A DNA stretch of 64,000 bases from Aquincola sp. (GTDB taxonomy: Bacteria > Pseudomonadota > Gammaproteobacteria > Burkholderiales > Burkholderiaceae_C): positions 1 to 64,000 of the forward strand of contig JALHQP010000001.1 of assembly GCA_022841885.1 (NCBI GenBank), given 5' to 3'. The notes beneath the pieces were generated by a model. It saw nothing but the letters and a program-made list of their open reading frames with translations, was not told the DNA's origin and did no database searches. The translations under genes were made by a program, and so were the position numbers. Positions 1 through 64,000 of the stretch are shown here, piece after piece. Numbering within the stretch: the stretch's first letter is position 1; every line of letters begins with the position of its first letter.

Positions 1-187
1 CGGCGTCGCGCGCGGCCGCGGGGGGCGGCGCGGGCGATCGCAGATGCACCGTCAATGGCGTCGGTGGCTGCGCCGGCGCGCCGCGTGAGGCAGGCAGGTC
101 GGGACGCCATGCCCACAGGCCGACCAGATGGCACAGCAGCACCGTGGCGCCGATCCACGCGCGTTCAGACCGGCGTCGCGGGTCCAT
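1..187 (-). CDS. Membrane-anchored proline-rich protein, partial (TonB/DUF3108-like N-terminus)
   Basis: Only about the first 62 codons are present; the frame stays open to the left edge. An ATG (complement of 185-187) opens a basic leader, MDPRRRSER, then one hydrophobic segment (about residues 10-26, WIGATVLLCHLVGLWAW) and a proline/alanine-rich stretch (AQPPTPL, SPAPPPAAA). This is the layout of an inner-membrane-anchored periplasmic protein such as a TonB-type protein or the N-terminus of the DUF3108 proteins of Burkholderiales. The start overlaps the end of the regulator gene by 23 bases, so the two are probably co-transcribed. Family assignment is inference from topology only; the reading frame itself is well supported by its composition. 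Confidence 0.5.
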   Translation of the reverse strand, partial: MDPRRRSERAWIGATVLLCHLVGLWAWRPDLPASRGAPAQPPTPLTVHLRSPAPPPAAARDA

Positions 188-401
188 CGTCCTGCACGTC
201 GGGGCGCCACTCGAGCAAGTCACCCGGCTGGCATTGCAGCACCTCGCAGATGCGTTCCAGCGTTTCGAAGCGCACGCCGCGCACCTTGCCGCTCTTGAGC
301 AGCGAGATGTTCACCTCGTTGATGCCCACGCGCTCGGCCAGTTCGCGCGACCGCATCTTGCGCAGGGCCAGCACGACGTCGAGCTTGACGACGATGGGCA
401 T
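165..401 (-). CDS. Small XRE-family (YozG-like) helix-turn-helix regulator
   Basis: A 78-residue protein that is almost entirely a Cro/CI-type DNA-binding domain. The helix-turn-helix is recognisable as SRELAERVGINEVNISLLKSG (shown in part here: ELAERVGI, NEVNISLLKSG), followed by FETLERICEVLQCQPGDLL, the usual end of the short YozG-type regulators. It lies two bases downstream of a DUF2975 membrane protein gene on the same strand, an arrangement that is common for this pair in many bacteria. The regulator probably controls its own operon, and the AT-rich palindrome at 952-987 is the obvious candidate operator. The target and signal are not known. Confidence 0.85.
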   Translation of the reverse strand: MPIVVKLDVVLALRKMRSRELAERVGINEVNISLLKSGKVRGVRFETLERICEVLQCQPGDLLEWRPDVQDDGPATPV

Positions 402-403
402 GC

Positions 404-952
404 TCAGACGAAGCCGCGGTTCTCTTCGTCGACCCGCGAGGCGCGCGCCATCACGCGCGCAATGGCCACCAGCGCGGCACCGAGCAGCAGCATCACGAAG
501 TCGTTCCAGTCAACGCCGATTCGCAGTGCGCGCTCGCCAGGTGCGTTGTCCCAAGTCAGCGCCACCGACATCAGCGCCCGCGCCACGATCTGCGCAAGTG
601 CCAGCGCGATCACGCTGTGCGCAAAACGGCCGAACACGCGCGCAGTGCCGGCGCCGAGCACGTCGCCTCTGCGGTAGCGCGTGAACAGGCGCCACAACTG
701 GGCCAGCACGTACAGGCCCGCGGCTACCGGCAGCAGGCTGACCAGGACGACGCGCAGGCGCGCCGCGCCCGCGGGCGGCGCCTCGGCCAGCCCCAGGTGC
801 GCTGCCAGGCCGCAGGCGTGCACCGCGTGCTCCGACACCGCCAGCGACACCGGAATCGATAGCAGCACCAGGGCTCCGACCGCGCACATGGCGTGGACCA
901 ACCAAGCCAGGCCCCGCAGGCGAGGCAGGTTCTTGACCGTGTCGTCATCCAT
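404..952 (-). CDS. DUF2975 family membrane protein
   Basis: About 182 residues with four hydrophobic segments (near residues 13-35, 60-85, 105-125 and 145-165), matching the four-helix DUF2975 family of unknown function. It is paired with the XRE regulator immediately downstream. The start is uncertain. The ATG at 950-952 gives the family-like N-terminus MDDDTVKNLPRL but has no Shine-Dalgarno sequence and sits inside a palindrome. An upstream ATG (985) would add 11 hydrophobic residues and has a GGAGGA about 14 bases before it. The shorter form is preferred because the extra residues look like translated operator sequence. Confidence 0.8.
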   Translation of the reverse strand: MDDDTVKNLPRLRGLAWLVHAMCAVGALVLLSIPVSLAVSEHAVHACGLAAHLGLAEAPPAGAARLRVVLVSLLPVAAGLYVLAQLWRLFTRYRRGDVLGAGTARVFGRFAHSVIALALAQIVARALMSVALTWDNAPGERALRIGVDWNDFVMLLLGAALVAIARVMARASRVDEENRGFV

Positions 953-987
953 AATGTTTTGCAAAAAAAGCTTTATGCAAAACATTA
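952..987. promoter_or_regulatory. Perfect 12-bp inverted repeat, probable operator of the XRE/DUF2975 pair
   Basis: TAATGTTTTGCA (952-963) is repeated exactly inverted as TGCAAAACATTA (976-987) with a 12-base AT-rich spacer. It is strikingly AT-rich within very GC-rich DNA and touches the start codon of the DUF2975 gene. The arms are long and separated, as in an operator for a dimeric regulator. There is no run of T after a GC-rich stem, so a terminator is unlikely. Binding by the adjacent XRE protein is inference. Confidence 0.65.
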
Positions 988-1015
988 AATCACGACGCTT
1001 CCTCCACTGCAAGCA

Positions 1016-1930
1016 CTAGCGCTTGCCCACGCGCGAGCGCCGCCACTCGCGCACGCGCTCGTCGATGAACTGGTCCACCGTGGTCTGCTTGCGCGGAAAC
1101 TCGGCCAGCAGTTCGCGCGGGTCGAACTCCTCGGGCCACTGGTCGTCGGACACGAGGCCGATGTCGAGCACACGCGCGACGCCCTCGTGGAAGGGCCGCA
1201 CCAGGGTGGCGAGGGTGCGCGCGACGCCCAGCGGCAGGTGCCGCACCTTGCCCTGGCGTGCGCGCACCTGGTACATCAGCGCCACGTCGTGGTTGCTCAG
1301 GTTGTCGGGGCCGCCGATCTCGATCGTGCGGCCGACCAGGATGTCTGTGACCAGGGCCTCGACCGCGATCGGCACGATGTCGCGCACGGCGACGAAGTTG
1401 CGCGGCTTGGTGGCGGGGCCGATCAGGAAGGTGCCGCCCTTGTCGAGCAGCATCTGGCCGTTGAAGCGGTGCACATGGCACTCCATGAAAGCCGACGGGC
1501 GCAGGATCGTGAAGGGCACGCTGCTCTCGCGCAGCACCTCCTCGATCTCGAACTTGGTGCGGAAGAAGTCGATCGGATGGTCCTCGCGCGCGCCCAGCGC
1601 CGAGGTGTAGACGAAGCGTTCGACGCCGGCGCCGAGCGCCGCCGCGATCAGCGCGCTGTGGCCCACATGGTCGACCTGCGCGCTCGAGTAGCGCCCACGC
1701 CCGAGCAGCGAGTGCGCTGCCGCGAAGACCCGAAACGCCCCCTTGCAGGCACGTTCCAGCGAGGCCGGGTCGGTGAGGTCGCCCTCGACGATCTCGGCGC
1801 CGGCCTGCGCCAGGTCCGCCGCGCGGGCGCGGTCTCGCACCATCGCGCGCACGCGCTTGCCGTCCTTCAGCAGGGCCAGGGCCGTGGCACGGCCCAGCAG
1901 CCCGGTGGCACCGACGACCAGGATCGTCAT
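1016..1930 (-). CDS. NAD(P)H-binding SDR-family protein (NmrA-like epimerase/reductase)
   Basis: A 304-residue atypical short-chain dehydrogenase. The N-terminus, MTILVVGATGLLGRAT, carries the Rossmann GATGLLG nucleotide-binding turn, followed by the charged VRAMVRDRARA strand typical of NmrA-like proteins that prefer NADP. EGDLTDPASLERAC and RFVYTSALGA are the usual further motifs. The protein lacks a clear YxxxK catalytic pair, as do many members that act as sensors or quinone-reductase-like enzymes. Its start lies 59 bases from the divergent aldo/keto reductase gene, so the two may share a regulatory region. Substrate unknown. Confidence 0.85.
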   Translation of the reverse strand: MTILVVGATGLLGRATALALLKDGKRVRAMVRDRARAADLAQAGAEIVEGDLTDPASLERACKGAFRVFAAAHSLLGRGRYSSAQVDHVGHSALIAAALGAGVERFVYTSALGAREDHPIDFFRTKFEIEEVLRESSVPFTILRPSAFMECHVHRFNGQMLLDKGGTFLIGPATKPRNFVAVRDIVPIAVEALVTDILVGRTIEIGGPDNLSNHDVALMYQVRARQGKVRHLPLGVARTLATLVRPFHEGVARVLDIGLVSDDQWPEEFDPRELLAEFPRKQTTVDQFIDERVREWRRSRVGKR

Positions 1931-1989
1931 GGTTTCCTCCGCTCGGATACGCTCATGCTATCCACGAACTGCCAAGCCTTCCAAGCACC

Positions 1990-3042
1990 ATGAAGACCGT
2001 TTCGCTCGGCCCGCTGGCCATCACGCCGATCTGCCTGGGCACCATGACCTTCGGCGAGCAGGTGGGCGAGGCCGACTCGCACGCCATTCTCGACCGCGCG
2101 CTGGAGCGTGGTGTCAGCTTCATCGACACGGCGGAGATGTACCCGGTGCCGCCCGGCCCCGAAACCTACGGCCGCACCGAGCAGATCCTCGGCAGCTGGT
2201 TCGCGAAGCGGCCGCAGATGCGCGCCAAGGTCGTGCTGGCCAGCAAGGTGGCGGGCCCGGCGCGCGGCATGCCCTGGGTGCGCGGCGGCGGCAACGACGT
2301 CACGCCGGAAGGCATCGTGCAGGCCTGCGACGCCAGCCTGAAGCGCCTGCGCACCGACGTGATCGACCTCTACCAGATCCACTGGCCGAATCGCAACGCG
2401 CCGTCATTCGGATCGCTGTACTTCGACCCCGCGAGGGACCAGGCGCAGACCTCGGTGCACGACCAGCTCGAAGCGCTGGCGGGGCTGATCAAGGCCGGCA
2501 AGGTGCGGGCGATCGGCCTGTCCAACGAGACGCCCTGGGGCGTGATGGACTTCGTGCGCGTGGCTGAGCAGCATGGCCTGCCGCGCGTGGTGTCGGTGCA
2601 GAACGCCTACTGCCTGACCAACCGCGTGCCCGACAACGGGCTGGACGAGACGCTGCACCGGCTCGGCGTCGGGCTGCTGGCCTACTCGCCGCTGGCCTTC
2701 GGCGCGTTGACGGGCAAGTACGACGAGCGCGGCACCGACGACCCGAAGAACCCGGGCCGCATCGCGAAGTTCGAGCGCTTTCGCACCCAGCGCTGGGGCC
2801 GGCCCGAGGCGCTGGCTGCGGCACGGCGCTACAACGCGCTGGCGCGCGAGCACGGACTGACGCCCGCGCGGTTGGCGCTCGCCTTCTGCTACGGCAACTG
2901 GCGCGTGGCCAGCACGATCATCGGCGTGACCAGCTTGGCCCAGCTCGACGAGTGCCTGGATGCTTGGGGCACGACGCTGTCGCCGGAATTGCGGGCCGCC
3001 ATCGACAAGATCCGCTGGGAAGTGCGCGATCCGGCGCAGTAG
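1990..3042 (+). CDS. tas: Aldo/keto reductase, Tas family
   Basis: A 350-residue NADPH-dependent oxidoreductase closely resembling E. coli Tas in length and motifs. Visible family features are LGTMTFGEQ at the N-terminus, FIDTAEMYPVPP with the Asp and Tyr of the active site, the catalytic-Lys region LASKVAGP, LYQIHWPNR with the active-site His, GLSNETPWGVM, and ASTIIGVTSLAQL near the C-terminus where the cofactor is bound. It is a cytoplasmic (beta/alpha)8 barrel. It stands alone, divergent from the SDR gene and convergent with the DUF2332 gene seven bases away. The physiological substrate of Tas proteins is not settled. Confidence 0.92.
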   Translation: MKTVSLGPLAITPICLGTMTFGEQVGEADSHAILDRALERGVSFIDTAEMYPVPPGPETYGRTEQILGSWFAKRPQMRAKVVLASKVAGPARGMPWVRGGGNDVTPEGIVQACDASLKRLRTDVIDLYQIHWPNRNAPSFGSLYFDPARDQAQTSVHDQLEALAGLIKAGKVRAIGLSNETPWGVMDFVRVAEQHGLPRVVSVQNAYCLTNRVPDNGLDETLHRLGVGLLAYSPLAFGALTGKYDERGTDDPKNPGRIAKFERFRTQRWGRPEALAAARRYNALAREHGLTPARLALAFCYGNWRVASTIIGVTSLAQLDECLDAWGTTLSPELRAAIDKIRWEVRDPAQ

Positions 3043-3048
3043 CTCAGG

Positions 3049-4104
3049 TTAGGCCTGCCAGATCGCCTCGCGCCCATGCGGGTGTGCCGTGGCGAGCACC
3101 CGCGTGCTGCCGCCGGGCCACAGCGTGAGCCGCAGTTCGAAGATCACGCCGGCGTCGGGCGGCTCCAGGCGGAGCCAGGCCAGCGGCGCTTGCGCGCTTG
3201 CGCGCGCGCCGGCCTCGACGATCGCCGCCTGCACTCCGTCGCGCGTGGCCGGCGGCATGTACTGCCACATCATCGAGTGATAGAGCACCGTGGCGCGGCC
3301 CGGTCGCGGTGCGGCCAGTTCACGCCGCGTCCAGGTCAGCGCATCGGCAGTTTCGACTTGAACATCCAGCGCCTGCGCCAGCGCGATCGCCGCGCGCAGG
3401 CGTTCGAGCCGTTCGCGCTGGTCGGGCCAGACGTAGGACGCCAGGCGCAGCGCGGCGCCCGGTTGTCGCAGGTCGACCGGCGCCACATCGCAGGCGGCCT
3501 GCGAGGCAATGTCGATCCGTTCGGGCAGTGCCGGCACGGCACCGCGCCAGTCGCTGCGGATGCGCACCGGGCTCGCCGGGTCGCCCCAGCGTGCGCTGCC
3601 GAGCTCGTAGCGGTAGCGGTGCCAGAGCTGGTTCAGGCCGGCGCTGGCGCCGATCTCCAGCGTCGCGAGCGGCAGGCCGGTGGCCCGCGCCACCGCGGCA
3701 AAGCCACCGAGCAGCAGCGCACTGCGGCCGATCTCGTTGGTCTGCGGCGCGCTGCGCAGGTAGTCGGCGACCCGTTCGCGCTGGGTGTGCAGTGCGCGCC
3801 GCACCGCCGCCGGCCCGGCCTGCATGTCGAAGCGCTCCTGGTGCGGCGGGTACAGCGCCGCGAGCTCGGCGTCGCTGCCGTCCAGCGCCATCGCGTGCAG
3901 CGCACCCGCCACGCGCAGCGGCACCACGTCGGCCCCCGGGTCGCCCGGCCAGGACGGCAGCAGCTCGCGCAGCGCACCACCACCGCGCCAGTCGGCCAGC
4001 GCCGCTTCGAGCACGCGCGCCGTGAACGGCGAGCCCGCTTCGTCGCACCAGCCGATCTGGCGCTCGAAGGCGGTGGCGATGGTGTCGCGCGTGTCGTCGC
4101 TCAT
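3049..4104 (-). CDS. DUF2332 domain-containing protein
   Basis: A 351-residue soluble protein matching the DUF2332 family along its length: FERQIGWCDEAGSPF near the start, a central LLGGFAAVARATGLPLATLEIG followed by ASAGLNQLWHRYRY, and the C-terminal LAWLRLEPP ... LRLTLWPGG segment. The central glycine-rich motif suggests a methyltransferase-like fold, but no function is established for the family. It starts 14 bases from the divergent ybaK gene, so their promoters overlap. No signal peptide or membrane segment is seen. Confidence 0.85.
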   Translation of the reverse strand: MSDDTRDTIATAFERQIGWCDEAGSPFTARVLEAALADWRGGGALRELLPSWPGDPGADVVPLRVAGALHAMALDGSDAELAALYPPHQERFDMQAGPAAVRRALHTQRERVADYLRSAPQTNEIGRSALLLGGFAAVARATGLPLATLEIGASAGLNQLWHRYRYELGSARWGDPASPVRIRSDWRGAVPALPERIDIASQAACDVAPVDLRQPGAALRLASYVWPDQRERLERLRAAIALAQALDVQVETADALTWTRRELAAPRPGRATVLYHSMMWQYMPPATRDGVQAAIVEAGARASAQAPLAWLRLEPPDAGVIFELRLTLWPGGSTRVLATAHPHGREAIWQA

Positions 4105-4118
4105 GGCAGCATTGCACC

Positions 4119-4613
4119 ATGGCGAAGAAGGACAAGCATGTCAGCGAGACGCCTGCGACGCAGTGGCTGCGGCGCCAGGGCATCGGTTTCACCGAGCACC
4201 CGTACGACTACGTCGAGCATGGCGGTACCGCCGAGTCAGCGCAGCAGCTGGGCGTCGACGAGCACGCCGTGGTCAAGACCCTGGTGATGCAGGACGAGCG
4301 CGCCCAGCCGCTGGTGGTGCTGATGCACGGCGACCGTCACGTCAGCACCAAGAACCTGGCACGCGAGATCGGCGTCAAGAGCGTCGAGCCCTGCAAGCCG
4401 GAGGTGGCGCAGCGCCACAGTGGCTACCTGATCGGCGGCACCTCGCCTTTCGGCTTCAAGCGCGAGGGCGTGCGCGTGTGCGTGCAGCGCAGCGTGCTCG
4501 AACTGCCGCGCATCTACATCAACGGCGGGCGGCGCGGCTTCCTGGTCGGCATCGAACCGGCCGTGCTGACCGGACCACTCGGCGCGACGCCCGTGGACTG
4601 CGCCTTAAACTGA
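4119..4613 (+). CDS. ybaK: YbaK/EbsC-type aminoacyl-tRNA deacylase
   Basis: A 164-residue editing protein of the YbaK/ProX superfamily. These proteins hydrolyse mischarged tRNA in trans; YbaK removes Cys from Cys-tRNA(Pro). Family motifs are ETPATQWLRRQGI, the conserved Lys in VVKTLVMQ, GVKSVEPCKPEVAQ, and YLIGGTSPFG with the glycine-rich loop that closes the active site. Length fits the family. It is followed after four bases by plsY and probably shares a message with it and with the RidA gene. Whether the specificity is for Cys or another residue cannot be read from sequence alone. Confidence 0.9.
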   Translation: MAKKDKHVSETPATQWLRRQGIGFTEHPYDYVEHGGTAESAQQLGVDEHAVVKTLVMQDERAQPLVVLMHGDRHVSTKNLAREIGVKSVEPCKPEVAQRHSGYLIGGTSPFGFKREGVRVCVQRSVLELPRIYINGGRRGFLVGIEPAVLTGPLGATPVDCALN

Positions 4614-4617
4614 ACGC

Positions 4618-5241
4618 ATGAATGCATGGGCATCCCTGGCGATGATCGTCGCCGGCTACCTGGTCGGCTCGCTGTCGTTCGCGATCATCGTCAGCCGCGT
4701 GATGGGCCTGGCGGATCCACGCAGTTACGGCTCGGGCAACCCCGGCGCGACGAATGTGCTGCGCACCGGCAACAAGGCGGCGGCGATCGCGACCCTGGCG
4801 CTCGACGCGCTGAAGGGTTTTGTGCCGGTGATCGTGGCGCTGCTGCTGGCCGAGCGCTTCGGCTGGGGCGAGCGCACGATCGCGGCCACCGGTCTGGCGG
4901 CCTTCCTCGGCCACCTGTGGCCGGTCTTCTTCAAGTTCAAGGGGGGCAAGGGCGTGGCCACCGCAGCGGGCGTGCTGTTCGGCTTCAACCCGCTGCTCGG
5001 CCTGGCGACGTTGATCACCTTCGCGATCATCGCGACCTTCTTCCGCTATGCCTCGCTGGCCTCGATCGCGGCGGCGCTGTTCGCGCCCTTCTACCAGTTG
5101 CTGATCTGGGAGGCCGACGGCTATGCGCTGGCCATCGTCGTGATGAGCCTGCTGCTCGTGTGGCGGCACGAGGGAAACATCCGCAAGCTGATCGCCGGTA
5201 CCGAGTCCAAGATCGGACAGAAAGCAAAGATCCATCCATGA
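4618..5241 (+). CDS. plsY: Acyl-phosphate:glycerol-3-phosphate acyltransferase PlsY
   Basis: A 207-residue integral membrane enzyme that acylates glycerol-3-phosphate from acyl-phosphate in the first step of phospholipid synthesis. Diagnostic motifs are YLVGSLSFAIIVSRVMG, the SGNPGATNVLRTGNK motif, the second motif HLWPVFFKFKGGKGVAT that binds phosphate, and the C-terminal VWRHEGNIRKLIAGTE. About five membrane segments are visible. The last four bases overlap the RidA gene (ATGA). A TAAACT hexamer sits six bases before the ATG, so an additional leaderless message is possible, although read-through from ybaK is more likely. Confidence 0.95.
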   Translation: MNAWASLAMIVAGYLVGSLSFAIIVSRVMGLADPRSYGSGNPGATNVLRTGNKAAAIATLALDALKGFVPVIVALLLAERFGWGERTIAATGLAAFLGHLWPVFFKFKGGKGVATAAGVLFGFNPLLGLATLITFAIIATFFRYASLASIAAALFAPFYQLLIWEADGYALAIVVMSLLLVWRHEGNIRKLIAGTESKIGQKAKIHP

Positions 5242-5591
5242 GCACTTCGATTCAACGATTCGACGTCGGCGCCCGCATGTCCGAGATGGCCGTGCACGGC
5301 GACCGCGTGTTCCTCGCCGGCCAGATCGCGGCCGACGGCTCGCAGGACATCGGCGGCCAGACACGCCAGGTGCTGGCCGCGATCGACGCGCTGCTGGCGC
5401 GCGCGGGCAGCGACAAGGGCAAGATCCTGATGGCGCAGATCTACCTGGCCGACATCGCCGACTTCGCTGGCATGAACGCCGCGTGGGATGCCTGGGTCAT
5501 GCCCGGCCACACGCCGCCGCGGGCCACGGTGCAGGCCAAGCTCGCGAAGCCGGAGTGGAAGGTCGAGATCGTCGTCACTGCGGCGTTGTGA
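5238..5591 (+). CDS. RidA-family (YjgF/YER057c) protein
   Basis: A 117-residue member of the RidA family, whose best-known members deaminate reactive enamine/imine intermediates such as 2-aminoacrylate. The C-terminal block TPPRATVQAKLAKPEWKVEI contains the Arg (in PPRATV) that binds the substrate carboxylate and the final acidic residue of the motif (WKVEI). The start is the ATG overlapping the stop of plsY, giving MSTSIQRFDVGARMS. It belongs to one of the less studied RidA subgroups rather than the RidA archetype, so enzymatic activity is uncertain. Confidence 0.9.
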   Translation: MSTSIQRFDVGARMSEMAVHGDRVFLAGQIAADGSQDIGGQTRQVLAAIDALLARAGSDKGKILMAQIYLADIADFAGMNAAWDAWVMPGHTPPRATVQAKLAKPEWKVEIVVTAAL

Positions 5592-5670
5592 ACGGCCCGC
5601 TCGGCAGCTGTTGGCTCGCCGCGCTGTGTGATCGATGCGCTGGAGCAGCGCGAGGGCTGGCGCCGACCGA

Positions 5671-6108
5671 TCAAGGGTGCACGACCTTGAACGCGTTGTC
5701 CGGGCTCGCGAAGTGGCCTCGCACGGCGGGGCTGCCCATGTTCGACGTGACGGTCGCCGAGACGCTGTGCACGCCGACCGTCGAGAACGTGACGGCAAAG
5801 CCACCCTTGCCGACGATGCGGCCGAAGTTGACGAGGAAGGTCTTCGGCGAGAAGGCCGCACCCGGATCGGTCGAGTTCAGGGTCACCGTGTAGGACCCCT
5901 TGTCGAACCCGCAGGTGACCCGGATGCTCCCGACGACGGGCGTGCCGCGCGGCACCGTCTTCGACCCGGCCGTGGACGCGGGCGCCGTCGGACACGAAGC
6001 GATGCCAGGCTCGACGTAGACGAAGTTCTGGCCAGCAGCCTGCGGGGTGCGCACGGCCAGGGCGAACAGAAGAAGGGTCCGGCAAACGGCCGGCCCGCAG
6101 AGGGTCAC
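5671..6108 (-). CDS. Small secreted protein of unknown function, coupled to cytochrome c gene
   Basis: About 145 residues from a GTG whose GTGA overlaps the stop of the cytochrome c gene, so translation is coupled. The N-terminus is a signal peptide (TLCGPAVCRTLLLFALAVRT then PQAAGQ). The mature part has two Cys (ASCPTAP and VTCGFDKG) that could form a disulfide and is rich in beta-prone, glycine/serine/threonine segments such as GSYTVTLNSTDPG and GGFAVTFSTVGVHSV, suggesting a small immunoglobulin-like periplasmic domain. I recognise no family. Its place at the end of the dehydrogenase-cytochrome operon suggests an accessory role, which is inference. Confidence 0.65.
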   Translation of the reverse strand: MTLCGPAVCRTLLLFALAVRTPQAAGQNFVYVEPGIASCPTAPASTAGSKTVPRGTPVVGSIRVTCGFDKGSYTVTLNSTDPGAAFSPKTFLVNFGRIVGKGGFAVTFSTVGVHSVSATVTSNMGSPAVRGHFASPDNAFKVVHP

Positions 6109-6419
6109 TTCAACGACAGCACGTACGCCGCCAGCGCGCGTGCCTCCTTGGCCGACACCTGCGGTTGGGGAGGCATCACGTCTTGGCCCCAGACGCCGGT
6201 CCCGCCGCGCCTGATCTTCCTGGCCAGGACGTCGGCCGCGTTCTTCTGATCCGCGTACTTGGCCGCTACTTCCTTGAAATTGGGGCCGTACTTTCTCTTG
6301 TCGACCTGATGACAGGCCAGGCAGTTCTTCTTCACGACGAGGTCGTAATCCGCCCGTGCCGGCACGGCAGCGCACAACAAGCCGCCGACGACGGCAGTCC
6401 ATCGAAGCGTCACTCGCAA
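6105..6419 (-). CDS. Periplasmic class I c-type cytochrome
   Basis: A 104-residue monohaem cytochrome of the c551/c552 size class. A signal peptide ending in AVPARA precedes the mature DYDLVVKKN. The haem attachment motif is CLACH (in NCLACHQVDKRKYGP), and the sixth ligand is probably the Met in QDVMPPQPQVS, with the usual C-terminal helix EARALAAYVLSLK. It lies directly downstream of the PQQ-type sugar dehydrogenase on the same strand, and the natural reading is that it is the electron acceptor of that enzyme, passing electrons to a terminal oxidase. Confidence 0.93.
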   Translation of the reverse strand: MRVTLRWTAVVGGLLCAAVPARADYDLVVKKNCLACHQVDKRKYGPNFKEVAAKYADQKNAADVLARKIRRGGTGVWGQDVMPPQPQVSAKEARALAAYVLSLK

Positions 6420-6483
6420 CGGGTTCTCCTTGCTCCAGAAAAGCGGACGCGCTGCTGGCCGGCAGCGCGCCTGCGCTTTGCAA

Positions 6484-7746
6484 CTACTGCGGCTTCACAC
6501 GGATGATCTTGCCCTGGTCCTCGAGCGCGACATACAGGTTGCCGTCCGAGCCCAGTTCACAGGCGCGGAAGCGTCCGGCCACCGTCGGCCAGGGGAAATC
6601 GGTCTTCGTTGCCGACATCCCATCGGCACTGACCTTCAGCAGGTCGAGGCGGTTGCCCACGGCCGTGCCATGGATGCCGATACCGGCAAACCCGACCACC
6701 ATCTGGCCGTTCCAGTCCTTCCACTGCGTGCCCGACAGGAAGGTGTTGCAGAACATGCCCTGTGACAGCCCCTTGTTGTTCCACGCTGGCTTCATCGCCT
6801 TCGGATAGGTCTTGAGGTCGGTCATGGGCATGAAGGCGCCGCGCTTCTTGGGGTCCATCGCGCCCATCTGGTTGGGCGAGTAGCCGCAGTAGTCGTCCGG
6901 GCAGTCCTTGCGGCCGCCCACGTTCGGGCGCGGATCCCATCCGGCGTTGCCGCCGTTGACCAGCGCGGTGACCTCGTCGCTGTGCCAGGGGCCGTTCTCC
7001 GCCGTGAACGGGCGGTTGTCACCGGGGCGGAACGCGATGCCCTGCGGATTGCGGTGGCCGTAGGTGTACACGCGCGGATCGAAGCCCGCCGGCGGCTTGT
7101 TGTCCGGTGCGGCCTTGCCATCCCGGTCGATGCGCAGCACCTTGCCGCCGATGTACTTCGGGTCCTGCGGCGCGATGCCCAGGTGGTTGTCGCCGGTCGT
7201 CACGTAGAGAAAACCATCGGCGGGGCTGAAGCGGATGCGGCCGCCGTTGTGTGCGCCGGGGCCGCCGAAGGGATGCTTGGTGGCCTTGGGCTTGTAGCCG
7301 ATGTCGCCCACGATGTCGACGCGGTCCGAGACGGCGTTCATCGCATCGTTGAGCTTGAACCGCATCACCCGGTTGCCGAGCTTGCCGCCCAGGTTGGAAC
7401 TGGAGTACACGTAGATGAATCGGTTGCTCGCGAACTGCGGGTCGATCGCCACGCCCATCATGCCGGCCTGCCCGTCGCAGAACAGGTCGGCGCTGGCCGA
7501 CGAATAGCCCGCGGTGGTGCCCACGCCATGCAGCTTGTTGATGGTGCCGTTGGGCATGCGCACCGACAGGCCCTTGCACTTCTCGGTGAAGAACATGGTG
7601 CCGTCCTTCATGAACGCCATGTCCCAGGGCGAATCGATCTTGTCGACGACGTCTTCCGTCATCACGGTCGGCGCCGCGGCGAGCAGGCTGCCCGATAGCG
7701 CCAAGCCAACCGAGGCCGTCAACGCAACTCTCAACATCTGTGCCAT
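6484..7746 (-). CDS. PQQ-dependent sugar (glucose/sorbosone-type) dehydrogenase
   Basis: A 420-residue secreted six-bladed beta-propeller of the GSDH family, which oxidises sugars or aldoses in the periplasm using PQQ. The signal peptide is MAQMLRVALTASVGLALSGS with cleavage near SLLAAAP. Family landmarks are IDSPWDMAFMKDG, MMGVAIDPQF, HNGGRIRFSPADGFLYVTTGD containing the catalytic-type His, GGKVLRIDRDG, and YGHRNPQGIAF with the conserved Arg/His. The start is set by AGGAGcgagac just before ATG at 7744-7746; longer upstream readings have no signal peptide. It heads an operon with a cytochrome c. Substrate is not predictable. No PQQ biosynthesis gene is in the window. Confidence 0.88.
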   Translation of the reverse strand: MAQMLRVALTASVGLALSGSLLAAAPTVMTEDVVDKIDSPWDMAFMKDGTMFFTEKCKGLSVRMPNGTINKLHGVGTTAGYSSASADLFCDGQAGMMGVAIDPQFASNRFIYVYSSSNLGGKLGNRVMRFKLNDAMNAVSDRVDIVGDIGYKPKATKHPFGGPGAHNGGRIRFSPADGFLYVTTGDNHLGIAPQDPKYIGGKVLRIDRDGKAAPDNKPPAGFDPRVYTYGHRNPQGIAFRPGDNRPFTAENGPWHSDEVTALVNGGNAGWDPRPNVGGRKDCPDDYCGYSPNQMGAMDPKKRGAFMPMTDLKTYPKAMKPAWNNKGLSQGMFCNTFLSGTQWKDWNGQMVVGFAGIGIHGTAVGNRLDLLKVSADGMSATKTDFPWPTVAGRFRACELGSDGNLYVALEDQGKIIRVKPQ

Positions 7747-7954
7747 GTCTCGCTCCTGTTGTGTGAATCGACCGCAGCCGGCCTTCGTCTCATCCGACCG
7801 TGGGCGACGCGCTGGCCGCAACTTCATGCGCAAGCGCCCGCGCTGCGAATAGGAAAGCACGCCCAGCGCCTCACGTATCCGTGAAAACCCGCGTCCGGCC
7901 GGATTTGCGGCAATCGCAGCCCGTTTGTCCCGCACCTTGGCATGCGCCTGCGTT

Positions 7955-8584
7955 TTATGCCACCAACCCCAGCTGCTTCACGTCGCCGCGACCGGCGCGG
8001 ACCACCGCCGGCGCGTCGGCCGACAGATCGATCACCGTCGTGGGCTGCATCGGGCATGCGCCGGCATCGATGACGGCCTGCAGCTCGTGCTGCCAGCGCT
8101 CGCGGATCGCGCGTGCATCGTTCATCGGCTCGTGCTCGCCGGGTGCGATCAGGGTGGTGGCCAGCAGCGGCTGGCCCAGCTCGGCCAGCAGCGCCTGCGC
8201 CGTGCGGTGGTCCGGCACGCGCAGGCCCACGGTGCGTCGCTGCGGATGGCTTACGCGCCGTGGCACCTCCTTGGTGGCCTGCATGATGAAGGTGAATGGC
8301 CCCGGCGTGCCGAGCTTGAGCAGCCGGTACTGGCGGTTGTCCACGCGCGCGTAGGTCGCGAGTTCGGACAGGTCGCGGCACAGGAGGGTGAGGTGGTGCT
8401 TCTCGTCGACGCCGCGCAGCCGCCGCAGTGCCTCGGCCGCCGCCTTGTCGTCCAGGTGGCACACCAACGCGTAGCTCGAGTCGGTGGGGATGGCCGCGAT
8501 GCCGCCGTGGTGCAGGATCTGCGCCGCCTGCCTGAGCAATCGCGGCTGCGGGTTGTCAGGGTGGACCTCGAAGAACTGACTCAT
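7955..8584 (-). CDS. yciO: YciO, Sua5/YrdC/YciO-family protein
   Basis: A 209-residue protein matching E. coli YciO nearly end to end: MSQFFEVHPDNPQPRLL, IPTDSSYALVCHLDDK, LTLLCRDLSELATYARVDN, TPGPFTFIMQATKEVPRR, GLRVPDHRTAQALL, and PTTVIDLSADAPAVVRAG. These are the ATP- and RNA-binding motifs of the family that makes threonylcarbamoyl-AMP for tRNA t6A; YciO itself is a paralogue whose tRNA role is less clear than that of TsaC. It may be translated together with the PHP-domain and transporter genes upstream on the same strand, though a 67-base gap separates them. Confidence 0.9.
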   Translation of the reverse strand: MSQFFEVHPDNPQPRLLRQAAQILHHGGIAAIPTDSSYALVCHLDDKAAAEALRRLRGVDEKHHLTLLCRDLSELATYARVDNRQYRLLKLGTPGPFTFIMQATKEVPRRVSHPQRRTVGLRVPDHRTAQALLAELGQPLLATTLIAPGEHEPMNDARAIRERWQHELQAVIDAGACPMQPTTVIDLSADAPAVVRAGRGDVKQLGLVA

Positions 8585-8651
8585 CGCGGACGGCCATGCA
8601 CGCCGAGCTCATGAGGCGCTTCGACAGACTCAGCCGGAACGGGGGTCGTGG

Positions 8652-9584
8652 TCACTCCGCGACCGTGTCGGCTGCCACTGCGGTGATCGGCCTGCGCTGT
8701 TGCGTTGCCTCGCGCACGTTGAGCCAGGCACTCGCGGCGCCGCACGCACCGATGATCACCATGCCCAGCCAGCCCCAGCCGTCGGGCACGACGCCGAAGG
8801 CGATCCAGCCGGCCAGCGCGGCGGTGGCGAGCTGCACGTATTGGAAGGGCATCAGGGTCGAGGCAGGCGCCTTGCCGAGCGCCATGATCAGCAGCAGGTG
8901 GCCGGTGGTGCCGAGCAGCGCCACGGCGGTCAAGGCGATGAGTGCGTTGGGCGGTGCGGCCATCAGCGCGTCGATCGGGTCAGCCACGCTGGCCAGCAGG
9001 ATCGGCGTGGCAATCGCCAGGCCGGTGGCGCCGGTGTAGAAGTTGGTGGTGAACGGATCCTCGTGCGGCGCGTAGCGGCTGGTCATGATCTGGAACGCCG
9101 CGTTGGCGCAGGCCGCCGCCAGCGGCAGCAGCGCCGCCCAGCCGATCACGCCGCTGCCCGGCCGCACCACGATCAGCGCGCCGATGAAGCCCAGCGCCAC
9201 CAGGATCCAGCGCAATCGCGAGACACGTTCGTGCAGCCAGATGCGCGCCATCAGCGTGGCCGCCAGCGGCGTCAGCATCACGATGGCGGTGAACTCGGCC
9301 ACCGGCATGCGGCGCAGCGCGGCAAACGCCATCGCCGAAGCAAAGGCGAGCAGCGCGCCGCGCGCGATCTGGAACATCGGGTTGGCGGTGCGGAAGGACT
9401 TGCCCGAAAACACGATCCACGCCGTCATCACCAACGCGTGCACCGCGTAGCGCGCCCACAGCACGACCGCGACCACAACGAACGCGCCGACGTAGCGCAC
9501 CGTGGTGTCCATCGTCGCGAAGCAGCTTGCCGCGCCGATCACCAGCGCGATGCCGAGCAAGGGGTTCGGGCGCGAGTCGCTCAC
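8652..9584 (-). CDS. EamA/DMT-superfamily exporter
   Basis: About 310 residues with ten predicted membrane helices in two EamA halves. Landmarks are LGIALVIGAASCFATMDTTVRY in helix 1, the PVAEFTAIVMLTPLAATLMA segment of helix 4, and the second-half repeat ALIALTAVALLGTTGHLLLI with STLMPFQYVQLATAALAGWI. DMT proteins export metabolites such as amino acids or nucleosides; the substrate here is not predictable. The GTG start at 9582-9584 is chosen because its GTGA overlaps the stop of the PHP-domain gene upstream, so the two are translationally coupled. Confidence 0.9.
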   Translation of the reverse strand: MSDSRPNPLLGIALVIGAASCFATMDTTVRYVGAFVVVAVVLWARYAVHALVMTAWIVFSGKSFRTANPMFQIARGALLAFASAMAFAALRRMPVAEFTAIVMLTPLAATLMARIWLHERVSRLRWILVALGFIGALIVVRPGSGVIGWAALLPLAAACANAAFQIMTSRYAPHEDPFTTNFYTGATGLAIATPILLASVADPIDALMAAPPNALIALTAVALLGTTGHLLLIMALGKAPASTLMPFQYVQLATAALAGWIAFGVVPDGWGWLGMVIIGACGAASAWLNVREATQQRRPITAVAADTVAE

Positions 9585-10456
9585 GGGGCGGGAAAGTGCA
9601 CCCGGTCGCGCAGCGCGGTCCACACCGGCGTCAGCCGCCCCGGCAGGTCGGGCAGCGTGCCGAGCCCGGTGCGGCTTTCGTCGGGCGCGTGGAAGTCGCT
9701 GCCGCGCGAGGCGAGCAGCCCGAACTCGAGCGCCAGGTCGGCGTACTTGATGCGCTCGGCTTCGCTGTGGCTGCCGGTCATGACCTCGACGCCTTGGCCG
9801 CCGTGGGCCTTGAACTCGGTGAAAAGCGCGTACTCCTCGGTCGGCGTGAAGCGCGTGTAGCGCGCCGGGTGCGCGATCACCGCCAGGCCCCCCGACTCGG
9901 TGATCCAGTGCACCGCCTCGCCGAGCTTGGCCCAGCGGTGCGCAACGAAGCCGGGCTTGCCGTCGGTGAGGAAGCGCCGGAACACTTCGGAGGTGTCGGC
10001 GCAGTGGCCGGTGTCGACCAGCCAGCGCGCAAAGTGGGTGCGCGAGATCAGTTCGGGGTTGGCGACGTACCGCAGCGCCCCCTCGAAAGCGCCCGGGATG
10101 CCCACGGCCGCCAGACCGGCCGCCATCTCGAGTGCGCGTTCCTCGCGCCCGCCGCGTGTGCGCGCCAAGCCCTCGACCAGCGCCGTGTCGTCGGGATCGA
10201 TGCCCAGGCCGACGATGTGGACCGTCTCGCCCGCGAAGGTGACCGAGACCTCCACGCCGGCCAGGTAGGCCATGCCCAGGGCCAGCGCGGCCTCGCGTGC
10301 GCGGTGCTGGCCGCGCACCTCGTCGTGATCGGTCAGCGACCAGAGCTGCACGCCGCCGGCAGCGGCGCGCGCGGCCAGCGCCTCGGGGGCGAGCGTGCCG
10401 TCACTCACAGTCGAGTGGCTGTGCAGGTCGGCGTTGGTCAGATGGTTCAGGTTCAA
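9581..10456 (-). CDS. PHP-domain phosphoesterase (RNase AM/YciV-like)
   Basis: About 291 residues with all the metal-binding motifs of a PHP hydrolase: DLHSHSTVSDG near the N-terminus, LTDHDEVRG, HIVGLGID, VIAHPARYT and GSDFHAPDE close to the C-terminus. The closest known group is the E. coli YciV/Rnm family, which hydrolyses 3',5'-nucleotides and trims RNA 5' ends. The start is probably TTG at 10454-10456 (LNLNHLTNADLHSHS); no ATG or GTG lies nearer and upstream residues look non-coding. It is divergent from the TonB receptor gene, whose ATG is about 120 bases away. Confidence 0.88.
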   Translation of the reverse strand: MNLNHLTNADLHSHSTVSDGTLAPEALAARAAAGGVQLWSLTDHDEVRGQHRAREAALALGMAYLAGVEVSVTFAGETVHIVGLGIDPDDTALVEGLARTRGGREERALEMAAGLAAVGIPGAFEGALRYVANPELISRTHFARWLVDTGHCADTSEVFRRFLTDGKPGFVAHRWAKLGEAVHWITESGGLAVIAHPARYTRFTPTEEYALFTEFKAHGGQGVEVMTGSHSEAERIKYADLALEFGLLASRGSDFHAPDESRTGLGTLPDLPGRLTPVWTALRDRVHFPAP

Positions 10457-10574
10457 GCGGCCGAATTGTCTCAGGACCGGATTCGTCCCAGGGCGACCAG
10501 GGCGTTCGCGCGCTCGCCAGATGCGGGTAACTGGCAGGAGGCGAGCGCGGCGCGGCTCGTGCAACATCGGCGAC

Positions 10575-12686
10575 ATGTCGCCTCGTCCTCTTGCTGCGCT
10601 GGCCGCTGCGTGGGCCGCCGTCCTTGCGCCTGCTCAGGCCCAGACCACGGAACAGACCATCGTGATCACCGGATCGGTGACCGAACGCGCCGCCTTCGAC
10701 GCGCCGTACGCGATCGGCGTGGTCGATGCGCAAGCGCTGCGCGCCGCCGGGCCGATGGCCAACCTGTCGGAGGCGATGGCGCGCGTGCCCGGCCTCGTCG
10801 TCGCCAACCGATACAACTACGCGCAGGACCTGCAGATCAGCACGCGCGGCTTCGGCGCGCGCGCCGGTTTCGGGGTGCGCGGCGTGCGCCTGTACACCGA
10901 CGGCATCCCGGCCTCGATGCCCGACGGCCAGGGCCAGGTCAGCCACTTCGACCTCGCCGGTGCGCAGCGCATCGAGGTGCTGCGCGGTCCGTTCTCGGTG
11001 CTCTACGGCAACGGCTCGGGCGGCGTGATCGCGGCTTTCAGCGCGCCGGTGCGAGAGCGGCGATTCGAGACCGCGCTCGACATCGGCGACTTTGGCCTGC
11101 GCCAATGGCGCGTCGGCGCGCAGGCGCCGCTCGGCGACGGGCTGGAGGCGCGCGTGGCCGCCTCCGACCTCGAGTGGGACGGCTTTCGGCCTCAGAGCGC
11201 AGCGCGCAAGACCAGCGTCAACCTGCGCCTGGCGTGGCAAGGTGCGCATGACCGCGTGCTCGTCGCTGCCGGCGCGCTCGACCAGCCGGCCGACGATCCG
11301 CTGGGCCTGACACGCGCCCAGTTCGACGCCGACCCGGCGCAGACCACCCCGCAGGCGACTCAGTTCGACACCCGCAAGACCCTGCAGCAGCAGCAGCTCG
11401 GCGTGCGCTGGGTGCATCGATTCGGCGATGGATTCCTGGCCGAGAGCGCGCTCACCGCCTACGCCGGCGAGCGCGCGGTGAGACAGTTCCTGGCCATCGC
11501 GGCGGCCACGCAGAGCAATGCGCGCCATGGCGGCGGCGTGATCGACTTCGACCGCCGCTACGACGGCCTCGACGCGCGGCTGACCTGGCGCCTGGGCGCG
11601 GCCACGCTGGTCACCGGCGCCGCGCTCGAACGACAGGCCGACGACCGGCGCGGCTCCCTCAACTACACCGGCACGGTGGCCGCACCGACCTACGGCGTGA
11701 TCGGTGCGCTGCGCCGCGACGAGACCAACCGCGCCACCAGCCGCGACCTGTACGCGCAGCTCGAGGCGCCGCTGACCGAGGCCTTCACGCTCGCCGGCGG
11801 CGTGCGCCGCGGGCGCGTCGAACTCGCGGCCACCGACCGCTACCTGTCCAACGGCGACGACTCGGGTCGGCGCGACTTCAGCTACACGAATCCGGTGCTC
11901 GGGCTGCGCTGGCAACTGGGGCGTGGCTTCAACCTGCATGCCAGCGTGGCGCGCGGCTTCGAGTCGCCGACGCTGGGCGAACTCGCCTACCGCACCGACG
12001 GCACGGGTGGTTTCAACACCACGCTCCTGCCGCAGAAGAGCCGCCAGGCCGAGGTCGGCCTCAAGTGGAAGCGCGCCGACGGTGCGTTGTCGGCGGACGC
12101 GACGCTGTTCCGCATCACGGTCGACGACGAGATCGGCGTGGCCACCAACGCCGGCGGGCGCCAGAGCTTCCGCAACGTCGGTCGCACGCTGCGTGAGGGG
12201 GCCGAGTTCTCGCTCGGCGGTCAGCTCGCGCGCGACTGGCGCGCGGCCGCCGCGGTGACGCTGCTCGACGCGACCTACCGCGACGCCTTCCTGGCCTGCG
12301 CCGGCATTCCCTGCACCGCGCCGACGGTGCCGGTGGCCGCCGGCAACCGCATCGCCGGCACGCAGCGTGGCCTCGCGTTCGCCGAACTGGCGTGGACACC
12401 GCGTGCCGGGACCGAACTCGCGCTCGAAGCGCGCGCGGCCTCGGCGCTGACCGCCAACGACACCAACAGCGAGGCGGCGCCGCGCTACCACCTGTGGGCG
12501 CTGCGGGCGAGCCAGCGCTACGCGTTGTCGCAGGGCCTCACGCTCGAACTGCTGGCGCGCCTGGACAACGCCGCCGACCGTGCCTACGCCGGCAGCGTGA
12601 TCGTCAACGACGCCAATGGCCGCTTCTACGAACCCGGTTCGCCGCGGGCGTGGTTGCTGTCGGTGCGCCTGTCGAGCGCGTTCTGA
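10575..12686 (+). CDS. pqqU: TonB-dependent outer-membrane receptor, PqqU/YncD-like
   Basis: A 703-residue receptor: signal peptide MSPRPLAALAAAWAAVLAPA, a TonB box region around EQTIVITG, a plug domain with LSEAMARVPGLVVANR and YNYAQDLQISTRGFGAR, and a 22-strand barrel ending in the aromatic RLSSAF. Many blocks match E. coli YncD, now called PqqU: LYTDGIPASMPDGQGQ, IEVLRGPFSVLYGNGSGGV, YAGERAVRQF, ARGFESPTLGELAYR, DNAADRAYAGSVIVND and NGRFYEPG. PqqU imports the cofactor PQQ. A PQQ-type dehydrogenase gene lies about 3 kb away, which fits that role. The assignment rests on remembered similarity and needs an alignment. Confidence 0.8.
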   Translation: MSPRPLAALAAAWAAVLAPAQAQTTEQTIVITGSVTERAAFDAPYAIGVVDAQALRAAGPMANLSEAMARVPGLVVANRYNYAQDLQISTRGFGARAGFGVRGVRLYTDGIPASMPDGQGQVSHFDLAGAQRIEVLRGPFSVLYGNGSGGVIAAFSAPVRERRFETALDIGDFGLRQWRVGAQAPLGDGLEARVAASDLEWDGFRPQSAARKTSVNLRLAWQGAHDRVLVAAGALDQPADDPLGLTRAQFDADPAQTTPQATQFDTRKTLQQQQLGVRWVHRFGDGFLAESALTAYAGERAVRQFLAIAAATQSNARHGGGVIDFDRRYDGLDARLTWRLGAATLVTGAALERQADDRRGSLNYTGTVAAPTYGVIGALRRDETNRATSRDLYAQLEAPLTEAFTLAGGVRRGRVELAATDRYLSNGDDSGRRDFSYTNPVLGLRWQLGRGFNLHASVARGFESPTLGELAYRTDGTGGFNTTLLPQKSRQAEVGLKWKRADGALSADATLFRITVDDEIGVATNAGGRQSFRNVGRTLREGAEFSLGGQLARDWRAAAAVTLLDATYRDAFLACAGIPCTAPTVPVAAGNRIAGTQRGLAFAELAWTPRAGTELALEARAASALTANDTNSEAAPRYHLWALRASQRYALSQGLTLELLARLDNAADRAYAGSVIVNDANGRFYEPGSPRAWLLSVRLSSAF

Positions 12687-12709
12687 GCCCGGCCCGGGCG
12701 CCACGGCGC

Positions 12710-13774
12710 TCAGCCGCGGGGAGGCTTGCGCTGCCCCGCGAGCACGCGGTACACGGTGGCCCGGCTGACACCGAGGCGACGCGCCGCCTCGGCCACGTTG
12801 CCCTGTGCGCTGCGCACGGCCTGTCGGATCATCGCCGCCGTGCTGGCGCGCAGCGGCTGCACGCGCGGGGCCGTCTGAGCGGCGCGCAGTTGCAGGCGCA
12901 CGCCTGACCAGAGCGGCACCACCCGCGGCGGGTCGTCGCTGCGCTGGCCCATCAGCTGTTCGGGCGGCAACGCAAACACGTCCTCGAGCGTGACCGCAGC
13001 ATGCGCCGGCAGCGCCAGCATGTCGCGTGCCGAACGGTCGGCGCCGACGATGGCGCCCTCGCGGTCGACCGCCAGCAGACCCGCGTCCTCGTCGGCGGTG
13101 GCGCCCGGCCACTGCAGCGCGAACACCCGCTCATGCGGCCGTGCCAGCAGCAGCGCGGTCTCGATGCGCCGCACCATGCGCGCGGCCAGGTGCCGCAACT
13201 CGGGCCGCTCCTCAGCCAGCACGCCGGTGATGTCGAGCATGCCGATGCAGCGGCCGTCCGGATCGGCGATCGGCGCACCGGCGCAGCTGTAGACGGCGGT
13301 GTCCTCGAAGAAGTGCTCGCCCCGGTGCAGCCACACCGGGCGTTGCTCGCCGAGGGCGGCGCCGATCGCGGTGGTGCCCACGCTGCGCTCGCTCAGGTCG
13401 ACCCCCACGCGCGCGATGGCCGCCACCCGCCGGTCGGCCGCGTCCGGCGCGCCGCCGACAGCGGCGACGATGCCCTGGGCGTCGGTCAGCAGGCAGAAGT
13501 AGCGTGTCGGCGCGATCGTGCGCGCCAGGTCGTCGAGCACCGCAGCGGCGGCGGCGCGCAGCGGCTCGTTGGCTTCGAGGCAGCGGCGCAACGCGGCTTG
13601 CGTGACCACGTCGAAGCCGACGCGCTGCTGCGGTCGGTGACCCATGGCCAGGCAGCGCTGCCACGACTGCGCGATCCACGGCTCGGCGGTGTTGGCCTGG
13701 CCGGCCCCCTGCATGACGGCCGAGCGCGCGGCGGCGATGGCGCTCAGGCGCGGATCGTGGGCGGCGGTACTCAC
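12710..13774 (-). CDS. AcoR-like GAF/Fis-type regulator lacking the AAA+ domain
   Basis: About 354 residues. The N-terminal half (roughly residues 15-215) is the GAF sensory region of AcoR-type activators, with IAQSWQRCLAMGH, FCLLTDAQGIVAAVGG, RSVGTTAIGAALGEQRPVWLHRGEHF and GAPIADPDGRCIGMLDITG. A PAS-like part follows (LLAVDREGAIVGADRSARDML). The C-terminus is a Fis-type helix-turn-helix (GNVAEAARRLGVSRATVYRVL). The central sigma-54-activating AAA+ domain with GAFTGA is missing, so it cannot be a classical sigma-54 activator and probably works with sigma-70 or as a repressor. GTG at 13772-13774 is the likely start. It is divergent from aorA and is the obvious regulator of that operon. Confidence 0.85.
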   Translation of the reverse strand: MSTAAHDPRLSAIAAARSAVMQGAGQANTAEPWIAQSWQRCLAMGHRPQQRVGFDVVTQAALRRCLEANEPLRAAAAAVLDDLARTIAPTRYFCLLTDAQGIVAAVGGAPDAADRRVAAIARVGVDLSERSVGTTAIGAALGEQRPVWLHRGEHFFEDTAVYSCAGAPIADPDGRCIGMLDITGVLAEERPELRHLAARMVRRIETALLLARPHERVFALQWPGATADEDAGLLAVDREGAIVGADRSARDMLALPAHAAVTLEDVFALPPEQLMGQRSDDPPRVVPLWSGVRLQLRAAQTAPRVQPLRASTAAMIRQAVRSAQGNVAEAARRLGVSRATVYRVLAGQRKPPRG

Positions 13775-13836
13775 ACCGCGGATGGTGCCGCGCGGCGCGA
13801 GCCCGAGTGTCGCAATCTGAGAATTTCGGGGCGGGA

Positions 13837-13852
13837 CTAGGGTTCGCCCTAG
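13837..13852. promoter_or_regulatory. Inverted repeat CTAGGG-TTCG-CCCTAG in the regulator/aor intergenic region
   Basis: CTAGGG (13837-13842) and CCCTAG (13847-13852) are perfect inverted arms around TTCG, within an AT-enriched patch between the divergent regulator (start 13774) and aorA (start 13929). Its position suits an operator for the GAF/Fis-type regulator. I saw no convincing -24/-12 sigma-54 promoter here, which agrees with the regulator lacking the AAA+ domain. Confidence 0.5.
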
Positions 13853-13928
13853 GGATGCCCCCGGGAGGCCGCCGAACAATCATTCGTGAAACGGCGTGCA
13901 TCACGTGCGCCTTCACCGGAGACCGCAA

Positions 13929-14402
13929 GTGCAGAAGACGCTCCACATCAACCCGGAAAAATGTACCGGGTGCCTGCAGTGCGAGATGGCCTGTTCGTTC
14001 GAGAACTACGCCACCTACGCACCAGCCAAGTCGCGCATCAAGGTGTTCGACTTCCATCACACGGGCCGCAAGGTGCCCTACACCTGCACGCAGTGCGACG
14101 AGGCCTGGTGTCTGCACGCCTGCCCCGTCGAGGCGATCACGCTGGACAAGCTGACCGGCGCCAAGGTCGTGAACGAAACCACCTGCGTCGGCTGCAAGGT
14201 GTGCACGATCAGCTGCCCGTTCGGCACCATCAACTACGTGCAGGAGACGGGCAAGGTGCAGAAGTGCGACCTGTGCGGCGGCGAGCCGGCCTGCGCGGAT
14301 GCCTGTCCGACCGGCGCGATCACGTATGTCGATGCCAACTGGACCGGCCTGAACAAGATGCAGGCCTGGGCCGACAAGCTCGGCAACCAAGCTTCAGCCT
14401 GA
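13929..14402 (+). CDS. aorA: AorA, four-cluster ferredoxin subunit of tungsten aldehyde oxidoreductase
   Basis: About 157 residues with sixteen cysteines in four 4Fe-4S motifs: CTGCLQCEMAC, CTQCDEAWCLHAC, CVGCKVCTISC, and CDLCGGEPACADAC. This is the polyferredoxin subunit found with the tungsten aldehyde oxidoreductases of Aromatoleum and relatives, passing electrons from AorB towards AorC. It is a DMSO-reductase-beta-like fold without membrane segments. The start is the GTG at 13929, preceded by CCGGAG about nine bases upstream; it begins the operon with aorB following after 11 bases. Confidence 0.9.
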   Translation: MQKTLHINPEKCTGCLQCEMACSFENYATYAPAKSRIKVFDFHHTGRKVPYTCTQCDEAWCLHACPVEAITLDKLTGAKVVNETTCVGCKVCTISCPFGTINYVQETGKVQKCDLCGGEPACADACPTGAITYVDANWTGLNKMQAWADKLGNQASA

Positions 14403-14413
14403 GGAGAAACGTC

Positions 14414-16261
14414 ATGTCCTGGGCAGGAAAGATTCTTCGTGTCGATCTCGGCAAGGGCACGTGCAAGAGCGAGCCGCTGAACATGGACTGGGCGCGCGCC
14501 TACCTCGGCTCGCGCGGGCTGGCGACGAAGTACATCGTCGAGGAGGTCGACCCCAAGGTCGACCCGCTGTCGCCGGCCAACAAGATCATCTGGGCCACGG
14601 GCCCGCTGACCGGCACGATGGCCTCCACCGGCGGTCGCTACACGGTGGTGACCAAGGGGCCGCTGACCGGCGCCATCGCCTGCAGCAACTCGGGCGGCTA
14701 CTGGGGCGCCGAGCTGAAGATGGCCGGCTGGGACATGGTCATCTTCGAAGGCAAGAGTGCCAAGCCGGTGTACCTGTTCATCGAGGACGGCAAGGCCGAG
14801 CTGCGTGACGCGGCGCACCTGTGGGGCCAGAGCGTCTGGCACACCGAAGAGACGATCAAGAAGCAGCACCAGGATCCGTTGATTCGCGTGTCTTCCATCG
14901 GCCTGGCGGGCGAGAACCAGGTGCTGTTCGCTGCCGTGGTCAACGACCTGCACCGGGCGGCCGGCCGCTCGGGCGTGGGCGCGGTGATGGGCAGCAAGAA
15001 CCTGAAGGCCATCGCGGTGCGCGGCACGCTGGGCGTGGGCAATCTGCATGACCCGAAGGGCTTCATGCAGGTGACCAAGGAGAAGAAGAAGATCCTGGCC
15101 GACAACGCGGTCACGGGCCAGGGCCTGCCGACCTATGGCACCCAGGTACTGATGAACGTCATCAACGAGATCGGCGCGCTGCCGACGCGCAATCACCGCG
15201 ACAGCCAGTTCGAGGGCGCGAAGGACATCTCGGCCGAGGCGATGGCCACGCCACGCAAGAGCGATGGCAAGGCCCAGCTCGTCACCAACCAGGCCTGCTT
15301 CGGCTGCACCATCGCCTGCGGCCGCATCAGCAAGATCGACCAGACGCACTTCTCGGTGCAGAACAAGCCGCAGTACTGGGGCGCCACCGGGGGCCTGGAG
15401 TACGAGGCGGCCTGGGCGCTCGGCGCGGCCAACGGTGTCAACGACATCGAGGCGCTGCAGTACGCCAACACCATCTGCAACGAGCAGGGCATGGACCCCA
15501 TCAGCTTCGGCGCCACCATCGGTGCGGTGATGGAGCTCTACGAGATGGGTGTGCTCAAGGCGGAGCAGATCGGCACCGAGGCGCCGTTCGGGTCGGCCAA
15601 GGCGCTGTGCGAGCTGGCCGACATGACGGCCCGGGGCGTGGGCTTCGGCAAGGAGATCGGTCAGGGCAGCAAGCGCCTGACCGCCAAGTACGGTCACCCC
15701 GAGCTGTCGATGAGCGTCAAGGGCCAGGAGTTCCCGGCCTACGACGCGCGCGGCATCCAGGGCATGGGCCTGACCTATGCCACCAGCAACCGCGGCGCCT
15801 GCCACCTGCGCAGCTACACCGTGGCCAGCGAGGTGCTCGGCATCCCGGTCAAGACCGACCCGTTGGTGGCCGACGGCAAGCCTGAACTTGTGATGGCCTT
15901 CCAGGACGCCACTGCCGCGTTCGACTCGGCCGGCATCTGCATCTTCACCAGCTTTGCCTGGGGCCTGGCCGACGTGGCGCCGCAGGTGGCCGCGGCCTGC
16001 GGGCCCGAGTTCACGCTCGAGAACCTGAGCAAGATCGGCGAGCGCATCTGGAACATGGAGCGCGACTTCAACAACAAGGCCGGCTTCACCGCCAAGGACG
16101 ACAACCTGCCGCCGCGCCTGCTCAACGAAGCCGCCAAGACCGGGCCGGCCAAGGGCCTGACCAGCAAGCTGCCCGAGATGCTGCCGAAGTACTACGCGGT
16201 GCGCGGCTGGAACGCCGACGGCACCTTGAAGCCCGAGACGCGGGCGCGCCTGGGCCTCTGA
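14414..16261 (+). CDS. aorB: AorB, tungsten-containing aldehyde:ferredoxin oxidoreductase large subunit
   Basis: A 615-residue AOR-family catalytic subunit that oxidises aldehydes to acids (and can reduce acids) with a tungsten-bispterin and one 4Fe-4S cluster. The N-terminal domain shows GKILRVDLGKG, YLGSRGLATKYI, GTMASTGGRYTVVTKGPLTG and CSNSGGYWGAELKMAGWDM. Cluster ligands are Cys295, Cys298 and Cys302 (CFGCTIAC) and probably Cys509 (GICIFTSF). The active-site loop region LEYEAAWALGAANGV is present. A strong GAGGAG lies 8 bases before ATG. Length and motifs match the Aromatoleum-type enzyme. No tungstate transporter is in the window. Confidence 0.94.
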   Translation: MSWAGKILRVDLGKGTCKSEPLNMDWARAYLGSRGLATKYIVEEVDPKVDPLSPANKIIWATGPLTGTMASTGGRYTVVTKGPLTGAIACSNSGGYWGAELKMAGWDMVIFEGKSAKPVYLFIEDGKAELRDAAHLWGQSVWHTEETIKKQHQDPLIRVSSIGLAGENQVLFAAVVNDLHRAAGRSGVGAVMGSKNLKAIAVRGTLGVGNLHDPKGFMQVTKEKKKILADNAVTGQGLPTYGTQVLMNVINEIGALPTRNHRDSQFEGAKDISAEAMATPRKSDGKAQLVTNQACFGCTIACGRISKIDQTHFSVQNKPQYWGATGGLEYEAAWALGAANGVNDIEALQYANTICNEQGMDPISFGATIGAVMELYEMGVLKAEQIGTEAPFGSAKALCELADMTARGVGFGKEIGQGSKRLTAKYGHPELSMSVKGQEFPAYDARGIQGMGLTYATSNRGACHLRSYTVASEVLGIPVKTDPLVADGKPELVMAFQDATAAFDSAGICIFTSFAWGLADVAPQVAAACGPEFTLENLSKIGERIWNMERDFNNKAGFTAKDDNLPPRLLNEAAKTGPAKGLTSKLPEMLPKYYAVRGWNADGTLKPETRARLGL

Positions 16262-16280
16262 TCTTCCACTCATGCAAGGA

Positions 16281-16310
16281 CGGGGTGATGCGCCAGCGTC
16301 ACCCCGTTTT
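16281..16310 (+). terminator. Intra-operon intrinsic-terminator-like hairpin between aorB and aorC
   Basis: CGGGGTGA (16281-16288) pairs perfectly with TCACCCCG (16299-16306), with a 10-base loop, and is followed at once by TTTT. The hairpin lies 19 bases after the aorB stop and 6 bases before the aorC ATG. It has the form of an intrinsic terminator, though the T-run is short, so partial read-through is expected. It also lies where a ribosome-binding site for aorC would be; no good Shine-Dalgarno is visible otherwise. Confidence 0.65.
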
Positions 16311-16316
16311 CACTCC

Positions 16317-17588
16317 ATGACCAAGCACTTGATCCTCGGCGCCGGCCCGGCCGGCGTCATCGCGGCCGAGACGATCCGCAAGCACGCGCCGCAAGACGAG
16401 ATCACCATCGTCGGCGACGAGCCGGAGGCGCCGTACTCGCGCATGGCGATTCCCTACCTGCTGATGGGCAACGTCGGCGAGGAGGGCACGCACCTGCGCC
16501 ACGGCGCCGATCACTACGCCAAGCAACGCATCCAGGTGAAGCGCGGCGCACGTGCCAAGTCGGTCGACGTAGCGAACAAGACCGTGGCCTTCGACGACGG
16601 CTCGACGCTGGCCTACGATCGGCTGCTGATCGCCACCGGCTCGACGCCGGCCAATCCACCGATCCCCGGCATCCACAACGACGGTGTGCTGCACTGCTGG
16701 ACGCTGAAGGACGCCCGCGCGATCGCGCAGCGTGCGGTCAAGGGTGCACGCGTGCTGCAGATGGGGGCCGGCTTCATCGGCTGCATCATTCTCGAGGCGC
16801 TGGCCGCGCGCGGCGTGCAGCTCACGGTGGTGGAGATGGGCGACCGCATGGTGCCGCGCATGATGGGGCCGACGGCCGGCGGCATGATCCGCGACTGGTG
16901 CGAGGCCAAGGGCGTGCGCGTGTTCACCGGCACGCGCGTCGAGGCGATCGAGCCGCATGCACCCTTGCGTGTGCGCCTGTCCAACGGCCAGCACCTCGAG
17001 TGCGACCTGGTGATCAGCGCCACCGGTGTCAAGCCCAACATGGGCTTCCTCGAGAACAGTGGCATCACCTGCCTGCTCGGCGTGCTGACCGACGAGCACC
17101 TGCAGACCAACGTGCCGGGCGTCTACGCGGCGGGCGACTGCGCCGAAGCCTTCGACAAGGTCAGTGGCAAGACCATCGTCAGCGCGATCCAGCCCAACGC
17201 GGCCGAGCAGGCACGCGTGGCGGCGCTGAACATGGTGGGGCGCAAGACGGTGCTGCGCGGCGTGACGCAGATCAACGTGCTCGACACGCTGGGCCTGATC
17301 AGCGCGAGCTTCGGCGACTGGCAGGGCGTGCCCGGCGGCGAGCATGTCGAGCTGACCGACAAGGCCGCCGGCCGGCACCTGAGCCTGCAGTTCGGCGGTG
17401 AGCGCCTGGTGGGCTGCAACAGCGTCGGCTGGACCGAGCATGTGGGCGCGATGCGCGGCCTGGTCGAGGGCCAGGTGACGTTGGCGCCACTGTGGAAGCA
17501 GCGCCTGCTGCAGGATCCGACGCAGCTGATGGCAGCCTACCTCGCCAGCGCGCAGGCGCAGGAGCACAAGGCGCTGGTCCGGGCATAG
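16317..17588 (+). CDS. aorC: AorC, FAD/NAD(P)-dependent oxidoreductase subunit
   Basis: A 423-residue pyridine-nucleotide-disulfide-type flavoprotein. The FAD dinucleotide fold is HLILGAGPAGVIAAETIRK, the NAD fold is around VLQMGAGFIGCIILEAL, and the second FAD motif is GVYAAGDCAEAFDK. The redox-active CxxxxC of disulfide reductases is absent. In the Aromatoleum enzyme this subunit reduces NAD+ with electrons arriving through AorA. The ATG at 16317 matches the start of such proteins (TKHLILGAGPAG); an in-frame ATG at 16272 would add 15 residues encoded by the hairpin and is less likely. Confidence 0.9.
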   Translation: MTKHLILGAGPAGVIAAETIRKHAPQDEITIVGDEPEAPYSRMAIPYLLMGNVGEEGTHLRHGADHYAKQRIQVKRGARAKSVDVANKTVAFDDGSTLAYDRLLIATGSTPANPPIPGIHNDGVLHCWTLKDARAIAQRAVKGARVLQMGAGFIGCIILEALAARGVQLTVVEMGDRMVPRMMGPTAGGMIRDWCEAKGVRVFTGTRVEAIEPHAPLRVRLSNGQHLECDLVISATGVKPNMGFLENSGITCLLGVLTDEHLQTNVPGVYAAGDCAEAFDKVSGKTIVSAIQPNAAEQARVAALNMVGRKTVLRGVTQINVLDTLGLISASFGDWQGVPGGEHVELTDKAAGRHLSLQFGGERLVGCNSVGWTEHVGAMRGLVEGQVTLAPLWKQRLLQDPTQLMAAYLASAQAQEHKALVRA

Positions 17589-17605
17589 CGGGCATAGTGC
17601 GAGGG

Positions 17606-17860
17606 ATGCGCATCACCTTCAAGCTCTACGCCAGCCTGACGCAGCACCTGCCGGCCGACGCGCGGCAGAGCAACCGGATCGAACTCGACCTGCCCGAAGG
17701 CACGCCGATCGCGAAGATCATCGAGCCCTTCGGGCTGCCCGAGAAGCTGGTGCACCTGGTGCTGGTCAACGGCGTGTACGTGCCGCCGGCCGAACGCCTG
17801 AGCTACGTGCCGAAGGAGGGCGACGTGCTCGCGATCTGGCCGCCGATCGCCGGCGGCTAG
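17606..17860 (+). CDS. MoaD/ThiS-like small sulfur carrier of the aor operon
   Basis: An 84-residue ubiquitin-fold protein ending in the diglycine IAGG that is the signature of sulfur carriers. MRITFKLYASLTQHLP, LVHLVLVNGVYVP and EGDVLAIWPPIAGG match MoaD-type proteins that donate sulfur during pterin cofactor synthesis. Being inside a tungsten enzyme operon, it is probably the dedicated carrier for the tungsten-bispterin cofactor, in the position of aorD in Aromatoleum; that specialisation is inference. The start ATG lies 17 bases after aorC and has GAGGG immediately before it. Confidence 0.88.
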   Translation: MRITFKLYASLTQHLPADARQSNRIELDLPEGTPIAKIIEPFGLPEKLVHLVLVNGVYVPPAERLSYVPKEGDVLAIWPPIAGG

Positions 17861-17870
17861 GCCAGGGTCG

Positions 17871-18170
17871 ATGCAAGGCCACTACCCGCTCGTGTTCGAG
17901 CGCGAAATGGGCTGCACCGCCGACGAGCTGCGGGGCTGGCTGCCCGGGGCCTGCGGCGGCCGCGCACTGTCGTGGCGCCCGCAAGGCGTGGACGTCGCGC
18001 TCGAGGCGGGCAGCGTGGCCATCGATTGGGCATCGCTCGAGCCGCGTCGGATCGCGCTGATCACGCTGCCGCGCCTGCGCGTGCGCTTCGCCGCGCAAGG
18101 TGTCGACGAGCAGGCCTGGCAGCGCTTCATGCGCTACTTCGACCTCTATACGCAGCGCGGCGGCGGCTGA
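17871..18170 (+). CDS. Unknown small protein, last gene of the aor operon
   Basis: A 99-residue protein of no family I recognise. It has no signal peptide or membrane segment. Visible features are an acidic/Trp-rich first half (FEREMGCTADELRGWLPG), a Gly-rich ACGGRAL, a basic centre (EPRRIALITLPRLRVRF) and an aromatic C-terminal helix (QAWQRFMRYFDLYTQ). It begins ten bases after the MoaD-like gene and ends seven bases from the convergent NTF2-like gene, so it is the last gene of the five-gene operon, in the place of aorE. A role in cofactor insertion or assembly of the enzyme is a guess from position only. Confidence 0.75.
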   Translation: MQGHYPLVFEREMGCTADELRGWLPGACGGRALSWRPQGVDVALEAGSVAIDWASLEPRRIALITLPRLRVRFAAQGVDEQAWQRFMRYFDLYTQRGGG

Positions 18171-18177
18171 GTCGCGC

Positions 18178-18594
18178 TCAGCGGGGCGGCGGCGCGCCGA
18201 CCGCATTGGTGTTCTGTACCGCGCGGATGCGCCAGCCCCGCGACGTGGCCCGCAGCCACCAGGTGAACAGACCATGGCGCGGCGCGCGCGGCGTGCCGTC
18301 GGGGTCGAGGTCGCCGCGGATCGACCAGCCCTGGTGCACGAGCGCGAAAGACTCGCCGAGCGGCTGCACCTCGGTCTCGTGGCAGGCCCAGACGCTGTGC
18401 TGGAACTGGCTGCGGTGCATCGCTGCGTGCGAGGTTTCGATCTGCGCGCGGCCGCGCAGGCGGGTGGCGGCCACGGTGACGAGGTCGGCGTCTTCGGTGA
18501 ACAGTGCCGCCAGACGCGTCATGTCGTGCGCGTTCCACGCGTCTTCCCATTCGCGCGCGATCGCGCGGGCGGCTTCTTCGACGGTGGGGCTCAT
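18178..18594 (-). CDS. SnoaL/NTF2-like protein
   Basis: About 138 residues of the NTF2-like cone fold, of the SgcJ/EcaC subgroup. The N-terminal helices AIAREWEDAWNAHDMTRLAALF lead to EDADLVTVAATRLRGRAQI, and strands SFALVHQGWSIRG and GLFTWWLRATSRGWRIRAVQNTN complete the fold. Proteins of this group have no established common activity. The start ATG at 18592-18594 (MSPTVEEAARAI) is chosen because upstream residues look non-coding. It is transcribed towards the aor operon and divergently from the YdcF-like gene. Confidence 0.85.
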   Translation of the reverse strand: MSPTVEEAARAIAREWEDAWNAHDMTRLAALFTEDADLVTVAATRLRGRAQIETSHAAMHRSQFQHSVWACHETEVQPLGESFALVHQGWSIRGDLDPDGTPRAPRHGLFTWWLRATSRGWRIRAVQNTNAVGAPPPR

Positions 18595-18778
18595 GCGGGT
18601 CAGTGTGCCATGCGCAGTGCGAGTCCGCGCGCCGTGTCGGTCGTGACGAGCGTGCCGGAGCGCAGCGGCACTCGTCAAGCTGTTGCTCATCATGCCGTTG
18701 CTGCTGCATGGGGCAGGCCGGGGCAACGACCGCTGCTACGGCACAATCGCGCCCTTCGAGAGACGTGGGGAAACGTCC

Positions 18779-19594
18779 GTGAACGAGATCTTCCTGTCGT
18801 TGGGCATCGAGTCGTGGAAACCGGTGCTGACTGCGCTGCTCTTGCCGCCGGCGCCATTGCTGTTGCTGGCCCTGCTGGGCGCGCGCGCGATCCTGTGGCG
18901 GCGCGGCCTGGGCTGGTTGCTGGTGCTGTTGTCGGCGCTGGGCCTGTGGTTCGGTGCCTGCGGCGCCGTGGCGGAGTGGCTGCAGAGTTCGCTGCTGTCG
19001 CCGCCGGCAGCGCTCTCTTCGGAACGGGTGGCCGAACTGCGCAAGGCTGCGGTCAAGCCCGGCGTTGCCATCGTCGTGCTCGGTGGGGGGCGCGAGGCCC
19101 GTGCGCCGGAGTACGGCGTGGCCAGCCTCTCGCCACTGGCTCTGGAGCGCCTGCGCTACGGCCTGTGGTTGGGACGCGAGACCGGCGCGCCCGTGATGTA
19201 CAGCGGTGGTCTCGGCCATGCGGCCGAACCGGGTGCCACCGAGGCCGAGGTGGCCAGCGCGATTGCCGCGCGCGAGTTCATGCGGCCGCTGCGCTGGACC
19301 GAATCGCGCGCACGGGACACCCGCGAGAACGCGCAGTTCAGCACCGCGATGCTCGCCGACCAGGGTGTGACGCAGCTGGTGCTCGTGACGCACGGCTGGC
19401 ACATGCCGCGCGCGCTGCGTGCGTTCCGCGACGCGGCCCAGCACAATGGGGCGAAGTGGGAAGTGGTGGCAGCACCGATGGGTCTGTCGCAACGCGTGGA
19501 GCGGCCGGCGCTGCGCTGGATCCCGTCGTCGGAAGGCTACCTGCTCGTGCGTGCCGTGCTGCGCGAGAAGATCGGCTGGTGGCTCGGCGCCTAG
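18779..19594 (+). CDS. YdcF-family (DUF218) membrane protein
   Basis: About 271 residues: two N-terminal membrane segments (LTALLLPPAPLLLLALLGA and GLGWLLVLLSALGLWFG), then a DUF218 domain with VAIVVLGGGRE, APVMYSGG, SRARDTRENA and LVLVTHGWHMPRALRAF. This is the layout of the ElyC/SanA/YdcF proteins, some of which act in envelope polysaccharide metabolism. The GTG at 18779 is preceded by GGGGAAA and gives a normal N-terminus for the group; the ATG codons upstream would add an unrelated stretch. Precise role unknown. Confidence 0.88.
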   Translation: MNEIFLSLGIESWKPVLTALLLPPAPLLLLALLGARAILWRRGLGWLLVLLSALGLWFGACGAVAEWLQSSLLSPPAALSSERVAELRKAAVKPGVAIVVLGGGREARAPEYGVASLSPLALERLRYGLWLGRETGAPVMYSGGLGHAAEPGATEAEVASAIAAREFMRPLRWTESRARDTRENAQFSTAMLADQGVTQLVLVTHGWHMPRALRAFRDAAQHNGAKWEVVAAPMGLSQRVERPALRWIPSSEGYLLVRAVLREKIGWWLGA

Positions 19595-19620
19595 GCCGCT
19601 GCCGCCCCGATTGAAGGCCC

Positions 19621-19658
19621 CATAAAGACAAACCCCTCCACGCCGAAGCGGGAGGGGT
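19621..19658 (-). terminator. Intrinsic terminator downstream of ubiD
   Basis: Read on the minus strand, ACCCCTCC and GGAGGGGT form an eight-base GC-rich stem (19632-19639 with 19651-19658) with a CGCTTCGGCG-type loop, followed by TTTGTCTTT (to 19621). It lies about 190 bases after the ubiD stop and about 27 bases after the convergent YdcF-like gene, so it is best oriented as the terminator for ubiD. A second small hairpin, GGTGGC-GAAA-GCCACC, precedes it. Confidence 0.7.
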
Positions 19659-19848
19659 GGGTGGCTTTCGCCACCGGTCGGGGATCGAGAGGTAATCTGT
19701 CCCGGGCCCCTTGGACGCAGAGACTGCGCCGCTGGTGTTTGCCTGCATCAGCAAGCAGATGCACGGTAAGTCAGGGGCGTGACTGCGGCAAGCCAATCCG
19801 AGCAATCGCTGCGCCGTTGCTCATAACGTTCGCGGCCTTGACATCCGG
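19659..19848. other. Non-coding stretch between the ubiD stop and its terminator
   Basis: No gene was recognised in these 190 bases. They include the hairpin GGTGGC-GAAA-GCCACC (about 19661-19676, read on the minus strand) and a stretch containing TAATCTGTCCCGGG (near 19694-19707) that resembles sequences often seen beside REP-associated transposases. No transposase gene is present. The stretch would be the 3' untranslated region of the ubiD message. Confidence 0.35.
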
Positions 19849-21414
19849 CTAGCCGCGCGGCGGGGTTGACATCACCGCATCGAAGGCGGCCTGAACGGCC
19901 TTGATCGCCTCGGCCGGCATCTGAATCACGCGGCCCCACTCGCGCTGCGTCTCGCCTGGCCACTTGTGCGTGGCATCGATGCCCATCTTGCCGCCCAGGC
20001 CACTCGTGGGCGACGCGAAGTCGAGGTAGTCGATCGGGGTCTGGTCCACCAGGGTCGTGTCGCGCACCGGGTCGACGCGCGTCGTGATGGCCCAGACCAC
20101 CTCCTTCCAGTCGCGGATGTTCACATCGTCGTCGGTGACGACGATGAACTTGGTGTACATGAACTGGCGCAGGAAGCTCCACAGGCCGAACATCACGCGC
20201 TTGGCGTGGCCGGCATAGGCCTTCCTGATCGAGATCACCGCCATGCGGTAGCTGCAGCCCTCGGGCGGCAGGTAGAAGTCGACGATCTCCGGAAACTGCT
20301 TCTGCAGGATCGGCACGAAGACCTCGTTCAGCGCCACGCCGAGGATGGCGGGCTCGTCGGGCGGCTTGCCGGTGTAGGTGGAGTGGTAGATCGGGTCGCG
20401 CCGGTGCGTCAGCCGGTCGATGCGAAAGACCGGGAACCAGTCCTGCTCGTTGTAGTACCCGGTGTGGTCGCCGAACGGGCCTTCGAGGGCGTGCAGGTAG
20501 CCGCCGCGCTCGACCAGCTTGATGCCGTGCTCGCTCTCGCCGCTGAAACCGGCGGGCGCGGTCGGGATGTGGCCCTCGAGCACGAACTCGGCGCTGGCCG
20601 GTGCTTGCAGTTTGAGAGCCCCGTCGCCGACCGAGGCGTCCACGACCTCGGTGCGGCCGCCACGCAGCAGGCCGGCGAACTGGTATTCCGACAGCGTGTC
20701 CGGCACGGGGGTCACGGCGCCGAGGATGGTCGCCGGATCGGCGCCGAGCGCGACCGCGATCGGGAACGGCCGGCCTGGATTGGCGTGCGCGAAGTCGCGG
20801 AAGTCCAGCGCCCCGCCGCGGTGGGCGAGCCAGCGCATGATCACTTCGCGCCGGCCGATGACCTGCTGGCGGTAGATGCCGAGGTTCTGCCGCACGCGCG
20901 GCACGGGCACGGCCTGCGGCCCGCGGGTGATGACCAGGCCCCAGGTGATCAGCGGGCCGGCATCGCCTGGCCAGCAGGTCTGCACCGGCAAGCGGCCGAG
21001 GTCGACTTCCGGCCCGTCGACCACCACCTCCTGGCACGGCGCCGAGCGCAGCGTGGCGGGCTTCATGTCCCACAGCGCCTTGACCATGGCGAGCAGGCGC
21101 CCGGCGTCCTTCAGGCCCTTTGGCGGCTCGGGTTCCTTCAGGCTGGCCAGCACCCGGCCGACTTGGCGCAGGTCGTCGAGGCTCTCGGCACCCATGCCAA
21201 AGGCCACCCGGCGCGGCACCCCAAACAAGTTGATCAGGGCCGGAATTTTGTAACCTACTGGATTTGTAACCAGTATGGCCGGCCCGCCGGCGCGCAACAC
21301 CTGGTCAGCGAGCGCTGTCATTTCCAGCCGCGTCGACAAAGGCTCGGCCATCCGTTTCAACTCGCCGAGGCTTTCGAGCTGGCCGATGAAGTCGCGCAGA
21401 TCCTTGTATTTCAT
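19849..21414 (-). CDS. ubiD: UbiD, 4-hydroxy-3-polyprenylbenzoate decarboxylase
   Basis: A 521-residue prenyl-FMN-dependent decarboxylase of ubiquinone biosynthesis. The sequence follows E. coli Ubi[61 protein letters not shown], the Glu-containing [40 protein letters not shown], and [22 protein letters not shown] with the C-terminal [14 protein letters not shown]. It is a single gene with its own AT-rich upstream region and a terminator. The UbiX partner that makes the prenylated flavin is not in the window. Confidence 0.96.
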
Positions 21415-21447
21415 TCCTGGATGGAATTTAAGACATCAAATTTATTG

Positions 21448-21477
21448 TTGACTGGTTATTAGGCGGCTTCCTAGAAT
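21448..21477 (+). promoter_or_regulatory. Sigma-70-type promoter for the lytic transglycosylase gene
   Basis: TTGACT (21448-21453) and TAGAAT (21472-21477) are near-consensus -35 and -10 boxes with an 18-base spacer, in an AT-rich patch between divergent ubiD and the transglycosylase gene (start 21634). This leaves a leader of about 150 bases containing a GGGTTAACCC palindrome. Confidence 0.6.
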
Positions 21478-21633
21478 CCGCCAGCCCTGAGAAAACAAGG
21501 GTTAACCCGCGGCGCAGATCGATACGAATGCCGCGGGACGCTGCCCGCCGCGGACCAACGCGGCCGATTATCTCCGCCGGCCCTGCGCGCGTTGCTCACG
21601 CGCGCAGCGGTGCGGTGGTGTGAAAGGACGAGA

Positions 21634-22533
21634 GTGACAGCGCCGCGTTTATTGAGTTCGCTGCTTGAGTCGTGTGGGGTCTTCCTGCGCGACGTGGGCC
21701 ATGGTTTGCTGGATGTCAGCCATAACGGACTGGCCCTGCTGGGCTTGGCCGTCGCCGCGGCCGGCATGTTCGTGGCCGGCCATCCCGACATGCGCCAGCA
21801 GATGGAAGTGTCGACGCTGGGCTGGCTGCAGGAGCGGCACGAGGCCCGGGCCGAACGTGACGGCAACCTGCTGGTGGCCTTGGCCGAGCCGGTGGCCGTG
21901 AACCGTGCCACCGCCGCCGATCCCCGGGCGCTGACCCGCCCGCAGGCGGCCGTGGCGGGCTGGCTCTCGCGCCGCTACAAGGTAGCGCCCGAACCCGTCA
22001 GCCGCCTGGTGCAGGAGGCGTGGACGCTCGGCCAGCGGGCGCAACTCGATCCGACGCTGATCCTGGCGATCATGGCCGTGGAGTCCAGCTTCAACCCGTT
22101 TGCCCAGAGCCCGGTCGGCGCCCAGGGCCTGATGCAGGTGATGACCCGGGTCCACGACGACAAGTACGAAGCCTTCGGCGGCCAGCACGCGGCCTTCGAC
22201 CCGGTGACCAACCTGCGCGTCGGCGTCCAGGTGCTCAAGGAATGCATCGCACGCGCCGGCAGCCTGGAAGGCGGGCTGCGCTACTACGTCGGCGCGGCAA
22301 ACCTGCCGGACGACGGTGGTTACGCTGCCAAGGTGCTCGGCGAGCAGGCAAACCTGAGGCTCGTGGCCTCCGGCCGTCAGCTGGCCGTCACGGTGCCGCA
22401 GGCGCCGCTCGTGGTTCCGGTGCGCAGCCCGGAGCCGTCGGCGCCACAGGCCCCCGTGGCCGACCAGACGGTCGATCCGGTGCCCCAAGCCGTGGCCCCG
22501 GTGCGCCTGGAGCGCGTCGCGCTGCTGCGCTGA
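21634..22533 (+). CDS. Membrane-anchored lytic transglycosylase (SLT domain)
   Basis: About 299 residues. One N-terminal membrane segment (NGLALLGLAVAAAGMFVAG, near residues 30-50) anchors a periplasmic goose-lysozyme-like SLT domain: DPTLILAIMAVESSFNPFAQS with the catalytic Glu, GAQGLMQVMTRVHDD, NLRVGVQVLKECI and GGLRYYVG. The enzyme cleaves peptidoglycan glycan strands to 1,6-anhydro ends. A Pro/Val-rich tail follows. The GTG at 21634 is preceded by AAAGGA at the right distance; the TTG at 21592 would add a poor N-terminus. It stands before the riboswitch-glyA unit but is functionally unrelated. Confidence 0.88.
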   Translation: MTAPRLLSSLLESCGVFLRDVGHGLLDVSHNGLALLGLAVAAAGMFVAGHPDMRQQMEVSTLGWLQERHEARAERDGNLLVALAEPVAVNRATAADPRALTRPQAAVAGWLSRRYKVAPEPVSRLVQEAWTLGQRAQLDPTLILAIMAVESSFNPFAQSPVGAQGLMQVMTRVHDDKYEAFGGQHAAFDPVTNLRVGVQVLKECIARAGSLEGGLRYYVGAANLPDDGGYAAKVLGEQANLRLVASGRQLAVTVPQAPLVVPVRSPEPSAPQAPVADQTVDPVPQAVAPVRLERVALLR

Positions 22534-22551
22534 GCGCGGCTACACTCGTTT

Positions 22552-22675
22552 CCCTGCGCGACTGGCGATAACGGCCGCCCGGGTTCGGCCCGGCGCCGAA
22601 GGTGGGCCACCACCGGGAAGCGCAGGCGCGGGCGGCAGGGCCGCCCGCCGCGTCCGCCGTTCGCCTGGGCAGCCC
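22552..22675 (+). promoter_or_regulatory. ZTP (pfl) riboswitch upstream of glyA
   Basis: The three conserved blocks of the ZTP/pfl aptamer occur in order: CGCGACTGGCGA (22557-22568), CCACCACCGGGAAGCGC (around 22607-22623) and CGCCTGGGCA (22662-22671). CTGCGC (22554-22559) pairs with GCGCAG further on as P1. A variable GC-rich hairpin lies between blocks two and three. ZTP riboswitches sense the purine precursor ZMP/ZTP when 10-formyl-tetrahydrofolate is short and switch on folate one-carbon genes, here glyA. CCCTCC just after the aptamer could pair with the GAGGA ribosome-binding site, suggesting translational control; that part is inference. Confidence 0.9.
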
Positions 22676-22742
22676 TCCGATCGACCTGCGTTGTTGTCGC
22701 GGTCGCCCGTGAAGGCCCATCTTTCAGATGAGGACTGCCGTC

Positions 22743-23993
22743 ATGTTCGACCGTTCCACCCACACCGTGGCCGCCATCGACCCCGAGGTCAATGCCGCCA
22801 TCCTGGCCGAAAACCGGCGCCAGGAAGAACACATCGAGCTGATCGCGAGCGAGAACTACACCTCGCCCGCCGTGCTGGCCGCGCAGGGCTCGCAACTCAC
22901 CAACAAGTACGCCGAGGGCTACCCCGGCAGGCGCTACTACGGCGGCTGCGAGCACGTCGACGTGGTCGAGACGCTGGCCATCGAGCGCTGCAAGCAGCTG
23001 TTCGGTTCCAAGCACGCCAACGTGCAGGCCAACTCGGGTTCGCAGGCCAACCAGGCGGTGTTCTTCGGCCTGCTGCAGCCGGGCGACACGATCATGGGCA
23101 TGAGCCTGGCCGAGGGCGGCCACCTCACGCACGGCATGGCGCTGAACATGAGCGGCAAGTGGTTCAAGGTCGTCAGCTACGGCCTCGATGCCGACGAGGC
23201 GATCGACTACGAGCAGATGGAGCGCGTGGCGTGCGAGGCCAAGCCCAAGCTGATCATCGCTGGCGCCTCGGCCTACAGCCTGCGCATCGACTTCGAGCGC
23301 TTCGCTCGCGTGGCGAAGTCCGTGGGCGCGCTGTTGATGGTCGACATGGCGCACTACGCCGGCCTGATCGCTGCCGGCGTGTATCCGAACCCGGTGCCGC
23401 ATGCCGATGTCGTGACTTCGACGACGCACAAGAGCCTGCGCGGCCCGCGCGGCGGCATCGTGGTCTGCAACGACGATGAGATCGCCAAGAAGATCAACAG
23501 CGCGATCTTCCCCGGCATCCAGGGCGGGCCGCTGATGCATGTGATCGCCGGCAAGGCAGTCGCCTTCAAGGAGGCGCTCGAGCCGTCGTTCAAGGTCTAC
23601 CAGCAGCAGGTGCTTGCCAATGCGCGCGTGCTGGCCGACACCCTGATCGAGCGCGGCCTGCGCATCGTGTCCGGGCGCACCGAGAGCCACGTGATGCTGG
23701 TCGACCTGCGGCCCAAGGGCATCACCGGCAAGGAAGCCGAAGCGGTGCTGGGCCGCGCCCACATCACCTGCAACAAGAACGGCATCCCGAACGACCCGCA
23801 AAAGCCGATGGTCACCAGCGGCATCCGCCTCGGCTCGCCGGCGATGACCACGCGCGGCTTCAAGGAGGCCGAAGCACGCCTGACGGCGAACCTGATCGCC
23901 GACGTGCTGGAGGCGCCGAGCGACGAGACGGTGATCGATGCGGTGCGCGCCAAGGTGGCTGCGCTGACGCGCGACTTCCCGGTGTATCGTTAA
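22743..23993 (+). CDS. glyA: Serine hydroxymethyltransferase GlyA
   Basis: A 416-residue PLP enzyme that converts serine and tetrahydrofolate to glycine and 5,10-methylene-tetrahydrofolate. Clear motifs are [65 protein letters not shown], and the PLP-lysine site [14 protein letters not shown]. The C-terminal [16 protein letters not shown] is present. The start is the ATG at 22743, because GAGGA lies 9 bases before it; an in-frame ATG at 22728 lies upstream of that Shine-Dalgarno. Expression is probably under ZTP riboswitch control. Confidence 0.97.
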
Positions 23994-24024
23994 CCCGACA
24001 GGCTGACCCGAAAGGACGCGCCGC

Positions 24025-24468
24025 GTGCGCTGCCCCTTCTGTGCCCACGAGGAAACGCAGGTCGTCGAGACGCGCGAGTCCGACGAGGGCGACGTCATCC
24101 GGCGGCGTCGCCGCTGCACCGCCTGCGACAAGCGCTTCACCACCTACGAGCGGCCCGAGATCGCGCTGCCGCAGGTGGTCAAGAAGGACGGCGCGCGCGC
24201 CGAGTTCGACCCGGCCAAGCTGCGCGCCTCGATGCTGCTCGCGCTGCGCAAGCGGCCGGTGAGCGTCGAGCAGGTCGAGGCCGCCCTCGAGCGCATCCAG
24301 GACAAGCTGCTGACCAGCGGCGCGAAGGAAGTGCCGTCGACGCGCCTGGGCGAACTGGTGATGCGCGAGTTGAAGCGCATTGACAAGGTCGCCTACGTGC
24401 GCTTCGCATCGGTCTACCGCAGCTTCGAGGACGTGGACGAGTTCCGCCAGCTCATACGCGATATCTGA
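24025..24468 (+). CDS. nrdR: Transcriptional repressor NrdR
   Basis: A 147-residue repressor of ribonucleotide reductase genes. The N-terminal zinc ribbon is [15 protein letters not shown] with [17 protein letters not shown], followed by the ATP-cone domain ([20 protein letters not shown] ... [16 protein letters not shown]) and the conserved [19 protein letters not shown]. The start is a GTG, with AAGGA 10 bases before it. It follows glyA by 31 bases, a neighbourhood common in betaproteobacteria. Nucleotide occupancy of the ATP-cone controls DNA binding in this family. Confidence 0.97.
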
Positions 24469-24480
24469 GCCGCGTGCGCG

Positions 24481-24529
24481 CGCTCCCACCGAAGGGGGAG
24501 CGGCGCGTTCTCCCACCAAAGGGGGAACG
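24481..24529. repeat. Two tandem GC-rich palindromes after nrdR
   Basis: CGCTCCC-accgaagg-GGGAGCG (24481-24502) and GTTCTCCC-accaaa-GGGGGAAC (24507-24528) are two hairpins 27 bases apart that share the core CTCCCACC(G/A)AAGGGGGA. They lie just after nrdR and 54 bases before the first pilin gene. They could end nrdR transcription or be short dispersed palindromes of the type seen again near 32.6 and 63.2 kb, though the core differs from those. Confidence 0.6.
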
Positions 24530-24582
24530 ATTTCCGCGAGGTGCCTGCCTAGAGTGATCTCCATCGCAACGAGGAGATCACC

Positions 24583-25116
24583 ATGGCAAACAAGACCTTC
24601 CAGCGCGGCCTGACTCTGATCGAGGCCTGCGCGACGCTCACCATCGCCAGCGTACTGGTTACGGCCGGCTGGCCCTCGCTCAAGCCGACGCTGGACCGCA
24701 AGGCGCTTCAGGGGCTGGCCGCCGAGATGGCAGCCGACCTGCAACTCGCCCGCGGCGAGGCCGTCGCGCGGCAGGAGGGTGTGCGAGTCGCTGCGCAAGT
24801 CGCCGAAGGCGGCAGTTGCGTGGTCGTCTATACCGGGCCCGCCAGTGCCTGCAGGTGTGGCGATGCGACGGCACCGGTGTGCGAAGCCGAGGGCAGGGCT
24901 GTCACCTACCGGTTCCTGGCCGCCAGCAGCGGCCTGTCGATCGCAACCAACGTGGCCTCCCTGCGTTTCGACCCGCGGCTGGGCACGGCCACGCCCGCAG
25001 GCACGCTGCGGGTCATCTCCGCCAGCGGCGAGGCGGTACACCACATCGTCAATCTGGCCGGGCGTGTGCGCTCCTGCAGCCCGCAGGCCGCGGTGCCGGG
25101 CTTCCAGGCCTGCTGA
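24583..25116 (+). CDS. fimT: FimT/GspH-type minor pilin
   Basis: A 177-residue type IV pilin-like protein. The prepilin peptidase site is QRG/LTLIEA with the required Glu at +5, followed by a hydrophobic helix (CATLTIASVLVTAGWPSL) and a GspH-like globular part with ADLQLARGEAVARQEGVRV. Four to six cysteines in the globular domain (SCVVVY, ACRCGDATAPVC, SCSPQ, QAC) suggest disulfides. A GAGGAG lies 7 bases before ATG. It is first of six pilin-like genes read in the same direction and is probably part of the initiation tip of the pilus. Confidence 0.88.
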   Translation: MANKTFQRGLTLIEACATLTIASVLVTAGWPSLKPTLDRKALQGLAAEMAADLQLARGEAVARQEGVRVAAQVAEGGSCVVVYTGPASACRCGDATAPVCEAEGRAVTYRFLAASSGLSIATNVASLRFDPRLGTATPAGTLRVISASGEAVHHIVNLAGRVRSCSPQAAVPGFQAC

Positions 25117-25228
25117 GACGCTGGCCGGCCCGCCCCTGAATGGGGGCAGCGCGACGAGCGGCACCCGTAACGCGACGGGCGGGTGCCCGCCCGCCGACCT
25201 GTTGCCGGTGGTTACGAATAATGGGCTC

Positions 25229-25738
25229 ATGCCGCCAACCGTGACTTCCTACCGCCCAGGGTGCCGAACTGCCCGAGGCTTCACGCTGGTGGAACTGCTG
25301 ATCGCAGTGATCGTCGCCGGGTTGTTGGCCGCGATCGCCCTGCCGAGCTTCATGGCGCAGATCCGGGCGTCGCGCCGTGCGGACGCCATTGCGACGTTGT
25401 CGCTGATCCAGCAGGCGCAGGAGCGTTGGCGCGCCAATTGCCCGTGCTACGCCGGCAGCTTGACCAGCTTGCCGCACGCCACCAACCCGGGCGGCTGCCC
25501 CGATACCGACTGCTCGGCGACGAACGGCCTCGGGCTGAGCCTCAGCAACCCGCGCTATACGTTTGCGATGCCGACGCCGCCGGCGTCACCGGCGTCGCAG
25601 AACTCTTACACGATCCGCGCCACGCCTACAGGCAACCAGGCGCAGGACGCTGCTGGCGGCGCCTCCTGCAATCCGCTTGAAGTGCGCGTCGTGGATGGTG
25701 TGCCGACCAACCTTCCCGCCACCTGCTTCCGCCAATGA
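25229..25738 (+). CDS. pilE: PilE/PilA-like type IV pilin
   Basis: A 169-residue prepilin. ARG/FTLVELLIAVIVAGLLAAIA is the canonical class III signal with Glu at +5; the helix continues ALPSFMAQIRASRRADAIATL. The ERW segment after the helix (QQAQERWRANC) and the cysteine-rich C-terminus (CPCYAG, CPDTDC, SCNPLE, TCFRQ) match minor pilins of the PilE type. ATG at 25229 is the first in-frame ATG before the signal, without a good Shine-Dalgarno. Its stop overlaps the next gene (ATGA). Confidence 0.88.
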   Translation: MPPTVTSYRPGCRTARGFTLVELLIAVIVAGLLAAIALPSFMAQIRASRRADAIATLSLIQQAQERWRANCPCYAGSLTSLPHATNPGGCPDTDCSATNGLGLSLSNPRYTFAMPTPPASPASQNSYTIRATPTGNQAQDAAGGASCNPLEVRVVDGVPTNLPATCFRQ

Positions 25739-26217
25739 GCGCGCGTATCTCTTTGTCCTCGCGCGGCTTCACGCTGATCGAGCTGGTCGTCGCGGTGGCC
25801 GTGATCGGCATCCTCGCGGTGGTGGCGGCGCCGGCAATCGGCGAGTACTTGGCGACCCAAAGGTTGAAGGGTGCCGCGGAAGAACTGCAGACCGATCTGC
25901 AGTTCGCGCGCATGGAGTCGGTACAGAGGAATGCCGCGGTCACGGTCACGTTGGCCAGCACCGGCTACACGATCACGCGCGGTGCGACGGCAGTCAAGTC
26001 GGTGACCCTCGGCGGCGGGTCCAGTGTGTCGGGCGGGGCGACAGTGGTGGCCGTGTTCGACCCGGTGCGCACCACCGCCACGATCACCAACGGACCGGAC
26101 ATCACGGTCGCCAACACGGCAACGTCGCGCACGCTGCGGGTATCGCTGTCGACGATGGGCCGGGTGTCGATCTGCTCGCCGGGGGGCGCGGTCAAGGGGT
26201 ACGACACATGCTCATGA
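25735..26217 (+). CDS. fimT: Second FimT/GspH-type minor pilin
   Basis: A 160-residue pseudopilin: SRG/FTLIELVVAVAVIGILAVVA is the processing site and membrane helix, and AAEELQTDLQFARMESVQRN is the typical GspH/FimT linker helix. The rest is a small beta domain rich in Thr, Val and Ala with two Cys near the end (SICSPG, YDTCS). ATG overlaps the stop of the preceding gene, and its end overlaps pilW by ten bases, so the group is tightly coupled. It is a paralogue of the gene at 24583 but more canonical in its signal. Confidence 0.88.
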   Translation: MSARISLSSRGFTLIELVVAVAVIGILAVVAAPAIGEYLATQRLKGAAEELQTDLQFARMESVQRNAAVTVTLASTGYTITRGATAVKSVTLGGGSSVSGGATVVAVFDPVRTTATITNGPDITVANTATSRTLRVSLSTMGRVSICSPGGAVKGYDTCS

Positions 26218-26951
26218 CGAAGAAGCGTCTCTCTCTCACGAGGCGGCAACGCTTGGCCGGCGTCTCGATGGTCGAGTTGATGGTCGGCATCGCGATCAGC
26301 CTGATCGTCGTGGGTGGCGGCTTGTCGCTGCTGGCCAACTTCACCGGCGAGAACCGGCGCCTGCTGCTCGAAACGCGCCTGAACCAGGACCTGCGCGCCG
26401 CAATGGACATGGTCACTCGCGACCTGCGGCGCGCCGGCCACTGGCAGGGGTCGACGGCAGGCATCTGGGTCAACGGCGGTCCGAACGTGCCGCCGCAGAG
26501 CGCCTACCGCCACTTCTACGACTCGGCGTGCAATGCCAGCCCGCTCGGCGCGTCGGCACCGATCCCTCCGGCCGCGGCCTCTCATGTCTGCTACGCAATC
26601 GCAGGCGACGCGGACAACGCGGTCAACGAGACCACGCGTGCGGAACTCTACGGCTTCCACCTCGCCAACGGCGTGCTGTACGCGGTCATCAACGGCAGCG
26701 CGCAGCAGGCGGTGACCGACCCCGGCACGATCACGATCAGCCAGTTCGTCGTCACGCCCAGCAGCACCAGCGTACCGATGACTGGCTTCTGTCGGTTCAC
26801 CTGCACCGTGAACTGCCCGCGCGTGATCGTGCGCGAGTTCGACATCCAGCTGCGGGGCAGCGTGCCGACCGATACCACGATCCAGCGTCAGCTGCGCAGC
26901 AACGTGCGGGTGCGCAACGACTACTACGACGGGCAATGCCCGACCTCGTGA
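26208..26951 (+). CDS. pilW: PilW-type minor pilin
   Basis: A 247-residue PilW-family protein. The processing site is in RLAG/VSMVELMVGIAISLIVVGGGLSL, Glu at +5, and the following helix NRRLLLETRLNQDLRAAMDMVTRDLRRAGHW is the PilW signature, the last part being strongly conserved. The globular domain holds several Cys (SACNAS, HVCYA, GFCRFTCTVNC). Two start codons are possible; ATG at 26208 has AAGGGG at the best distance, whereas ATG at 26214 overlaps the previous stop. PilW with PilX and PilV primes pilus assembly. Confidence 0.88.
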   Translation: MLMTKKRLSLTRRQRLAGVSMVELMVGIAISLIVVGGGLSLLANFTGENRRLLLETRLNQDLRAAMDMVTRDLRRAGHWQGSTAGIWVNGGPNVPPQSAYRHFYDSACNASPLGASAPIPPAAASHVCYAIAGDADNAVNETTRAELYGFHLANGVLYAVINGSAQQAVTDPGTITISQFVVTPSSTSVPMTGFCRFTCTVNCPRVIVREFDIQLRGSVPTDTTIQRQLRSNVRVRNDYYDGQCPTS

Positions 26952-26962
26952 GGCCCACCGAC

Positions 26963-28216
26963 ATGAACGGACACTCTGCCTCCCTGTCGTTTCGCCGCAG
27001 CCAACGCGGCGCCGGCGCGCTCGTCGCCGTCGTGCTGCTCTACGTGGCGATGGCGATCATCGTGGTCTTCACCAACCGCAACCTGATCTTCGAGCAGAAG
27101 ACCTCGGCCAATCAATATCGCGCGACGCTGGCGCTCGAGGCCGCCGAGGCCGGTCTCGAGTGGGCGACGACGATGCTCAACAAGTCCGGACCGATCGCGG
27201 CGCAATGTCTCGACGACGCGGCGGGCCAGAGCTTCAGGGCCAGGTACCTGAGCTACGCTTCGGCCGCCCGCACCTGGACGCCCACTGCAGCGGGCGCCGT
27301 GGTGGCTTCATGCGTGACCTCGCAGGCGGGCACCGACTGGACCTGCAGTTGCCCTGCCGCCGGCACGGCGCCGTCGGTGGCAGCGCCTGCCGCGGGCGGC
27401 TTCAAGCCCGGCTTCGCGATCGCGTTCGTCACCAACGGCGCCACGCGTTCCGTCGACCTCGTGTCCTATGGCTGCACCGCCGCCATCAACTCGGCCACCT
27501 GCACCGGCGACGCGGCCGCCACGGTGCGGGTGACGTTGGCCAACGTGTCGGCGCTGGCCACGGCGCCCGGCGCGCCGCTGACGGCGCGCGGCGAGGTCAA
27601 CGTCGGCAACGCCGCGCTCGGGGTCCAGAACGGCGACCCGAACTCCGCGGGCGTGACGGTCAACGCCGGCATGGGCATCAACGCGTCCAGCCTGCGCATC
27701 ACGAGTACTCCCGGCACGCCGCCCCACAGCACCTTGGTCGGCAACGACGACTCGCTGCGCAACTCGACCGAGGACCAGATGTTCCAGACCTTCTTCGGTG
27801 TGCCGAAGGCTACCTGGCGCGACTCGGTGGCCGACGCGCGGCTGAGTTGCCCCTGCACGGAGACAAGCGTATCTGCGGCGCTGGCCACCGGCGCGCGCAA
27901 GCTTTGGCTGCAGGGCAACCTATCGATGAACGCGAACCAGACGCTCGGCAGCGTGAGCGACCCCTTCATCCTGATGGTCGACGGCTCAATCGAGATGCGC
28001 GGCGACCTCAACATCTACGGCGTCACGTACAGCACTGGCATGACCTGGGACAACACCGGCGGCGGCAGCGCGCTGCTCGTGGGTGCGGCGATCTCGGAAG
28101 GCAACTACCAGGGCAACGGCACGCCCGACTACTACTACGACCCGCGGGTCATCGCCAACCTGCTCGACATTCCAGGCGCGTTCGCGCGCGTGCCGGGCAG
28201 CTGGCGCGACTTCTGA
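26963..28216 (+). CDS. pilX: PilX-type minor pilin with enlarged C-terminal region
   Basis: A 417-residue protein. The N-terminus RRSQRGAGALVAVVLLYVAMAII and the conserved LALEAAEAGLEWATTML identify PilX. Ordinary PilX proteins are about 150-200 residues; here roughly 220 further residues follow, rich in Ser, Thr, Asn and Gly (for example LRITSTPGTPPHS, LQGNLSMNANQTLGSVS) with short beta-helix-like repeats, suggesting an adhesive or tip domain. The processing site (QRG/AGALVAV) lacks a Glu at +5, which is usual for PilX-like tip pilins. ATG at 26963 has GTGAGG before it. Confidence 0.82.
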   Translation: MNGHSASLSFRRSQRGAGALVAVVLLYVAMAIIVVFTNRNLIFEQKTSANQYRATLALEAAEAGLEWATTMLNKSGPIAAQCLDDAAGQSFRARYLSYASAARTWTPTAAGAVVASCVTSQAGTDWTCSCPAAGTAPSVAAPAAGGFKPGFAIAFVTNGATRSVDLVSYGCTAAINSATCTGDAAATVRVTLANVSALATAPGAPLTARGEVNVGNAALGVQNGDPNSAGVTVNAGMGINASSLRITSTPGTPPHSTLVGNDDSLRNSTEDQMFQTFFGVPKATWRDSVADARLSCPCTETSVSAALATGARKLWLQGNLSMNANQTLGSVSDPFILMVDGSIEMRGDLNIYGVTYSTGMTWDNTGGGSALLVGAAISEGNYQGNGTPDYYYDPRVIANLLDIPGAFARVPGSWRDF

Positions 28217-28257
28217 AGACGGACAGCGCAGGACAGGCCTCAGAACGGAGCGGCTCC

Positions 28258-29811
28258 ATGAACTCTTATTCCCCCTCACGGCGTCATGCGCAGCGCGGCA
28301 TCGGCCTGATCGAGGCCCTGGTCTCGCTGCTCGTGCTGGCGCTGGGCATGATGTCCTTTGCCGCACTTCAGGCGCGCCTGCGGCTGAACTCCGATGTCGC
28401 CAAGCAACGAGCCGAGGCGGTGCGATTGGCGCAGGAGCAGATCGAGGGTTTCCGCTCGTTTGGCACGCTGGCCACGTTTGACGCGGTGGGATCCGGCAGC
28501 AGCACAGTGACGGCCAGCAGCATTGTCAGCAATGCCTCGTACACGATCACCCGTCAGGTTACCGACACCCCCCGGGCTGCAGGACTGACGAGTGCACCGG
28601 TCAAAAACCTGCTGGTCACGGTCACCTGGAACGACCGCAACGGCAACGCGCAGTCGGTCATCTTCCGCACGATCATTGCTCGCTCCGACCCGGCGATTGC
28701 CGCGTCGCTCGCGCTATCGCCCAATGGCTCGCCGGTGCGCGACCTGCTGGGGCGCGACATCCAGGTGCCGATTCCGGCGCGGAACCTGGGAGACGGCACC
28801 AGTGCCGTCAAACCCCTGGCCGACGGCACGATCGCCTACGTGTTCAACAACGACACGGGTGTGGTCACACAGCGCTGCAGCGGCATCTCGGCCTCGACGG
28901 TGACCAACGAGCTGACGCTGGCGACGCTGTCTGCGGCGGGCGTCAACTGCGCCAACATCTTCGGCTACCTCGTCAGCGGCTTCATCCGCACCGACGCTTC
29001 AAACAATCCCAACGCCAGCAACCCGAACGACTGGCCGCCGGGGAGCGTGGCGATGCGTGTGGATCTGGACAACACCCCGCCACCCGTCAACGCGCAAGGC
29101 GAGCCGCTGCCGGGAACGACCCAGCAGCTGACGGCGGCCTACTGGCCGGCGATCACCAGCGCCACCGGGACGACTATCGGGAGCGGGTCGGGGACGTACA
29201 CGCCTGCGGAGTGCAACGCGCAGGCCATGCAGAACGTGCGATACACCGCGCCGGTCAGCTTCACGCAGACCAACAACGGCAACACCACCACCGTGACGAC
29301 TACCACGGTGATCGCGACGATTCCGCTGAGCGTCACGTCGATCACGCCCTCCTCCGTCGCACCTTGGGTGGGAGTGTCGGCCGCGAACGCGGCCGCCCAG
29401 ATCGTCAATCCGCAATGGACGGGCGAACGCTTCGTGGCCTACTCCTGCCTGATCTACCCGATCGACCTCGATCTCAACGCGTCCACGGCGGCGGCCTACA
29501 CCGCCCGCGTCGCACTCTGGCCGGCGTCGGATTGGACGATCGGCACCGGCAGCAGCGATTGGAAGGTCTGCCGCTATTCGGCCGACTACAACCTCAACGG
29601 TGGCGTTTACATTTCCAGCGGCGGCGTCGTCACTCGCATCGACAACCAGGAGCACACCTATGCGTACCTGAATGCGCAGCGCAGCCTGGGCAATCAGAAC
29701 TTCCTCCTGGTCGGGGGGCGAGAGCGCTGTCCGACCGACGGTTCGGTCGAAGTCAACGGCACTGGCGGCGAGAACTACACTGACGAAACCACGGTCACCC
29801 ACCAGCCGTGA
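28258..29811 (+). CDS. pilV: PilV-type minor pilin with very large C-terminal extension
   Basis: A 517-residue protein. QRG/IGLIEALVSLLVLALGMMSF is the PilV-type processing site and helix, and AKQRAEAVRLAQEQIEGFRSF the linker. PilV proteins are normally 150-220 residues. Here about 300 further residues follow, Thr/Ser/Asn-rich (FTQTNNGNTTTVTTTTVIAT), with paired Cys (QRCSG, VNCANIFGY, SCLIYP, KVCRYS, ERCPTDG) and Trp/Tyr-rich beta segments. GGAG precedes the ATG. It closes the cluster; no pilY1 follows, and the extended C-terminus may supply the tip or adhesin function normally given by PilY1. That last point is inference. Confidence 0.82.
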   Translation: MNSYSPSRRHAQRGIGLIEALVSLLVLALGMMSFAALQARLRLNSDVAKQRAEAVRLAQEQIEGFRSFGTLATFDAVGSGSSTVTASSIVSNASYTITRQVTDTPRAAGLTSAPVKNLLVTVTWNDRNGNAQSVIFRTIIARSDPAIAASLALSPNGSPVRDLLGRDIQVPIPARNLGDGTSAVKPLADGTIAYVFNNDTGVVTQRCSGISASTVTNELTLATLSAAGVNCANIFGYLVSGFIRTDASNNPNASNPNDWPPGSVAMRVDLDNTPPPVNAQGEPLPGTTQQLTAAYWPAITSATGTTIGSGSGTYTPAECNAQAMQNVRYTAPVSFTQTNNGNTTTVTTTTVIATIPLSVTSITPSSVAPWVGVSAANAAAQIVNPQWTGERFVAYSCLIYPIDLDLNASTAAAYTARVALWPASDWTIGTGSSDWKVCRYSADYNLNGGVYISSGGVVTRIDNQEHTYAYLNAQRSLGNQNFLLVGGRERCPTDGSVEVNGTGGENYTDETTVTHQP

Positions 29812-29827
29812 CGCCGATGTTCCGTCC

Positions 29828-30955
29828 GTGCCCGCCCCCGATCCCGTCGAAGCCGCCGCGCGTTTCAAGGCACTGCAAGCCGCCGAGCGCGCGGTCGGGC
29901 TGAGCGATCCCAACCCGCGCGTCGGCTGCACCTTGATCTCGTCGCGCGGCGAGATCCTGGCCACCGGCCACACCCAACAGGCCGGCGGCCGCCATGCCGA
30001 GGTCGAGGCCTTGCGCATTGCCCGCGAGGCCGGGCACGACCCGCGCGGCGCCACCGCGTTCGTCACACTCGAGCCCTGCTCGCACCATGGGCGCACGCCG
30101 CCGTGCTGCGACGCGCTGATCGATGCCGGCCTGGCGCGTGTGGTGGTGGCCGTCGGCGATCCCAACCCACGCGTGGCCGGCCAAGGCCTCGCGCGGCTGC
30201 GCGCAGCCGGCATCGCGGTGGAGGTGGTCGGCGGCGAGTGGGGCGCCGCGTCGCGCGAGCTGAACATCGGCTTCTTCTCGCGCATGCAACGCGGCCGGCC
30301 CTGGGTGCGCATGAAGGTCGCCGCCTCGCTCGACGGGCGGACCGCGCTCGACAACGGCGCCAGCCAGTGGATCACGGGGGAGGCGGCGCGTACCGACGGC
30401 CATGCCTGGCGCCGCCGCGCGGGCGCGGTGCTGACCGGCATCGGCACGGTGCGCGACGACGATCCGCGGCTGGACGTGCGCCTGGTGCCGACGCAACATC
30501 AGCCGCTGCGTGTGGTGGTCGACTCGCGGCTCGAGATCGCGCCCGCGGCGCGTGTGCTGCATGCGCCCGGCAGCGCGCTCGTGTACACGACGAGCGACGA
30601 CAAGGAACGCATCGCGGCGCTGGCCAATGAGCGGGTCGAGGTGGTCCGCGCACCGGCCGACACGAGTGGCAAGACCGACTTGGCAGCGTTGCTCGCCGAC
30701 CTGGCGCGGCGCGAGGTCAACGAACTGCATGTCGAGGCCGGCGAGAAGCTCAACGGCTCGTTGCTGCGCGCCGGCCTGGTCGACGAGTTGCTGCTCTACA
30801 TCGCGCCACGCCTGTTCGGCCCCGGGCGCGGCATCGCGGCGATCGGGCCGCTGGCGTCGCTGGCCGACAGCCTGGACTTCGAGATGGTCGACGTCGAGCG
30901 CATCGGCGCCGACCTGCGCCTGCGCTTGCGGCCACCCGGCCGCGCCGACTTCTAG
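29828..30955 (+). CDS. ribD: RibD, bifunctional pyrimidine deaminase/reductase of riboflavin synthesis
   Basis: A 375-residue fusion. The N-terminal deaminase has the zinc site HAEVEAL and PCSHHGRTPPC with the catalytic Glu; the C-terminal reductase shows RPWVRMKVAASLDGRTAL, GIGTVRDDDPRLDVR and NELHVEAGEKLNGSLL. It converts the diaminopyrimidine from GTP cyclohydrolase II into 5-amino-6-ribitylaminouracil phosphate using NADPH. The likely start is the GTG at 29828, 16 bases after the pilV stop; no ATG in frame is nearer. It begins the ribD-ribBA-ribH-nusB group. Confidence 0.93.
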   Translation: MPAPDPVEAAARFKALQAAERAVGLSDPNPRVGCTLISSRGEILATGHTQQAGGRHAEVEALRIAREAGHDPRGATAFVTLEPCSHHGRTPPCCDALIDAGLARVVVAVGDPNPRVAGQGLARLRAAGIAVEVVGGEWGAASRELNIGFFSRMQRGRPWVRMKVAASLDGRTALDNGASQWITGEAARTDGHAWRRRAGAVLTGIGTVRDDDPRLDVRLVPTQHQPLRVVVDSRLEIAPAARVLHAPGSALVYTTSDDKERIAALANERVEVVRAPADTSGKTDLAALLADLARREVNELHVEAGEKLNGSLLRAGLVDELLLYIAPRLFGPGRGIAAIGPLASLADSLDFEMVDVERIGADLRLRLRPPGRADF

Positions 30956-30992
30956 CGCCCGCCGCAAGACACCCGCGCGACAGCGGGATACC

Positions 30993-31019
30993 GGGGCCGC
31001 CACCTACAATGGCGGCCCC
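30993..31019 (+). promoter_or_regulatory. Perfect inverted repeat containing a -10 box, touching the ribBA start
   Basis: GGGGCCGCCA (30993-31002) and TGGCGGCCCC (31010-31019) are perfect ten-base inverted arms around CCTACAA. The middle contains TACAAT (31005-31010), a good -10 box, and the right arm abuts the ribBA ATG at 31020. If transcription starts from this box the message is almost leaderless and the palindrome acts as DNA (operator). If it is transcribed from ribD, the hairpin would cover the start of ribBA. No FMN-riboswitch motif is present. Confidence 0.5.
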
Positions 31020-32129
31020 ATGCCGATCTCTCCCGTTCCCGAACTCGTCGCCGAACTCGCGGCCGGCCGCATGATCCTGCTGGTCGACGAGGAGGACCGC
31101 GAGAACGAGGGCGATCTGATGATCGCGGCCGACCATGTCACGCCGGAAGCCATCAATTTCATGGCCAAGCATGGGCGCGGCCTGATCTGCCTGACGCTGA
31201 CGCGCGAGCGCTGCGAGCGCCTGCGCCTGCCGATGATGGCGCGCCGCAACGGCACCAAGTTCGGCACCGCCTTCACCGTGTCCATCGAGGCCGCGCACGG
31301 CGTCACCACCGGCATCTCGGCTGCCGACCGCGCGCGCACCGTCAAGGCCGCGGTGGCGCGCGACGCGAAGGCCGAAGACATCGTGCAGCCGGGCCACATC
31401 TTCCCGATCCAGGCGCAGGACGGCGGCGTGCTGATGCGCGCGGGGCACACCGAGGCCGGCTGCGACCTCGCCGCGATGGCCGGGCTGACGCCGGCCTCCG
31501 TCATCTGCGAGGTGATGAAGGACGACGGCACGATGGCGCGCCTGCCCGATCTCGAGGCCTTCGCGCGCGAGCATGGCCTGAAGATCGGCACCATCGCCGA
31601 CCTGATCCACCATCGCAGCCACAACGAGTCGCTGATCGAGCCGCTGGGCACGCGCGACCTGGTCACGGCGCAGGGGCGCTTTCGCTGCACCGCCTACCGC
31701 GACCGCAGCGGCGGTAGCGTGCATCTCGGACTGGCCGTGGGCGAGTGGGGCGAGGCCGACGAGGTGCCGGTGCGCGTGCACGAGCCGCTGTCGGTGATGG
31801 ACCTGCTCGACGCCGGCGCCGGTGCGCACTCCTGGCCGCTGCCGGCCGCGCTGAGCGCGCTGCAACAGGCCGGCCGCGGCGTGGCCGTGTTGCTCAACGC
31901 GGGCAACATCGATGCCGAGACCCTGCTCGCTCGCGTGCTGCCCGAAGCGGCCAAGGCGCCGGCGGAGGCCGGCAACATGGACCTGCGCACCTACGGCGTG
32001 GGCGCGCAAATCCTGCGCCACCTCGGCGTGCGCCGCATGAAGCTGCTCGGCGCGCCGCGCCGCATGCCCAGCATGACCGGCTACGGCCTCGAAGTCACTG
32101 GCTTCGTCGCCGCACCTGGAAAGGCCTGA
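31020..32129 (+). CDS. ribBA: RibB with degenerate GTP-cyclohydrolase-II-like C-terminus (RibBA/RibBX type)
   Basis: A 369-residue protein. The N-terminal part (about 1-205) is an intact 3,4-dihydroxy-2-butanone-4-phosphate synthase: [71 protein letters not shown] and [16 protein letters not shown]. The C-terminal half keeps the outline of GTP cyclohydrolase II and the end [22 protein letters not shown], but the zinc-binding CxxDxF/CDC motif and the catalytic GxR region are missing. It therefore probably has only the first activity, and a separate RibA must exist elsewhere. It ends three bases before ribH. Confidence 0.9.
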
Positions 32130-32132
32130 GCG

Positions 32133-32594
32133 ATGCAGGACGCAGACACCGGAGCAGACAAGGCGCTGGACGGCGAGGGCCTGCGCATCGGCATCGTGCG
32201 CGCGCGTTTCAACGACGCCATCACGCGCCGGCTCGAGGAATGCTGCCTCGCCGAGCTCGCCGCGCTGGGCGTGCAGGGCAAGGACGTGACGCGCGTCGAC
32301 GTGCCCGGCGCACTCGAGGTGCCGCTGGCGCTGAAGATGATGGCCGACAGCGAGGACTACGACGCGCTGGTGGCGCTGGGCTGCGTGATCCGCGGCGAGA
32401 CCTACCACTTCGAGCTGGTGGCCAACGAGAGCGGCGCCGGTGTCACGCGCGTCGGCCTGGACCACCCGATCCCGATCGCCAACGCCATCCTCACGGTCGA
32501 GAACGAGGCCCAGGCCTGGGCGCGTGCCGACGACAAGGGCCGCGACGCCGCACGCGTGGCGGTCGAGATGGCGAACCTGATGGAAGACCTGTGA
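32133..32594 (+). CDS. ribH: RibH, lumazine synthase
   Basis: A 153-residue 6,7-dimethyl-8-ribityllumazine synthase. Family motifs are [56 protein letters not shown] and [22 protein letters not shown] with the phosphate-binding and catalytic residues. It condenses the RibD product with the RibB product. It begins three bases after ribBA and is probably translated from the same message. Its end is followed by a palindromic repeat before nusB. Confidence 0.96.
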
Positions 32595-32616
32595 GCGCGC
32601 CGGGCCGTCCCAAGCG

Positions 32617-32665
32617 CGAACGTTCCTCCTCGGGGGGACGGGCCGAAGGCCTGAGGGGGCGAACG
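32617..32665. repeat. Dispersed GC-rich palindromic repeat between ribH and nusB
   Basis: CGAACGTTCC ... GGGGGCGAACG flanks a core CTCGGGGGGACGGGCCGAAGG (read here in two parts: CTCGGGGGGAC and GGGCCGAAGGCC). The same core occurs at 63221-63259, also between two co-directional genes. It has the position and symmetry of the short intergenic palindromes known from Burkholderiales. It is likely transcribed with the operon and may form a stable RNA hairpin. Confidence 0.65.
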
Positions 32666-32667
32666 TA

Positions 32668-33132
32668 GTGGCGACCTCTCGCCGGCCCACGGCCGCCAAA
32701 TCACAGCGCCGCCGCGCGCGCGAGCTGGCCCTGCAGGGCCTGTACCAGTGGCTGATCGCCGGCGGCGAGGTGGCCGCGATCGATGCCCAGCTGCGCGAAC
32801 ACGAGGGCTATGAGAAGTGCGACAGCGTCCACTTCGACGCCCTGCTGCGCGGTGGCATCGAGGCTGCGGCCGCGCTGGACGCCGCCCTGGCGCGCCATGT
32901 GGACCGCAAGACGACCGAGCTGTCGCCGATCGAGCATGCGGTGCTGATGATCGGCGCTTACGAGCTGCAGCACTGCCTCGACATCCCCTACAAGGTCGCG
33001 ATCAACGAGGCGGTCGAGCTGGCCAAGGCCTTCGGTGGCACCGACGGCCACAAGTACGTCAACGGTGTGCTCGACAAGGTGGCCGCCGACCTGCGGCCCG
33101 CCGAAGTGCAGGCTGCGCGGCAACCGCCGTGA
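32668..33132 (+). CDS. nusB: Transcription antitermination factor NusB
   Basis: A 154-residue NusB protein with the basic N-terminus [18 protein letters not shown], the middle [52 protein letters not shown] that holds the RNA/NusE-binding surface, of which I cite [14 protein letters not shown] and [15 protein letters not shown]. NusB binds boxA RNA with NusE (S10) in rRNA antitermination. The GTG start lies three bases after the palindromic repeat. The stop overlaps the start of the aminotransferase gene (GTGA). A nusB gene after ribH is a common bacterial arrangement. Confidence 0.95.
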
Positions 33133-34325
33133 AACTCGCGTCGCGACTCGACCGCATCGAGCCGTTCTACGTGATGGAGTGCGCCAAGGCGGCGGATCGG
33201 ATCGCCGCCGGACCGCTCTGCGACCCCGCCCATGGCGGCCGGCCGATGATCTACCTGAACATCGGCGAGCCCGACTTCACTGCCGTGCCACTGGCTGTCG
33301 AGGCGGCGGCGCGCTGCATGGCCGAGGGCCGCACGCAGTACACGCAGGCCACCGGCCTGCCCGAACTGCGCGAGGCCATCGCGCGCTGGTACGGCACGCG
33401 CTTCGGCCTGGCCATTGCGCCCGAGCGCATCGTGATCACCGCCGGCGCCTCGGCCGCGCTGCAGCTGATCACGCTGGCGTTGATCGACGAGGGTGACGAG
33501 GTGCTGCTGCCAGACCCGAGCTACCCCTGCAACCGCCATTTCGTCGCCGCCGCGGGCGGGCGTGCCGTGCTGCTGCCCGCCGGCGCCGAACACCGCTTCC
33601 AGCTCGACGCCGACGCGGTACGCCGGGCCTGGGGCGCGCGCACGCGTGGCGTGCTGCTGGCCTCGCCGTCCAACCCCACCGGCACCTCGATCGAGCGCGC
33701 CGAGATGCGCCGCATCGTCGAGGCGGTGCGCGAGCGCGGCGGCTTCACGCTGGTCGACGAGATCTACCTCGGCCTGAGCTACGACGAGGCCTTCGGCCAC
33801 AGCGCGCTGGAACATGGGGTCGGACACGGCGACGACGTGATCGCGATCAACAGCTTCTCCAAGTACTTCGGCATGACCGGCTGGCGCCTGGGCTGGCTGG
33901 TGCTGCCCGAGGCCCTGGTGAGCGCGGTCGAGAAGCTGGCGCAGAACCTGTACATCTGCGCCTCGTCCCTGGCCCAGCACGCCGCGCTGGCCTGCTTCGA
34001 GCCGGCGTCGCTGGCCGAGTGCGAGCGGCGCCGCGAGGCCTTTCGTGCGCGCCGCGACTTCGTCGTGCCGGCGCTCGACCGCCTGGGCCTGGAGGTGCCG
34101 GTGAAACCCGATGGAGCCTTCTATGCCTACGCCGACGTGAGTGCGCATGCGGCCAGCAGCTGGGACTTCTGCTTCGACCTGATGCGCCGCGCCCAGGTGG
34201 CGCTGACGCCCGGACGCGACTTCGGCCCGCACGCCGGCGAGCGGTTTCTGCGCCTGTCGTTCGCGCGTTCGATGGGCGAATTGCACGAAGCGGTGGACCG
34301 TCTGGAGCAGGCCCTGGCCGGGTGA
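33129..34325 (+). CDS. Class I/II PLP-dependent aminotransferase
   Basis: A 398-residue fold-type I aminotransferase. The cofactor-binding motif is [17 protein letters not shown] with the PLP Lys; other landmarks are [67 protein letters not shown] and [11 protein letters not shown]-terminal RLSFARS contains the Arg that binds the substrate carboxylate. The GTG start overlaps nusB. Probably an aspartate/alanine/aromatic-type enzyme; substrate cannot be assigned. It ends the riboflavin-nusB unit. Confidence 0.92.
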
Positions 34326-34439
34326 CAAAGCGTTAAGCCTGCGACCCTTGACACGCTTTGCGACGGCTTTCGCAGCGCCGCAGGGCGCGCGGCGCCGATA
34401 ACGCGGGGGAAGCCCGTTAAGCTTTGCGGGTCTGTCGCC

Positions 34440-36044
34440 ATGAGTTCCGATCCGCCCGCCCATTCCCTGCCCGGCCGCGCCAGCGCCACGGCCGAGGACG
34501 ACGCCTTCGCGGCCACCGTCGTCGAGGACATGTTCGACGGCGACGAGCCGGAGAGCGTGCCGGGCTCGTCGCCCGTCGACGAGCGCCGCCTGCTGACCAT
34601 GCCCACGATCGGGCATGTCGGCCGCTACGCGCTGAAGCACCAGCTCGGCGCCGGCGGCCTGGGCGCGGTCTATGCCGCGCTCGACCCGCTGCTGTCGCGG
34701 CCGATCGCGGTCAAGATGCTGCGCGTGGCCGACCTCGGCACCGAGCAGCGCGAGTCGCTCGAGCAGCAGCTGCTGGCCGAGGCGCGCGCCGCGGCCGGCC
34801 TCAACCACCCGAACATCGTCACCGTCTACGACGCCGGCCTCGCCGAGGAGGGCGTCTACATCGCGATGGAGCGCCTGCAGGGGCGCGACCTGCGCCAGCT
34901 GCTGGCCGACGGCTGGCGGCCCGACGCGGTGCAGGCCGCGCGCATCGCCAAGCGCCTGGCCGACGCGCTGTCCTACGCGCACGGCCATGGCGTCGTGCAC
35001 TGCGACATCAAGCCGGCCAACATCTTCATGACCGGGCGCACGCAGCCTAAGCTGCTGGACTTCGGCATCGCACGCGTGACGGCCGGTCGCTTCGACGCCG
35101 CCGCCGCGCCGGTGGACATCAGTGCCGAAACCTCCACCGTGCCGCCGCCCGAACTGGGCTCGCCGTACTACGTCTCGCCCGAACACCTGCGCAGCGAGCC
35201 GCTCGATGCCCGTGCCGACGTCTACGGCGTCGGCGTCGTGCTGTACGAACTGCTGACCGGCCAGCGCGCCTTCGACGGCGGCGGGCTGGACGCGATCCGC
35301 CACGCCGTGCTCGAGGCCCCGGTGACGCCGGCGCACACCGCCAACCCGAAGATTGACGCGGCGCTGTCGGGCATCGTCGCGCGCGCGATGGCGCGCGCGC
35401 CCGGCGACCGCTACCGCTCGGCGCGCCAGCTCTCGCGCGCGCTGCGCACCTGGATCAGCGAGGAGACCAATGGCCTGGGTCACAAGGTCTCGCGCCACTC
35501 GCGCATGGGCTATGTCTGGGCCGCCGGTGCCACGGTCGCGCTGGTGCTCAGCGCCGCCGCTTGGCTGATGATTCCGCGCGAGGACGGTGCGTCGGCGCAG
35601 GCCGCGGCGGTGCCGGCAGCGCCGCAGCCGGCCGTGGTCCAGGCCGCGACACCGGTGCCTGCCTTGCCCGAGCCGATTCCCGTCGCCGCGGCTCCGGCGG
35701 CGCCGCCGGAGGGCAAGCCGGTGGTCAAGGCAGCGGCCCCCGTGCCAGCCCCCAAGCCGGTGCGCACCAAGGAGCGCACGTCGCGCCTCGCACAACAAGT
35801 CGCACCCGCACCCGTGGTCGCGGCCGCGCCGGTGCTCGGCACGGTGCAGATCGCGGTCAGCCCCTGGGGCCAGGTCGAGGTGGACGGCAAGCCGGCCGGC
35901 ACCACGCCGCCGCTGTCGCGCCTGACCCTGCCGGTGGGCACGCACCAGATCGTCGTGCGCAACGACGACTTCCCCGCCTACAGCACCAGCATCACGGTCA
36001 GCGAAGACAAGCCGGTGACGCTGCGCCACCGCTTCGGTTCATGA
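34440..36044 (+). CDS. Membrane Ser/Thr protein kinase with PEGA domain, HCD catalytic loop
   Basis: A 534-residue Hanks-type kinase. The kinase domain (about 61-340) has Gly-rich LGAGGLGAVY, Lys92 (IAVKML), the catalytic loop VVHCDIKPANIF (Asp189, Asn194), DFG at 207-209 and SPYYVSPEHL. Cys replaces the usual Arg before the catalytic Asp, making it a non-RD kinase. A membrane helix follows (about 358-380), then a long Ala/Pro linker and a PEGA domain (VQIAVSPWGQVEVDGKPAG) in the periplasm. Its stop overlaps the TssQ-like lipoprotein gene, resembling kinase-lipoprotein pairs linked to type VI secretion, but no other secretion genes are present. Confidence 0.9.
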   Translation: MSSDPPAHSLPGRASATAEDDAFAATVVEDMFDGDEPESVPGSSPVDERRLLTMPTIGHVGRYALKHQLGAGGLGAVYAALDPLLSRPIAVKMLRVADLGTEQRESLEQQLLAEARAAAGLNHPNIVTVYDAGLAEEGVYIAMERLQGRDLRQLLADGWRPDAVQAARIAKRLADALSYAHGHGVVHCDIKPANIFMTGRTQPKLLDFGIARVTAGRFDAAAAPVDISAETSTVPPPELGSPYYVSPEHLRSEPLDARADVYGVGVVLYELLTGQRAFDGGGLDAIRHAVLEAPVTPAHTANPKIDAALSGIVARAMARAPGDRYRSARQLSRALRTWISEETNGLGHKVSRHSRMGYVWAAGATVALVLSAAAWLMIPREDGASAQAAAVPAAPQPAVVQAATPVPALPEPIPVAAAPAAPPEGKPVVKAAAPVPAPKPVRTKERTSRLAQQVAPAPVVAAAPVLGTVQIAVSPWGQVEVDGKPAGTTPPLSRLTLPVGTHQIVVRNDDFPAYSTSITVSEDKPVTLRHRFGS

Positions 36045-36430
36045 GCCGACGGGGTCTGCACGGGCTGCTGGCCGCGACGGCACTGCTGTGCGCCGCCTGC
36101 GTGACGACCGCCCCGGGCCTCACCGACGTGATGCAGCGTCCCGCCGAGCGGGCCCTGTTGACCGGCCTGCGAGCCTACGAGGACGGCCAGTACGCCGACG
36201 CCGAGCGCGAGCTGAAGAAGGCGCTCGAGATCGGGCTGTCCAGCGCCAAGGACCGTGCCAGCGCCAACAAGCATCTGGCCTTCGTGTACTGCACCAGCAA
36301 CCGCGTGCCCGCTTGCGATCAGGCCTTCCGTGCCGCCGTGGCGGCCGACCCCGAATTCGCCCTGTCCAAGGCCGAGGCCGGCCATCCGCAATGGGGGCCG
36401 GTGTATCGGCGCGTGACGGCAGGTCGCTGA
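36041..36430 (+). CDS. tssQ: TssQ-like lipoprotein
   Basis: A 129-residue lipoprotein. The signal ends in the lipobox LLCAAC (lipidated Cys near residue 20). The body is a short TPR-like helical repeat: LLTGLRAYEDGQYADAERELKKALEIGL, quoted here as YEDGQYADAERELKKAL, then LAFVYCTSNRVPACDQAF and the conserved C-terminal PEFALSKAEAGHPQWGPVY. This matches the TssQ-type lipoproteins associated with type VI secretion in Burkholderiales, though they also occur alone. The ATG overlaps the kinase stop, so the two form a unit. It is 40 bases before the tol genes. Confidence 0.8.
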   Translation: MSRRGLHGLLAATALLCAACVTTAPGLTDVMQRPAERALLTGLRAYEDGQYADAERELKKALEIGLSSAKDRASANKHLAFVYCTSNRVPACDQAFRAAVAADPEFALSKAEAGHPQWGPVYRRVTAGR

Positions 36431-36455
36431 AGCCGGCCGCAGGACGCGCGGGATA

Positions 36456-36461
36456 GATAAT
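36456..36461 (+). promoter_or_regulatory. Putative -10 box of ybgC-tolQRA
   Basis: GATAAT (36456-36461, in TAGATAAT) is an unusually AT-rich hexamer in GC-rich DNA, nine bases before the ybgC ATG at 36471. It fits a sigma-70 -10 box and would give a leader of only a few bases. No clear -35 box was identified and no Shine-Dalgarno precedes ybgC. Confidence 0.45.
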
Positions 36462-36470
36462 CCGCGCAGC

Positions 36471-36872
36471 ATGACCGCTGCGTTTGCGCACGAGCTGCGC
36501 GTCTACTGGGAAGACACCGATGCCGGCGGCATCGTGTTCTTCGCCAACTACCTGAAGTTCTTCGAGCGCGCCCGCACCGAGTGGCTGCGTGCGGCCGGGC
36601 TCGGCCAGCAGCATCTGCGCGAGCGCTTCGGCGTGCTGTTCATGGTGGCCGACACCCAGGTGAAGTTTCTCGCGCCGGCGCGCCTGGACGATGCCCTGCG
36701 CATCACGGTGCAGCCCGCCACACCGCGCGGCGCGACCCTGGTGCTGGCGCAGACGGCCTGGCGCGAGCGCACGCGCCTGGTCGACAGCCAGGTCACGCTG
36801 GCCTGCGTGGACGCGGGAACCTTGCGCCCGCGCCGCATTCCCAAACCCGTTCTCGACACCATCCACCCATGA
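36471..36872 (+). CDS. ybgC: YbgC, tol-pal-associated acyl-CoA thioesterase
   Basis: A 133-residue hot-dog-fold thioesterase. The signature YWEDTDAGGIVFFANYLKF contains the catalytic Asp, followed by FFERARTEWLRAAG and the strand region FMVADTQVKFLAPARLDD. YbgC hydrolyses short-chain or ACP-bound acyl groups and belongs to the tol-pal locus. Its stop overlaps tolQ (ATGA), so the two are coupled. The start has no Shine-Dalgarno but a -10 box is close upstream. Confidence 0.95.
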   Translation: MTAAFAHELRVYWEDTDAGGIVFFANYLKFFERARTEWLRAAGLGQQHLRERFGVLFMVADTQVKFLAPARLDDALRITVQPATPRGATLVLAQTAWRERTRLVDSQVTLACVDAGTLRPRRIPKPVLDTIHP

Positions 36873-37549
36873 CCCAGGACCTCTCGATCGTCACGCTCGT
36901 GCTGCATGCGAGCTTCGTGGTGCAGCTCGTGATGGCCGGCCTGCTGGTCACCTCGCTGATCAGCTGGACCGTGATCTTCGGCAAGCTGATCGGCCTCAAG
37001 CAGGTGCGCGTGCGCAACGAGGACTTCGAGCGCGACTTCTGGTCGGGCCGCCAGTTGAACGACCTCTACCAGGCCGCCAGCGGCAAGCCGGCCACGGCAC
37101 GCAGCGCGCCGATGGAGCGCATCTTCGCCTCGGGCATGCGCGAGTTCCTCAAGCTGCGCGAGAAGCGGCTCGACGCGGGCGCCCAGCTCGACGGCGCGCG
37201 CCGGGCGATGCGCGCGAGCTTCCAGCGCGAGCTCGACGTGATCGAAAGCCACCTGAGCTTCCTCGGCTCGGTCGGCTCGGTCAGCCCCTACGTCGGCCTG
37301 TTCGGCACCGTGTGGGGGATCATGCATGCCTTCGTCGGCCTGTCGAACCTGCAGCAGGTGACGCTGGCCACCGTGGCGCCGGGCATCGCCGAGGCCCTGG
37401 TGGCCACGGCGATCGGCCTGTTCGCGGCAATCCCGGCGGTGATCGCCTACAACCGCTTCGCGCGCGACATCGACCGCATCGCGATCCAGCTGGAGACCTT
37501 CATCGAGGAGTTCTCCAACATCCTGCAGCGCAACGTCGCGCCGCATTGA
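36869..37549 (+). CDS. tolQ: TolQ
   Basis: A 226-residue inner-membrane proton-channel subunit of the Tol system. Three membrane segments are visible: VVQLVMAGLLVTSLISWTVIFG, LSFLGSVGSVSPYVGLFGTVWGIM (in part) and ALVATAIGLFAAIPAVIAYN. The GLFGTVWGIM and AEALVATAIGLFAAIPAV motifs line the channel in the TolQ/ExbB family. TolQ with TolR uses the proton gradient to energise TolA for outer-membrane constriction during division. ATG overlaps the ybgC stop. Confidence 0.96.
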   Translation: MTQDLSIVTLVLHASFVVQLVMAGLLVTSLISWTVIFGKLIGLKQVRVRNEDFERDFWSGRQLNDLYQAASGKPATARSAPMERIFASGMREFLKLREKRLDAGAQLDGARRAMRASFQRELDVIESHLSFLGSVGSVSPYVGLFGTVWGIMHAFVGLSNLQQVTLATVAPGIAEALVATAIGLFAAIPAVIAYNRFARDIDRIAIQLETFIEEFSNILQRNVAPH

Positions 37550-37558
37550 GGAGCTGAG

Positions 37559-37989
<431 letters not shown>

Positions 37990-37990
<1 letters not shown>

Positions 37991-38817
37991 TGAACGCGGC
38001 ACGCGCGCTCGATCCGCTGCGCCCGCGCCGCCCCGGCGGCATGGGCCGCGGCGCGATGTTCGCGCTGGTGGTGCACGCCGGCCTGATCCTGGCGCTGGCC
38101 ATCGGCGTGAGCTGGCGCTCGAGCGAACCGGCCGGCGTGACGGCAGAGTTGTGGGCTGCGGTGCCCGAGGTGGCAGCGCCGGCGGCGGTGGCGCCTGTGG
38201 CACCACCGCCGCCCCAGCCTGTGATGCCCAAGCCCGAACCCAAGGTCGAGCCACCACCGCCCAAGCCCGAGGTCAACGAGGCCGAGATCGCGCTCGAGAA
38301 GGCCAAGGTCGAGAAGGCACGGCGCGAGCGCGAAGAGCGGGAGGAACGCGAGGCCAAGGAGAAGATCGAGGCGGTGAGGAAGCAGCGCGAACTGGCTGAG
38401 AAGCAGGAACGCGAGAAGGCGGAGAAGCTCGCCAAGGCGGAAGAACAGCGCTTGGCCAAGCTGCGCGAGGACCAACTGAAGCGCATGCAGGGCCAGCTCG
38501 GTGCCACCGGCGCGCCGCAGTCCACTGGCACTGCGCAGCGCGATGCCGGGCCGTCGGCCAACTACGCTGGCCGCATCGTCGCGCGCGTCAAGCCCAACAT
38601 CGTGCTGACCGAGTCGGTACCGGCCACGCTGCGCGCCGAGGTCGAACTGCGGGTCGCGCCCGACGGCACGATCACGTCGCGCCGGCTCGTCAAGCCGAGC
38701 GGCAACACGGCTTGGGACGAGGCGGTACTGCGCGCGATCGACCGCACCGAAACGCTGCCGAAGGACACCGACGGACGGGTGCCGTCGGCGATCACGATCG
38801 GCTTTACGCCGGTTTGA
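37990..38817 (+). CDS. tolA: TolA
   Basis: A 275-residue TonB-like protein: one membrane helix (GAMFALVVHAGLILALAIGV, about 22-41), a Pro-rich region with KPEPKVEPPPPKPE, a long charged coiled coil (NEAEIALEKAKVEKARRERE onward to about 170), and a C-terminal TonB-C-type domain with RVKPNIVLTESVPATLRAEV, TITSRRLVKPSGN and WDEAVLRAIDRTETLPKD. It spans the periplasm to contact TolB/Pal and the outer membrane. The ATG at 37990 overlaps the tolR stop. Its end overlaps a convergent gene by 14 bases, and tolB is not adjacent but 2.4 kb further on. Confidence 0.93.
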
Positions 38818-39397
38818 CCCTGGGCATCCGCCCCAGCAGGAAGAACTCGTCGTTCGGCCGCAGTGACAGCAGGTTGGCCATGCGGTTGGACAGACCGAAC
38901 AGGGCGGTGATCGCGCCGATGTCCCAGATGTCCTCGTCCGTGAACCCGTGCGCGCGCAGCGCCTCGAAGTCGGCCTCGACGATGGCGCCGCTGTCCTGGC
39001 AGACCTTGAGCGCAAAGGCGAGCATTGCTCGCTGGCGCTCGCCGATGTCGGCCTTCAGGTAGTTCGTCGCCACCTGGTCGGCCAGCAGCGGTTGCTTCGA
39101 GTACACGCGCAGCAGCGCGCCATGCGCCACGACGCAGTACAGGCAGTCGTTCGCCGCCGAGGTGGCGACGATGACCATCTCGCGATCGGCCTTGCTCAAC
39201 GTGCCGGTCTCCTTCATCAGCAGCGCGTCGTGCCAGGCGAAGAAGGCACGTGCCTCCTCGGGGCGGTGGGCGAAGGCAAGGAAGACGTTGGGCACGAAGC
39301 CGGCCTTGGCCTGCACCTCCAGGATGCGCGCGCGCAGATCCTCTGGCAGGTCGGCGATGTCGGGTACGGGCCAGCGCGAGATCGGGGTTGTGTTCAT
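38804..39397 (-). CDS. AhpD-like peroxidase-related protein (carboxymuconolactone decarboxylase fold)
   Basis: About 197 residues of the uncharacterised peroxidase-related (YciW-type) group. The AhpD core motif is SAANDCLYCVVAHGALLR, with the CxxC redox pair and the following His. FVPNVFLAFAHRPEEARAFFAWHDAL and ADIGERQRAMLAFALKVCQDS complete the fold. AhpD-type proteins reduce peroxide-detoxifying partners; the partner here is unknown. The ATG at 39395-39397 gives a natural N-terminus. It lies downstream of msbA on the same strand with a four-base gap, so they are probably one operon inserted in the tol-pal region. Confidence 0.87.
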   Translation of the reverse strand: MNTTPISRWPVPDIADLPEDLRARILEVQAKAGFVPNVFLAFAHRPEEARAFFAWHDALLMKETGTLSKADREMVIVATSAANDCLYCVVAHGALLRVYSKQPLLADQVATNYLKADIGERQRAMLAFALKVCQDSGAIVEADFEALRAHGFTDEDIWDIGAITALFGLSNRMANLLSLRPNDEFFLLGRMPRVKPA

Positions 39398-39401
39398 GGC
39401 C

Positions 39402-41144
39402 TCAGGTCCGGAATTGCATCGCATGCAGGCGTGCGTACAGGCCGCCGGCGGCCAGCAGCGCGGCATGCGTGCCCTGTTCGACGACGCGGCCGCCGTCCAT
39501 CGCCACCACGCGGTCGGCGTGCTCGATGGTCGACAGCCGGTGCGCGATGACCAGCGTGGTACGGCCCTCCATCAGGCGCTCGAGCGCGTCCTGCACCGCA
39601 CGCTCGCTCTCGCTGTCCAGCGCCGAGGTGGCCTCGTCGAGGATCAGCACCGGCGCATCCTTGTAGATCGCACGCGCGATCGCCAGGCGCTGGCGCTGGC
39701 CGCCGGACAGCTCGCTGCCGTTGTGGCCGATCGTGCTGTCGATGCCTTGCGGCAGCGTCATCACGAAGTCGAGCAGGTGCGCGCTGGCCAGGGCCGCGCG
39801 CACACGGTCCTTGTCGATCGTGTCGCCCAGCGCCACGTTGGCCGCGACCGAGTCGTTGAACAGCACGACGTCCTGGCTCACCAGCGCGAACTGGCGGCGC
39901 AGCGCGTCGAGCCGCCAGTCGGTCAGCGGCACACCGTCCAGGCGCAGCTCGCCGGCGGTCGGCTCGAAGAAGCGCGGCAACAGGTTCACCAGCGAGCTCT
40001 TGCCGGCGCCCGAGGGGCCGACCAGGGCCACGGTCTCGCCGGCGGCCACGGCGAGGTTCACGCCGTCGAGGGCGGGGGCGGTCTCCTCACCACGGTAGGC
40101 CAGCGACACGCCGCGCAGCTCGATCGCGCCGCGTCCACGCCCACCGGCCGGGGCGTGCGTGCCGCCCCGCTCTTCCGGCGTGTTCTCGATCAGCTCGATG
40201 CCGCGTTCGAGCGCGCGCACACCGCGCAGCAGCGGCGCTGCGGCATCGGACAGGTGCTTCAGCGGTGCCACCAGCATCAGCATCGCGGTGATGAAGGCAG
40301 CAAAGCCGCCCACCGTCACCTGGCCTCCCGTGGCGCCCTGCCAGAGCGCCATCACGACCACGGCCGACAAGGCCAGGGCCGCGATCAGCTGGGTGATCGG
40401 CGAGCTGATCGCGCCGGCCGCGGCGGTCTTGACCATCAGTTGGCGCAGGCGGTTGCTCTGCGCGCCGAAGCGCGCGCGCTGCGTCGGCGCGGCGCCGTGC
40501 AGGCGCACGATGCGCCAGGCCAGCGTGTTCTCCTCGACCACGTAGGCCAGCTCATCGGTGGCGGTCTGCCAGGCGCGCGTCAGGCGGTCCAGGCGCCGCG
40601 ACACCGCGCGCATCACGAAGGCGACGGCGGGCGCGAGCAGCACGATGAACAGCGTGAGCTTCCAGTTCAACCACAGCAGGTAGCCGAACAGGAACAGGCT
40701 GGTCAGCGAGTCGCGCACCACCATCATCAGCGCATTGGCCAGCTGTTGCGCGCCGGTCTGCACCTCGTAGACCAGGGTGTTGGTCAGGCTGCTGGCGCTG
40801 CGCTCGGTGAACAGGGCCGGGGCCGCGTCGAGCAGGCGCGCGAACATGCCTTCGCGCAGCGTCAGCACGCCGCGGTTGGCGGCCCAGGCCAGTGCATAGG
40901 CCGACAGGAAGTGCGCCACGCCGCGCACCACGTACAGGCCGACGATGAACACCGGCACGGCCCACAGCGGGAAGCTGCGTTGCGCGCCGAAGCCTTCGTC
41001 GAGCAGCTTCTTCAGCAGCGCCGGCAGCAGCGGCTCGGTGGCCGCGGCAACGATGGCCGCACCAAAGGCGACCACGAAGCCGATGCGGCTGGCGCGGAAG
41101 TAGGGCGCGATGCGCGCCAGGCGTTGCAGCAGCGGCGTGCTCAT
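39402..41144 (-). CDS. msbA: MsbA-type lipid A/ABC exporter
   Basis: A 580-residue half-transporter with six membrane helices in the N-terminal 310 residues and an ABC domain with Walker A GPSGAGKSS, signature LSGGQRQRLAIARA, Walker B VLILDEATSALD and the switch IAHRLSTIEHADRV. Similarity is to MsbA, which flips lipid A-core across the inner membrane, although other exporters share this architecture. ATG at 41142-41144 is the first natural start; upstream residues are in the divergent promoter region shared with tolB. Confidence 0.88.
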   Translation of the reverse strand: MSTPLLQRLARIAPYFRASRIGFVVAFGAAIVAAATEPLLPALLKKLLDEGFGAQRSFPLWAVPVFIVGLYVVRGVAHFLSAYALAWAANRGVLTLREGMFARLLDAAPALFTERSASSLTNTLVYEVQTGAQQLANALMMVVRDSLTSLFLFGYLLWLNWKLTLFIVLLAPAVAFVMRAVSRRLDRLTRAWQTATDELAYVVEENTLAWRIVRLHGAAPTQRARFGAQSNRLRQLMVKTAAAGAISSPITQLIAALALSAVVVMALWQGATGGQVTVGGFAAFITAMLMLVAPLKHLSDAAAPLLRGVRALERGIELIENTPEERGGTHAPAGGRGRGAIELRGVSLAYRGEETAPALDGVNLAVAAGETVALVGPSGAGKSSLVNLLPRFFEPTAGELRLDGVPLTDWRLDALRRQFALVSQDVVLFNDSVAANVALGDTIDKDRVRAALASAHLLDFVMTLPQGIDSTIGHNGSELSGGQRQRLAIARAIYKDAPVLILDEATSALDSESERAVQDALERLMEGRTTLVIAHRLSTIEHADRVVAMDGGRVVEQGTHAALLAAGGLYARLHAMQFRT

Positions 41145-41203
41145 GGTGACAAGCGGACGCATTATCAGCGCGGTCCTACAAGGGCCACCCCCGGTGACCT
41201 GCC

Positions 41204-41209
41204 TACAAT
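41204..41209 (+). promoter_or_regulatory. Putative -10 box of tolB-pal-cpoB
   Basis: TACAAT (41204-41209) lies 12 bases before the tolB ATG at 41222 in the 77-base divergent msbA/tolB region. Transcription would begin only about five bases before that ATG, so the tolB message from this promoter would be nearly leaderless, unless the ATG at 41246 is used. There is no Shine-Dalgarno before either start. Confidence 0.5.
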
Positions 41210-41221
41210 CCCTGCGCAACA

Positions 41222-42541
41222 ATGACTTCGACGACCCGCTCTCCGATGCGGCGCCGCCAATGGTGTGCCGCCATGGCCGGCACCGCCGCCTCGCTCGCTC
41301 TGCCGCGCGCCTGGGCCCAGTTCCGGGTCGAGATCAGCGGCGTCGGTGCCACCCAGATCCCTGTGGCAGTGGCGCGCTTTCGCGACGACGACAAGGCCGC
41401 CCCCTCGCTCGGCGTGGTCAGCGCGATCGTGCGCGCCGACCTCGAGCGCAGCGGCCTGTTCCGCCTGCTCGACGCCCCCAGCGTGCTCGAGGAGACGGCG
41501 CAGCCCTCCATGGCCGAGTGGCGCGGCCGCGGCGCCGACGCGCTCGCCGGCGGCTCGGTGTCGCGCCTGGCCGATGGCCGCCTGGACGTGCGCTACAAGC
41601 TGTGGGACGTGGTCAAGGGCCAGGACCTCGGCGGCCAGAGCCTGGCCGTGCCGCTGGCCGACATGCGCCTGGCCGCGCACCGCGTGGCCGACGCCATCTA
41701 CGAGCGTCTGACCGGCGACAAGGGTGTGTTCTCGACGCGCATCGCCTACGTCACGCGCGCGGCCGGCCGCTACACGCTGCGCATCGCCGACGCCGACGGC
41801 GAGGGCGGCCAGGTGGCACTGTCCAGCCCCGACCCGATCATCTCGCCGGCCTGGTCGCCCGACGGGCGCGAGCTGGCCTACGTGTCCTTCGAATCGCAGA
41901 AGGCCGTGGTCTGGGTGCAGGAGGTGGCCAGCGGCCAGCGCCGCTCGATCGCCAACTTCCGCGGCAGCAACAGCGCGCCGGCCTGGTCGCCCGACGGCAA
42001 GCAGCTGGCCGTGACCCTGTCGCGCGACGGCGGCTCGCAGCTGTACGTGATCGGGCGCGACGGCGGCACGCCGCGGCGCCTGACGCAAAGCGGGGCCATC
42101 GACACCGAGGCCGCTTGGGCGCCTGACGGCAAGAGCCTGGTCTTCGTCAGCGACCGGGGCGGCGGCCCGCAGATCTACCGCATCGGCGCCAACGGCGGCG
42201 ACGCACAACGCCTCACGTTTGCGGGCGCCTACAACATCAGCCCGGCGCTCAGCCCCGACGGCAAGATCATGGCCTTCATCTCGCGCCTGGGCAGTGGGGC
42301 GTTCAGACTGCACACCATGGACGTCGGCAACGGCTCGGGCGGAACCCCGGTCGCCTTGACCGACACCAACGACGACGAAAGCCCGAGCTTCGCGCCCAAC
42401 GGCAAGCTGATCATCTACGCCTCGCGCGCCCAGGGCCGCGACGTGCTGATGACCACCACGCTGGACGGGCGCATCAAGGCGCGGCTGCTCGCCACCGGCG
42501 CCGACGTGCGCGAGCCGGTGTGGGGCCCGTTCAACCGCTAG
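41222..42541 (+). CDS. tolB: TolB
   Basis: A 439-residue periplasmic protein. The signal peptide is RRRQWCAAMAGTAASLALPRAWA, preceded by arginines (possibly Tat-dependent); its true start may be ATG 41222 or 41246. After the N-terminal domain (FRVEISGVGATQIPVAVARF) come the six WD/PD40 propeller repeats, each with a motif such as SPAWSPDGRELAYVSF, APAWSPDGKQLAVTLS and EAAWAPDGKSLVFVSD. TolB links Pal with the Tol inner-membrane complex. It starts a second tol-pal transcription unit with pal and cpoB. Confidence 0.96.
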   Translation: MTSTTRSPMRRRQWCAAMAGTAASLALPRAWAQFRVEISGVGATQIPVAVARFRDDDKAAPSLGVVSAIVRADLERSGLFRLLDAPSVLEETAQPSMAEWRGRGADALAGGSVSRLADGRLDVRYKLWDVVKGQDLGGQSLAVPLADMRLAAHRVADAIYERLTGDKGVFSTRIAYVTRAAGRYTLRIADADGEGGQVALSSPDPIISPAWSPDGRELAYVSFESQKAVVWVQEVASGQRRSIANFRGSNSAPAWSPDGKQLAVTLSRDGGSQLYVIGRDGGTPRRLTQSGAIDTEAAWAPDGKSLVFVSDRGGGPQIYRIGANGGDAQRLTFAGAYNISPALSPDGKIMAFISRLGSGAFRLHTMDVGNGSGGTPVALTDTNDDESPSFAPNGKLIIYASRAQGRDVLMTTTLDGRIKARLLATGADVREPVWGPFNR

Positions 42542-42552
42542 GAGAAACCAAG

Positions 42553-43098
42553 ATGTTCAAGACCGCTTCCACCCGTTCCGCCCTGCTGGCGCTGGGCGCG
42601 CTGGCCCTGCTGGCTGCCGGCTGCAGCACGCCGGTGCCGCTGCAGGACAACAAGGACGTGCCGGTCGAGTCGCGCACCGGCACCGCACCGGGTGCCGGCG
42701 GCGCGGGCGGGGCCGGCGCGGCGCAGTCGCAGGTGGCCACGGTGGACCTGGGCAGGTCCACGCCGACCGCGGCGCCGCGCATCGTGTACTTCGACTTCGA
42801 CAGCTTCGTCATCAAGGACGAGTACCGGTCGCTGATCGATGCCAACGCCAAGCAGCTCGTCGCGGCGCGTGGCAAGCGCATCGCGATCGAGGGCCACACC
42901 GACGAGCGGGGCGGCCGCGAGTACAACCTGGCCCTGGGCCAGAAGCGCGCCGAGTCGGTGGCCAAGGCGTTGGCGCTGCTGGGCGTCAACGAAGGCCAGA
43001 TGGAGCCGGTGAGCTTCGGCAAGGAGCGCCCGGCCGCGCAGGGCAGCGACGAGGCGGCGTGGGCCAAGAACCGCCGCGCCGAGCTGAAGGACAAGTGA
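42553..43098 (+). CDS. pal: Pal, peptidoglycan-associated lipoprotein
   Basis: A 181-residue lipoprotein with the lipobox LLAAGC and a C-terminal OmpA-like domain (IVYFDFDSFVIKDEYRSLID, IAIEGHTDERGGREYNLALGQKRAESV, SFGKERPAAQG) that binds diaminopimelate in peptidoglycan. The linker is Ala/Gly-rich. GGAGA lies before the ATG. Pal is held at the outer membrane and retracted by the Tol machine at division sites. Its stop overlaps the cpoB start. Confidence 0.97.
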   Translation: MFKTASTRSALLALGALALLAAGCSTPVPLQDNKDVPVESRTGTAPGAGGAGGAGAAQSQVATVDLGRSTPTAAPRIVYFDFDSFVIKDEYRSLIDANAKQLVAARGKRIAIEGHTDERGGREYNLALGQKRAESVAKALALLGVNEGQMEPVSFGKERPAAQGSDEAAWAKNRRAELKDK

Positions 43099-43862
43099 TG
43101 AACACCTTGCGCCTCGGCGCGCTGCTGCTCGCGCTGGCCACCGGCGGCGCGGCGCAGGCGCAACTGTTCCCGGACAACGAGGCGCGCAAGGCCATCGTCG
43201 ACCTGCGCGTGGCCACCGAGCAGCAGCACAAGGTGCAGGCCGACCTCAACAAGGACCTGGCTGAGCAGATCGCCGTGCTCAAGCGCAGCCTGCTCGAGCT
43301 GAACAGCCAGCTCGAGGCATTGCGCAGCGACCTGGCCAAGCAACGGGGTGCCAACGAGCAGCTGGCGCGCGACGTGTCCGAGCTGCAGCGGCGCCAGAAG
43401 GACATCTCGCAGGCTGTCGACGACCGCATGCGCCGGCTCGAGCCGCAGAAGGTGTCGTTCGACGGCCGCGAGTTCATCGCCGACCCGGACGAGAAGCGCC
43501 AGTACGACGAAGCCTTCAGTCTGCTGCGCGGGGGTGACTTCGCTGCCGCGGCGGCGGCGCTGAACGGCTTCCTGACGCGCTGGCCGCACAGCGGGTACGG
43601 CAACGCGGCGCGCTTCTGGCTCGGCAATGCGCTGTACGGCAAGCGCGACCTGAAGGAGTCGATCACGGCCTTCCGCAATTTCATCGCCGTGGCGCCGCCC
43701 GAGCACGCGCGCGTGCCCGAGGCGCTGCTGGCGATCGCGAACTCGCAGTCCGAGGCCAAGGACACCAAGGGCGCGCGCGCCACGCTGGGCGAACTGCTCA
43801 AGAAGTACCCCGAGTCCGAGGCTGCACAGGCCGGCAAGGAACGCCTGGCCGCGCTGAAGTAG
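43098..43862 (+). CDS. cpoB: CpoB (YbgF), coordinator of PBP1b and Tol
   Basis: A 254-residue periplasmic protein. The signal peptide ends in GGAAQAQ. An N-terminal coiled coil (LNKDLAEQIAVLKRSLLELN onward, about 40-110) for trimerisation is followed by TPR repeats: YDEAFSLLRGGDFAAAAAALNGF, YGNAARFWLGNALYGKRDLKE and ALLAIANSQSEAKDTKGARATL. CpoB coordinates septal peptidoglycan synthesis with outer-membrane constriction. It overlaps pal by one base and its stop lies in a GC-rich hairpin. Confidence 0.94.
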   Translation: MNTLRLGALLLALATGGAAQAQLFPDNEARKAIVDLRVATEQQHKVQADLNKDLAEQIAVLKRSLLELNSQLEALRSDLAKQRGANEQLARDVSELQRRQKDISQAVDDRMRRLEPQKVSFDGREFIADPDEKRQYDEAFSLLRGGDFAAAAAALNGFLTRWPHSGYGNAARFWLGNALYGKRDLKESITAFRNFIAVAPPEHARVPEALLAIANSQSEAKDTKGARATLGELLKKYPESEAAQAGKERLAALK

Positions 43863-43878
43863 GGCCGGGCGCGGCCCT
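43861..43878 (+). terminator. GC-rich hairpin at the end of cpoB
   Basis: AGGGCCG (43861-43867) and CGGCCCT (43872-43878) form a perfect seven-base stem with a four-base GGCG loop, overlapping the cpoB stop codon. No T-run follows, so this is a weak or Rho-assisted stop, or a 3'-end stabiliser, rather than a full intrinsic terminator. Confidence 0.35.
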
Positions 43879-43891
43879 CGGAGGCCGAACC

Positions 43892-43897
43892 TAGAAT
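43892..43897 (+). promoter_or_regulatory. Putative -10 box six bases before the YedE-like start
   Basis: TAGAAT (43892-43897) is followed by six bases and then the ATG at 43904. Transcription from this box would begin at or within one base of the start codon, giving a leaderless message. No Shine-Dalgarno precedes the ATG, which supports this. No clear -35 box was seen. Confidence 0.5.
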
Positions 43898-43903
43898 TGC
43901 CCC

Positions 43904-45019
43904 ATGCAACAGATCGACATGGGGGCCCTGGCCTCGCAGGTGCTGTGGTCCGCCTTCGCGCTGGCCGTGGTGTTCGGCGCCATCGCGCAGCGCACCCACT
44001 TCTGCACCATGGGTGCGGTGGCCGACGTCGTCAACACTGGCGACTGGTCGCGCATGCGCATGTGGACGCTGGCGATCGGCGTGGCCATGATCGGCTTCAA
44101 CGCCATGGTGGCTCTCGGTGTTGTCGAGGCCGGCAAGAGCATCTACGCCGCGCCGCGCCTGACCTGGCTGTCGGCGGTGCTCGGTGGCCTGATGTTCGGC
44201 TTCGGCATGGTGCTGGCCTCGGGCTGCGGCAGCAAGACGCTGGTGCGCATCGGCGGCGGCAACCTGAAGTCGGTGGTCGTGTTCGTGGTGCTCGGCATCG
44301 CGGCCTTCGCCACGCTCAAGGGCATCAGTGGCGTGGCGCGCGTGGCGACGGTGGACCGTGTGGCGATCGAGTTCGCCGCCGGGCAGGACCTGCCGACGCT
44401 GGCGGCGCAGGCCTTCGGCGTGGCGCGAGGTCAGGCGGCGCTGCTGCTCGGCGCTGTGCTGGGTGGTGGCCTGGTGGTGTGGTCGCTGGCGCGCGCCGAA
44501 GGGCGCAACGGCGACGTGGTGCTCGGCGGCCTGGGCATCGGCGCCGTGATCGTTGCCATGTGGTGGGTCTCGGGCCAACTCGGCCATGTGGCCGAGCACC
44601 CGGAGACGCTGGAGGAGACCTTCGTCGCCACCAACTCGACGCGCATGGAGTCGCTGTCCTTCGTCGCACCGGTGGCCTACACGGTGGACTGGCTGCTCTT
44701 CTTCTCCGACAAGAGCAAGGTGCTGACGATCGGCATCGTCAGCACGCTCGGCGTGGTGGTGGGGTCGGCGCTCGTCGCGCTGGCCGGCCGCAGCTTCCGC
44801 TGGGAAGGCTTCGCCGGTGCCGAGGACACGGCCAACCACCTGGTCGGCGCGGTGCTGATGGGCGTGGGTGGCGTCACGGCGCTGGGCTGCACCGTGGGGC
44901 AGGGCCTGTCGGGCGTGTCGACGCTGGCGATCGGCAGCTTCATCGCGCTGGCCGGCATCATCGCCGGCGCGGTGCTCGCGCTGCGCTACCAGGTCTGGCG
45001 CCTGGAGCGCATGGATTGA
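43904..45019 (+). CDS. YeeE/YedE (TsuA-like) membrane transporter
   Basis: A 371-residue polytopic protein with about nine to ten helices. Conserved motifs are AQRTHFCTMGAVAD, ASGCGSKTLVRIGGGN, and GCTVGQGLSGVSTLAIGS; the paired cysteines line the pore in the thiosulfate transporter TsuA of this family. Family members import thiosulfate or other sulfur compounds. Here there is no partner TusA/YeeD gene, but a TcdA gene overlaps its end. The ATG 43904 has only a close -10 box upstream. Substrate specificity is inferred from family. Confidence 0.9.
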   Translation: MQQIDMGALASQVLWSAFALAVVFGAIAQRTHFCTMGAVADVVNTGDWSRMRMWTLAIGVAMIGFNAMVALGVVEAGKSIYAAPRLTWLSAVLGGLMFGFGMVLASGCGSKTLVRIGGGNLKSVVVFVVLGIAAFATLKGISGVARVATVDRVAIEFAAGQDLPTLAAQAFGVARGQAALLLGAVLGGGLVVWSLARAEGRNGDVVLGGLGIGAVIVAMWWVSGQLGHVAEHPETLEETFVATNSTRMESLSFVAPVAYTVDWLLFFSDKSKVLTIGIVSTLGVVVGSALVALAGRSFRWEGFAGAEDTANHLVGAVLMGVGGVTALGCTVGQGLSGVSTLAIGSFIALAGIIAGAVLALRYQVWRLERMD

Positions 45020-45789
45020 GCGTCGTCGTCGACGACGCGGACCTCGAGCGCCGTTTCGGTGGCCTCGCGCGCCTGTACGGCGAGGCGGGGTATGCGCGGC
45101 TGCGCGCGGCGCGGGTGGCGGTGGTCGGCGTCGGCGGTGTCGGCTCCTGGGCGGTGGAGGCGCTGGCGCGCAGCGGCGTGGCCGAACTGACGCTGATCGA
45201 CCTCGACCATGTGGCCGAGTCGAACGTCAACCGACAGGTACAGGCGCTCGGCCGCACGCTCGGCCAGGCCAAGGTGAAGGCGCTGGCCGAACGCATTGCC
45301 GACATCCATCCGGGCTGCCTCGTGCACAGGGTCGAGGAGTTCGCGACGCCGGACAACTGGCTGACGCTGCTGCCGCATGCGGTGGACGCGCTGATCGACG
45401 CCTGCGACCAGGTGCGCACCAAGCAGGCGCTGGCCGCGTGGGCGCTGCGCGAGGGCCTGCCCTTCGTCTGCGTCGGCGCGGCCGGCGGCAAGCAGCTCGC
45501 ACAGCGCATCGAGGTCGACGACCTCGCACAGGCCACGCACGACCCGCTGCTCGCGTCGCTGCGCCAGCGCCTGCGCAAGCACGAAGGCGCGCCGCGCCAA
45601 GGTGCGATGGGGGTGCGCTGCGTGTTCTCGCGCGAGGCGGTGCGTGTGCCCGAGGCCGCGTTGTGCGCGAGCGACGTCGAGGCCAACCTCAACTGCCACG
45701 GCTACGGCTCGAGCGTGATGGTCACCGCGAGCTTCGGCTTCGCGGCGGCCGGCGACGCGATCCGGCAGTGGCTCGGTACAGACCCCTGA
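45016..45789 (+). CDS. tcdA: TcdA/CsdL, tRNA threonylcarbamoyladenosine dehydratase
   Basis: About 257 residues of the E1/ThiF superfamily. The nucleotide-binding motif is VAVVGVGGVGSWAVEALARSG, followed by LIDLDHVAESNVNRQVQA and DACDQVRTKQALAAW. The C-terminal part YGSSVMVTASFGFAAAG is typical of TcdA, which cyclises t6A to ct6A at position 37 of tRNAs using ATP. The start is probably TTG at 45016, overlapping the transporter stop (TTGA); no ATG lies close by. Promoter for the tRNA genes begins just beyond its stop. Confidence 0.93.
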   Translation: MSVVVDDADLERRFGGLARLYGEAGYARLRAARVAVVGVGGVGSWAVEALARSGVAELTLIDLDHVAESNVNRQVQALGRTLGQAKVKALAERIADIHPGCLVHRVEEFATPDNWLTLLPHAVDALIDACDQVRTKQALAAWALREGLPFVCVGAAGGKQLAQRIEVDDLAQATHDPLLASLRQRLRKHEGAPRQGAMGVRCVFSREAVRVPEAALCASDVEANLNCHGYGSSVMVTASFGFAAAGDAIRQWLGTDP

Positions 45790-45810
45790 GGCGGGGTGTC
45801 CGACTGCCCC

Positions 45811-45816
45811 TATAAT
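45811..45816 (+). promoter_or_regulatory. -10 box of the tRNA-Lys genes
   Basis: A perfect TATAAT at 45811-45816, 17 bases before the first tRNA, with a GC-rich discriminator typical of stable RNA promoters. The -35 region is inside the end of tcdA and is weak. Both tRNAs are probably transcribed together from here. Confidence 0.7.
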
Positions 45817-45832
45817 GCGCTGCTCTGCCGGG

Positions 45833-45908
45833 GGGTCGTTAGCTCAGTCGGTAGAGCAGCGGACTTTTAATCCGTTGGTCGCAGGTTCGAATCCTGCACG
45901 ACCCACCA
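45833..45908 (+). tRNA. tRNA-Lys (anticodon TTT)
   Basis: A complete 76-base cloverleaf. The acceptor stem GGGTCGT pairs with ACGACCC, the D-arm is AGCTCAGTCGGTAGAGC, the anticodon loop CTTTTAA gives TTT (lysine), the T-arm is GCAGGTTCGAATCCTGC, and the encoded end is ACCA. Confidence 0.97.
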
Positions 45909-45946
45909 CCGGATCCCAAGTCCGGCCGGTACACGCCGCAAGGCAC

Positions 45947-46022
45947 GGGCTCTTAGCTCAGTTGGTAGAGCAGCGGACTCTTAATCCGTTGGTCGAAGGT
46001 TCGAATCCTTCAGGGCCCACCA
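45947..46022 (+). tRNA. tRNA-Lys (anticodon CTT)
   Basis: A complete 76-base cloverleaf 38 bases after the first. The acceptor GGGCTCT pairs with AGGGCCC (one T-G pair), the anticodon loop CTCTTAA gives CTT (lysine), the T-arm is GAAGGTTCGAATCCTTC and CCA is encoded. D- and anticodon arms are nearly identical to the first copy, suggesting duplication and change of the anticodon's first base. Confidence 0.97.
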
Positions 46023-46040
46023 ACTCCTTCTTGTCGCGCC

Positions 46041-47018
46041 TCAAGGCGCCACCGGCGTCGCCTTCGGCAGCGCCATGCCGCGCCGCTGCATCTCCTCGCG
46101 CACCAGGTCCGGCCGGTCGCTGACGATGCCGTCCACGCCCAGGTCGAGCATGCGCACGATGTCGCGCGGCTGGTTCACGGTCCAGGCCAGCACCTGGATG
46201 CCCAGCGCCTGCGCTTCCTTCACCTTGGTCGCGTCGAGGTCGCCGAAGAACGAGGACCAGGTGCGGCCGCCTGCGGCGTGGATCATCTTCGGCACCGAGC
46301 CATGGTCGCGCAGCTGAATGCCCGCCGTCCAGGCTGAGCCCTCGGGCTTGCCGGCACCGATGTTGTCGAGCCACTGCTGGTGTGCGGTGATGTAGACGGT
46401 GCCGATCTCCGGCGCCTCCTTCTGCACCACGGCCAGCGTGCGCCAGTCGAAGCTCAGGATGGCCGAGCGCCGCGCCATGCCCGCGTTGCGGATCGCGGCG
46501 ATCAGCGCGCGCGCAAAGGCCTCCGGGGCGACGGTCTCTTCGGCGTTGAACGGCGTTACCTTGGTCTCGATCGCGAAGCGCACCTGTTCGTTGCCCGACT
46601 TGCGCACCAGCGCGAACAACTCGTCCAGGCGCGGGATGCGCGTGCCGTCGATCGCCTGCTGCTGCGGGTACAGGCCGGCGTAGCGGGTGCCAGGCTTCAG
46701 GCGGCCGACGTCGTAGCGCTGCAGCTCGGCGAAGCTGAGTTGGCGGATCACCGGGCCGGGTGTGTCGAGGAAGCGCCCGTCCGGGCCGCGTGTGATATCG
46801 GGGTTGAGCTTAGGGTCGTGCGAGATCACCAGCACGTCGTCCTTGGTGATCGCGATGTCGAGCTCGAGCGTGGTCACGCCGATGCCCAGCGTCAGCGCGA
46901 AGCCCGGCAAGGTGTTCTCGGGGGCCAAGGCCCGAGCGCCGCGGTGGCCCTGCAGGTCCAGCGCGCCGGCCGTGCTGCACAGCAGCGCGAGGGCCGTCGC
47001 GGCGAGGTGTTTGCGCAT
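46041..47018 (-). CDS. Periplasmic glycerophosphodiester phosphodiesterase (GlpQ-type)
   Basis: About 325 residues. A signal peptide (KHLAATALALLCSTAGA) precedes a GDPD TIM barrel: DLQGHRGARALAPENTLPGFALTL with the catalytic His-Arg, TTLELDIAITKDDVLVISHD with metal-binding Glu/Asp and the second His, and the C-terminal VNQPRDIVRMLDLGVDGIVSDRP. It hydrolyses glycerophosphodiesters to glycerol-3-phosphate. ATG at 47016-47018 is chosen for the signal peptide; AGGCGGAGA lies just upstream. It is divergent from the apbE gene across a 268-base region. Confidence 0.92.
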   Translation of the reverse strand: MRKHLAATALALLCSTAGALDLQGHRGARALAPENTLPGFALTLGIGVTTLELDIAITKDDVLVISHDPKLNPDITRGPDGRFLDTPGPVIRQLSFAELQRYDVGRLKPGTRYAGLYPQQQAIDGTRIPRLDELFALVRKSGNEQVRFAIETKVTPFNAEETVAPEAFARALIAAIRNAGMARRSAILSFDWRTLAVVQKEAPEIGTVYITAHQQWLDNIGAGKPEGSAWTAGIQLRDHGSVPKMIHAAGGRTWSSFFGDLDATKVKEAQALGIQVLAWTVNQPRDIVRMLDLGVDGIVSDRPDLVREEMQRRGMALPKATPVAP

Positions 47019-47087
47019 CGTCTCCGCCTCCTGGCGGGCATTGTGCGCCGGCCCCAGGTGACGCGTTTGGTCGCGCCGCTGTTGCGA

Positions 47088-47180
47088 TTGCAAACATTCG
47101 ACGCAGCTTCTCGCAGACGCTGCCGTGGTGCGATTGCCCCGTTTGGCGACAGGGTGTAAGCACATCGCGGTTTGCAAACA
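47088..47180. promoter_or_regulatory. Two direct copies of TTGCAAACA 84 bp apart upstream of apbE
   Basis: TTGCAAACA occurs at 47088-47096 and again at 47172-47180, in the GDPD/apbE divergent region. The copies are on the same strand and start exactly 84 bases apart, close to eight helical turns. The core TTTGCAAA of the second copy is itself palindromic. The sites could bind a common regulator of the large downstream cluster or of the GDPD gene. Nothing else in the 268-base region was recognised. Confidence 0.35.
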
Positions 47181-47286
47181 AATTCACCGGGTGTCGTGAA
47201 GGCCAACCCCGAAGATGCAGCGCGTTCACATCGGACGTGGCACGCAAGCTGCACCGGGCAAACCGCAAACAGATCGGCGCATCGAC

Positions 47287-48297
47287 ATGAGAAGCCTCTG
47301 GGACTGGTCCAAAGCCAAAACCACCTCACCGGTGGCGGCCGCGGCGTGTCCAGTCGAGGCCGAGGCCGGCCACTGGCTGGCGCGCGAGGAAGCCATCATG
47401 GGCACCGCGATCCGCGTCGAGCTGTGGTGCGAGGATGTGGCGCGCGGGCAGGCTGCCATCGACGCCGTGATGGCCGAGATGCACCGCATCGACCGCACGA
47501 TGAGCCCGCACAAGCCGGACTCCGAGCTGTCCCACATCAACCGCGACGCGCACCGCGAGCCGGTGGCGCTGTCCAGCGAGATGTTCCTGCTGCTGGTGCA
47601 GGCGCAGCGTTTTGCGCAGCTGTCGCACGGCGCCTTCGACATCACCTTCGCCAGCGTCGGCAACCTGTACGACTACCGCGAGGGCGTGGCGCCGGATGCC
47701 CCGGCGTTGGCCCGCGCCCGTGCGGCGATCGGTTGGCGCGGCCTCGAACTCGACGCCCGCACGCGCAGCGTGAGGTTTTCCCGCGAGGGCATGCGCATCG
47801 ACCTCGGCGGCTTCGCCAAGGGCCATGCGGTGGACAACGCGGCCGCCATCCTGGCGCGCCACGGCATCCACCATGCCCATGTGGCCGCCGGCGGCGACAG
47901 CCGCGTCATCGGCGACAAGCGCGGCCGACCCTGGACCATCGGCGTGCGCGACCCGCGCCAGGCCGACGCGCTGGTGGCCGTGCTGCCGCTGGTGGACACC
48001 GCGATCTCGACCTCGGGCGACTACGAGCGTTTCTTCGAGCGCGACGGCGTGCGCCACCACCACATCGTCGACCCGGCCACCGGCGAGTCGCCGCGCGACG
48101 TGCGCAGCGTCACCGTGCTGGCGGCCGACGGCCTCACCTGCGAGGCCATGAGCAAGACGATCTTCGTGCTCGGCACCGAGCGCGGGCTGGACATGGTCGA
48201 GACGCTGGAGGGGGTCGACGCCATCGTCGTCGACGCCGCCGGCGCCTTGCACACCTCAAGCGGAATGTCGGCGGACCGCACGGCCGCACGGCATTGA
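47287..48297 (+). CDS. apbE: ApbE, FAD:protein FMN transferase
   Basis: About 336 residues. ApbE attaches FMN covalently to Ser/Thr of extracytoplasmic redox proteins. Clear motifs are IMGTAIRVELW, GAFDITFASVGNLYD, RIDLGGFAKGHAVDNAA, VAAGGDSRVIG, TAISTSGDYERFF, HHHIVDPATGESPRD and ADGLTCEAMSKTIFVLG with the metal-binding residues. Unusually, no signal peptide or lipobox is evident from either candidate start (47215 or 47287). It opens the large cluster, 29 bases before the HzsA-like gene, and belongs with the TlpA-DUF4266-DUF3570 genes, with which ApbE often occurs. No typical flavinylation target motif was seen by eye in the neighbouring proteins. Confidence 0.9.
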   Translation: MRSLWDWSKAKTTSPVAAAACPVEAEAGHWLAREEAIMGTAIRVELWCEDVARGQAAIDAVMAEMHRIDRTMSPHKPDSELSHINRDAHREPVALSSEMFLLLVQAQRFAQLSHGAFDITFASVGNLYDYREGVAPDAPALARARAAIGWRGLELDARTRSVRFSREGMRIDLGGFAKGHAVDNAAAILARHGIHHAHVAAGGDSRVIGDKRGRPWTIGVRDPRQADALVAVLPLVDTAISTSGDYERFFERDGVRHHHIVDPATGESPRDVRSVTVLAADGLTCEAMSKTIFVLGTERGLDMVETLEGVDAIVVDAAGALHTSSGMSADRTAARH

Positions 48298-48326
48298 ACA
48301 CATACACACGTGCACAGGGGGCTGAC

Positions 48327-51293
48327 ATGAACAAGATCACGAGGCAGTTGAAGATCACACCGACCGTGGCCGCATGGGCGGCACTGACGGCATTGGCCGC
48401 GCTGCTGGCCGGCTGCGGCAGCGGCTCGGGCGGCACGGACGCCGTGACGGTGAATGGCGACGTCGCCATTGCCTACGCGAAGCGCTCGACCGCGCTCAAC
48501 ATGAACCCGACCGACGGCACGCCGACGGCGCCGGGGGGTGACCTGATCATCCGCGAGCGCTCGTCGCCGAGCGCCGCCGAGATCAACGTCACCGCCAGCA
48601 TCACGCAGGGCAACGGCGACGTGTCCGACCCCGAGGTGTCGTACGACGGCCGCAAGATCGTGTTCGCGCTGCGCTGCCCGACGAGCAACACCTCGACGGT
48701 CGGCGGTGCCGCGGCCTGCACGGGCCACTGGAACATCTGGGAATACGACATGACCACCGGCGGCCTGGCCGGCGGCAGCCTGCGCCGGGTCACGGCCTCG
48801 ACCACGGACGACGACGTCGACCCGGCCTACCTGCCGGCCGGACGCGGCTTCGTGTTCTCGTCGAACCGCCAGACGCAGACGCGTTCGATCATCAACGGCC
48901 AGGCCGTGTTCGCGGTCGACGAGTACGAGCGCGAGCGCGTGCTGAACCTGCACACGATGAGCGCCGACGGCGGCGCGATCACGCAGATCTCCGTCAACCA
49001 GAGTCATGACCGCAACCCGGTGGTCAAGAGCAACGGCGACATCATGTTCTCGCGCTGGGAACACGTCGGCCCGCGCAACCGCTTCGCGATCTTCAAGTCC
49101 AAGCCGGACGGCACCGACATGTTCGTGCTGTACGGCGCGCACAGCCCGGGCAACAGCTTCCTGCACCCGCGCGAGATGGACCCGCGCGGCCGCTACGCCG
49201 GCCACGTGGCCTCGTCGCTGATGTCGCTGTCGGGCACGCGTGAAGGCGGCTCGCTGATGCTGATCGACATCGAGAACTTCAGCGAGAACTCGATGCCGGC
49301 CAACCGCGCGGTCACGGCCAGCGCCGGCCAGCGCCACCTGACCAACCTCGAGATCCCGGAAGGCCGTGGCCTGTCCCTGGTCGGTCGCGCCACGACGCCG
49401 TACCCGCTGTGGGACGGCACCGACCGCATCCTGGTCTCGTTCCGCACCTGCGAAGTCACGCGCGACGGCGTCGTGATCCCCTGCTCGCGCCTGACGCAGG
49501 AGGAAATCGACCGCCTGAACAGCGACCGCACGATGGAGGAAGAGGCCGCCGACGCGGTGCAGGACAACGTGCCGCCGATCTACTCGGTCTACATGTACAA
49601 CCCGGCCAACCAGACCTGGTTGATCGTGGCCGCGCCGCCCGAGGGCTTCATGTACGTGGACCCGGTCGCGATCCAGGCCCGCACCGAACCGGCCGCGCCG
49701 ACGCCGACCACGATCGATGCCACGCTGGCCGCCAGCGGCCAGGCCCTGATCGAAGTTCGCAGCATCTACGACACCGACGGCCTGAACCGCATGGCCGAAG
49801 CGGTGATCGCACCGGTGGACCTGCCGGCCGGCTGTGCGCGCGCGATCGCCCAGCGCTCGCCGACCGACGCCACCGACACGCGCACCTCGATCGCCGACCT
49901 GGCGAGCATGAAGGACCCGGCCAACGCGGCCTACCACTGCGCGCCGGCGCGCTTCGTGCGCGCCACGCGTGCCGTCGCGCCGCAGCAGGGCATGACCGGC
50001 ATGCGCGAGGCGATCGGCGAGACCGACTTCGAGCCGCAGCAGATCCTCGGCTACGCGCCGGTCGAGCCCGATGGTTCGTTCAAGCTGCTGGTGCCGGCCG
50101 ACACGCCGCTGGCACTGTCGATCATCGACGCCAAGGGCCGCGCGCTGCAGACCCACCTGAACTGGATCCAGGTGCGCCCGGGCGAACGCCGCACCTGCGA
50201 CGGCTGCCACAGCCCGCGCCGCGGCGCGTCGATCAACGCCGGCACGACCGTCAACAACATGCCTGCCGCGTTGCAGCCGGCGCTGGCCAGCCAGCATCAG
50301 AACGGCGAGACGATGGCGTCGCTGCGCACGCGCCTGGACCCGACGGCGCTGAACATGCTCAACGACATGCTGTTCGCCGACGTCTGGGCCGACACCAGCC
50401 GCAGCGGCGTCACGGCGCGCGCGTCGATCGCGGTGCGCTACACCGGCAACGCCAACCCGGCCGACGACCTGGCCACGCCCGCGCCGACCAACGGCCTGAT
50501 CAACTACCCGGACCACATCCAGCCGATCTGGTCGCGTGACCGCGGTGCCAACACCTGCACCAACTGCCACGCTGATGCAACGCGCCTGGACCTGCGCGCC
50601 ACGATCTCCGGCGCCGGTCGCCTGACCTCGTACCAGGAGCTGCTGCTCGGCGACCCGCTGCTCGACGGCAACGGCCAGCCGGTGACGCGCATCCGCGAAG
50701 GCGTGGCCGAGGTGGTGCGTGGTGCGGCCCTGGTCGAAACCATGGCCGGCGGCGCCGAGGGCCTGACGCGCTCGAGCCGCCTGGGCGAGATCCTGTTCGG
50801 CGAGACGCTCAAGGCCAGTGCCGAGGCGCGCACGCTGCACCCGAACCCGCCGGGCACCGCGCCCGACCACGCCACGCTGCTCAACGCCGCGGAGAAGCGC
50901 CTGGTGACCGAGTGGATGGACCTCGGTGGCCAGTACTTCAACAACGTGATGGCCAGCACCAGCCCGGCGCGCCGTGCCACGGCGTTGTCCGAGTCGGTGT
51001 TCGAAGCCAGCGTGCACCCGATCCTGCGCAGCCAGTGCGTGGCCTGCCACCAGCCGGGCCTGGGTTTCCAGAGCAACCGCTTCATCCTGACCGGCAATGC
51101 CGAGGGCGACTACAACGCGACGCTGACGATGGTGTCCAACACCTGCAGCGCCGCGAACAACGCCCTGCTGCAGCGGCCCTCGACGGCACCGCACCCGAGC
51201 GGCTCGATCGGCCAGACCACGCCGCCGCTGCCGGCGGGCAGCTCCGGCTACCAGACGATCCTGAACTGGATCAGCGCAGGGTGCACGCCATGA
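48327..51293 (+). CDS. HzsA-like multihaem lipoprotein with PD40 propeller
   Basis: A 988-residue lipoprotein (lipobox LLAGC, Cys about residue 30). The N-terminal part has beta-propeller repeats such as DVSDPEVSYDGRKIVFALR, HDRNPVVKSNGDIMFSRWEH and LHPREMDPRGRYAGHVASS. The middle LGYAPVEPDGSFKLLVPADTPL leading to HLNWIQVRPGERRTCDGCHSPR is typical of the hydrazine-synthase-alpha middle domain family. Three c-type haem motifs follow: CDGCH (624), CTNCH (744) and CVACH (904). It is presumably at the outer membrane facing the periplasm or surface and carries electrons. Hydrazine synthesis itself is not expected: no HzsBC is present. Confidence 0.87.
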   Translation: MNKITRQLKITPTVAAWAALTALAALLAGCGSGSGGTDAVTVNGDVAIAYAKRSTALNMNPTDGTPTAPGGDLIIRERSSPSAAEINVTASITQGNGDVSDPEVSYDGRKIVFALRCPTSNTSTVGGAAACTGHWNIWEYDMTTGGLAGGSLRRVTASTTDDDVDPAYLPAGRGFVFSSNRQTQTRSIINGQAVFAVDEYERERVLNLHTMSADGGAITQISVNQSHDRNPVVKSNGDIMFSRWEHVGPRNRFAIFKSKPDGTDMFVLYGAHSPGNSFLHPREMDPRGRYAGHVASSLMSLSGTREGGSLMLIDIENFSENSMPANRAVTASAGQRHLTNLEIPEGRGLSLVGRATTPYPLWDGTDRILVSFRTCEVTRDGVVIPCSRLTQEEIDRLNSDRTMEEEAADAVQDNVPPIYSVYMYNPANQTWLIVAAPPEGFMYVDPVAIQARTEPAAPTPTTIDATLAASGQALIEVRSIYDTDGLNRMAEAVIAPVDLPAGCARAIAQRSPTDATDTRTSIADLASMKDPANAAYHCAPARFVRATRAVAPQQGMTGMREAIGETDFEPQQILGYAPVEPDGSFKLLVPADTPLALSIIDAKGRALQTHLNWIQVRPGERRTCDGCHSPRRGASINAGTTVNNMPAALQPALASQHQNGETMASLRTRLDPTALNMLNDMLFADVWADTSRSGVTARASIAVRYTGNANPADDLATPAPTNGLINYPDHIQPIWSRDRGANTCTNCHADATRLDLRATISGAGRLTSYQELLLGDPLLDGNGQPVTRIREGVAEVVRGAALVETMAGGAEGLTRSSRLGEILFGETLKASAEARTLHPNPPGTAPDHATLLNAAEKRLVTEWMDLGGQYFNNVMASTSPARRATALSESVFEASVHPILRSQCVACHQPGLGFQSNRFILTGNAEGDYNATLTMVSNTCSAANNALLQRPSTAPHPSGSIGQTTPPLPAGSSGYQTILNWISAGCTP

Positions 51294-51901
51294 CGCCACG
51301 TCGGCGCGGATGGTTTGGCGGCGCGGCCGCCGCCGCAGTGCTCGCGCTCGTCGCGGCCTGCGGCGGGGGCGGCGACAACCCGCTGGGCAATCCGCCCGAC
51401 ATCGTGAATCCCCCGGGGGGCAGCGGGCAGTCGCTGTCCTTCGTCTATTTCCAGCGTTGCATCAACCCGCTGTTGGTGGCGCAACTGAGCCTGCCCGGCG
51501 GCGGTACCGGCAGCTGTGCAAGCTCGGGTTGCCACGACAACGCCAACGGCACCGGCGGCGCGTTCCGCACGGTGGCCACGGCGGCCTTCGTCGACCTCAC
51601 CAACCCGGCCAACACACCGGATGCGGTGCGCCTGACCGAGATGTACCGCAACTTCTTCTCCGCCCAGGGCTCGAGCGTGATCGGCTCGCCCACGACCAGC
51701 CGCCTGCTCACCAAGCCCCTGGTGCAGGGCGTGCTGCATGGCGGCGGCGTCATCTTCGCGGACACCAACGACCCCAACGTCCGGCTGCTGCAGTACTGGA
51801 TCAGCCGTCCGATGCCGCAAGGCCAGGACGAGTTCAGTACGGCCTCAGCGGCGATGTTCACGCCTGCCGATCCTGTCACCGGTACATGCAACACCCAATA
51901 A
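51290..51901 (+). CDS. Lipoprotein with a CX4CH putative haem motif
   Basis: A 203-residue lipoprotein (lipobox LVAAC, then GGGGDN). Its only other cysteines outside the C-terminal CNTQ form CINPLL and CASSGCHDN; the latter is a CX4CH motif, a known though rare haem c attachment site. The rest (TEMYRNFFSAQGSSVIGSP, GGGVIFADTNDPNVRLLQYWI) resembles the C-terminal part of the HzsA-like protein, where similar text surrounds its last haem. ATG overlaps the stop of the HzsA-like gene, so these are coupled partners. Haem binding is inferred. Confidence 0.75.
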   Translation: MTPRRRGWFGGAAAAAVLALVAACGGGGDNPLGNPPDIVNPPGGSGQSLSFVYFQRCINPLLVAQLSLPGGGTGSCASSGCHDNANGTGGAFRTVATAAFVDLTNPANTPDAVRLTEMYRNFFSAQGSSVIGSPTTSRLLTKPLVQGVLHGGGVIFADTNDPNVRLLQYWISRPMPQGQDEFSTASAAMFTPADPVTGTCNTQ

Positions 51902-52668
51902 GAAATGCCCTGCGAGCCTGCTCCACGCTGCTCGTCCTGATCGCGCTGCTCTTCGTCGCGCAGGTTCCTGCGCGCGCTCAGGTCACCGAGCGCGTCAAGG
52001 TGGCCGACCCCTACCTCGAGATGCGCACCGGCCCGGGGCGCGGCTTTCCGGTCCACCATGTCGCGGCACGCCACGAGTGGGTGACGATCGAGCTGCGTTC
52101 GACCGACTGGTACAAGGTGCGCACCGCGAGCGACACCGGCAACGACAAGGTCGGCTGGGTGCACCGGCGCCAGCTCGAGGCCACGCTCACGGAAGCCGGC
52201 GTGGCCAAGACCTTCCGCGACATCGCGCTCGACGACTACCTGATTCGTCGCGCGCAGCTCGGCGCGGCCGTCGGGCGCTTCAAGTCCGAGCCGATGCTCA
52301 AGCTCTGGGGCAGCTACCGCCTGTCGGACACGCTGAGCCTCGAGGCCACGATCGGCCAGGTGCAGGGCACCTTCTCGGGCACCGACTTCTGGCACGCGAA
52401 CCTGCTGGCCGAGCCCTGGAGCGACCAGCGCCTGTCGCCCTTCATCGGCATCGGCGTCGGCCGCTTCAACAACTTCCCGAATTCCACGCTGGTGGGCGCG
52501 ACCGACACCAACGCCAACTTGGCGAACGCCACTCTCGGCGTGCGCTACTACCTGACCGAGCGCTTCGTGCTGCGCGCCGACTACAGCCTGTACACGGCTT
52601 TCGTGTCGGACCAGCGCAGCCAGGAGTTCCGCGCGGTGACCGCGGGCATTTCGTTCTTCTTCTATTGA
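51886..52668 (+). CDS. SH3b domain fused to an outer-membrane beta-barrel
   Basis: A 260-residue secreted protein. The signal peptide (STLLVLIALLFVAQVPARAQ) is followed by a bacterial SH3 domain (VADPYLEMRTGPGRGFPVHH ... DWYKVRTASDTGNDKVGWVHRRQL, about 33-100), which would bind peptidoglycan. The remainder is beta-barrel-like, with LKLWGSYRLSDTLSLEATIG, RLSPFIGIGVGRFNN, LGVRYYLTERFVLRADYSLYTAF and an aromatic end, GISFFFY. It overlaps the preceding lipoprotein gene by 16 bases. This barrel belongs with the outer-membrane beta-barrel proteins found beside Glt/AgmX-type systems. Confidence 0.82.
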   Translation: MQHPIRNALRACSTLLVLIALLFVAQVPARAQVTERVKVADPYLEMRTGPGRGFPVHHVAARHEWVTIELRSTDWYKVRTASDTGNDKVGWVHRRQLEATLTEAGVAKTFRDIALDDYLIRRAQLGAAVGRFKSEPMLKLWGSYRLSDTLSLEATIGQVQGTFSGTDFWHANLLAEPWSDQRLSPFIGIGVGRFNNFPNSTLVGATDTNANLANATLGVRYYLTERFVLRADYSLYTAFVSDQRSQEFRAVTAGISFFFY

Positions 52669-52677
52669 GGCCCCGAG

Positions 52678-53328
52678 ATGAACAACAAGATCCTCACGCT
52701 CCTGCTGGTCGCCTCCGCGCTGCCGGCCTTCGCCCAGACGACGCCGTCGACCCAGCAACCGCGCCCGGCCAACGAGCAGGTGGTGGTGCCGCAGGTCGAG
52801 CGCCGCGACGTCAAGCTGCCCAAGTTCCCGTCGAAGGACTTCGAGGTCGGCGCCTTCGCCGGCGTGTACTCGACCGAGAACTTCGGCGCCAGCGGGATCT
52901 ACGGCCTGCGCATCGGCTACCACATCACCGAGGACTTCTTCGTTCAGGCCAACCTGGCGCAGACCAAGGTCAGCGACGCGGCCTTCCGCCAGCTGCTGCC
53001 CGGTGGCGGCATCTTCCCGGAAGAAGAGCAGAAGCTCACCTACTACAACCTCTCCGCAGGCTGGAACATCCTGCCGGGCGAAGGCTTCATCGGCGCCAAC
53101 CGCGCCAAGGCCACGGCGGTCTACCTGCTGGCCGGCATCGGCAGCACCAAGCTGGTCGAACGCCGGCGCCAGACGATGAACTTCGGCATCGGCATGCGCA
53201 TGCTGCTGGCCGACCGCGCGGGCCTCCACCTCGAGCTGCGCGACCACGTGTTCTCGACCGACCTGCTCGGTCCGCGCCAGACCACGCACAACATCGAACT
53301 GACCGGCGGCTTCGCCTGGTACTTCTGA
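52678..53328 (+). CDS. Outer-membrane beta-barrel protein
   Basis: A 216-residue protein: signal peptide ending ALPAFAQ, a Pro/Gln-rich linker (TPSTQQPRPANEQVVVPQVE), and a barrel with FEVGAFAGVYSTENFGASGI, GLRIGYHITEDFFVQANLAQTKV, YYNLSAGWNILPGEG and the terminal FAWYF. It starts nine bases after the SH3-barrel gene, and both appear to be eight-stranded-type barrels of related design. Such proteins are found at the same place in AgmX/ExbBD gene clusters; in Myxococcus the barrels GltA and GltB have the analogous role. Function unknown. Confidence 0.82.
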   Translation: MNNKILTLLLVASALPAFAQTTPSTQQPRPANEQVVVPQVERRDVKLPKFPSKDFEVGAFAGVYSTENFGASGIYGLRIGYHITEDFFVQANLAQTKVSDAAFRQLLPGGGIFPEEEQKLTYYNLSAGWNILPGEGFIGANRAKATAVYLLAGIGSTKLVERRRQTMNFGIGMRMLLADRAGLHLELRDHVFSTDLLGPRQTTHNIELTGGFAWYF

Positions 53329-53357
53329 TTCCACAACGATTGTCGGAGGGAGACGCT

Positions 53358-53861
53358 TTGAGGAACACCCTGCAACGCCGTTCGCTGATGGGCCTGGTGC
53401 TGCTGGCCGCGGCCAGCGCTGCCGGGGCCCGCGTGGCCCCCCAGGCGGCGGCGCCCGACTTCACGCTGCGCCAGATCGACGGCCCCAACCTGCGCCTGGG
53501 CGAGCAGCGCGGTCGCGTCGTGATGGTGAACTTCTGGGCCACCTGGTGCGGCCCCTGCCGCATCGAGCTGCCGCAGCTGGCGAAGCTGCACGACCGCTAC
53601 CGCGGCTCGGGCTTCCTGCTGCTGGCCGTGAACATCGACGAAGACCCGAACGCGGCGCGCGCGCTGGCTGGCAAGCTGGGCCTGAAGTTCCCGGTGCTGC
53701 TGGACACCGACAAGAAGGTCGTCGGCGCTTACGACCTCAACGCCATGCCCGCCACCGTGCTGATCGACAAGGACGGCCGCGTGCGCCACCTGCACCGCGG
53801 CTACCGCGAAGGCGTCGAGCAGACCTACGAGCAGCAGGTGCGCGAACTCCTGAAGGAATGA
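53358..53861 (+). CDS. TlpA-like periplasmic thiol:disulfide oxidoreductase
   Basis: About 167 residues with a signal peptide (RRSLMGLVLLAAASAAGARV) and a TlpA/ResA thioredoxin domain: PDFTLRQIDGPNLRL, VVMVNFWATWCGPCRIELPQLAKLH with WCGPC active site, LAVNIDEDPNAAR and YDLNAMPATVLIDKDGRVRH containing the cis-Pro. The start is the TTG at 53358 with GGAGGG seven bases before it. It probably keeps cysteines reduced for haem attachment or for other members of the cluster (the HzsA-like, CX4CH or DUF4266 proteins). Its stop overlaps the DUF4266 gene. Confidence 0.9.
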   Translation: MRNTLQRRSLMGLVLLAAASAAGARVAPQAAAPDFTLRQIDGPNLRLGEQRGRVVMVNFWATWCGPCRIELPQLAKLHDRYRGSGFLLLAVNIDEDPNAARALAGKLGLKFPVLLDTDKKVVGAYDLNAMPATVLIDKDGRVRHLHRGYREGVEQTYEQQVRELLKE

Positions 53862-54094
53862 GCACGATGCGACGCGCGACTGCCTTGCTGATGCTGACCG
53901 CCGTGACCTGGCTCGGTGGCTGCGCCACACCCGAACCCTGGGTCAAGCCGCACGAACGCGAACGGCTCGCGGACCCGATCATGCAGTGGCAGGGCGACTT
54001 GCTGGCGTCCAAGCACAGCCAGCACGTGCGTGACATCCGCGAGGGCGCGCGCGGCGCCAACGGCGTGCAGGGAGGCGGCTGTGGCTGCAAGTAA
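53858..54094 (+). CDS. DUF4266 small lipoprotein
   Basis: A 78-residue lipoprotein with lipobox LGGC (Cys about residue 22), a conserved basic/Trp segment (EPWVKPHERERLADPIMQW) and the C-terminal GGGCGCK that defines DUF4266. The terminal Cys pair may bind metal or be modified. DUF4266 genes are regularly adjacent to DUF3570 and to ApbE and thioredoxin genes, as here. ATG overlaps the TlpA stop (ATGA). Function is unknown. Confidence 0.88.
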   Translation: MSTMRRATALLMLTAVTWLGGCATPEPWVKPHERERLADPIMQWQGDLLASKHSQHVRDIREGARGANGVQGGGCGCK

Positions 54095-55184
54095 CCTGCT
54101 TGTCCGCTGGCTCAAGGCGGTCGGCGCGCTGCTCGGCGGCACGCTCGCGGTGACCGGCACGCGCGCTGCGCCGCTGCCGCCCGACCGCGCCGAGGCGATG
54201 TACCACCGCTACAGCGGCGGCGGCATGACGGCCGACGGCCCGGCGCTGCTGGTGCGCAAGAGCCTGGGCGACAAGGTCTCGCTGACCGGCCAGCTCTATA
54301 TCGACGCGGTCAGCAATGCCTCGGTCGATGTGGTCACCACCGCGAGCCCCTACAAGGAGCGCCGCACCGAGTTCAGCGTCGGCGTCGACTACGCGGTGCG
54401 CGACTCGAACCTGAGCTTCGGCCTGTCGCGCAGCGACGAGCCCGACTACAAGGCCGACGCCTTGTCGGTGGACGTGTCGCAGGAGGTCTTTGGCGGCATG
54501 ACGACGGTGAACCTCGGTTTCACGCGCGGCGCCGACAAGGTGGGCCAGAAGAGCCTCGGCTTCTTCGACCAGGCCAAGCACTGGCAGTACCGCCTCGGCG
54601 TGACGCAGATCCTGACGCCCAAGTGGCTGGCCAGCGCCAACGTCGAGGCCATCGCCGACAGCGGCTACCTCGGCAACCCCTACCGCGCCGCGCGCGTGTT
54701 CGGCGCCGCCGTGCCCGAGAACCTGCCGCGCACGCGCAGCTCGCGGGCGCTGAACCTGCGCGCCATCGGCGACCTCGGCAGCCGGGACGCAGTGCGCGCC
54801 TCGTACCGGTACTTCTGGGACAACTGGCAACTCAAGGCGCATACGCTCGAAGGGGGATACAGCCGTTACGTTGGCGAGTCTTTCCTGTTCGACGGTTTTC
54901 TGCGCCACTACCGGCAGGACGGCGCGTCGTTCTACAGCGACAACGCGCAGAGCCAGACCACCTACGTCACGCGCAACCGCCAGCTCGGCACCTACGACGG
55001 CAACACGCTGGGCGGCAAGGTGACCTACAGCTACAGGAAGGTGCCGGGGCAGTACGAGATCAAGTTCAACGGCGCGCTCGAAGTGCTGCGCTACCGCTAC
55101 AGCGACTACACCGACCTGCGCAACGGCCGGGCCTACAGCCTGTCGGCCACCGTGCTCCAGCTCTACGTGACGGCCAACTACTAG
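54081..55184 (+). CDS. DUF3570 outer-membrane protein
   Basis: A 367-residue protein with a signal peptide ending in GTRAAP and, after it, the DUF3570 barrel: MYHRYSGGGMTADGPALLVRKS, QLYIDAVSNASVDVVTTASPYKE, RRTEFSVGVDYAVRDSNL and YRYFWDNWQLKAHTLEGGYSR, ending in the aromatic QLYVTANY. It is a predicted outer-membrane beta-barrel of unknown role. The start is GTG 54081 (VAASNLLV), with GGGAGGC before it, overlapping the DUF4266 gene by 14 bases. DUF4266-DUF3570 is a conserved pair. Confidence 0.88.
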   Translation: MAASNLLVRWLKAVGALLGGTLAVTGTRAAPLPPDRAEAMYHRYSGGGMTADGPALLVRKSLGDKVSLTGQLYIDAVSNASVDVVTTASPYKERRTEFSVGVDYAVRDSNLSFGLSRSDEPDYKADALSVDVSQEVFGGMTTVNLGFTRGADKVGQKSLGFFDQAKHWQYRLGVTQILTPKWLASANVEAIADSGYLGNPYRAARVFGAAVPENLPRTRSSRALNLRAIGDLGSRDAVRASYRYFWDNWQLKAHTLEGGYSRYVGESFLFDGFLRHYRQDGASFYSDNAQSQTTYVTRNRQLGTYDGNTLGGKVTYSYRKVPGQYEIKFNGALEVLRYRYSDYTDLRNGRAYSLSATVLQLYVTANY

Positions 55185-55197
55185 AAGAGGCATGACC

Positions 55198-55788
55198 ATG
55201 CATGCACTGATCCGCAATCTCGCCCTCGTCGGCGCCTTCGTGCTGTTCGGGGCCGCGGCCCTGGCGCAGCAGGCCAAGCCCGCCGCACCGGTGGCCACGA
55301 CGGCCGCCGCCCCCGCGGCGGCAAGTGCCGCGCCCGCGCCCTCGGCCAGCCTCGACACCCGCGTGCAGGACCTGAAGTCCGACGTGATCAAGCTCAACCG
55401 CGACCTGCTGGTGCTGGAGGAGGAGTTGCTGTTCCCGGCCAACACCCAGGTGGCCCTCTTCGTGTCGATGGACGTGGGCAAGCTGTTCGAGCTCGACTCC
55501 TTGCAGATCAAGCTCGACGACAAGCTGGTCACCAACTACCTCTACACCCCCAACGAGGTGCAGGCCCTGCATCGCGGCGGCGTGCAGCGCGCCTATGTCG
55601 GCAACCTGAAGAGCGGCACGCACGAGATCGTGGCCTTCTTCACCGGCAAGGGCCCGCACGAGCGCGACTACAAGCGCGCCACCACGATCAAGTTCGACAA
55701 GGGTGCCGAGCCCAAGTACATCGAGCTGCGCATCAAGGACTCCACCGGCAAGCTGCAGCCCGAGTTCGACGTCAAGGTCTGGCAGTAA
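55198..55788 (+). CDS. Secreted protein of unknown family, conserved position in ExbB/AgmX cluster
   Basis: About 196 residues: signal peptide (IRNLALVGAFVLFGAAALAQ), an Ala/Pro linker, a predicted coiled coil (DTRVQDLKSDVIKLNRDLLVLEEELL) and a beta-sandwich-like domain with VALFVSMDVGKLFELDSLQIK, LKSGTHEIVAFFTGKGPHERD and the end FDVKVWQ. The start ATG at 55198 has GAGG seven bases before it; an ATG at 55192 is too close. I recognise no function. It lies between the redox genes and the TPR genes, and its coiled coil suggests it contacts a partner. Confidence 0.8.
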   Translation: MHALIRNLALVGAFVLFGAAALAQQAKPAAPVATTAAAPAAASAAPAPSASLDTRVQDLKSDVIKLNRDLLVLEEELLFPANTQVALFVSMDVGKLFELDSLQIKLDDKLVTNYLYTPNEVQALHRGGVQRAYVGNLKSGTHEIVAFFTGKGPHERDYKRATTIKFDKGAEPKYIELRIKDSTGKLQPEFDVKVWQ

Positions 55789-55798
55789 GGACCCCGCG

Positions 55799-57697
55799 GT
55801 GCGCCTGCGCTTCTTCGCTCTCTCCTTGCTGGCCGCTGCGTCGGTGCAGGCGGCGGAACCTGCGCCCGAGGCCAAGCGCCCGGTGCTGGCGCCGCACTAC
55901 GGCGACACCCTGTTCCACTTCTGGCAGGACAAGTACTTCAGCGCCGTGACCGGCCTGATGGTGTCGCAGCACTTCCAGCGCATGTCGCCGCACGACGACG
56001 ACAGCGAGATCCTGCGCGGCGGCCTGCTGCTGTCCTACGGCATGCACCGCGAGGCGGGGCAGATCTTCGCCCAGCTGATCGAACGCGGCGCGCCGCCGTC
56101 GGTGCGCAACCGCGCCTGGTACTTCCTGGCCAAGATCCGCTGGCAGCGCGGCCTCACGGCCGAGGCCGAGGAGGCGATCGCGCGCATCGATGGCAAGCTG
56201 CCGGTCCCGCTCGAGGAAGACCGCGGCTTGCTGCACGCCAACCTGCTCATGGCGCGCGGCGAGTTCGCCGGTGCGGCCGAGCTGTTGCGCGGCATGACCG
56301 ACGCCAAGAACCCCTCGCAGGCGAGCTACTACGCGCGCTACAACCTGGGCGTCGCGCTCGTCAAGAGCGGTGACGTGGCCGGTGGCAGCACCCTGCTCGA
56401 CGAGGTGGGCCGCATGCCCTCGGCGACCGAGGAACAGCGCAGCCTGCGCGACCGCGCCAACGTGGCGCTCGGCTTCGCCGCGCTGCAGGACAACCGCAGC
56501 GAGGACGCGCGCAAGGTGCTCGAGCGCGTGCGCCTCGAGAGCCTGCATGCCAACAAGGCACTGCTCGGCTTCGGCTGGGCCGCGGCGGCCGCCAAGCAGG
56601 CGGACCAGGCGCTGGTGCCGTGGACCGAGCTCGCGGGCCGCAGCCTCAGCGACGCCGCGGTGCTCGAAGCCAAGATCGCATTGCCCTATGCCTACGCCGA
56701 ACTCGGTGCCTACGGCCAGGCCCTCGAAGGTTATGAAGGCGCGGTGTCGCAGTTCGACACCGAGCAGGGCGCGCTCAACGAATCGATCGCCGCGATCCGC
56801 AGCGGCAAGCTCGTCGAAGGCCTGGACAAGCGCAACCCCGGCGAGGAGATGGGCTGGTTCTGGAACCTCGCCGAGTTGCCCGAGATGCCACATGCCGGCC
56901 ACCTGACGCAGGTGCTGGCGCAGCACGACTTCCAGGAGGCGTTCAAGAACTACCGCGACCTGATGTTCCTCGGCCGCAACCTGGCGCAATGGCGCGACAG
57001 CCTGGGCGCCTACCGCGACATGCTGGCCGAGCGTCGCAAGGCCTTCGCCGAGCGCCTGCCCGCCACGCAGAGCGGCGCGCAGGGCACGGTGCCGGTGCTG
57101 GCCGAGCTGAAGCAGCGCCGCGCCACGCTGGCCGCCGAACTGGATCGGGTGCAACGCGACGGCGACGTGATCGCTTTCGCCAACCCGACGCAGGACGACC
57201 TGCTGCAGCGCCTGGCCGGCGTGCAGGCCGCGATGAAGGCCAACGCCAGCGATCCCGAGGTCGCGAAGCTGTCCGACAAGGTGCGCCTGCTGTCCGGCGC
57301 GCTGGCCTGGCAGTTGGCACAGGACTTCCCGTCGCGCCTGTGGGTGGCGCAGAAGGCGCTGCGCGATGCCGACGCGCAGATCGCGCAGGCCGAGGGACGC
57401 AGCGAGGCGATCGCGAAAGCGCAGCGCGACGAGCCGGTGCGTTTCGACGCCTTCTCGCGCCGCATCGACGCCCTCGAAGCCAGCCTCGGTGCGCTGATCC
57501 CGCGCGTGGCCGCGCTGACCACCGAGCAGCAGCAGGCGGTGCAGGGCATCGCGGTGGCCGAACTGGGCCGCGCGCAGCAACGCCTGGCCGAGTACCAGAC
57601 CCAGGCCCGCTTCGCGCTGGCGCAGCTCTACGACCGCGCCAACGTGGCGGCCAACACGACACACTCGAAGGAGGCGGGCGATGCGCCGCGCCGTTAG
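55799..57697 (+). CDS. Large periplasmic TPR protein
   Basis: A 632-residue protein with a signal peptide (RFFALSLLAAASVQA) from a GTG start and AGGA before it. The first 330 residues are TPR/Sel1-like helical repeats: EAGQIFAQLIERGAPPSVRNRAWYFLAKI, LEEDRGLLHANLLMARGEF, and similar. A helical, coiled-coil-rich second half (LAELKQRRATLAAELDRVQ and RRIDALEASLGALIPRVAAL) follows. It overlaps the next TPR lipoprotein by 17 bases. Proteins of this kind (GltD/GltE-like) scaffold the periplasmic part of the Agl-Glt machine in Myxococcus; the homology here is suggested by context. Confidence 0.82.
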   Translation: MRLRFFALSLLAAASVQAAEPAPEAKRPVLAPHYGDTLFHFWQDKYFSAVTGLMVSQHFQRMSPHDDDSEILRGGLLLSYGMHREAGQIFAQLIERGAPPSVRNRAWYFLAKIRWQRGLTAEAEEAIARIDGKLPVPLEEDRGLLHANLLMARGEFAGAAELLRGMTDAKNPSQASYYARYNLGVALVKSGDVAGGSTLLDEVGRMPSATEEQRSLRDRANVALGFAALQDNRSEDARKVLERVRLESLHANKALLGFGWAAAAAKQADQALVPWTELAGRSLSDAAVLEAKIALPYAYAELGAYGQALEGYEGAVSQFDTEQGALNESIAAIRSGKLVEGLDKRNPGEEMGWFWNLAELPEMPHAGHLTQVLAQHDFQEAFKNYRDLMFLGRNLAQWRDSLGAYRDMLAERRKAFAERLPATQSGAQGTVPVLAELKQRRATLAAELDRVQRDGDVIAFANPTQDDLLQRLAGVQAAMKANASDPEVAKLSDKVRLLSGALAWQLAQDFPSRLWVAQKALRDADAQIAQAEGRSEAIAKAQRDEPVRFDAFSRRIDALEASLGALIPRVAALTTEQQQAVQGIAVAELGRAQQRLAEYQTQARFALAQLYDRANVAANTTHSKEAGDAPRR

Positions 57698-60494
57698 CAG
57701 CCTCTCGCTCGTCGCCGCGGCCTGCCTGGCGGCGTGCGGCAGCAGCCCCAAGACGCCGCCGGGCGACGACGCCCCCACGCTGGCCAGCCTGGGCGGGCGC
57801 ACGGTCGCGGTGGACAAGGATCGTCGCATCCAGTCCGACGAGACGCAGGCGATCGCCGCCTACCGCAAGTTCCTCGACACCGCGCCGCAGGCCAAGGACG
57901 CGCCGCAGCGCGCCGAGGCGATGCGCCGGCTCGGCGACCTGGAGATGGACGTTGCCGACAACAAGAGCGTGACGGGTCAGACCGCCGGTGCGCCCGACTA
58001 CAAGGTGGCTGTCACCCGCTACCAGGATTTCCTGAAGGCCTACCCGAAGGATCCTGCCAACGACCGCGTGCTGTACCAGCTCGCGCGTGCGCAGGAGCAG
58101 GGTGGCGAGCTGGAGACGGCGCTGAAGACGCTGGACCAGCTGGTGGCCACCTACCCGAACACGGCCTACCGCGAGGAGGCGCAGTTCCGCCGCGGCGAAC
58201 TGCTGTTCACGTTGCGCAGCTACCCGGCGTCCGAGCAGGCCTACGACGCGGTGCTCGTCAACAACAGCGGTACGGTCTACAAGGACCGGGCGCTGTACAT
58301 GCAGGGCTGGGCCCGCTTCAAGCAGGGCAAGCTCGAGGAAGGCCTGCAGTCCTTCTTCGGCGTGCTCGACGGCAAGCTGGCGAACCGCGGCGACGAACCG
58401 CTCGAGACCCTGCCGGGCCTGACACGCGGCGACCGCGAGCTGGTGGAAGACACCTTCCGCGTGATGAGCATCTCGCTGACCAACCTGCAGGGTGCCGAGT
58501 CGATACCGGTCTACGCCAAGGGCGATGCGCGCCGGGCCTACGAGTTCCGCGTCTACGAGCAGCTCGGCGACCTGTACATCAAGCAGGACCGCGTCAAGGA
58601 CGCCGCCGACACCTACGGTGCCTTCGTCAAGCGCAACCCGATGCACGCGCAGGCGCCGGTGCTGCAGGCACGCGTGATCGACATCTACGAGGGGGGTGGC
58701 TTCGCCAACCTGGCCCTCGAGGCCAAGCGCGAATATGTCGGCCGCTACGGCGTCAACAGCGAGTTCCGCAAGGCCAACCCGGAGGGCTGGAACAAGGCCC
58801 AGCCGCTGGTCAAGACGCGCCTGGCCGAGCTGGCACGCCACTATCACGCGGCCGCGCAGAAGAGCAAGGCCAGCGCCGACTACCAGGAGGCCGTGCGCTG
58901 GTACCGCGACATCATCACCGGCTTTCCCGGCGAGCCCGACACCGCGCGCAACCACTTCCTGCTCGGCGAACTGCTGTACGAGGACTCGCGCTGGGCCGAG
59001 GCCGCGGTCGAGTACGAGAAGGTGGCCTACGCCTATCCGAAGCACGAGAAGAGCGCCGACGCCGGCTACTCGGCGCTGCTGGCCTACACCGAACTCGACA
59101 AGCGCGCCGCCGCGGCCGACAAGCCGGCGTTGCAACGCCAGGGTGTGGCGAGTTCGCTGCGCTTTGCGCAGGCCTTCGACAAGGACCCGCGTGTCGCGCC
59201 GGTGCTGACCAACACCGCCGACCGCCTGTATGCATTGAAGGACAGCGAGCAGGCCCAGAGCGTGGCCGAACGCGTGCTCGCGCTCGACCCGCCGCCCACC
59301 GCCGAGCAGAAGCGCGTGGCCACGACGATCGTCGCCCACACGGCCTTCGAGGCCGGCGACTTCGGCCGCGCCGAGAAGCGCTACGGCGAAGCGCTGGCAT
59401 TGATCCCCGAGCGTGATGCCGCGCGCAAGGACCTCATCGAGCGCCAGGCGGCGTCGATCTACAAGCAGGGCGAGGCGGCGCAGAAGGCCGGCAACGGCCG
59501 CGACGCCGTGGGCCACTTCACGCGCGTGGCCGGCGTGGCCCCGCAGTCGTCGATCCATGCCACGGCGCAGTACGACGCGGCCGCGGCGCTGATCGGCCTG
59601 AAGGACTGGGACGCCGCGGCACGCACGCTGGAGGACTTCCGCCAGCGCTTCCCGAAGCATCCGCTGGTCGAAGACGCATCGAGCAAGCTGGCCGTGGCCT
59701 ACCTCGAACGCGGGCGCTGGAGCGAGGCGGCGGGCGAGTTCGAGCGTGTCGCCAACTCCGGCAAGGACCCCAAGCTGGCGCAGGAAGCGCTCTGGCAGGC
59801 CGCCGAGCTGCATGGCAAGGGCAACAACCGCGTCGCGTCGGCCAAGGCCTACGAGCGCTACCTGAAGCAATACCCCGACCCGCTCGAACGCGCCATCGAG
59901 ACACGCCACCGCCTGGCCACCCTCGCCAAGGCCGACGGCAATGCCAAGCGCGAGTTCGAGCTGCAACGCGAGATCCTCGCCGCCGACCAGCGTGGCGGAG
60001 CGGCGCGCACTGACCGCACGCGCTACCTCGGGGCGATGGCGGCGCTGGCGATGGCCCAGCCGGCGGTGGACGACTACAAGAAGGTGGCGCTGGTCGAGCC
60101 GCTGGCGCGCAGCATGAAGAACAAGAAGGCCAAGTTCGAGGCCGCGCTGAAGGGCTACTCGACCGTGGCCGACTACGGCGTGGCCGACGCGATCACCGCC
60201 GCCACCTTCCACACCGCGGCGCTGTACCAGGACTTCGGCAAAGCCATGATGGGTTCGCAGCGCCCGAAGGGCCTGAAGAAGCTCGAACTGGAACAGTACA
60301 ACGTGCTGCTCGAGGAGCAGGCCTTCCCGTTCGAGGAGAAGGCGATCGAACTGCACGAGGTCAATGCCAAGCGCACCGCGCAGGGTGTGTACGACGAGTG
60401 GGTGCAGAAGAGCTTTACTGCGCTGCGCACGCTCAAACCCGGGCGCTACGCGCGCGTCGAGAGATCGGAAGGGGTGATCGATGCGATCCGCTGA
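57681..60494 (+). CDS. Very large TPR lipoprotein
   Basis: A 937-residue lipoprotein: lipobox CLAAC, then GSSPK. Almost the whole length consists of TPR-like repeats, for example TRYQDFLKAYPKDPANDRVLYQLARAQEQ, ETALKTLDQLVATYPNTAYREEAQFRRGELLF, AAVEYEKVAYAYPKHEKSADAGYSALLAY, and AARTLEDFRQRFPKHPLVEDASSKLAVAYLERG, each quoted in part. It probably forms a long curved scaffold anchored in the outer membrane. It overlaps both its neighbours, indicating one operon. It resembles GltE-like tetratricopeptide proteins. No enzymatic motif is seen. Confidence 0.85.
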   Translation: MRRAVSSLSLVAAACLAACGSSPKTPPGDDAPTLASLGGRTVAVDKDRRIQSDETQAIAAYRKFLDTAPQAKDAPQRAEAMRRLGDLEMDVADNKSVTGQTAGAPDYKVAVTRYQDFLKAYPKDPANDRVLYQLARAQEQGGELETALKTLDQLVATYPNTAYREEAQFRRGELLFTLRSYPASEQAYDAVLVNNSGTVYKDRALYMQGWARFKQGKLEEGLQSFFGVLDGKLANRGDEPLETLPGLTRGDRELVEDTFRVMSISLTNLQGAESIPVYAKGDARRAYEFRVYEQLGDLYIKQDRVKDAADTYGAFVKRNPMHAQAPVLQARVIDIYEGGGFANLALEAKREYVGRYGVNSEFRKANPEGWNKAQPLVKTRLAELARHYHAAAQKSKASADYQEAVRWYRDIITGFPGEPDTARNHFLLGELLYEDSRWAEAAVEYEKVAYAYPKHEKSADAGYSALLAYTELDKRAAAADKPALQRQGVASSLRFAQAFDKDPRVAPVLTNTADRLYALKDSEQAQSVAERVLALDPPPTAEQKRVATTIVAHTAFEAGDFGRAEKRYGEALALIPERDAARKDLIERQAASIYKQGEAAQKAGNGRDAVGHFTRVAGVAPQSSIHATAQYDAAAALIGLKDWDAAARTLEDFRQRFPKHPLVEDASSKLAVAYLERGRWSEAAGEFERVANSGKDPKLAQEALWQAAELHGKGNNRVASAKAYERYLKQYPDPLERAIETRHRLATLAKADGNAKREFELQREILAADQRGGAARTDRTRYLGAMAALAMAQPAVDDYKKVALVEPLARSMKNKKAKFEAALKGYSTVADYGVADAITAATFHTAALYQDFGKAMMGSQRPKGLKKLELEQYNVLLEEQAFPFEEKAIELHEVNAKRTAQGVYDEWVQKSFTALRTLKPGRYARVERSEGVIDAIR

Positions 60495-61185
60495 CCCTGT
60501 GTCGCGCCGCCTGACGGCCTTGCTCGCCGTGGCCGTGCTCGGCGGCTGCGCCAGTGTGGCCGAGGTCGTCACGAAGCCAGTCGAGGCCGTGCAGCAGGCG
60601 ATGGCGGCCGCGCCCGCGCCAGCCGCTCCCGCGGCCACGACGGCGGCCGCACCCGTGCCCACCGTCCAACCAATCGTGAACACGGACGCGCAGCGCGCCT
60701 TCGACGCTGCACGCGCCGCGCTGCGCGCCGGGCGCACGGCCGACGCCGAGCGGGGCTTCCGTGACGTGGCCAGCAAGCACCCCGAGCTCGGAGGCGCCCA
60801 TGCGAACCTGGGCCTGATCCTGCGCAACGCCGGCAAGCACGACGAATCGGTCGCGGCGCTCGAGCGCGCAGTCAAGGCGAGCCCGGGCCAGCCGGTGTTT
60901 CACAACCAGCTCGGCGTCAGCTACCGCCATGCCGGCAAGTTCACCAAGGCGCGCGAGGCCTACGAGACGGCGCTCGCGCTCGAGCCGAACTACGCCGACG
61001 CGCACCTCAACCTCGGCGTGCTGCTCGATCTCTACCTGGGCGACAACACGCTCGCGCTGGTGCACTACGAGCGCTACCTGGCGCTCGGCGGCGACGCCGC
61101 GGTGGGCAAATGGGTCGCGGACCTGAAGAACCGCAAGCCCGCGAGCGTCGCGCAGGCCGACGTCAAGGTGACCAAGAAGGAGTGA
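60481..61185 (+). CDS. TPR lipoprotein
   Basis: A 234-residue lipoprotein with lipobox LGGC (then ASVAEVV), an Ala/Pro/Val linker, and TPR repeats: FDAARAALRAGRTADAERGFRDV, AHANLGLILRNAGKHDESVAAL, and FHNQLGVSYRHAGKFTKAREAYETAL. It overlaps the end of the large TPR gene by 14 bases. Compact tetratricopeptide lipoproteins of this kind occur beside ExbB/ExbD genes in many proteobacteria, where they may link the outer membrane with the energised inner-membrane complex. Confidence 0.85.
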   Translation: MRSADPVSRRLTALLAVAVLGGCASVAEVVTKPVEAVQQAMAAAPAPAAPAATTAAAPVPTVQPIVNTDAQRAFDAARAALRAGRTADAERGFRDVASKHPELGGAHANLGLILRNAGKHDESVAALERAVKASPGQPVFHNQLGVSYRHAGKFTKAREAYETALALEPNYADAHLNLGVLLDLYLGDNTLALVHYERYLALGGDAAVGKWVADLKNRKPASVAQADVKVTKKE

Positions 61186-61187
61186 CG

Positions 61188-61478
61188 ATGAGAAAGCGAC
61201 TGACCGGCTTGGCACTTGCTGTCGCCCTGTGTGGCGGCGCCTTCGCCCAGGACCGCGCCGACATCGATCGCACGCAGATCATCGGCAATCGCGAGTTACC
61301 AAAAGTTCTGTACATCGTGCCGTGGAAAAAGCCCTTGCCCGGAGAGCTGGCAGGACGACCATTGGTGAGTGTGCTGGACGAGGCTCTGGCACCGGTCGAT
61401 CGGGACGTGTTCCGACGCCAAGTGAACTACCACGGACAAGTGGCTGCCCGCAGCCCAGCCCCGGCGACCAAGCCCTGA
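61188..61478 (+). CDS. Small secreted protein of unknown family
   Basis: A 96-residue protein with a signal peptide (KRLTGLALAVALCGGAFAQ). The mature part contains the compact motif IIGNRELPKVLYIVPWKKPLPG and the end VNYHGQVAARSP. It has no Cys after the signal. It lies between the TPR lipoprotein and ExbB genes, and small proteins with this ELPKVLYIVPWK motif occur at the same place in related clusters as I recall. It may be a periplasmic peptide adaptor, which is a guess. AGGAG lies 6 bases before the ATG. Confidence 0.75.
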   Translation: MRKRLTGLALAVALCGGAFAQDRADIDRTQIIGNRELPKVLYIVPWKKPLPGELAGRPLVSVLDEALAPVDRDVFRRQVNYHGQVAARSPAPATKP

Positions 61479-61511
61479 ATCAACGAACGTCATCACGCTA
61501 AGAGGCCCTCC

Positions 61512-62171
61512 ATGAGCATCATCGAATTCATGACCAAGTTCTTCCAGGACAGCGGCCTGGCGATCTACCCCAGCATCCTGATCGCGGCCATCGGCCTGGC
61601 GATCGCGATCGAGCGCTTCGTCTTCCTCGCGAAGGCACGGGCGCAGAACCGCCTGCTGTGGGACAAGATCCAGCCGCAACTGCAGAACGGCAAGCTGAAG
61701 GAAGTGCACCAGATGGCCAGCAGTTCCGACGCCGCGGTGGGCAAGATCGTCGCCAACGGCCTGACCCGCATGCAGAGCCCCGGCCGCCGCGAGGACATCG
61801 ACGCCGCGATGGAGGAGGGCATGATGGAGATCGTGCCGCGCCTTGAGAAGCGCACCCACTACATCGCCACCTTCGCCAGCGTGATCGTGCTGGTGGGCCT
61901 GCTGGGAACCATCATCGGCCTGATCAAGGGCTTCACCGCGGTGGCCCAGGTCAACCCGGCCGAGAAGGCCGAGATGCTGTCGGCCTCGATCTCGATCGCG
62001 ATGAACAACACCGCCTTCGCGCTGTCGGTGGCGATCCCGTTCATGCTGATCCACTCTTTCCTGCAGGCCCGCACGAGCGAGATCGTCGATGGCCTCGAAG
62101 CCGCCAAGATCAGCTTCCTGAACGTGACGCAGCGCCTGAAGGCCGAGTCCTCGACCGCGGGCGCCCGCTGA
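61512..62171 (+). CDS. exbB: ExbB/TolQ/MotA-family proton-channel protein
   Basis: A 219-residue protein with the three ExbB membrane segments: LAIYPSILIAAIGLAIAIERF, IATFASVIVLVGLLGTIIGLIKG and NTAFALSVAIPFMLIHSFL. GLLGTIIGLIKGF and SISIAMNNTAFALSVAIP are the channel-lining motifs. It is distinct from TolQ in this window in length and sequence. Followed by two ExbD genes and an AgmX-like gene, it is the motor subunit of the cluster; one ExbB with two ExbD recalls AglR with AglQ and AglS of Myxococcus. AGAGG precedes the ATG. Confidence 0.93.
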   Translation: MSIIEFMTKFFQDSGLAIYPSILIAAIGLAIAIERFVFLAKARAQNRLLWDKIQPQLQNGKLKEVHQMASSSDAAVGKIVANGLTRMQSPGRREDIDAAMEEGMMEIVPRLEKRTHYIATFASVIVLVGLLGTIIGLIKGFTAVAQVNPAEKAEMLSASISIAMNNTAFALSVAIPFMLIHSFLQARTSEIVDGLEAAKISFLNVTQRLKAESSTAGAR

Positions 62172-62193
62172 AGCGGCGCGCAGGGAGAAGCCC

Positions 62194-62688
62194 ATGCGCT
62201 CTCGCCGCATCCGCAAGCACGCGGCCGAACTGGACGTGACCGCGTTCATCAACATGATCGTGGTGCTGGTGCCGTTCCTGCTGTCCACAGCCGTGTTCAC
62301 GCAGCTGTCGGTGGTCGACGTGGCACTGCCGGCACAGAACTCGGGCGTCGAGCAGCTCAAGGTCGACGAGTTGAAGCTGGAAGTCGTGATCCGCCCCGAC
62401 GCGATCGAGGTCGGCGACAAGATCGGCGGCCTGATCTCGCGCATCCCCAATGGTGCGCGGGGCTACGACACCGCCGCGCTGGCGCAGATCGTCGAGCAAC
62501 TCAAGGCCCGCTTCCCGACCCAGGCCCATGCCAGCGTGCTGGCGCTGCCCGACACCTCGTACGAAGTGCTGATCCAGGTGATGGACGCGGTGCGCGAGCG
62601 CCCGGCCCCCGCCGTCGGCAAGGGCGAGCCGGTGCCGCTGTTCCCGGACATCTCGATCGGCGATGCGCCGGTGCCCAAGAGGACCTGA
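62194..62688 (+). CDS. exbD: ExbD/TolR-family protein lacking the channel aspartate
   Basis: A 164-residue ExbD-like protein with one membrane helix. Its motif is ELDVTAFINMIVVLVPFLL: Asn20 stands where TolR and ExbD have the essential Asp (TolR FID versus FIN here, codon AAC at 62251-62253). The periplasmic part VVDVALPAQNSGVEQLKVDELKLE and the C-terminal TSYEVLIQVMDAVRERPAP are typical. The neighbouring second ExbD keeps its Asp. A heteromeric stator with only one protonatable subunit type would follow. AGGGAG lies before the ATG. Confidence 0.92.
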   Translation: MRSRRIRKHAAELDVTAFINMIVVLVPFLLSTAVFTQLSVVDVALPAQNSGVEQLKVDELKLEVVIRPDAIEVGDKIGGLISRIPNGARGYDTAALAQIVEQLKARFPTQAHASVLALPDTSYEVLIQVMDAVRERPAPAVGKGEPVPLFPDISIGDAPVPKRT

Positions 62689-62695
62689 GCCGATC

Positions 62696-63193
62696 ATGAG
62701 CAAACTCACAGGCATCCAGAGGCGAGCCGAGCGCAAGGATCGCAACAAGACCTCGCTGGACATGAACCTGGTGTCGCTGATCGACATCTTTACCATCCTG
62801 CTGTTCTTCCTGATGTCCAGCGCCGCGGGCGTGGAGATCCTGCACACCAGCCGGGCGGTGAAGCTGCCGCAGTCGCACGCCGACAAGCTGCCGCGCGACA
62901 CCCTGGTGATCGTCGTCGCCGGCCAGGACATCCTGGTCGACGGGCGCAAGGTCACGACCGTGGACGAGGCGCTGGCCACGCAAGGCGACGAGATCGCGCC
63001 GCTGAAGGCCGAGCTGGCGCTGCACGCCAGCAAGCAGGTCGTGCGCGACGAGAACAAGGCGCAGGGCAAGGCCGTCACGATCATGGGCGACAAGGACATT
63101 CCGTACCGCCTGCTGCGCAAGGTGATGGCCACCGCCGCGCGAGCGGACTACAGCGATGTCGCGTTCGCGGTGGTCAAGAAGGTGAAGACATGA
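62696..63193 (+). CDS. exbD: Second ExbD/TolR-family protein with conserved Asp
   Basis: A 165-residue ExbD-like protein. The helix motif is MNLVSLIDIFTILLFFLM with the channel Asp30. It has a longer basic N-terminus (GIQRRAERKDRNKTS). The periplasmic domain includes VKLPQSHADKLPRDTLVIVVAG and IPYRLLRKVMATAARADYSDVAFAVVKK. ATG at 62696 lies 7 bases after the first ExbD. With ExbB and the first ExbD it forms a three-gene motor module. It is followed by a palindromic repeat and the AgmX-like gene. Confidence 0.93.
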   Translation: MSKLTGIQRRAERKDRNKTSLDMNLVSLIDIFTILLFFLMSSAAGVEILHTSRAVKLPQSHADKLPRDTLVIVVAGQDILVDGRKVTTVDEALATQGDEIAPLKAELALHASKQVVRDENKAQGKAVTIMGDKDIPYRLLRKVMATAARADYSDVAFAVVKKVKT

Positions 63194-63220
63194 ACACCGC
63201 ACGACCGCTCGAAGGTGTTC

Positions 63221-63259
63221 GCTCCCCCTCGGGGGGACAGGCCGCAGGCCGAAGGGGGC
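63221..63259. repeat. Dispersed GC-rich palindromic repeat between exbD and agmX-like genes
   Basis: GCTCCCCCTC (63221-63230) and GAAGGGGGC (63251-63259) flank the core CTCGGGGGGACAGGCCG and CAGGCCG, the same family as the repeat at 32617-32665 (CTCGGGGGGACGGGCCGAAGG). Both lie in short gaps between co-directional genes. This pattern suggests a small dispersed genome repeat rather than gene-specific control. Confidence 0.65.
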
Positions 63260-63263
63260 TGGC

Positions 63264-64000
63264 ATGAGCGCGGCAGCCGCAGCGGTTTCATTCCGCAAGC
63301 CCTACCTCGCTTGGTCGTACTCGCCCGACGACGAGAAGCGCTTCCGTCGCACCCTCGGCCGGATCATGGCGATCGCGGTGCTGGGCTGTCTCGTCTTTGC
63401 CTTGCTGCCGCGGCCCAAGGAAGTGCGCGTGGTGCAGGAGATCCCGCCGCGCCTGGCCAAGCTGCTGCTCGAGCGCGAGAACGTGCCGCCACCGGCGGTC
63501 AAGCCGGCGCCGCCGAAGGCCGACCCGGCCCAGCAGCGCAAGGCCGAGAACGAGAGCACGTTGACGCCCGAACCGAAGCGGCCCGAACCCAAGCGCGAGG
63601 CCGCCAAGGGCGCGCCGGTGCCCGAGGCCCGCAACCCGGTGGCCAACAAGCCGCCGGGCGAAGTGGACGCGGCACGGCGCCGCGTGGCCGGCATCGGCCT
63701 GCTCGCCAACAGCAAGGACCTGAACGAACTGCGCGGCGCGCCGGTCGCGGTGCAACTGGCGACCAACATCAAGCAGGGGCCCGGCGTGGGCACCGGGGTC
63801 GGTGTCGGTGTCGGCGCCGGCAATGAGCAGGGCATCCCGATCCGCTCGATGATCACCTCCAACGCCCAGGGTGGCAGCGGGGGCATCAACACGGCGTCCT
63901 ACAGCAACTACACCGGCGGCGGCGGCCTCGCGGGCCGCGCGACGACGCTGGTGGCCGGCGCCGCAGGCGGTGGTGGCGGCGGTGGCTTCGGCGGCGGCGG
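63264..64000 (+). CDS. AgmX/PglI-type TonB-like protein, partial
   Basis: Runs past the right edge; 245 codons are present. It has a cytoplasmic N-terminus (FRKPYLAWSYSPDDEKRFRR), one membrane helix (IMAIAVLGCLVFALL, about 36-50), then a Pro/Lys/Glu-rich region (PPAVKPAPPKADPAQQRK, EPKRPEPKREAAKG), a segment VDAARRRVAGIGLLANSKDLNELRG, and a Gly-rich region (GVGTGVGVGVGAGN, GGGGGGFGGGG) before the expected C-terminal domain. This is the form of the AgmX/GltJ-PglI proteins, TonB-like spanning rods driven by ExbBD. The GC-rich repeat precedes its ATG, with GAAGGGGG as possible ribosome-binding site. Confidence 0.85.
   Translation, partial: MSAAAAAVSFRKPYLAWSYSPDDEKRFRRTLGRIMAIAVLGCLVFALLPRPKEVRVVQEIPPRLAKLLLERENVPPPAVKPAPPKADPAQQRKAENESTLTPEPKRPEPKREAAKGAPVPEARNPVANKPPGEVDAARRRVAGIGLLANSKDLNELRGAPVAVQLATNIKQGPGVGTGVGVGVGAGNEQGIPIRSMITSNAQGGSGGINTASYSNYTGGGGLAGRATTLVAGAAGGGGGGGFGGG

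Follow-up and report, generated by a model that had tools for sequence, protein, structure and literature searches.

The window analysed here, a 64,000-nt stretch of an Aquincola sp. genome, carries at 12710-18170 a tungsten aldehyde oxidoreductase operon together with a divergent regulator of the GAF/Fis type. Its genes and the features around the aorB-aorC junction are the following:

12710-13879, minus strand: regulator divergent from the aor genes; GAF and a Fis-type HTH among its domains (Pfam table)
13896..14402, plus strand: aorA, four-cluster ferredoxin subunit with Fer4 domains, used as tblastn anchor in relatives; start codon uncertain
14414..16261, plus strand: aorB, tungsten-cofactor aldehyde oxidoreductase subunit with AFOR_N and AFOR_C domains; stop codon TGA 16259-16261
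16276..16280, plus strand: AAGGA, resembling a ribosome-binding site; in the extended fold its AGGA is paired to the T-tract
16281..16306, plus strand: hairpin with an 11-pair stem, CGGGGTGATGC/GCGTCACCCCG, including one G-U pair, and a GCCA loop
16288..16320, plus strand: 10-codon ORF whose TGA (16318-16320) overlaps the aorC ATG as ATGA
16307..16310, plus strand: TTTT tract, with 5 T in the 9 nt 3' of the stem
16317..17588, plus strand: aorC, FAD/NAD-binding cap subunit with a Pyr_redox_2 domain; ATG 16317 set by homology
17606..17860, plus strand: MoaD/ThiS-like gene in the aorD position, with ThiS and Ub-Mut7C domains
17871-18170: 99-aa ORF without a Pfam match, directly 3' of the MoaD-like gene

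The divergent regulator, for which the Pfam table lists no AAA+ domain, may control the aor operon, and a GAGGAG motif lies upstream of the aorB start. With the aorB stop codon at 16259-16261 and the aorC start placed by homology at ATG 16317, the aorB-aorC gap extends over 55 nt (16262-16316).

An earlier note on this DNA had described, within this gap, an 8-base perfect stem followed by TTTT, and the observation was confirmed: CGGGGTGA (16281-16288) pairs with TCACCCCG (16299-16306), and TTTT follows at 16307-16310. The stem is longer than that description, with T16289-G16298, G16290-C16297, and C16291-G16296 also paired, so that its arms span 16281-16291 and 16296-16306 on either side of the GCCA tetraloop; outward pairing of the TTTT with AGGA 16277-16280 extends the helix to 15 pairs. 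The 58-nt stretch up to the aorC ATG folds at -27.3 kcal/mol, compared to -13.1 (sd 2.4) for shuffled sequences (z -5.88), and none of 200 shuffles was as stable. By this comparison the window hairpin has the G+C-rich stem-loop of an intrinsic terminator, and the TTTT directly after the stem supplies a U-tract, albeit at the low end among relatives. A search of the 4.08-Mb assembly for the exact 8-base stem pattern gave a single occurrence, and a reading as a dispersed repeat was rejected on that basis. A packaged terminator scan of positions 8000-24000, which needs 5 T in 8 after a stem of its own choosing, called 4 terminator-like sites vs. 5.7 in shuffles, i.e., no excess; the window hairpin was not among the sites called, probably because its stem extension consumes the T-tract. 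Rfam covariance models gave no match above threshold across 12500-18500 (one match, far below threshold, lay inside aorB on the other strand), and a known riboswitch or leader RNA family was rejected accordingly.

To place this hairpin in context, we examined aorB-aorC junctions in three draws of genomes. From the window's family, 299 genomes were drawn evenly, 88 of which had an AorB match; with distant homologues and fragments located at contig ends left aside, this family draw provided 86 loci, 82 of them with a gap, two (L187 and L188) with no adjacent aorC found, and two with no measurable gap. A class draw of 62 loci included 6 duplicates, 46 loci with a gap, 9 with no adjacent aorC found, and 1 that was too partial, while an order draw contributed 31 loci, one of which is common to the family draw. 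Together, these draws contain 158 distinct operons in which aorB and aorC are adjacent, and a shared transcript of these genes is assumed throughout. Under the strict rule, a hairpin had to reach -9 kcal/mol or lower with a loop of at most 10 and have at least 4 T among the 8 nt after it, in a gap of at least 30 nt. A further set of 78 loci, from the best 80 of 165 when ranked by similarity, gave 48 strict hairpins among 63 gaps of at least 30 nt (27/630 for shuffles) but overlaps the family draw, and was therefore not treated as independent.

Strict hairpins with a U-tract on the coding strand recur at this junction across relatives. In the family draw they were found at 50 of 82 junctions, i.e., in 50 of the 66 gaps of at least 30 nt, whereas 23 of 660 shuffled gaps passed the same rule. 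The class draw yielded 11 of 46 junctions (11 of 29 long gaps; shuffles 2/290) and the order draw 15 of 31 (14 of 30 without the locus common to the family draw), for 75 of the 158 distinct operons overall. Neighboring junctions behaved differently: in the family, strict hairpins were detected at 0 of 78 aorA-aorB and 0 of 64 aorC-aorD junctions, of which only the 10 and 20 gaps of at least 30 nt, respectively, were scanned, and in the class at 0 of 45 aorA-aorB (5 long gaps scanned) and 1 of 38 aorC-aorD junctions (11 long gaps scanned). When only long gaps of the family and class are compared, the contrast is 61/95 at aorB-aorC vs. 1/46 at neighboring junctions (Fisher p 6e-14), and stretches of the same length within aorB passed in 0 of 320 cases for the family and 2 of 145 for the class. 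Eleven AOR paralogues (L187, L188, L246-L254), with AorB 53-60% identical and no aorC found after aorB, had one strict and one additional relaxed hairpin in the first 80 nt after aorB. Some of these paralogues appear by eye to adjoin a MoaD-like gene directly, and all 11 genomes also have another aorB followed by aorC.

The tails of these hairpins were evaluated separately from the stems. The reverse strand passes the strict rule in 24 of the 66 long family gaps, so a good part of the family hairpins also have A-rich 5' flanks. If the tail rule is dropped, hairpins are found in 61 of 66 long family gaps, vs. 107 of 660 shuffles and 4 of 30 long neighboring gaps, and T after the stem (mean 4.7 of 9) exceeds A before it (2.8; p 7e-8, n = 61). 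The same excess was observed in the order draw (p 0.005, n = 18), and was not significant in the class draw (p 0.08, n = 22). A relaxed caller that admits longer or branched loops gave 57 of 82 in the family; calls that are strict or relaxed accept 147 of 660 family shuffles, and strict counts are therefore used, except for the tree states, the aorC-site groups, and the 85 short-ORF loci considered below, which are based on strict-or-relaxed calls.

Family hairpins share a typical organization, in which the aorB stop is followed by a spacer, the stem, a T-rich tract, often GGAG or a similar motif (35/50), and the aorC ATG. Stems have 5-15 pairs (median 10), and their sequences vary from clade to clade. 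The spacer between stop and stem is 19-38 nt in 37 of the 50, longer in 12, and shorter in 1, and in 49 of the 50 the G-C stem starts at least 19 nt past the aorB stop, beyond the mRNA footprint of a ribosome positioned at the stop codon. The stem end lies 16-31 nt before the aorC start in 43 of the 50, typically at about 22 nt.

Compensatory change was evident in one clade of 27 rows, 21 of which have gaps of at least 50 nt; 20 of these (L109 left out) were aligned without use of structure. Standard pairs fill 96.1% of cells, a percentage favored by the fact that all 20 rows have a strict hairpin, and 7 of 9 pairs show changes on both sides; none of 500 shuffles reached this level of pairing and covariation. 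Of the seven double changes, two are contributed only by the window row, whose alignment is uncertain; omitting this row leaves 5 of 9. Homology between the window stem, with tail TTTTCACT, and that of the sister clade L110-L112, with tail TTCTCACT, was judged by eye, whereas two automatic alignments put the window stem elsewhere. Other sequences also occupy this gap: those of L075, L088, L093, and L096, four Burkholderiales records, contain by eye the palindrome TTGGGGTCGGATCA...TGACCCCAA or a close variant, as though small repeats tended to insert into the aorB-aorC gap, and L180, L181, L182, and L191 have gaps of 175-197 nt rich in TTTTGCGT or TTCGCGT instead of a compact G-C hairpin. Taken together, position-specific enrichment, coding-strand T-tracts, and covariation in one clade mean that the comparison of aorB-aorC gaps in relatives favors the terminator proposed in the earlier note.

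The window copy is atypical of this set. Its U-tract is short (5 T in 9, within a family range of 4-8), its stem ends only 10 nt from the aorC start where relatives mostly have 16-31, and no Shine-Dalgarno (SD) sequence was detected upstream of ATG 16317 (anti-SD duplex +1.2 kcal/mol, vs. a median of -6.4 kcal/mol in those 73 operons from the family and order draws whose hairpin is strict or relaxed). The earlier statement that aorC has no good ribosome-binding site thus holds for the window but not in general, as GGAG, GAGG, or AGGA follows 35 of 50 family hairpins. The nearest relatives from the genus differ again, L189 with a 26-nt gap and no hairpin, and L109 with a 9-pair hairpin and 2 T in 8. 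In the window, the 10-codon ORF begins with the ATG at 16288, at the end of the 8-base 5' arm of the hairpin, and the AAGGA upstream (16276-16280) could serve it. Since aorC has no ribosome-binding site of its own, it is probably translated by re-initiation, and re-initiation from the 10-codon ORF (via the ATGA overlap) or from aorB would be the simplest route. Only 9 of the 85 loci with a strict or relaxed hairpin have a short ORF that carries an SD-like site and terminates close to the aorC start, and these ORFs differ in position and length; the window ORF is therefore treated as local, and a conserved leader peptide was rejected.

Hairpins are not a constant feature of these operons. The strict rule failed at 32 of 82 family junctions, 16 with gaps below 30 nt and 16 with longer gaps, 12 of the latter still having a hairpin with an insufficient tail, and at 35 of 46 class junctions. 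Loss of the filament helix of AorA was considered as a correlate of hairpin absence and rejected as a test, with the AorA C-terminal segment (judged by eye and length) kept in all 152 readable operons of the 158, i.e., 73 strict, 9 relaxed, and 70 hairpin-less, and present in slightly shortened form in L223 and L228, two class loci that lack a hairpin. This kept segment resembles that of Aromatoleum, where filaments are lost on its deletion. Because it is kept with and without a hairpin, the filament does not require the hairpin, and the link between hairpin and filament stoichiometry is weakened, since hairpin-less operons still encode the part of AorA needed for filaments. In the family and order draws, aorC sites of hairpin-less short-gap operons were weaker than those of hairpin operons (median -3.1 vs. 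-6.4 kcal/mol, n = 25 and 73, p 4e-4), a difference not seen in the class draw (p 0.40). Weak aorC sites in short-gap operons could represent a second way to limit AorC, but this is only suggestive because the class draw differs and because gaps of a few bases leave no room for a site.

We consider it probable that the window hairpin functions as a leaky internal intrinsic (Rho-independent) terminator which lowers aorC expression relative to aorAB. RNA polymerase transcribing aorAB would meet the hairpin and U-tract just past the aorB stop, where some polymerases would stop and leave an aorAB mRNA, while the remaining ones would continue past the junction and transcribe aorC and the MoaD-like gene. 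With read-through only partial, and one AorC nucleating each AorAB chain, less AorC would be made, and probable re-initiation in place of a ribosome-binding site may lower AorC further in the window. A terminator of intermediate strength would be expected to yield an AorAB excess of the order of 2-4 units per AorC. The hairpin lies where such a role would place it, between genes of one operon and upstream of the subunit presumed to be less needed. The enzyme premise of the earlier note also stands: AorAB protomers polymerise on a single AorC in Aromatoleum, with 2-4 AorAB units on the purified protein, according to the accessible text of PMC10413684, and the terminator reading is in line with this published filament, although an earlier purification had suggested equal subunit amounts (PMC6365974, in the part available). 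From structure, position, and comparative pattern we infer termination, its strength, and its purpose in setting the subunit ratio. The interpretation of the earlier note is thus partly supported, in that a terminator setting the subunit ratio is plausible and has comparative evidence in its favor, while its tie to stoichiometry is weakened by hairpin-less operons that keep the AorA tail.

Other functions of the hairpin would account for part of these data. It may mainly be a 3'-end stabiliser or processing boundary, with the operon mRNA cut between aorB and aorC and the aorAB mRNA shielded from 3' exonucleases, in which case the effect on the ratio would be equal but post-transcriptional. A protecting hairpin needs no U-tract, and in the family and order draws T after the stem exceeds A before it even without the tail rule, so we regard this as unlikely, despite a very stable extended fold in which the U-tract is paired with upstream bases, and despite precedents for processing at stem-loops in operons encoding complexes (PMC4423207 and PMC10311766, from the accessible portions). 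It is very improbable that the hairpin is instead a conditional terminator (attenuator), with read-through into aorC regulated, e.g., if ribosomes occupying the 10-codon ORF were to block the hairpin: the window does place AAGGA beside the 5' arm, ATG 16288 within it, and the end of the ORF at the ATGA shared with aorC, but the scarcity and variable positions and lengths of comparable ORFs among hairpin loci and the lack of an above-threshold Rfam match argue against it.

The hairpin might also have no effect on the ratio, either because aorC is transcribed from a promoter inside aorB or because the hairpin is a tolerated relic. Frequent changes of hairpin state would fit a relic, with at least 29 (22 of them within the family and order draws, strict-or-relaxed states) on the AorB tree, a FastTree phylogeny in which 36 of 151 inner branches are weakly supported, as would the other palindromes that entered the gap in some relatives. 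The roughly 22 nt from stem to start nevertheless leave little room for a promoter downstream of the stem, a sigma-70 consensus scan called no site in aorB or the gap (weak evidence), and covariation together with the absence of hairpins at neighboring junctions argues for selection at aorB-aorC; we therefore judge a lack of effect to be quite improbable. Returning to the leaky terminator, a broader and rather doubtful possibility is that read-through sets the length of the nanowire via the number of AorC nucleators per AorAB, with lineages of the order using either a hairpin plus ribosome-binding site or a short gap plus weak site, such that the conserved trait would be limitation of the nucleator and not the hairpin. 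If the terminator does fix the ratio of nucleator to repeat unit, a few bases would provide a simple genetic handle on wire length, which could be used in building longer or shorter conducting enzyme wires.

No paper on AorABC together with a terminator was found, and the accessible text on the enzyme contains no aor expression ratio or hairpin; within the portions available, the word "intergenic" is absent from PMC6365974 and PMC10413684, and "terminator" from PMC6365974. The aorABCDE operon of Aromatoleum aromaticum resembles that of the window in its order, aorA-aorB-aorC followed by MoaD-like genes (PMC6365974, PMC10413684, accessible parts), and its product forms AorAB filaments on one AorC (PMC10413684, accessible part). 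Internal intrinsic terminators are a known device, and what is new is the place, aorB-aorC. In Ruminiclostridium cellulolyticum, they set the stoichiometry of ABC importers by lowering the downstream transporter genes, with an efficiency that depends on T-tract and stem (PMC9045158, in the text available). The likeness extends to a stem-loop after the gene of the abundant subunit, to a U-tract poorer and a G-C stem longer than those of ordinary terminators, and to the ability of the U-tract to pair with upstream bases; the Ruminiclostridium cases nonetheless involve other proteins in another phylum, and termination there was established by Northern blots and reporters, whereas the aor hairpin is known from sequence (PMC9045158, same portions). 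In the archaeon Methanococcus maripaludis, Term-seq and blots identified internal termination sites in 38% of operons, some of them encoding protein complexes, and expression was reduced downstream (PMC10450193, accessible part). The aor case differs from Ruminiclostridium (PMC9045158, same portions) in that a cap which nucleates a filament is the partner presumed to be scarce, and what makes the aor hairpin interesting is that its action would fall on the subunit from which a conducting enzyme filament is nucleated.
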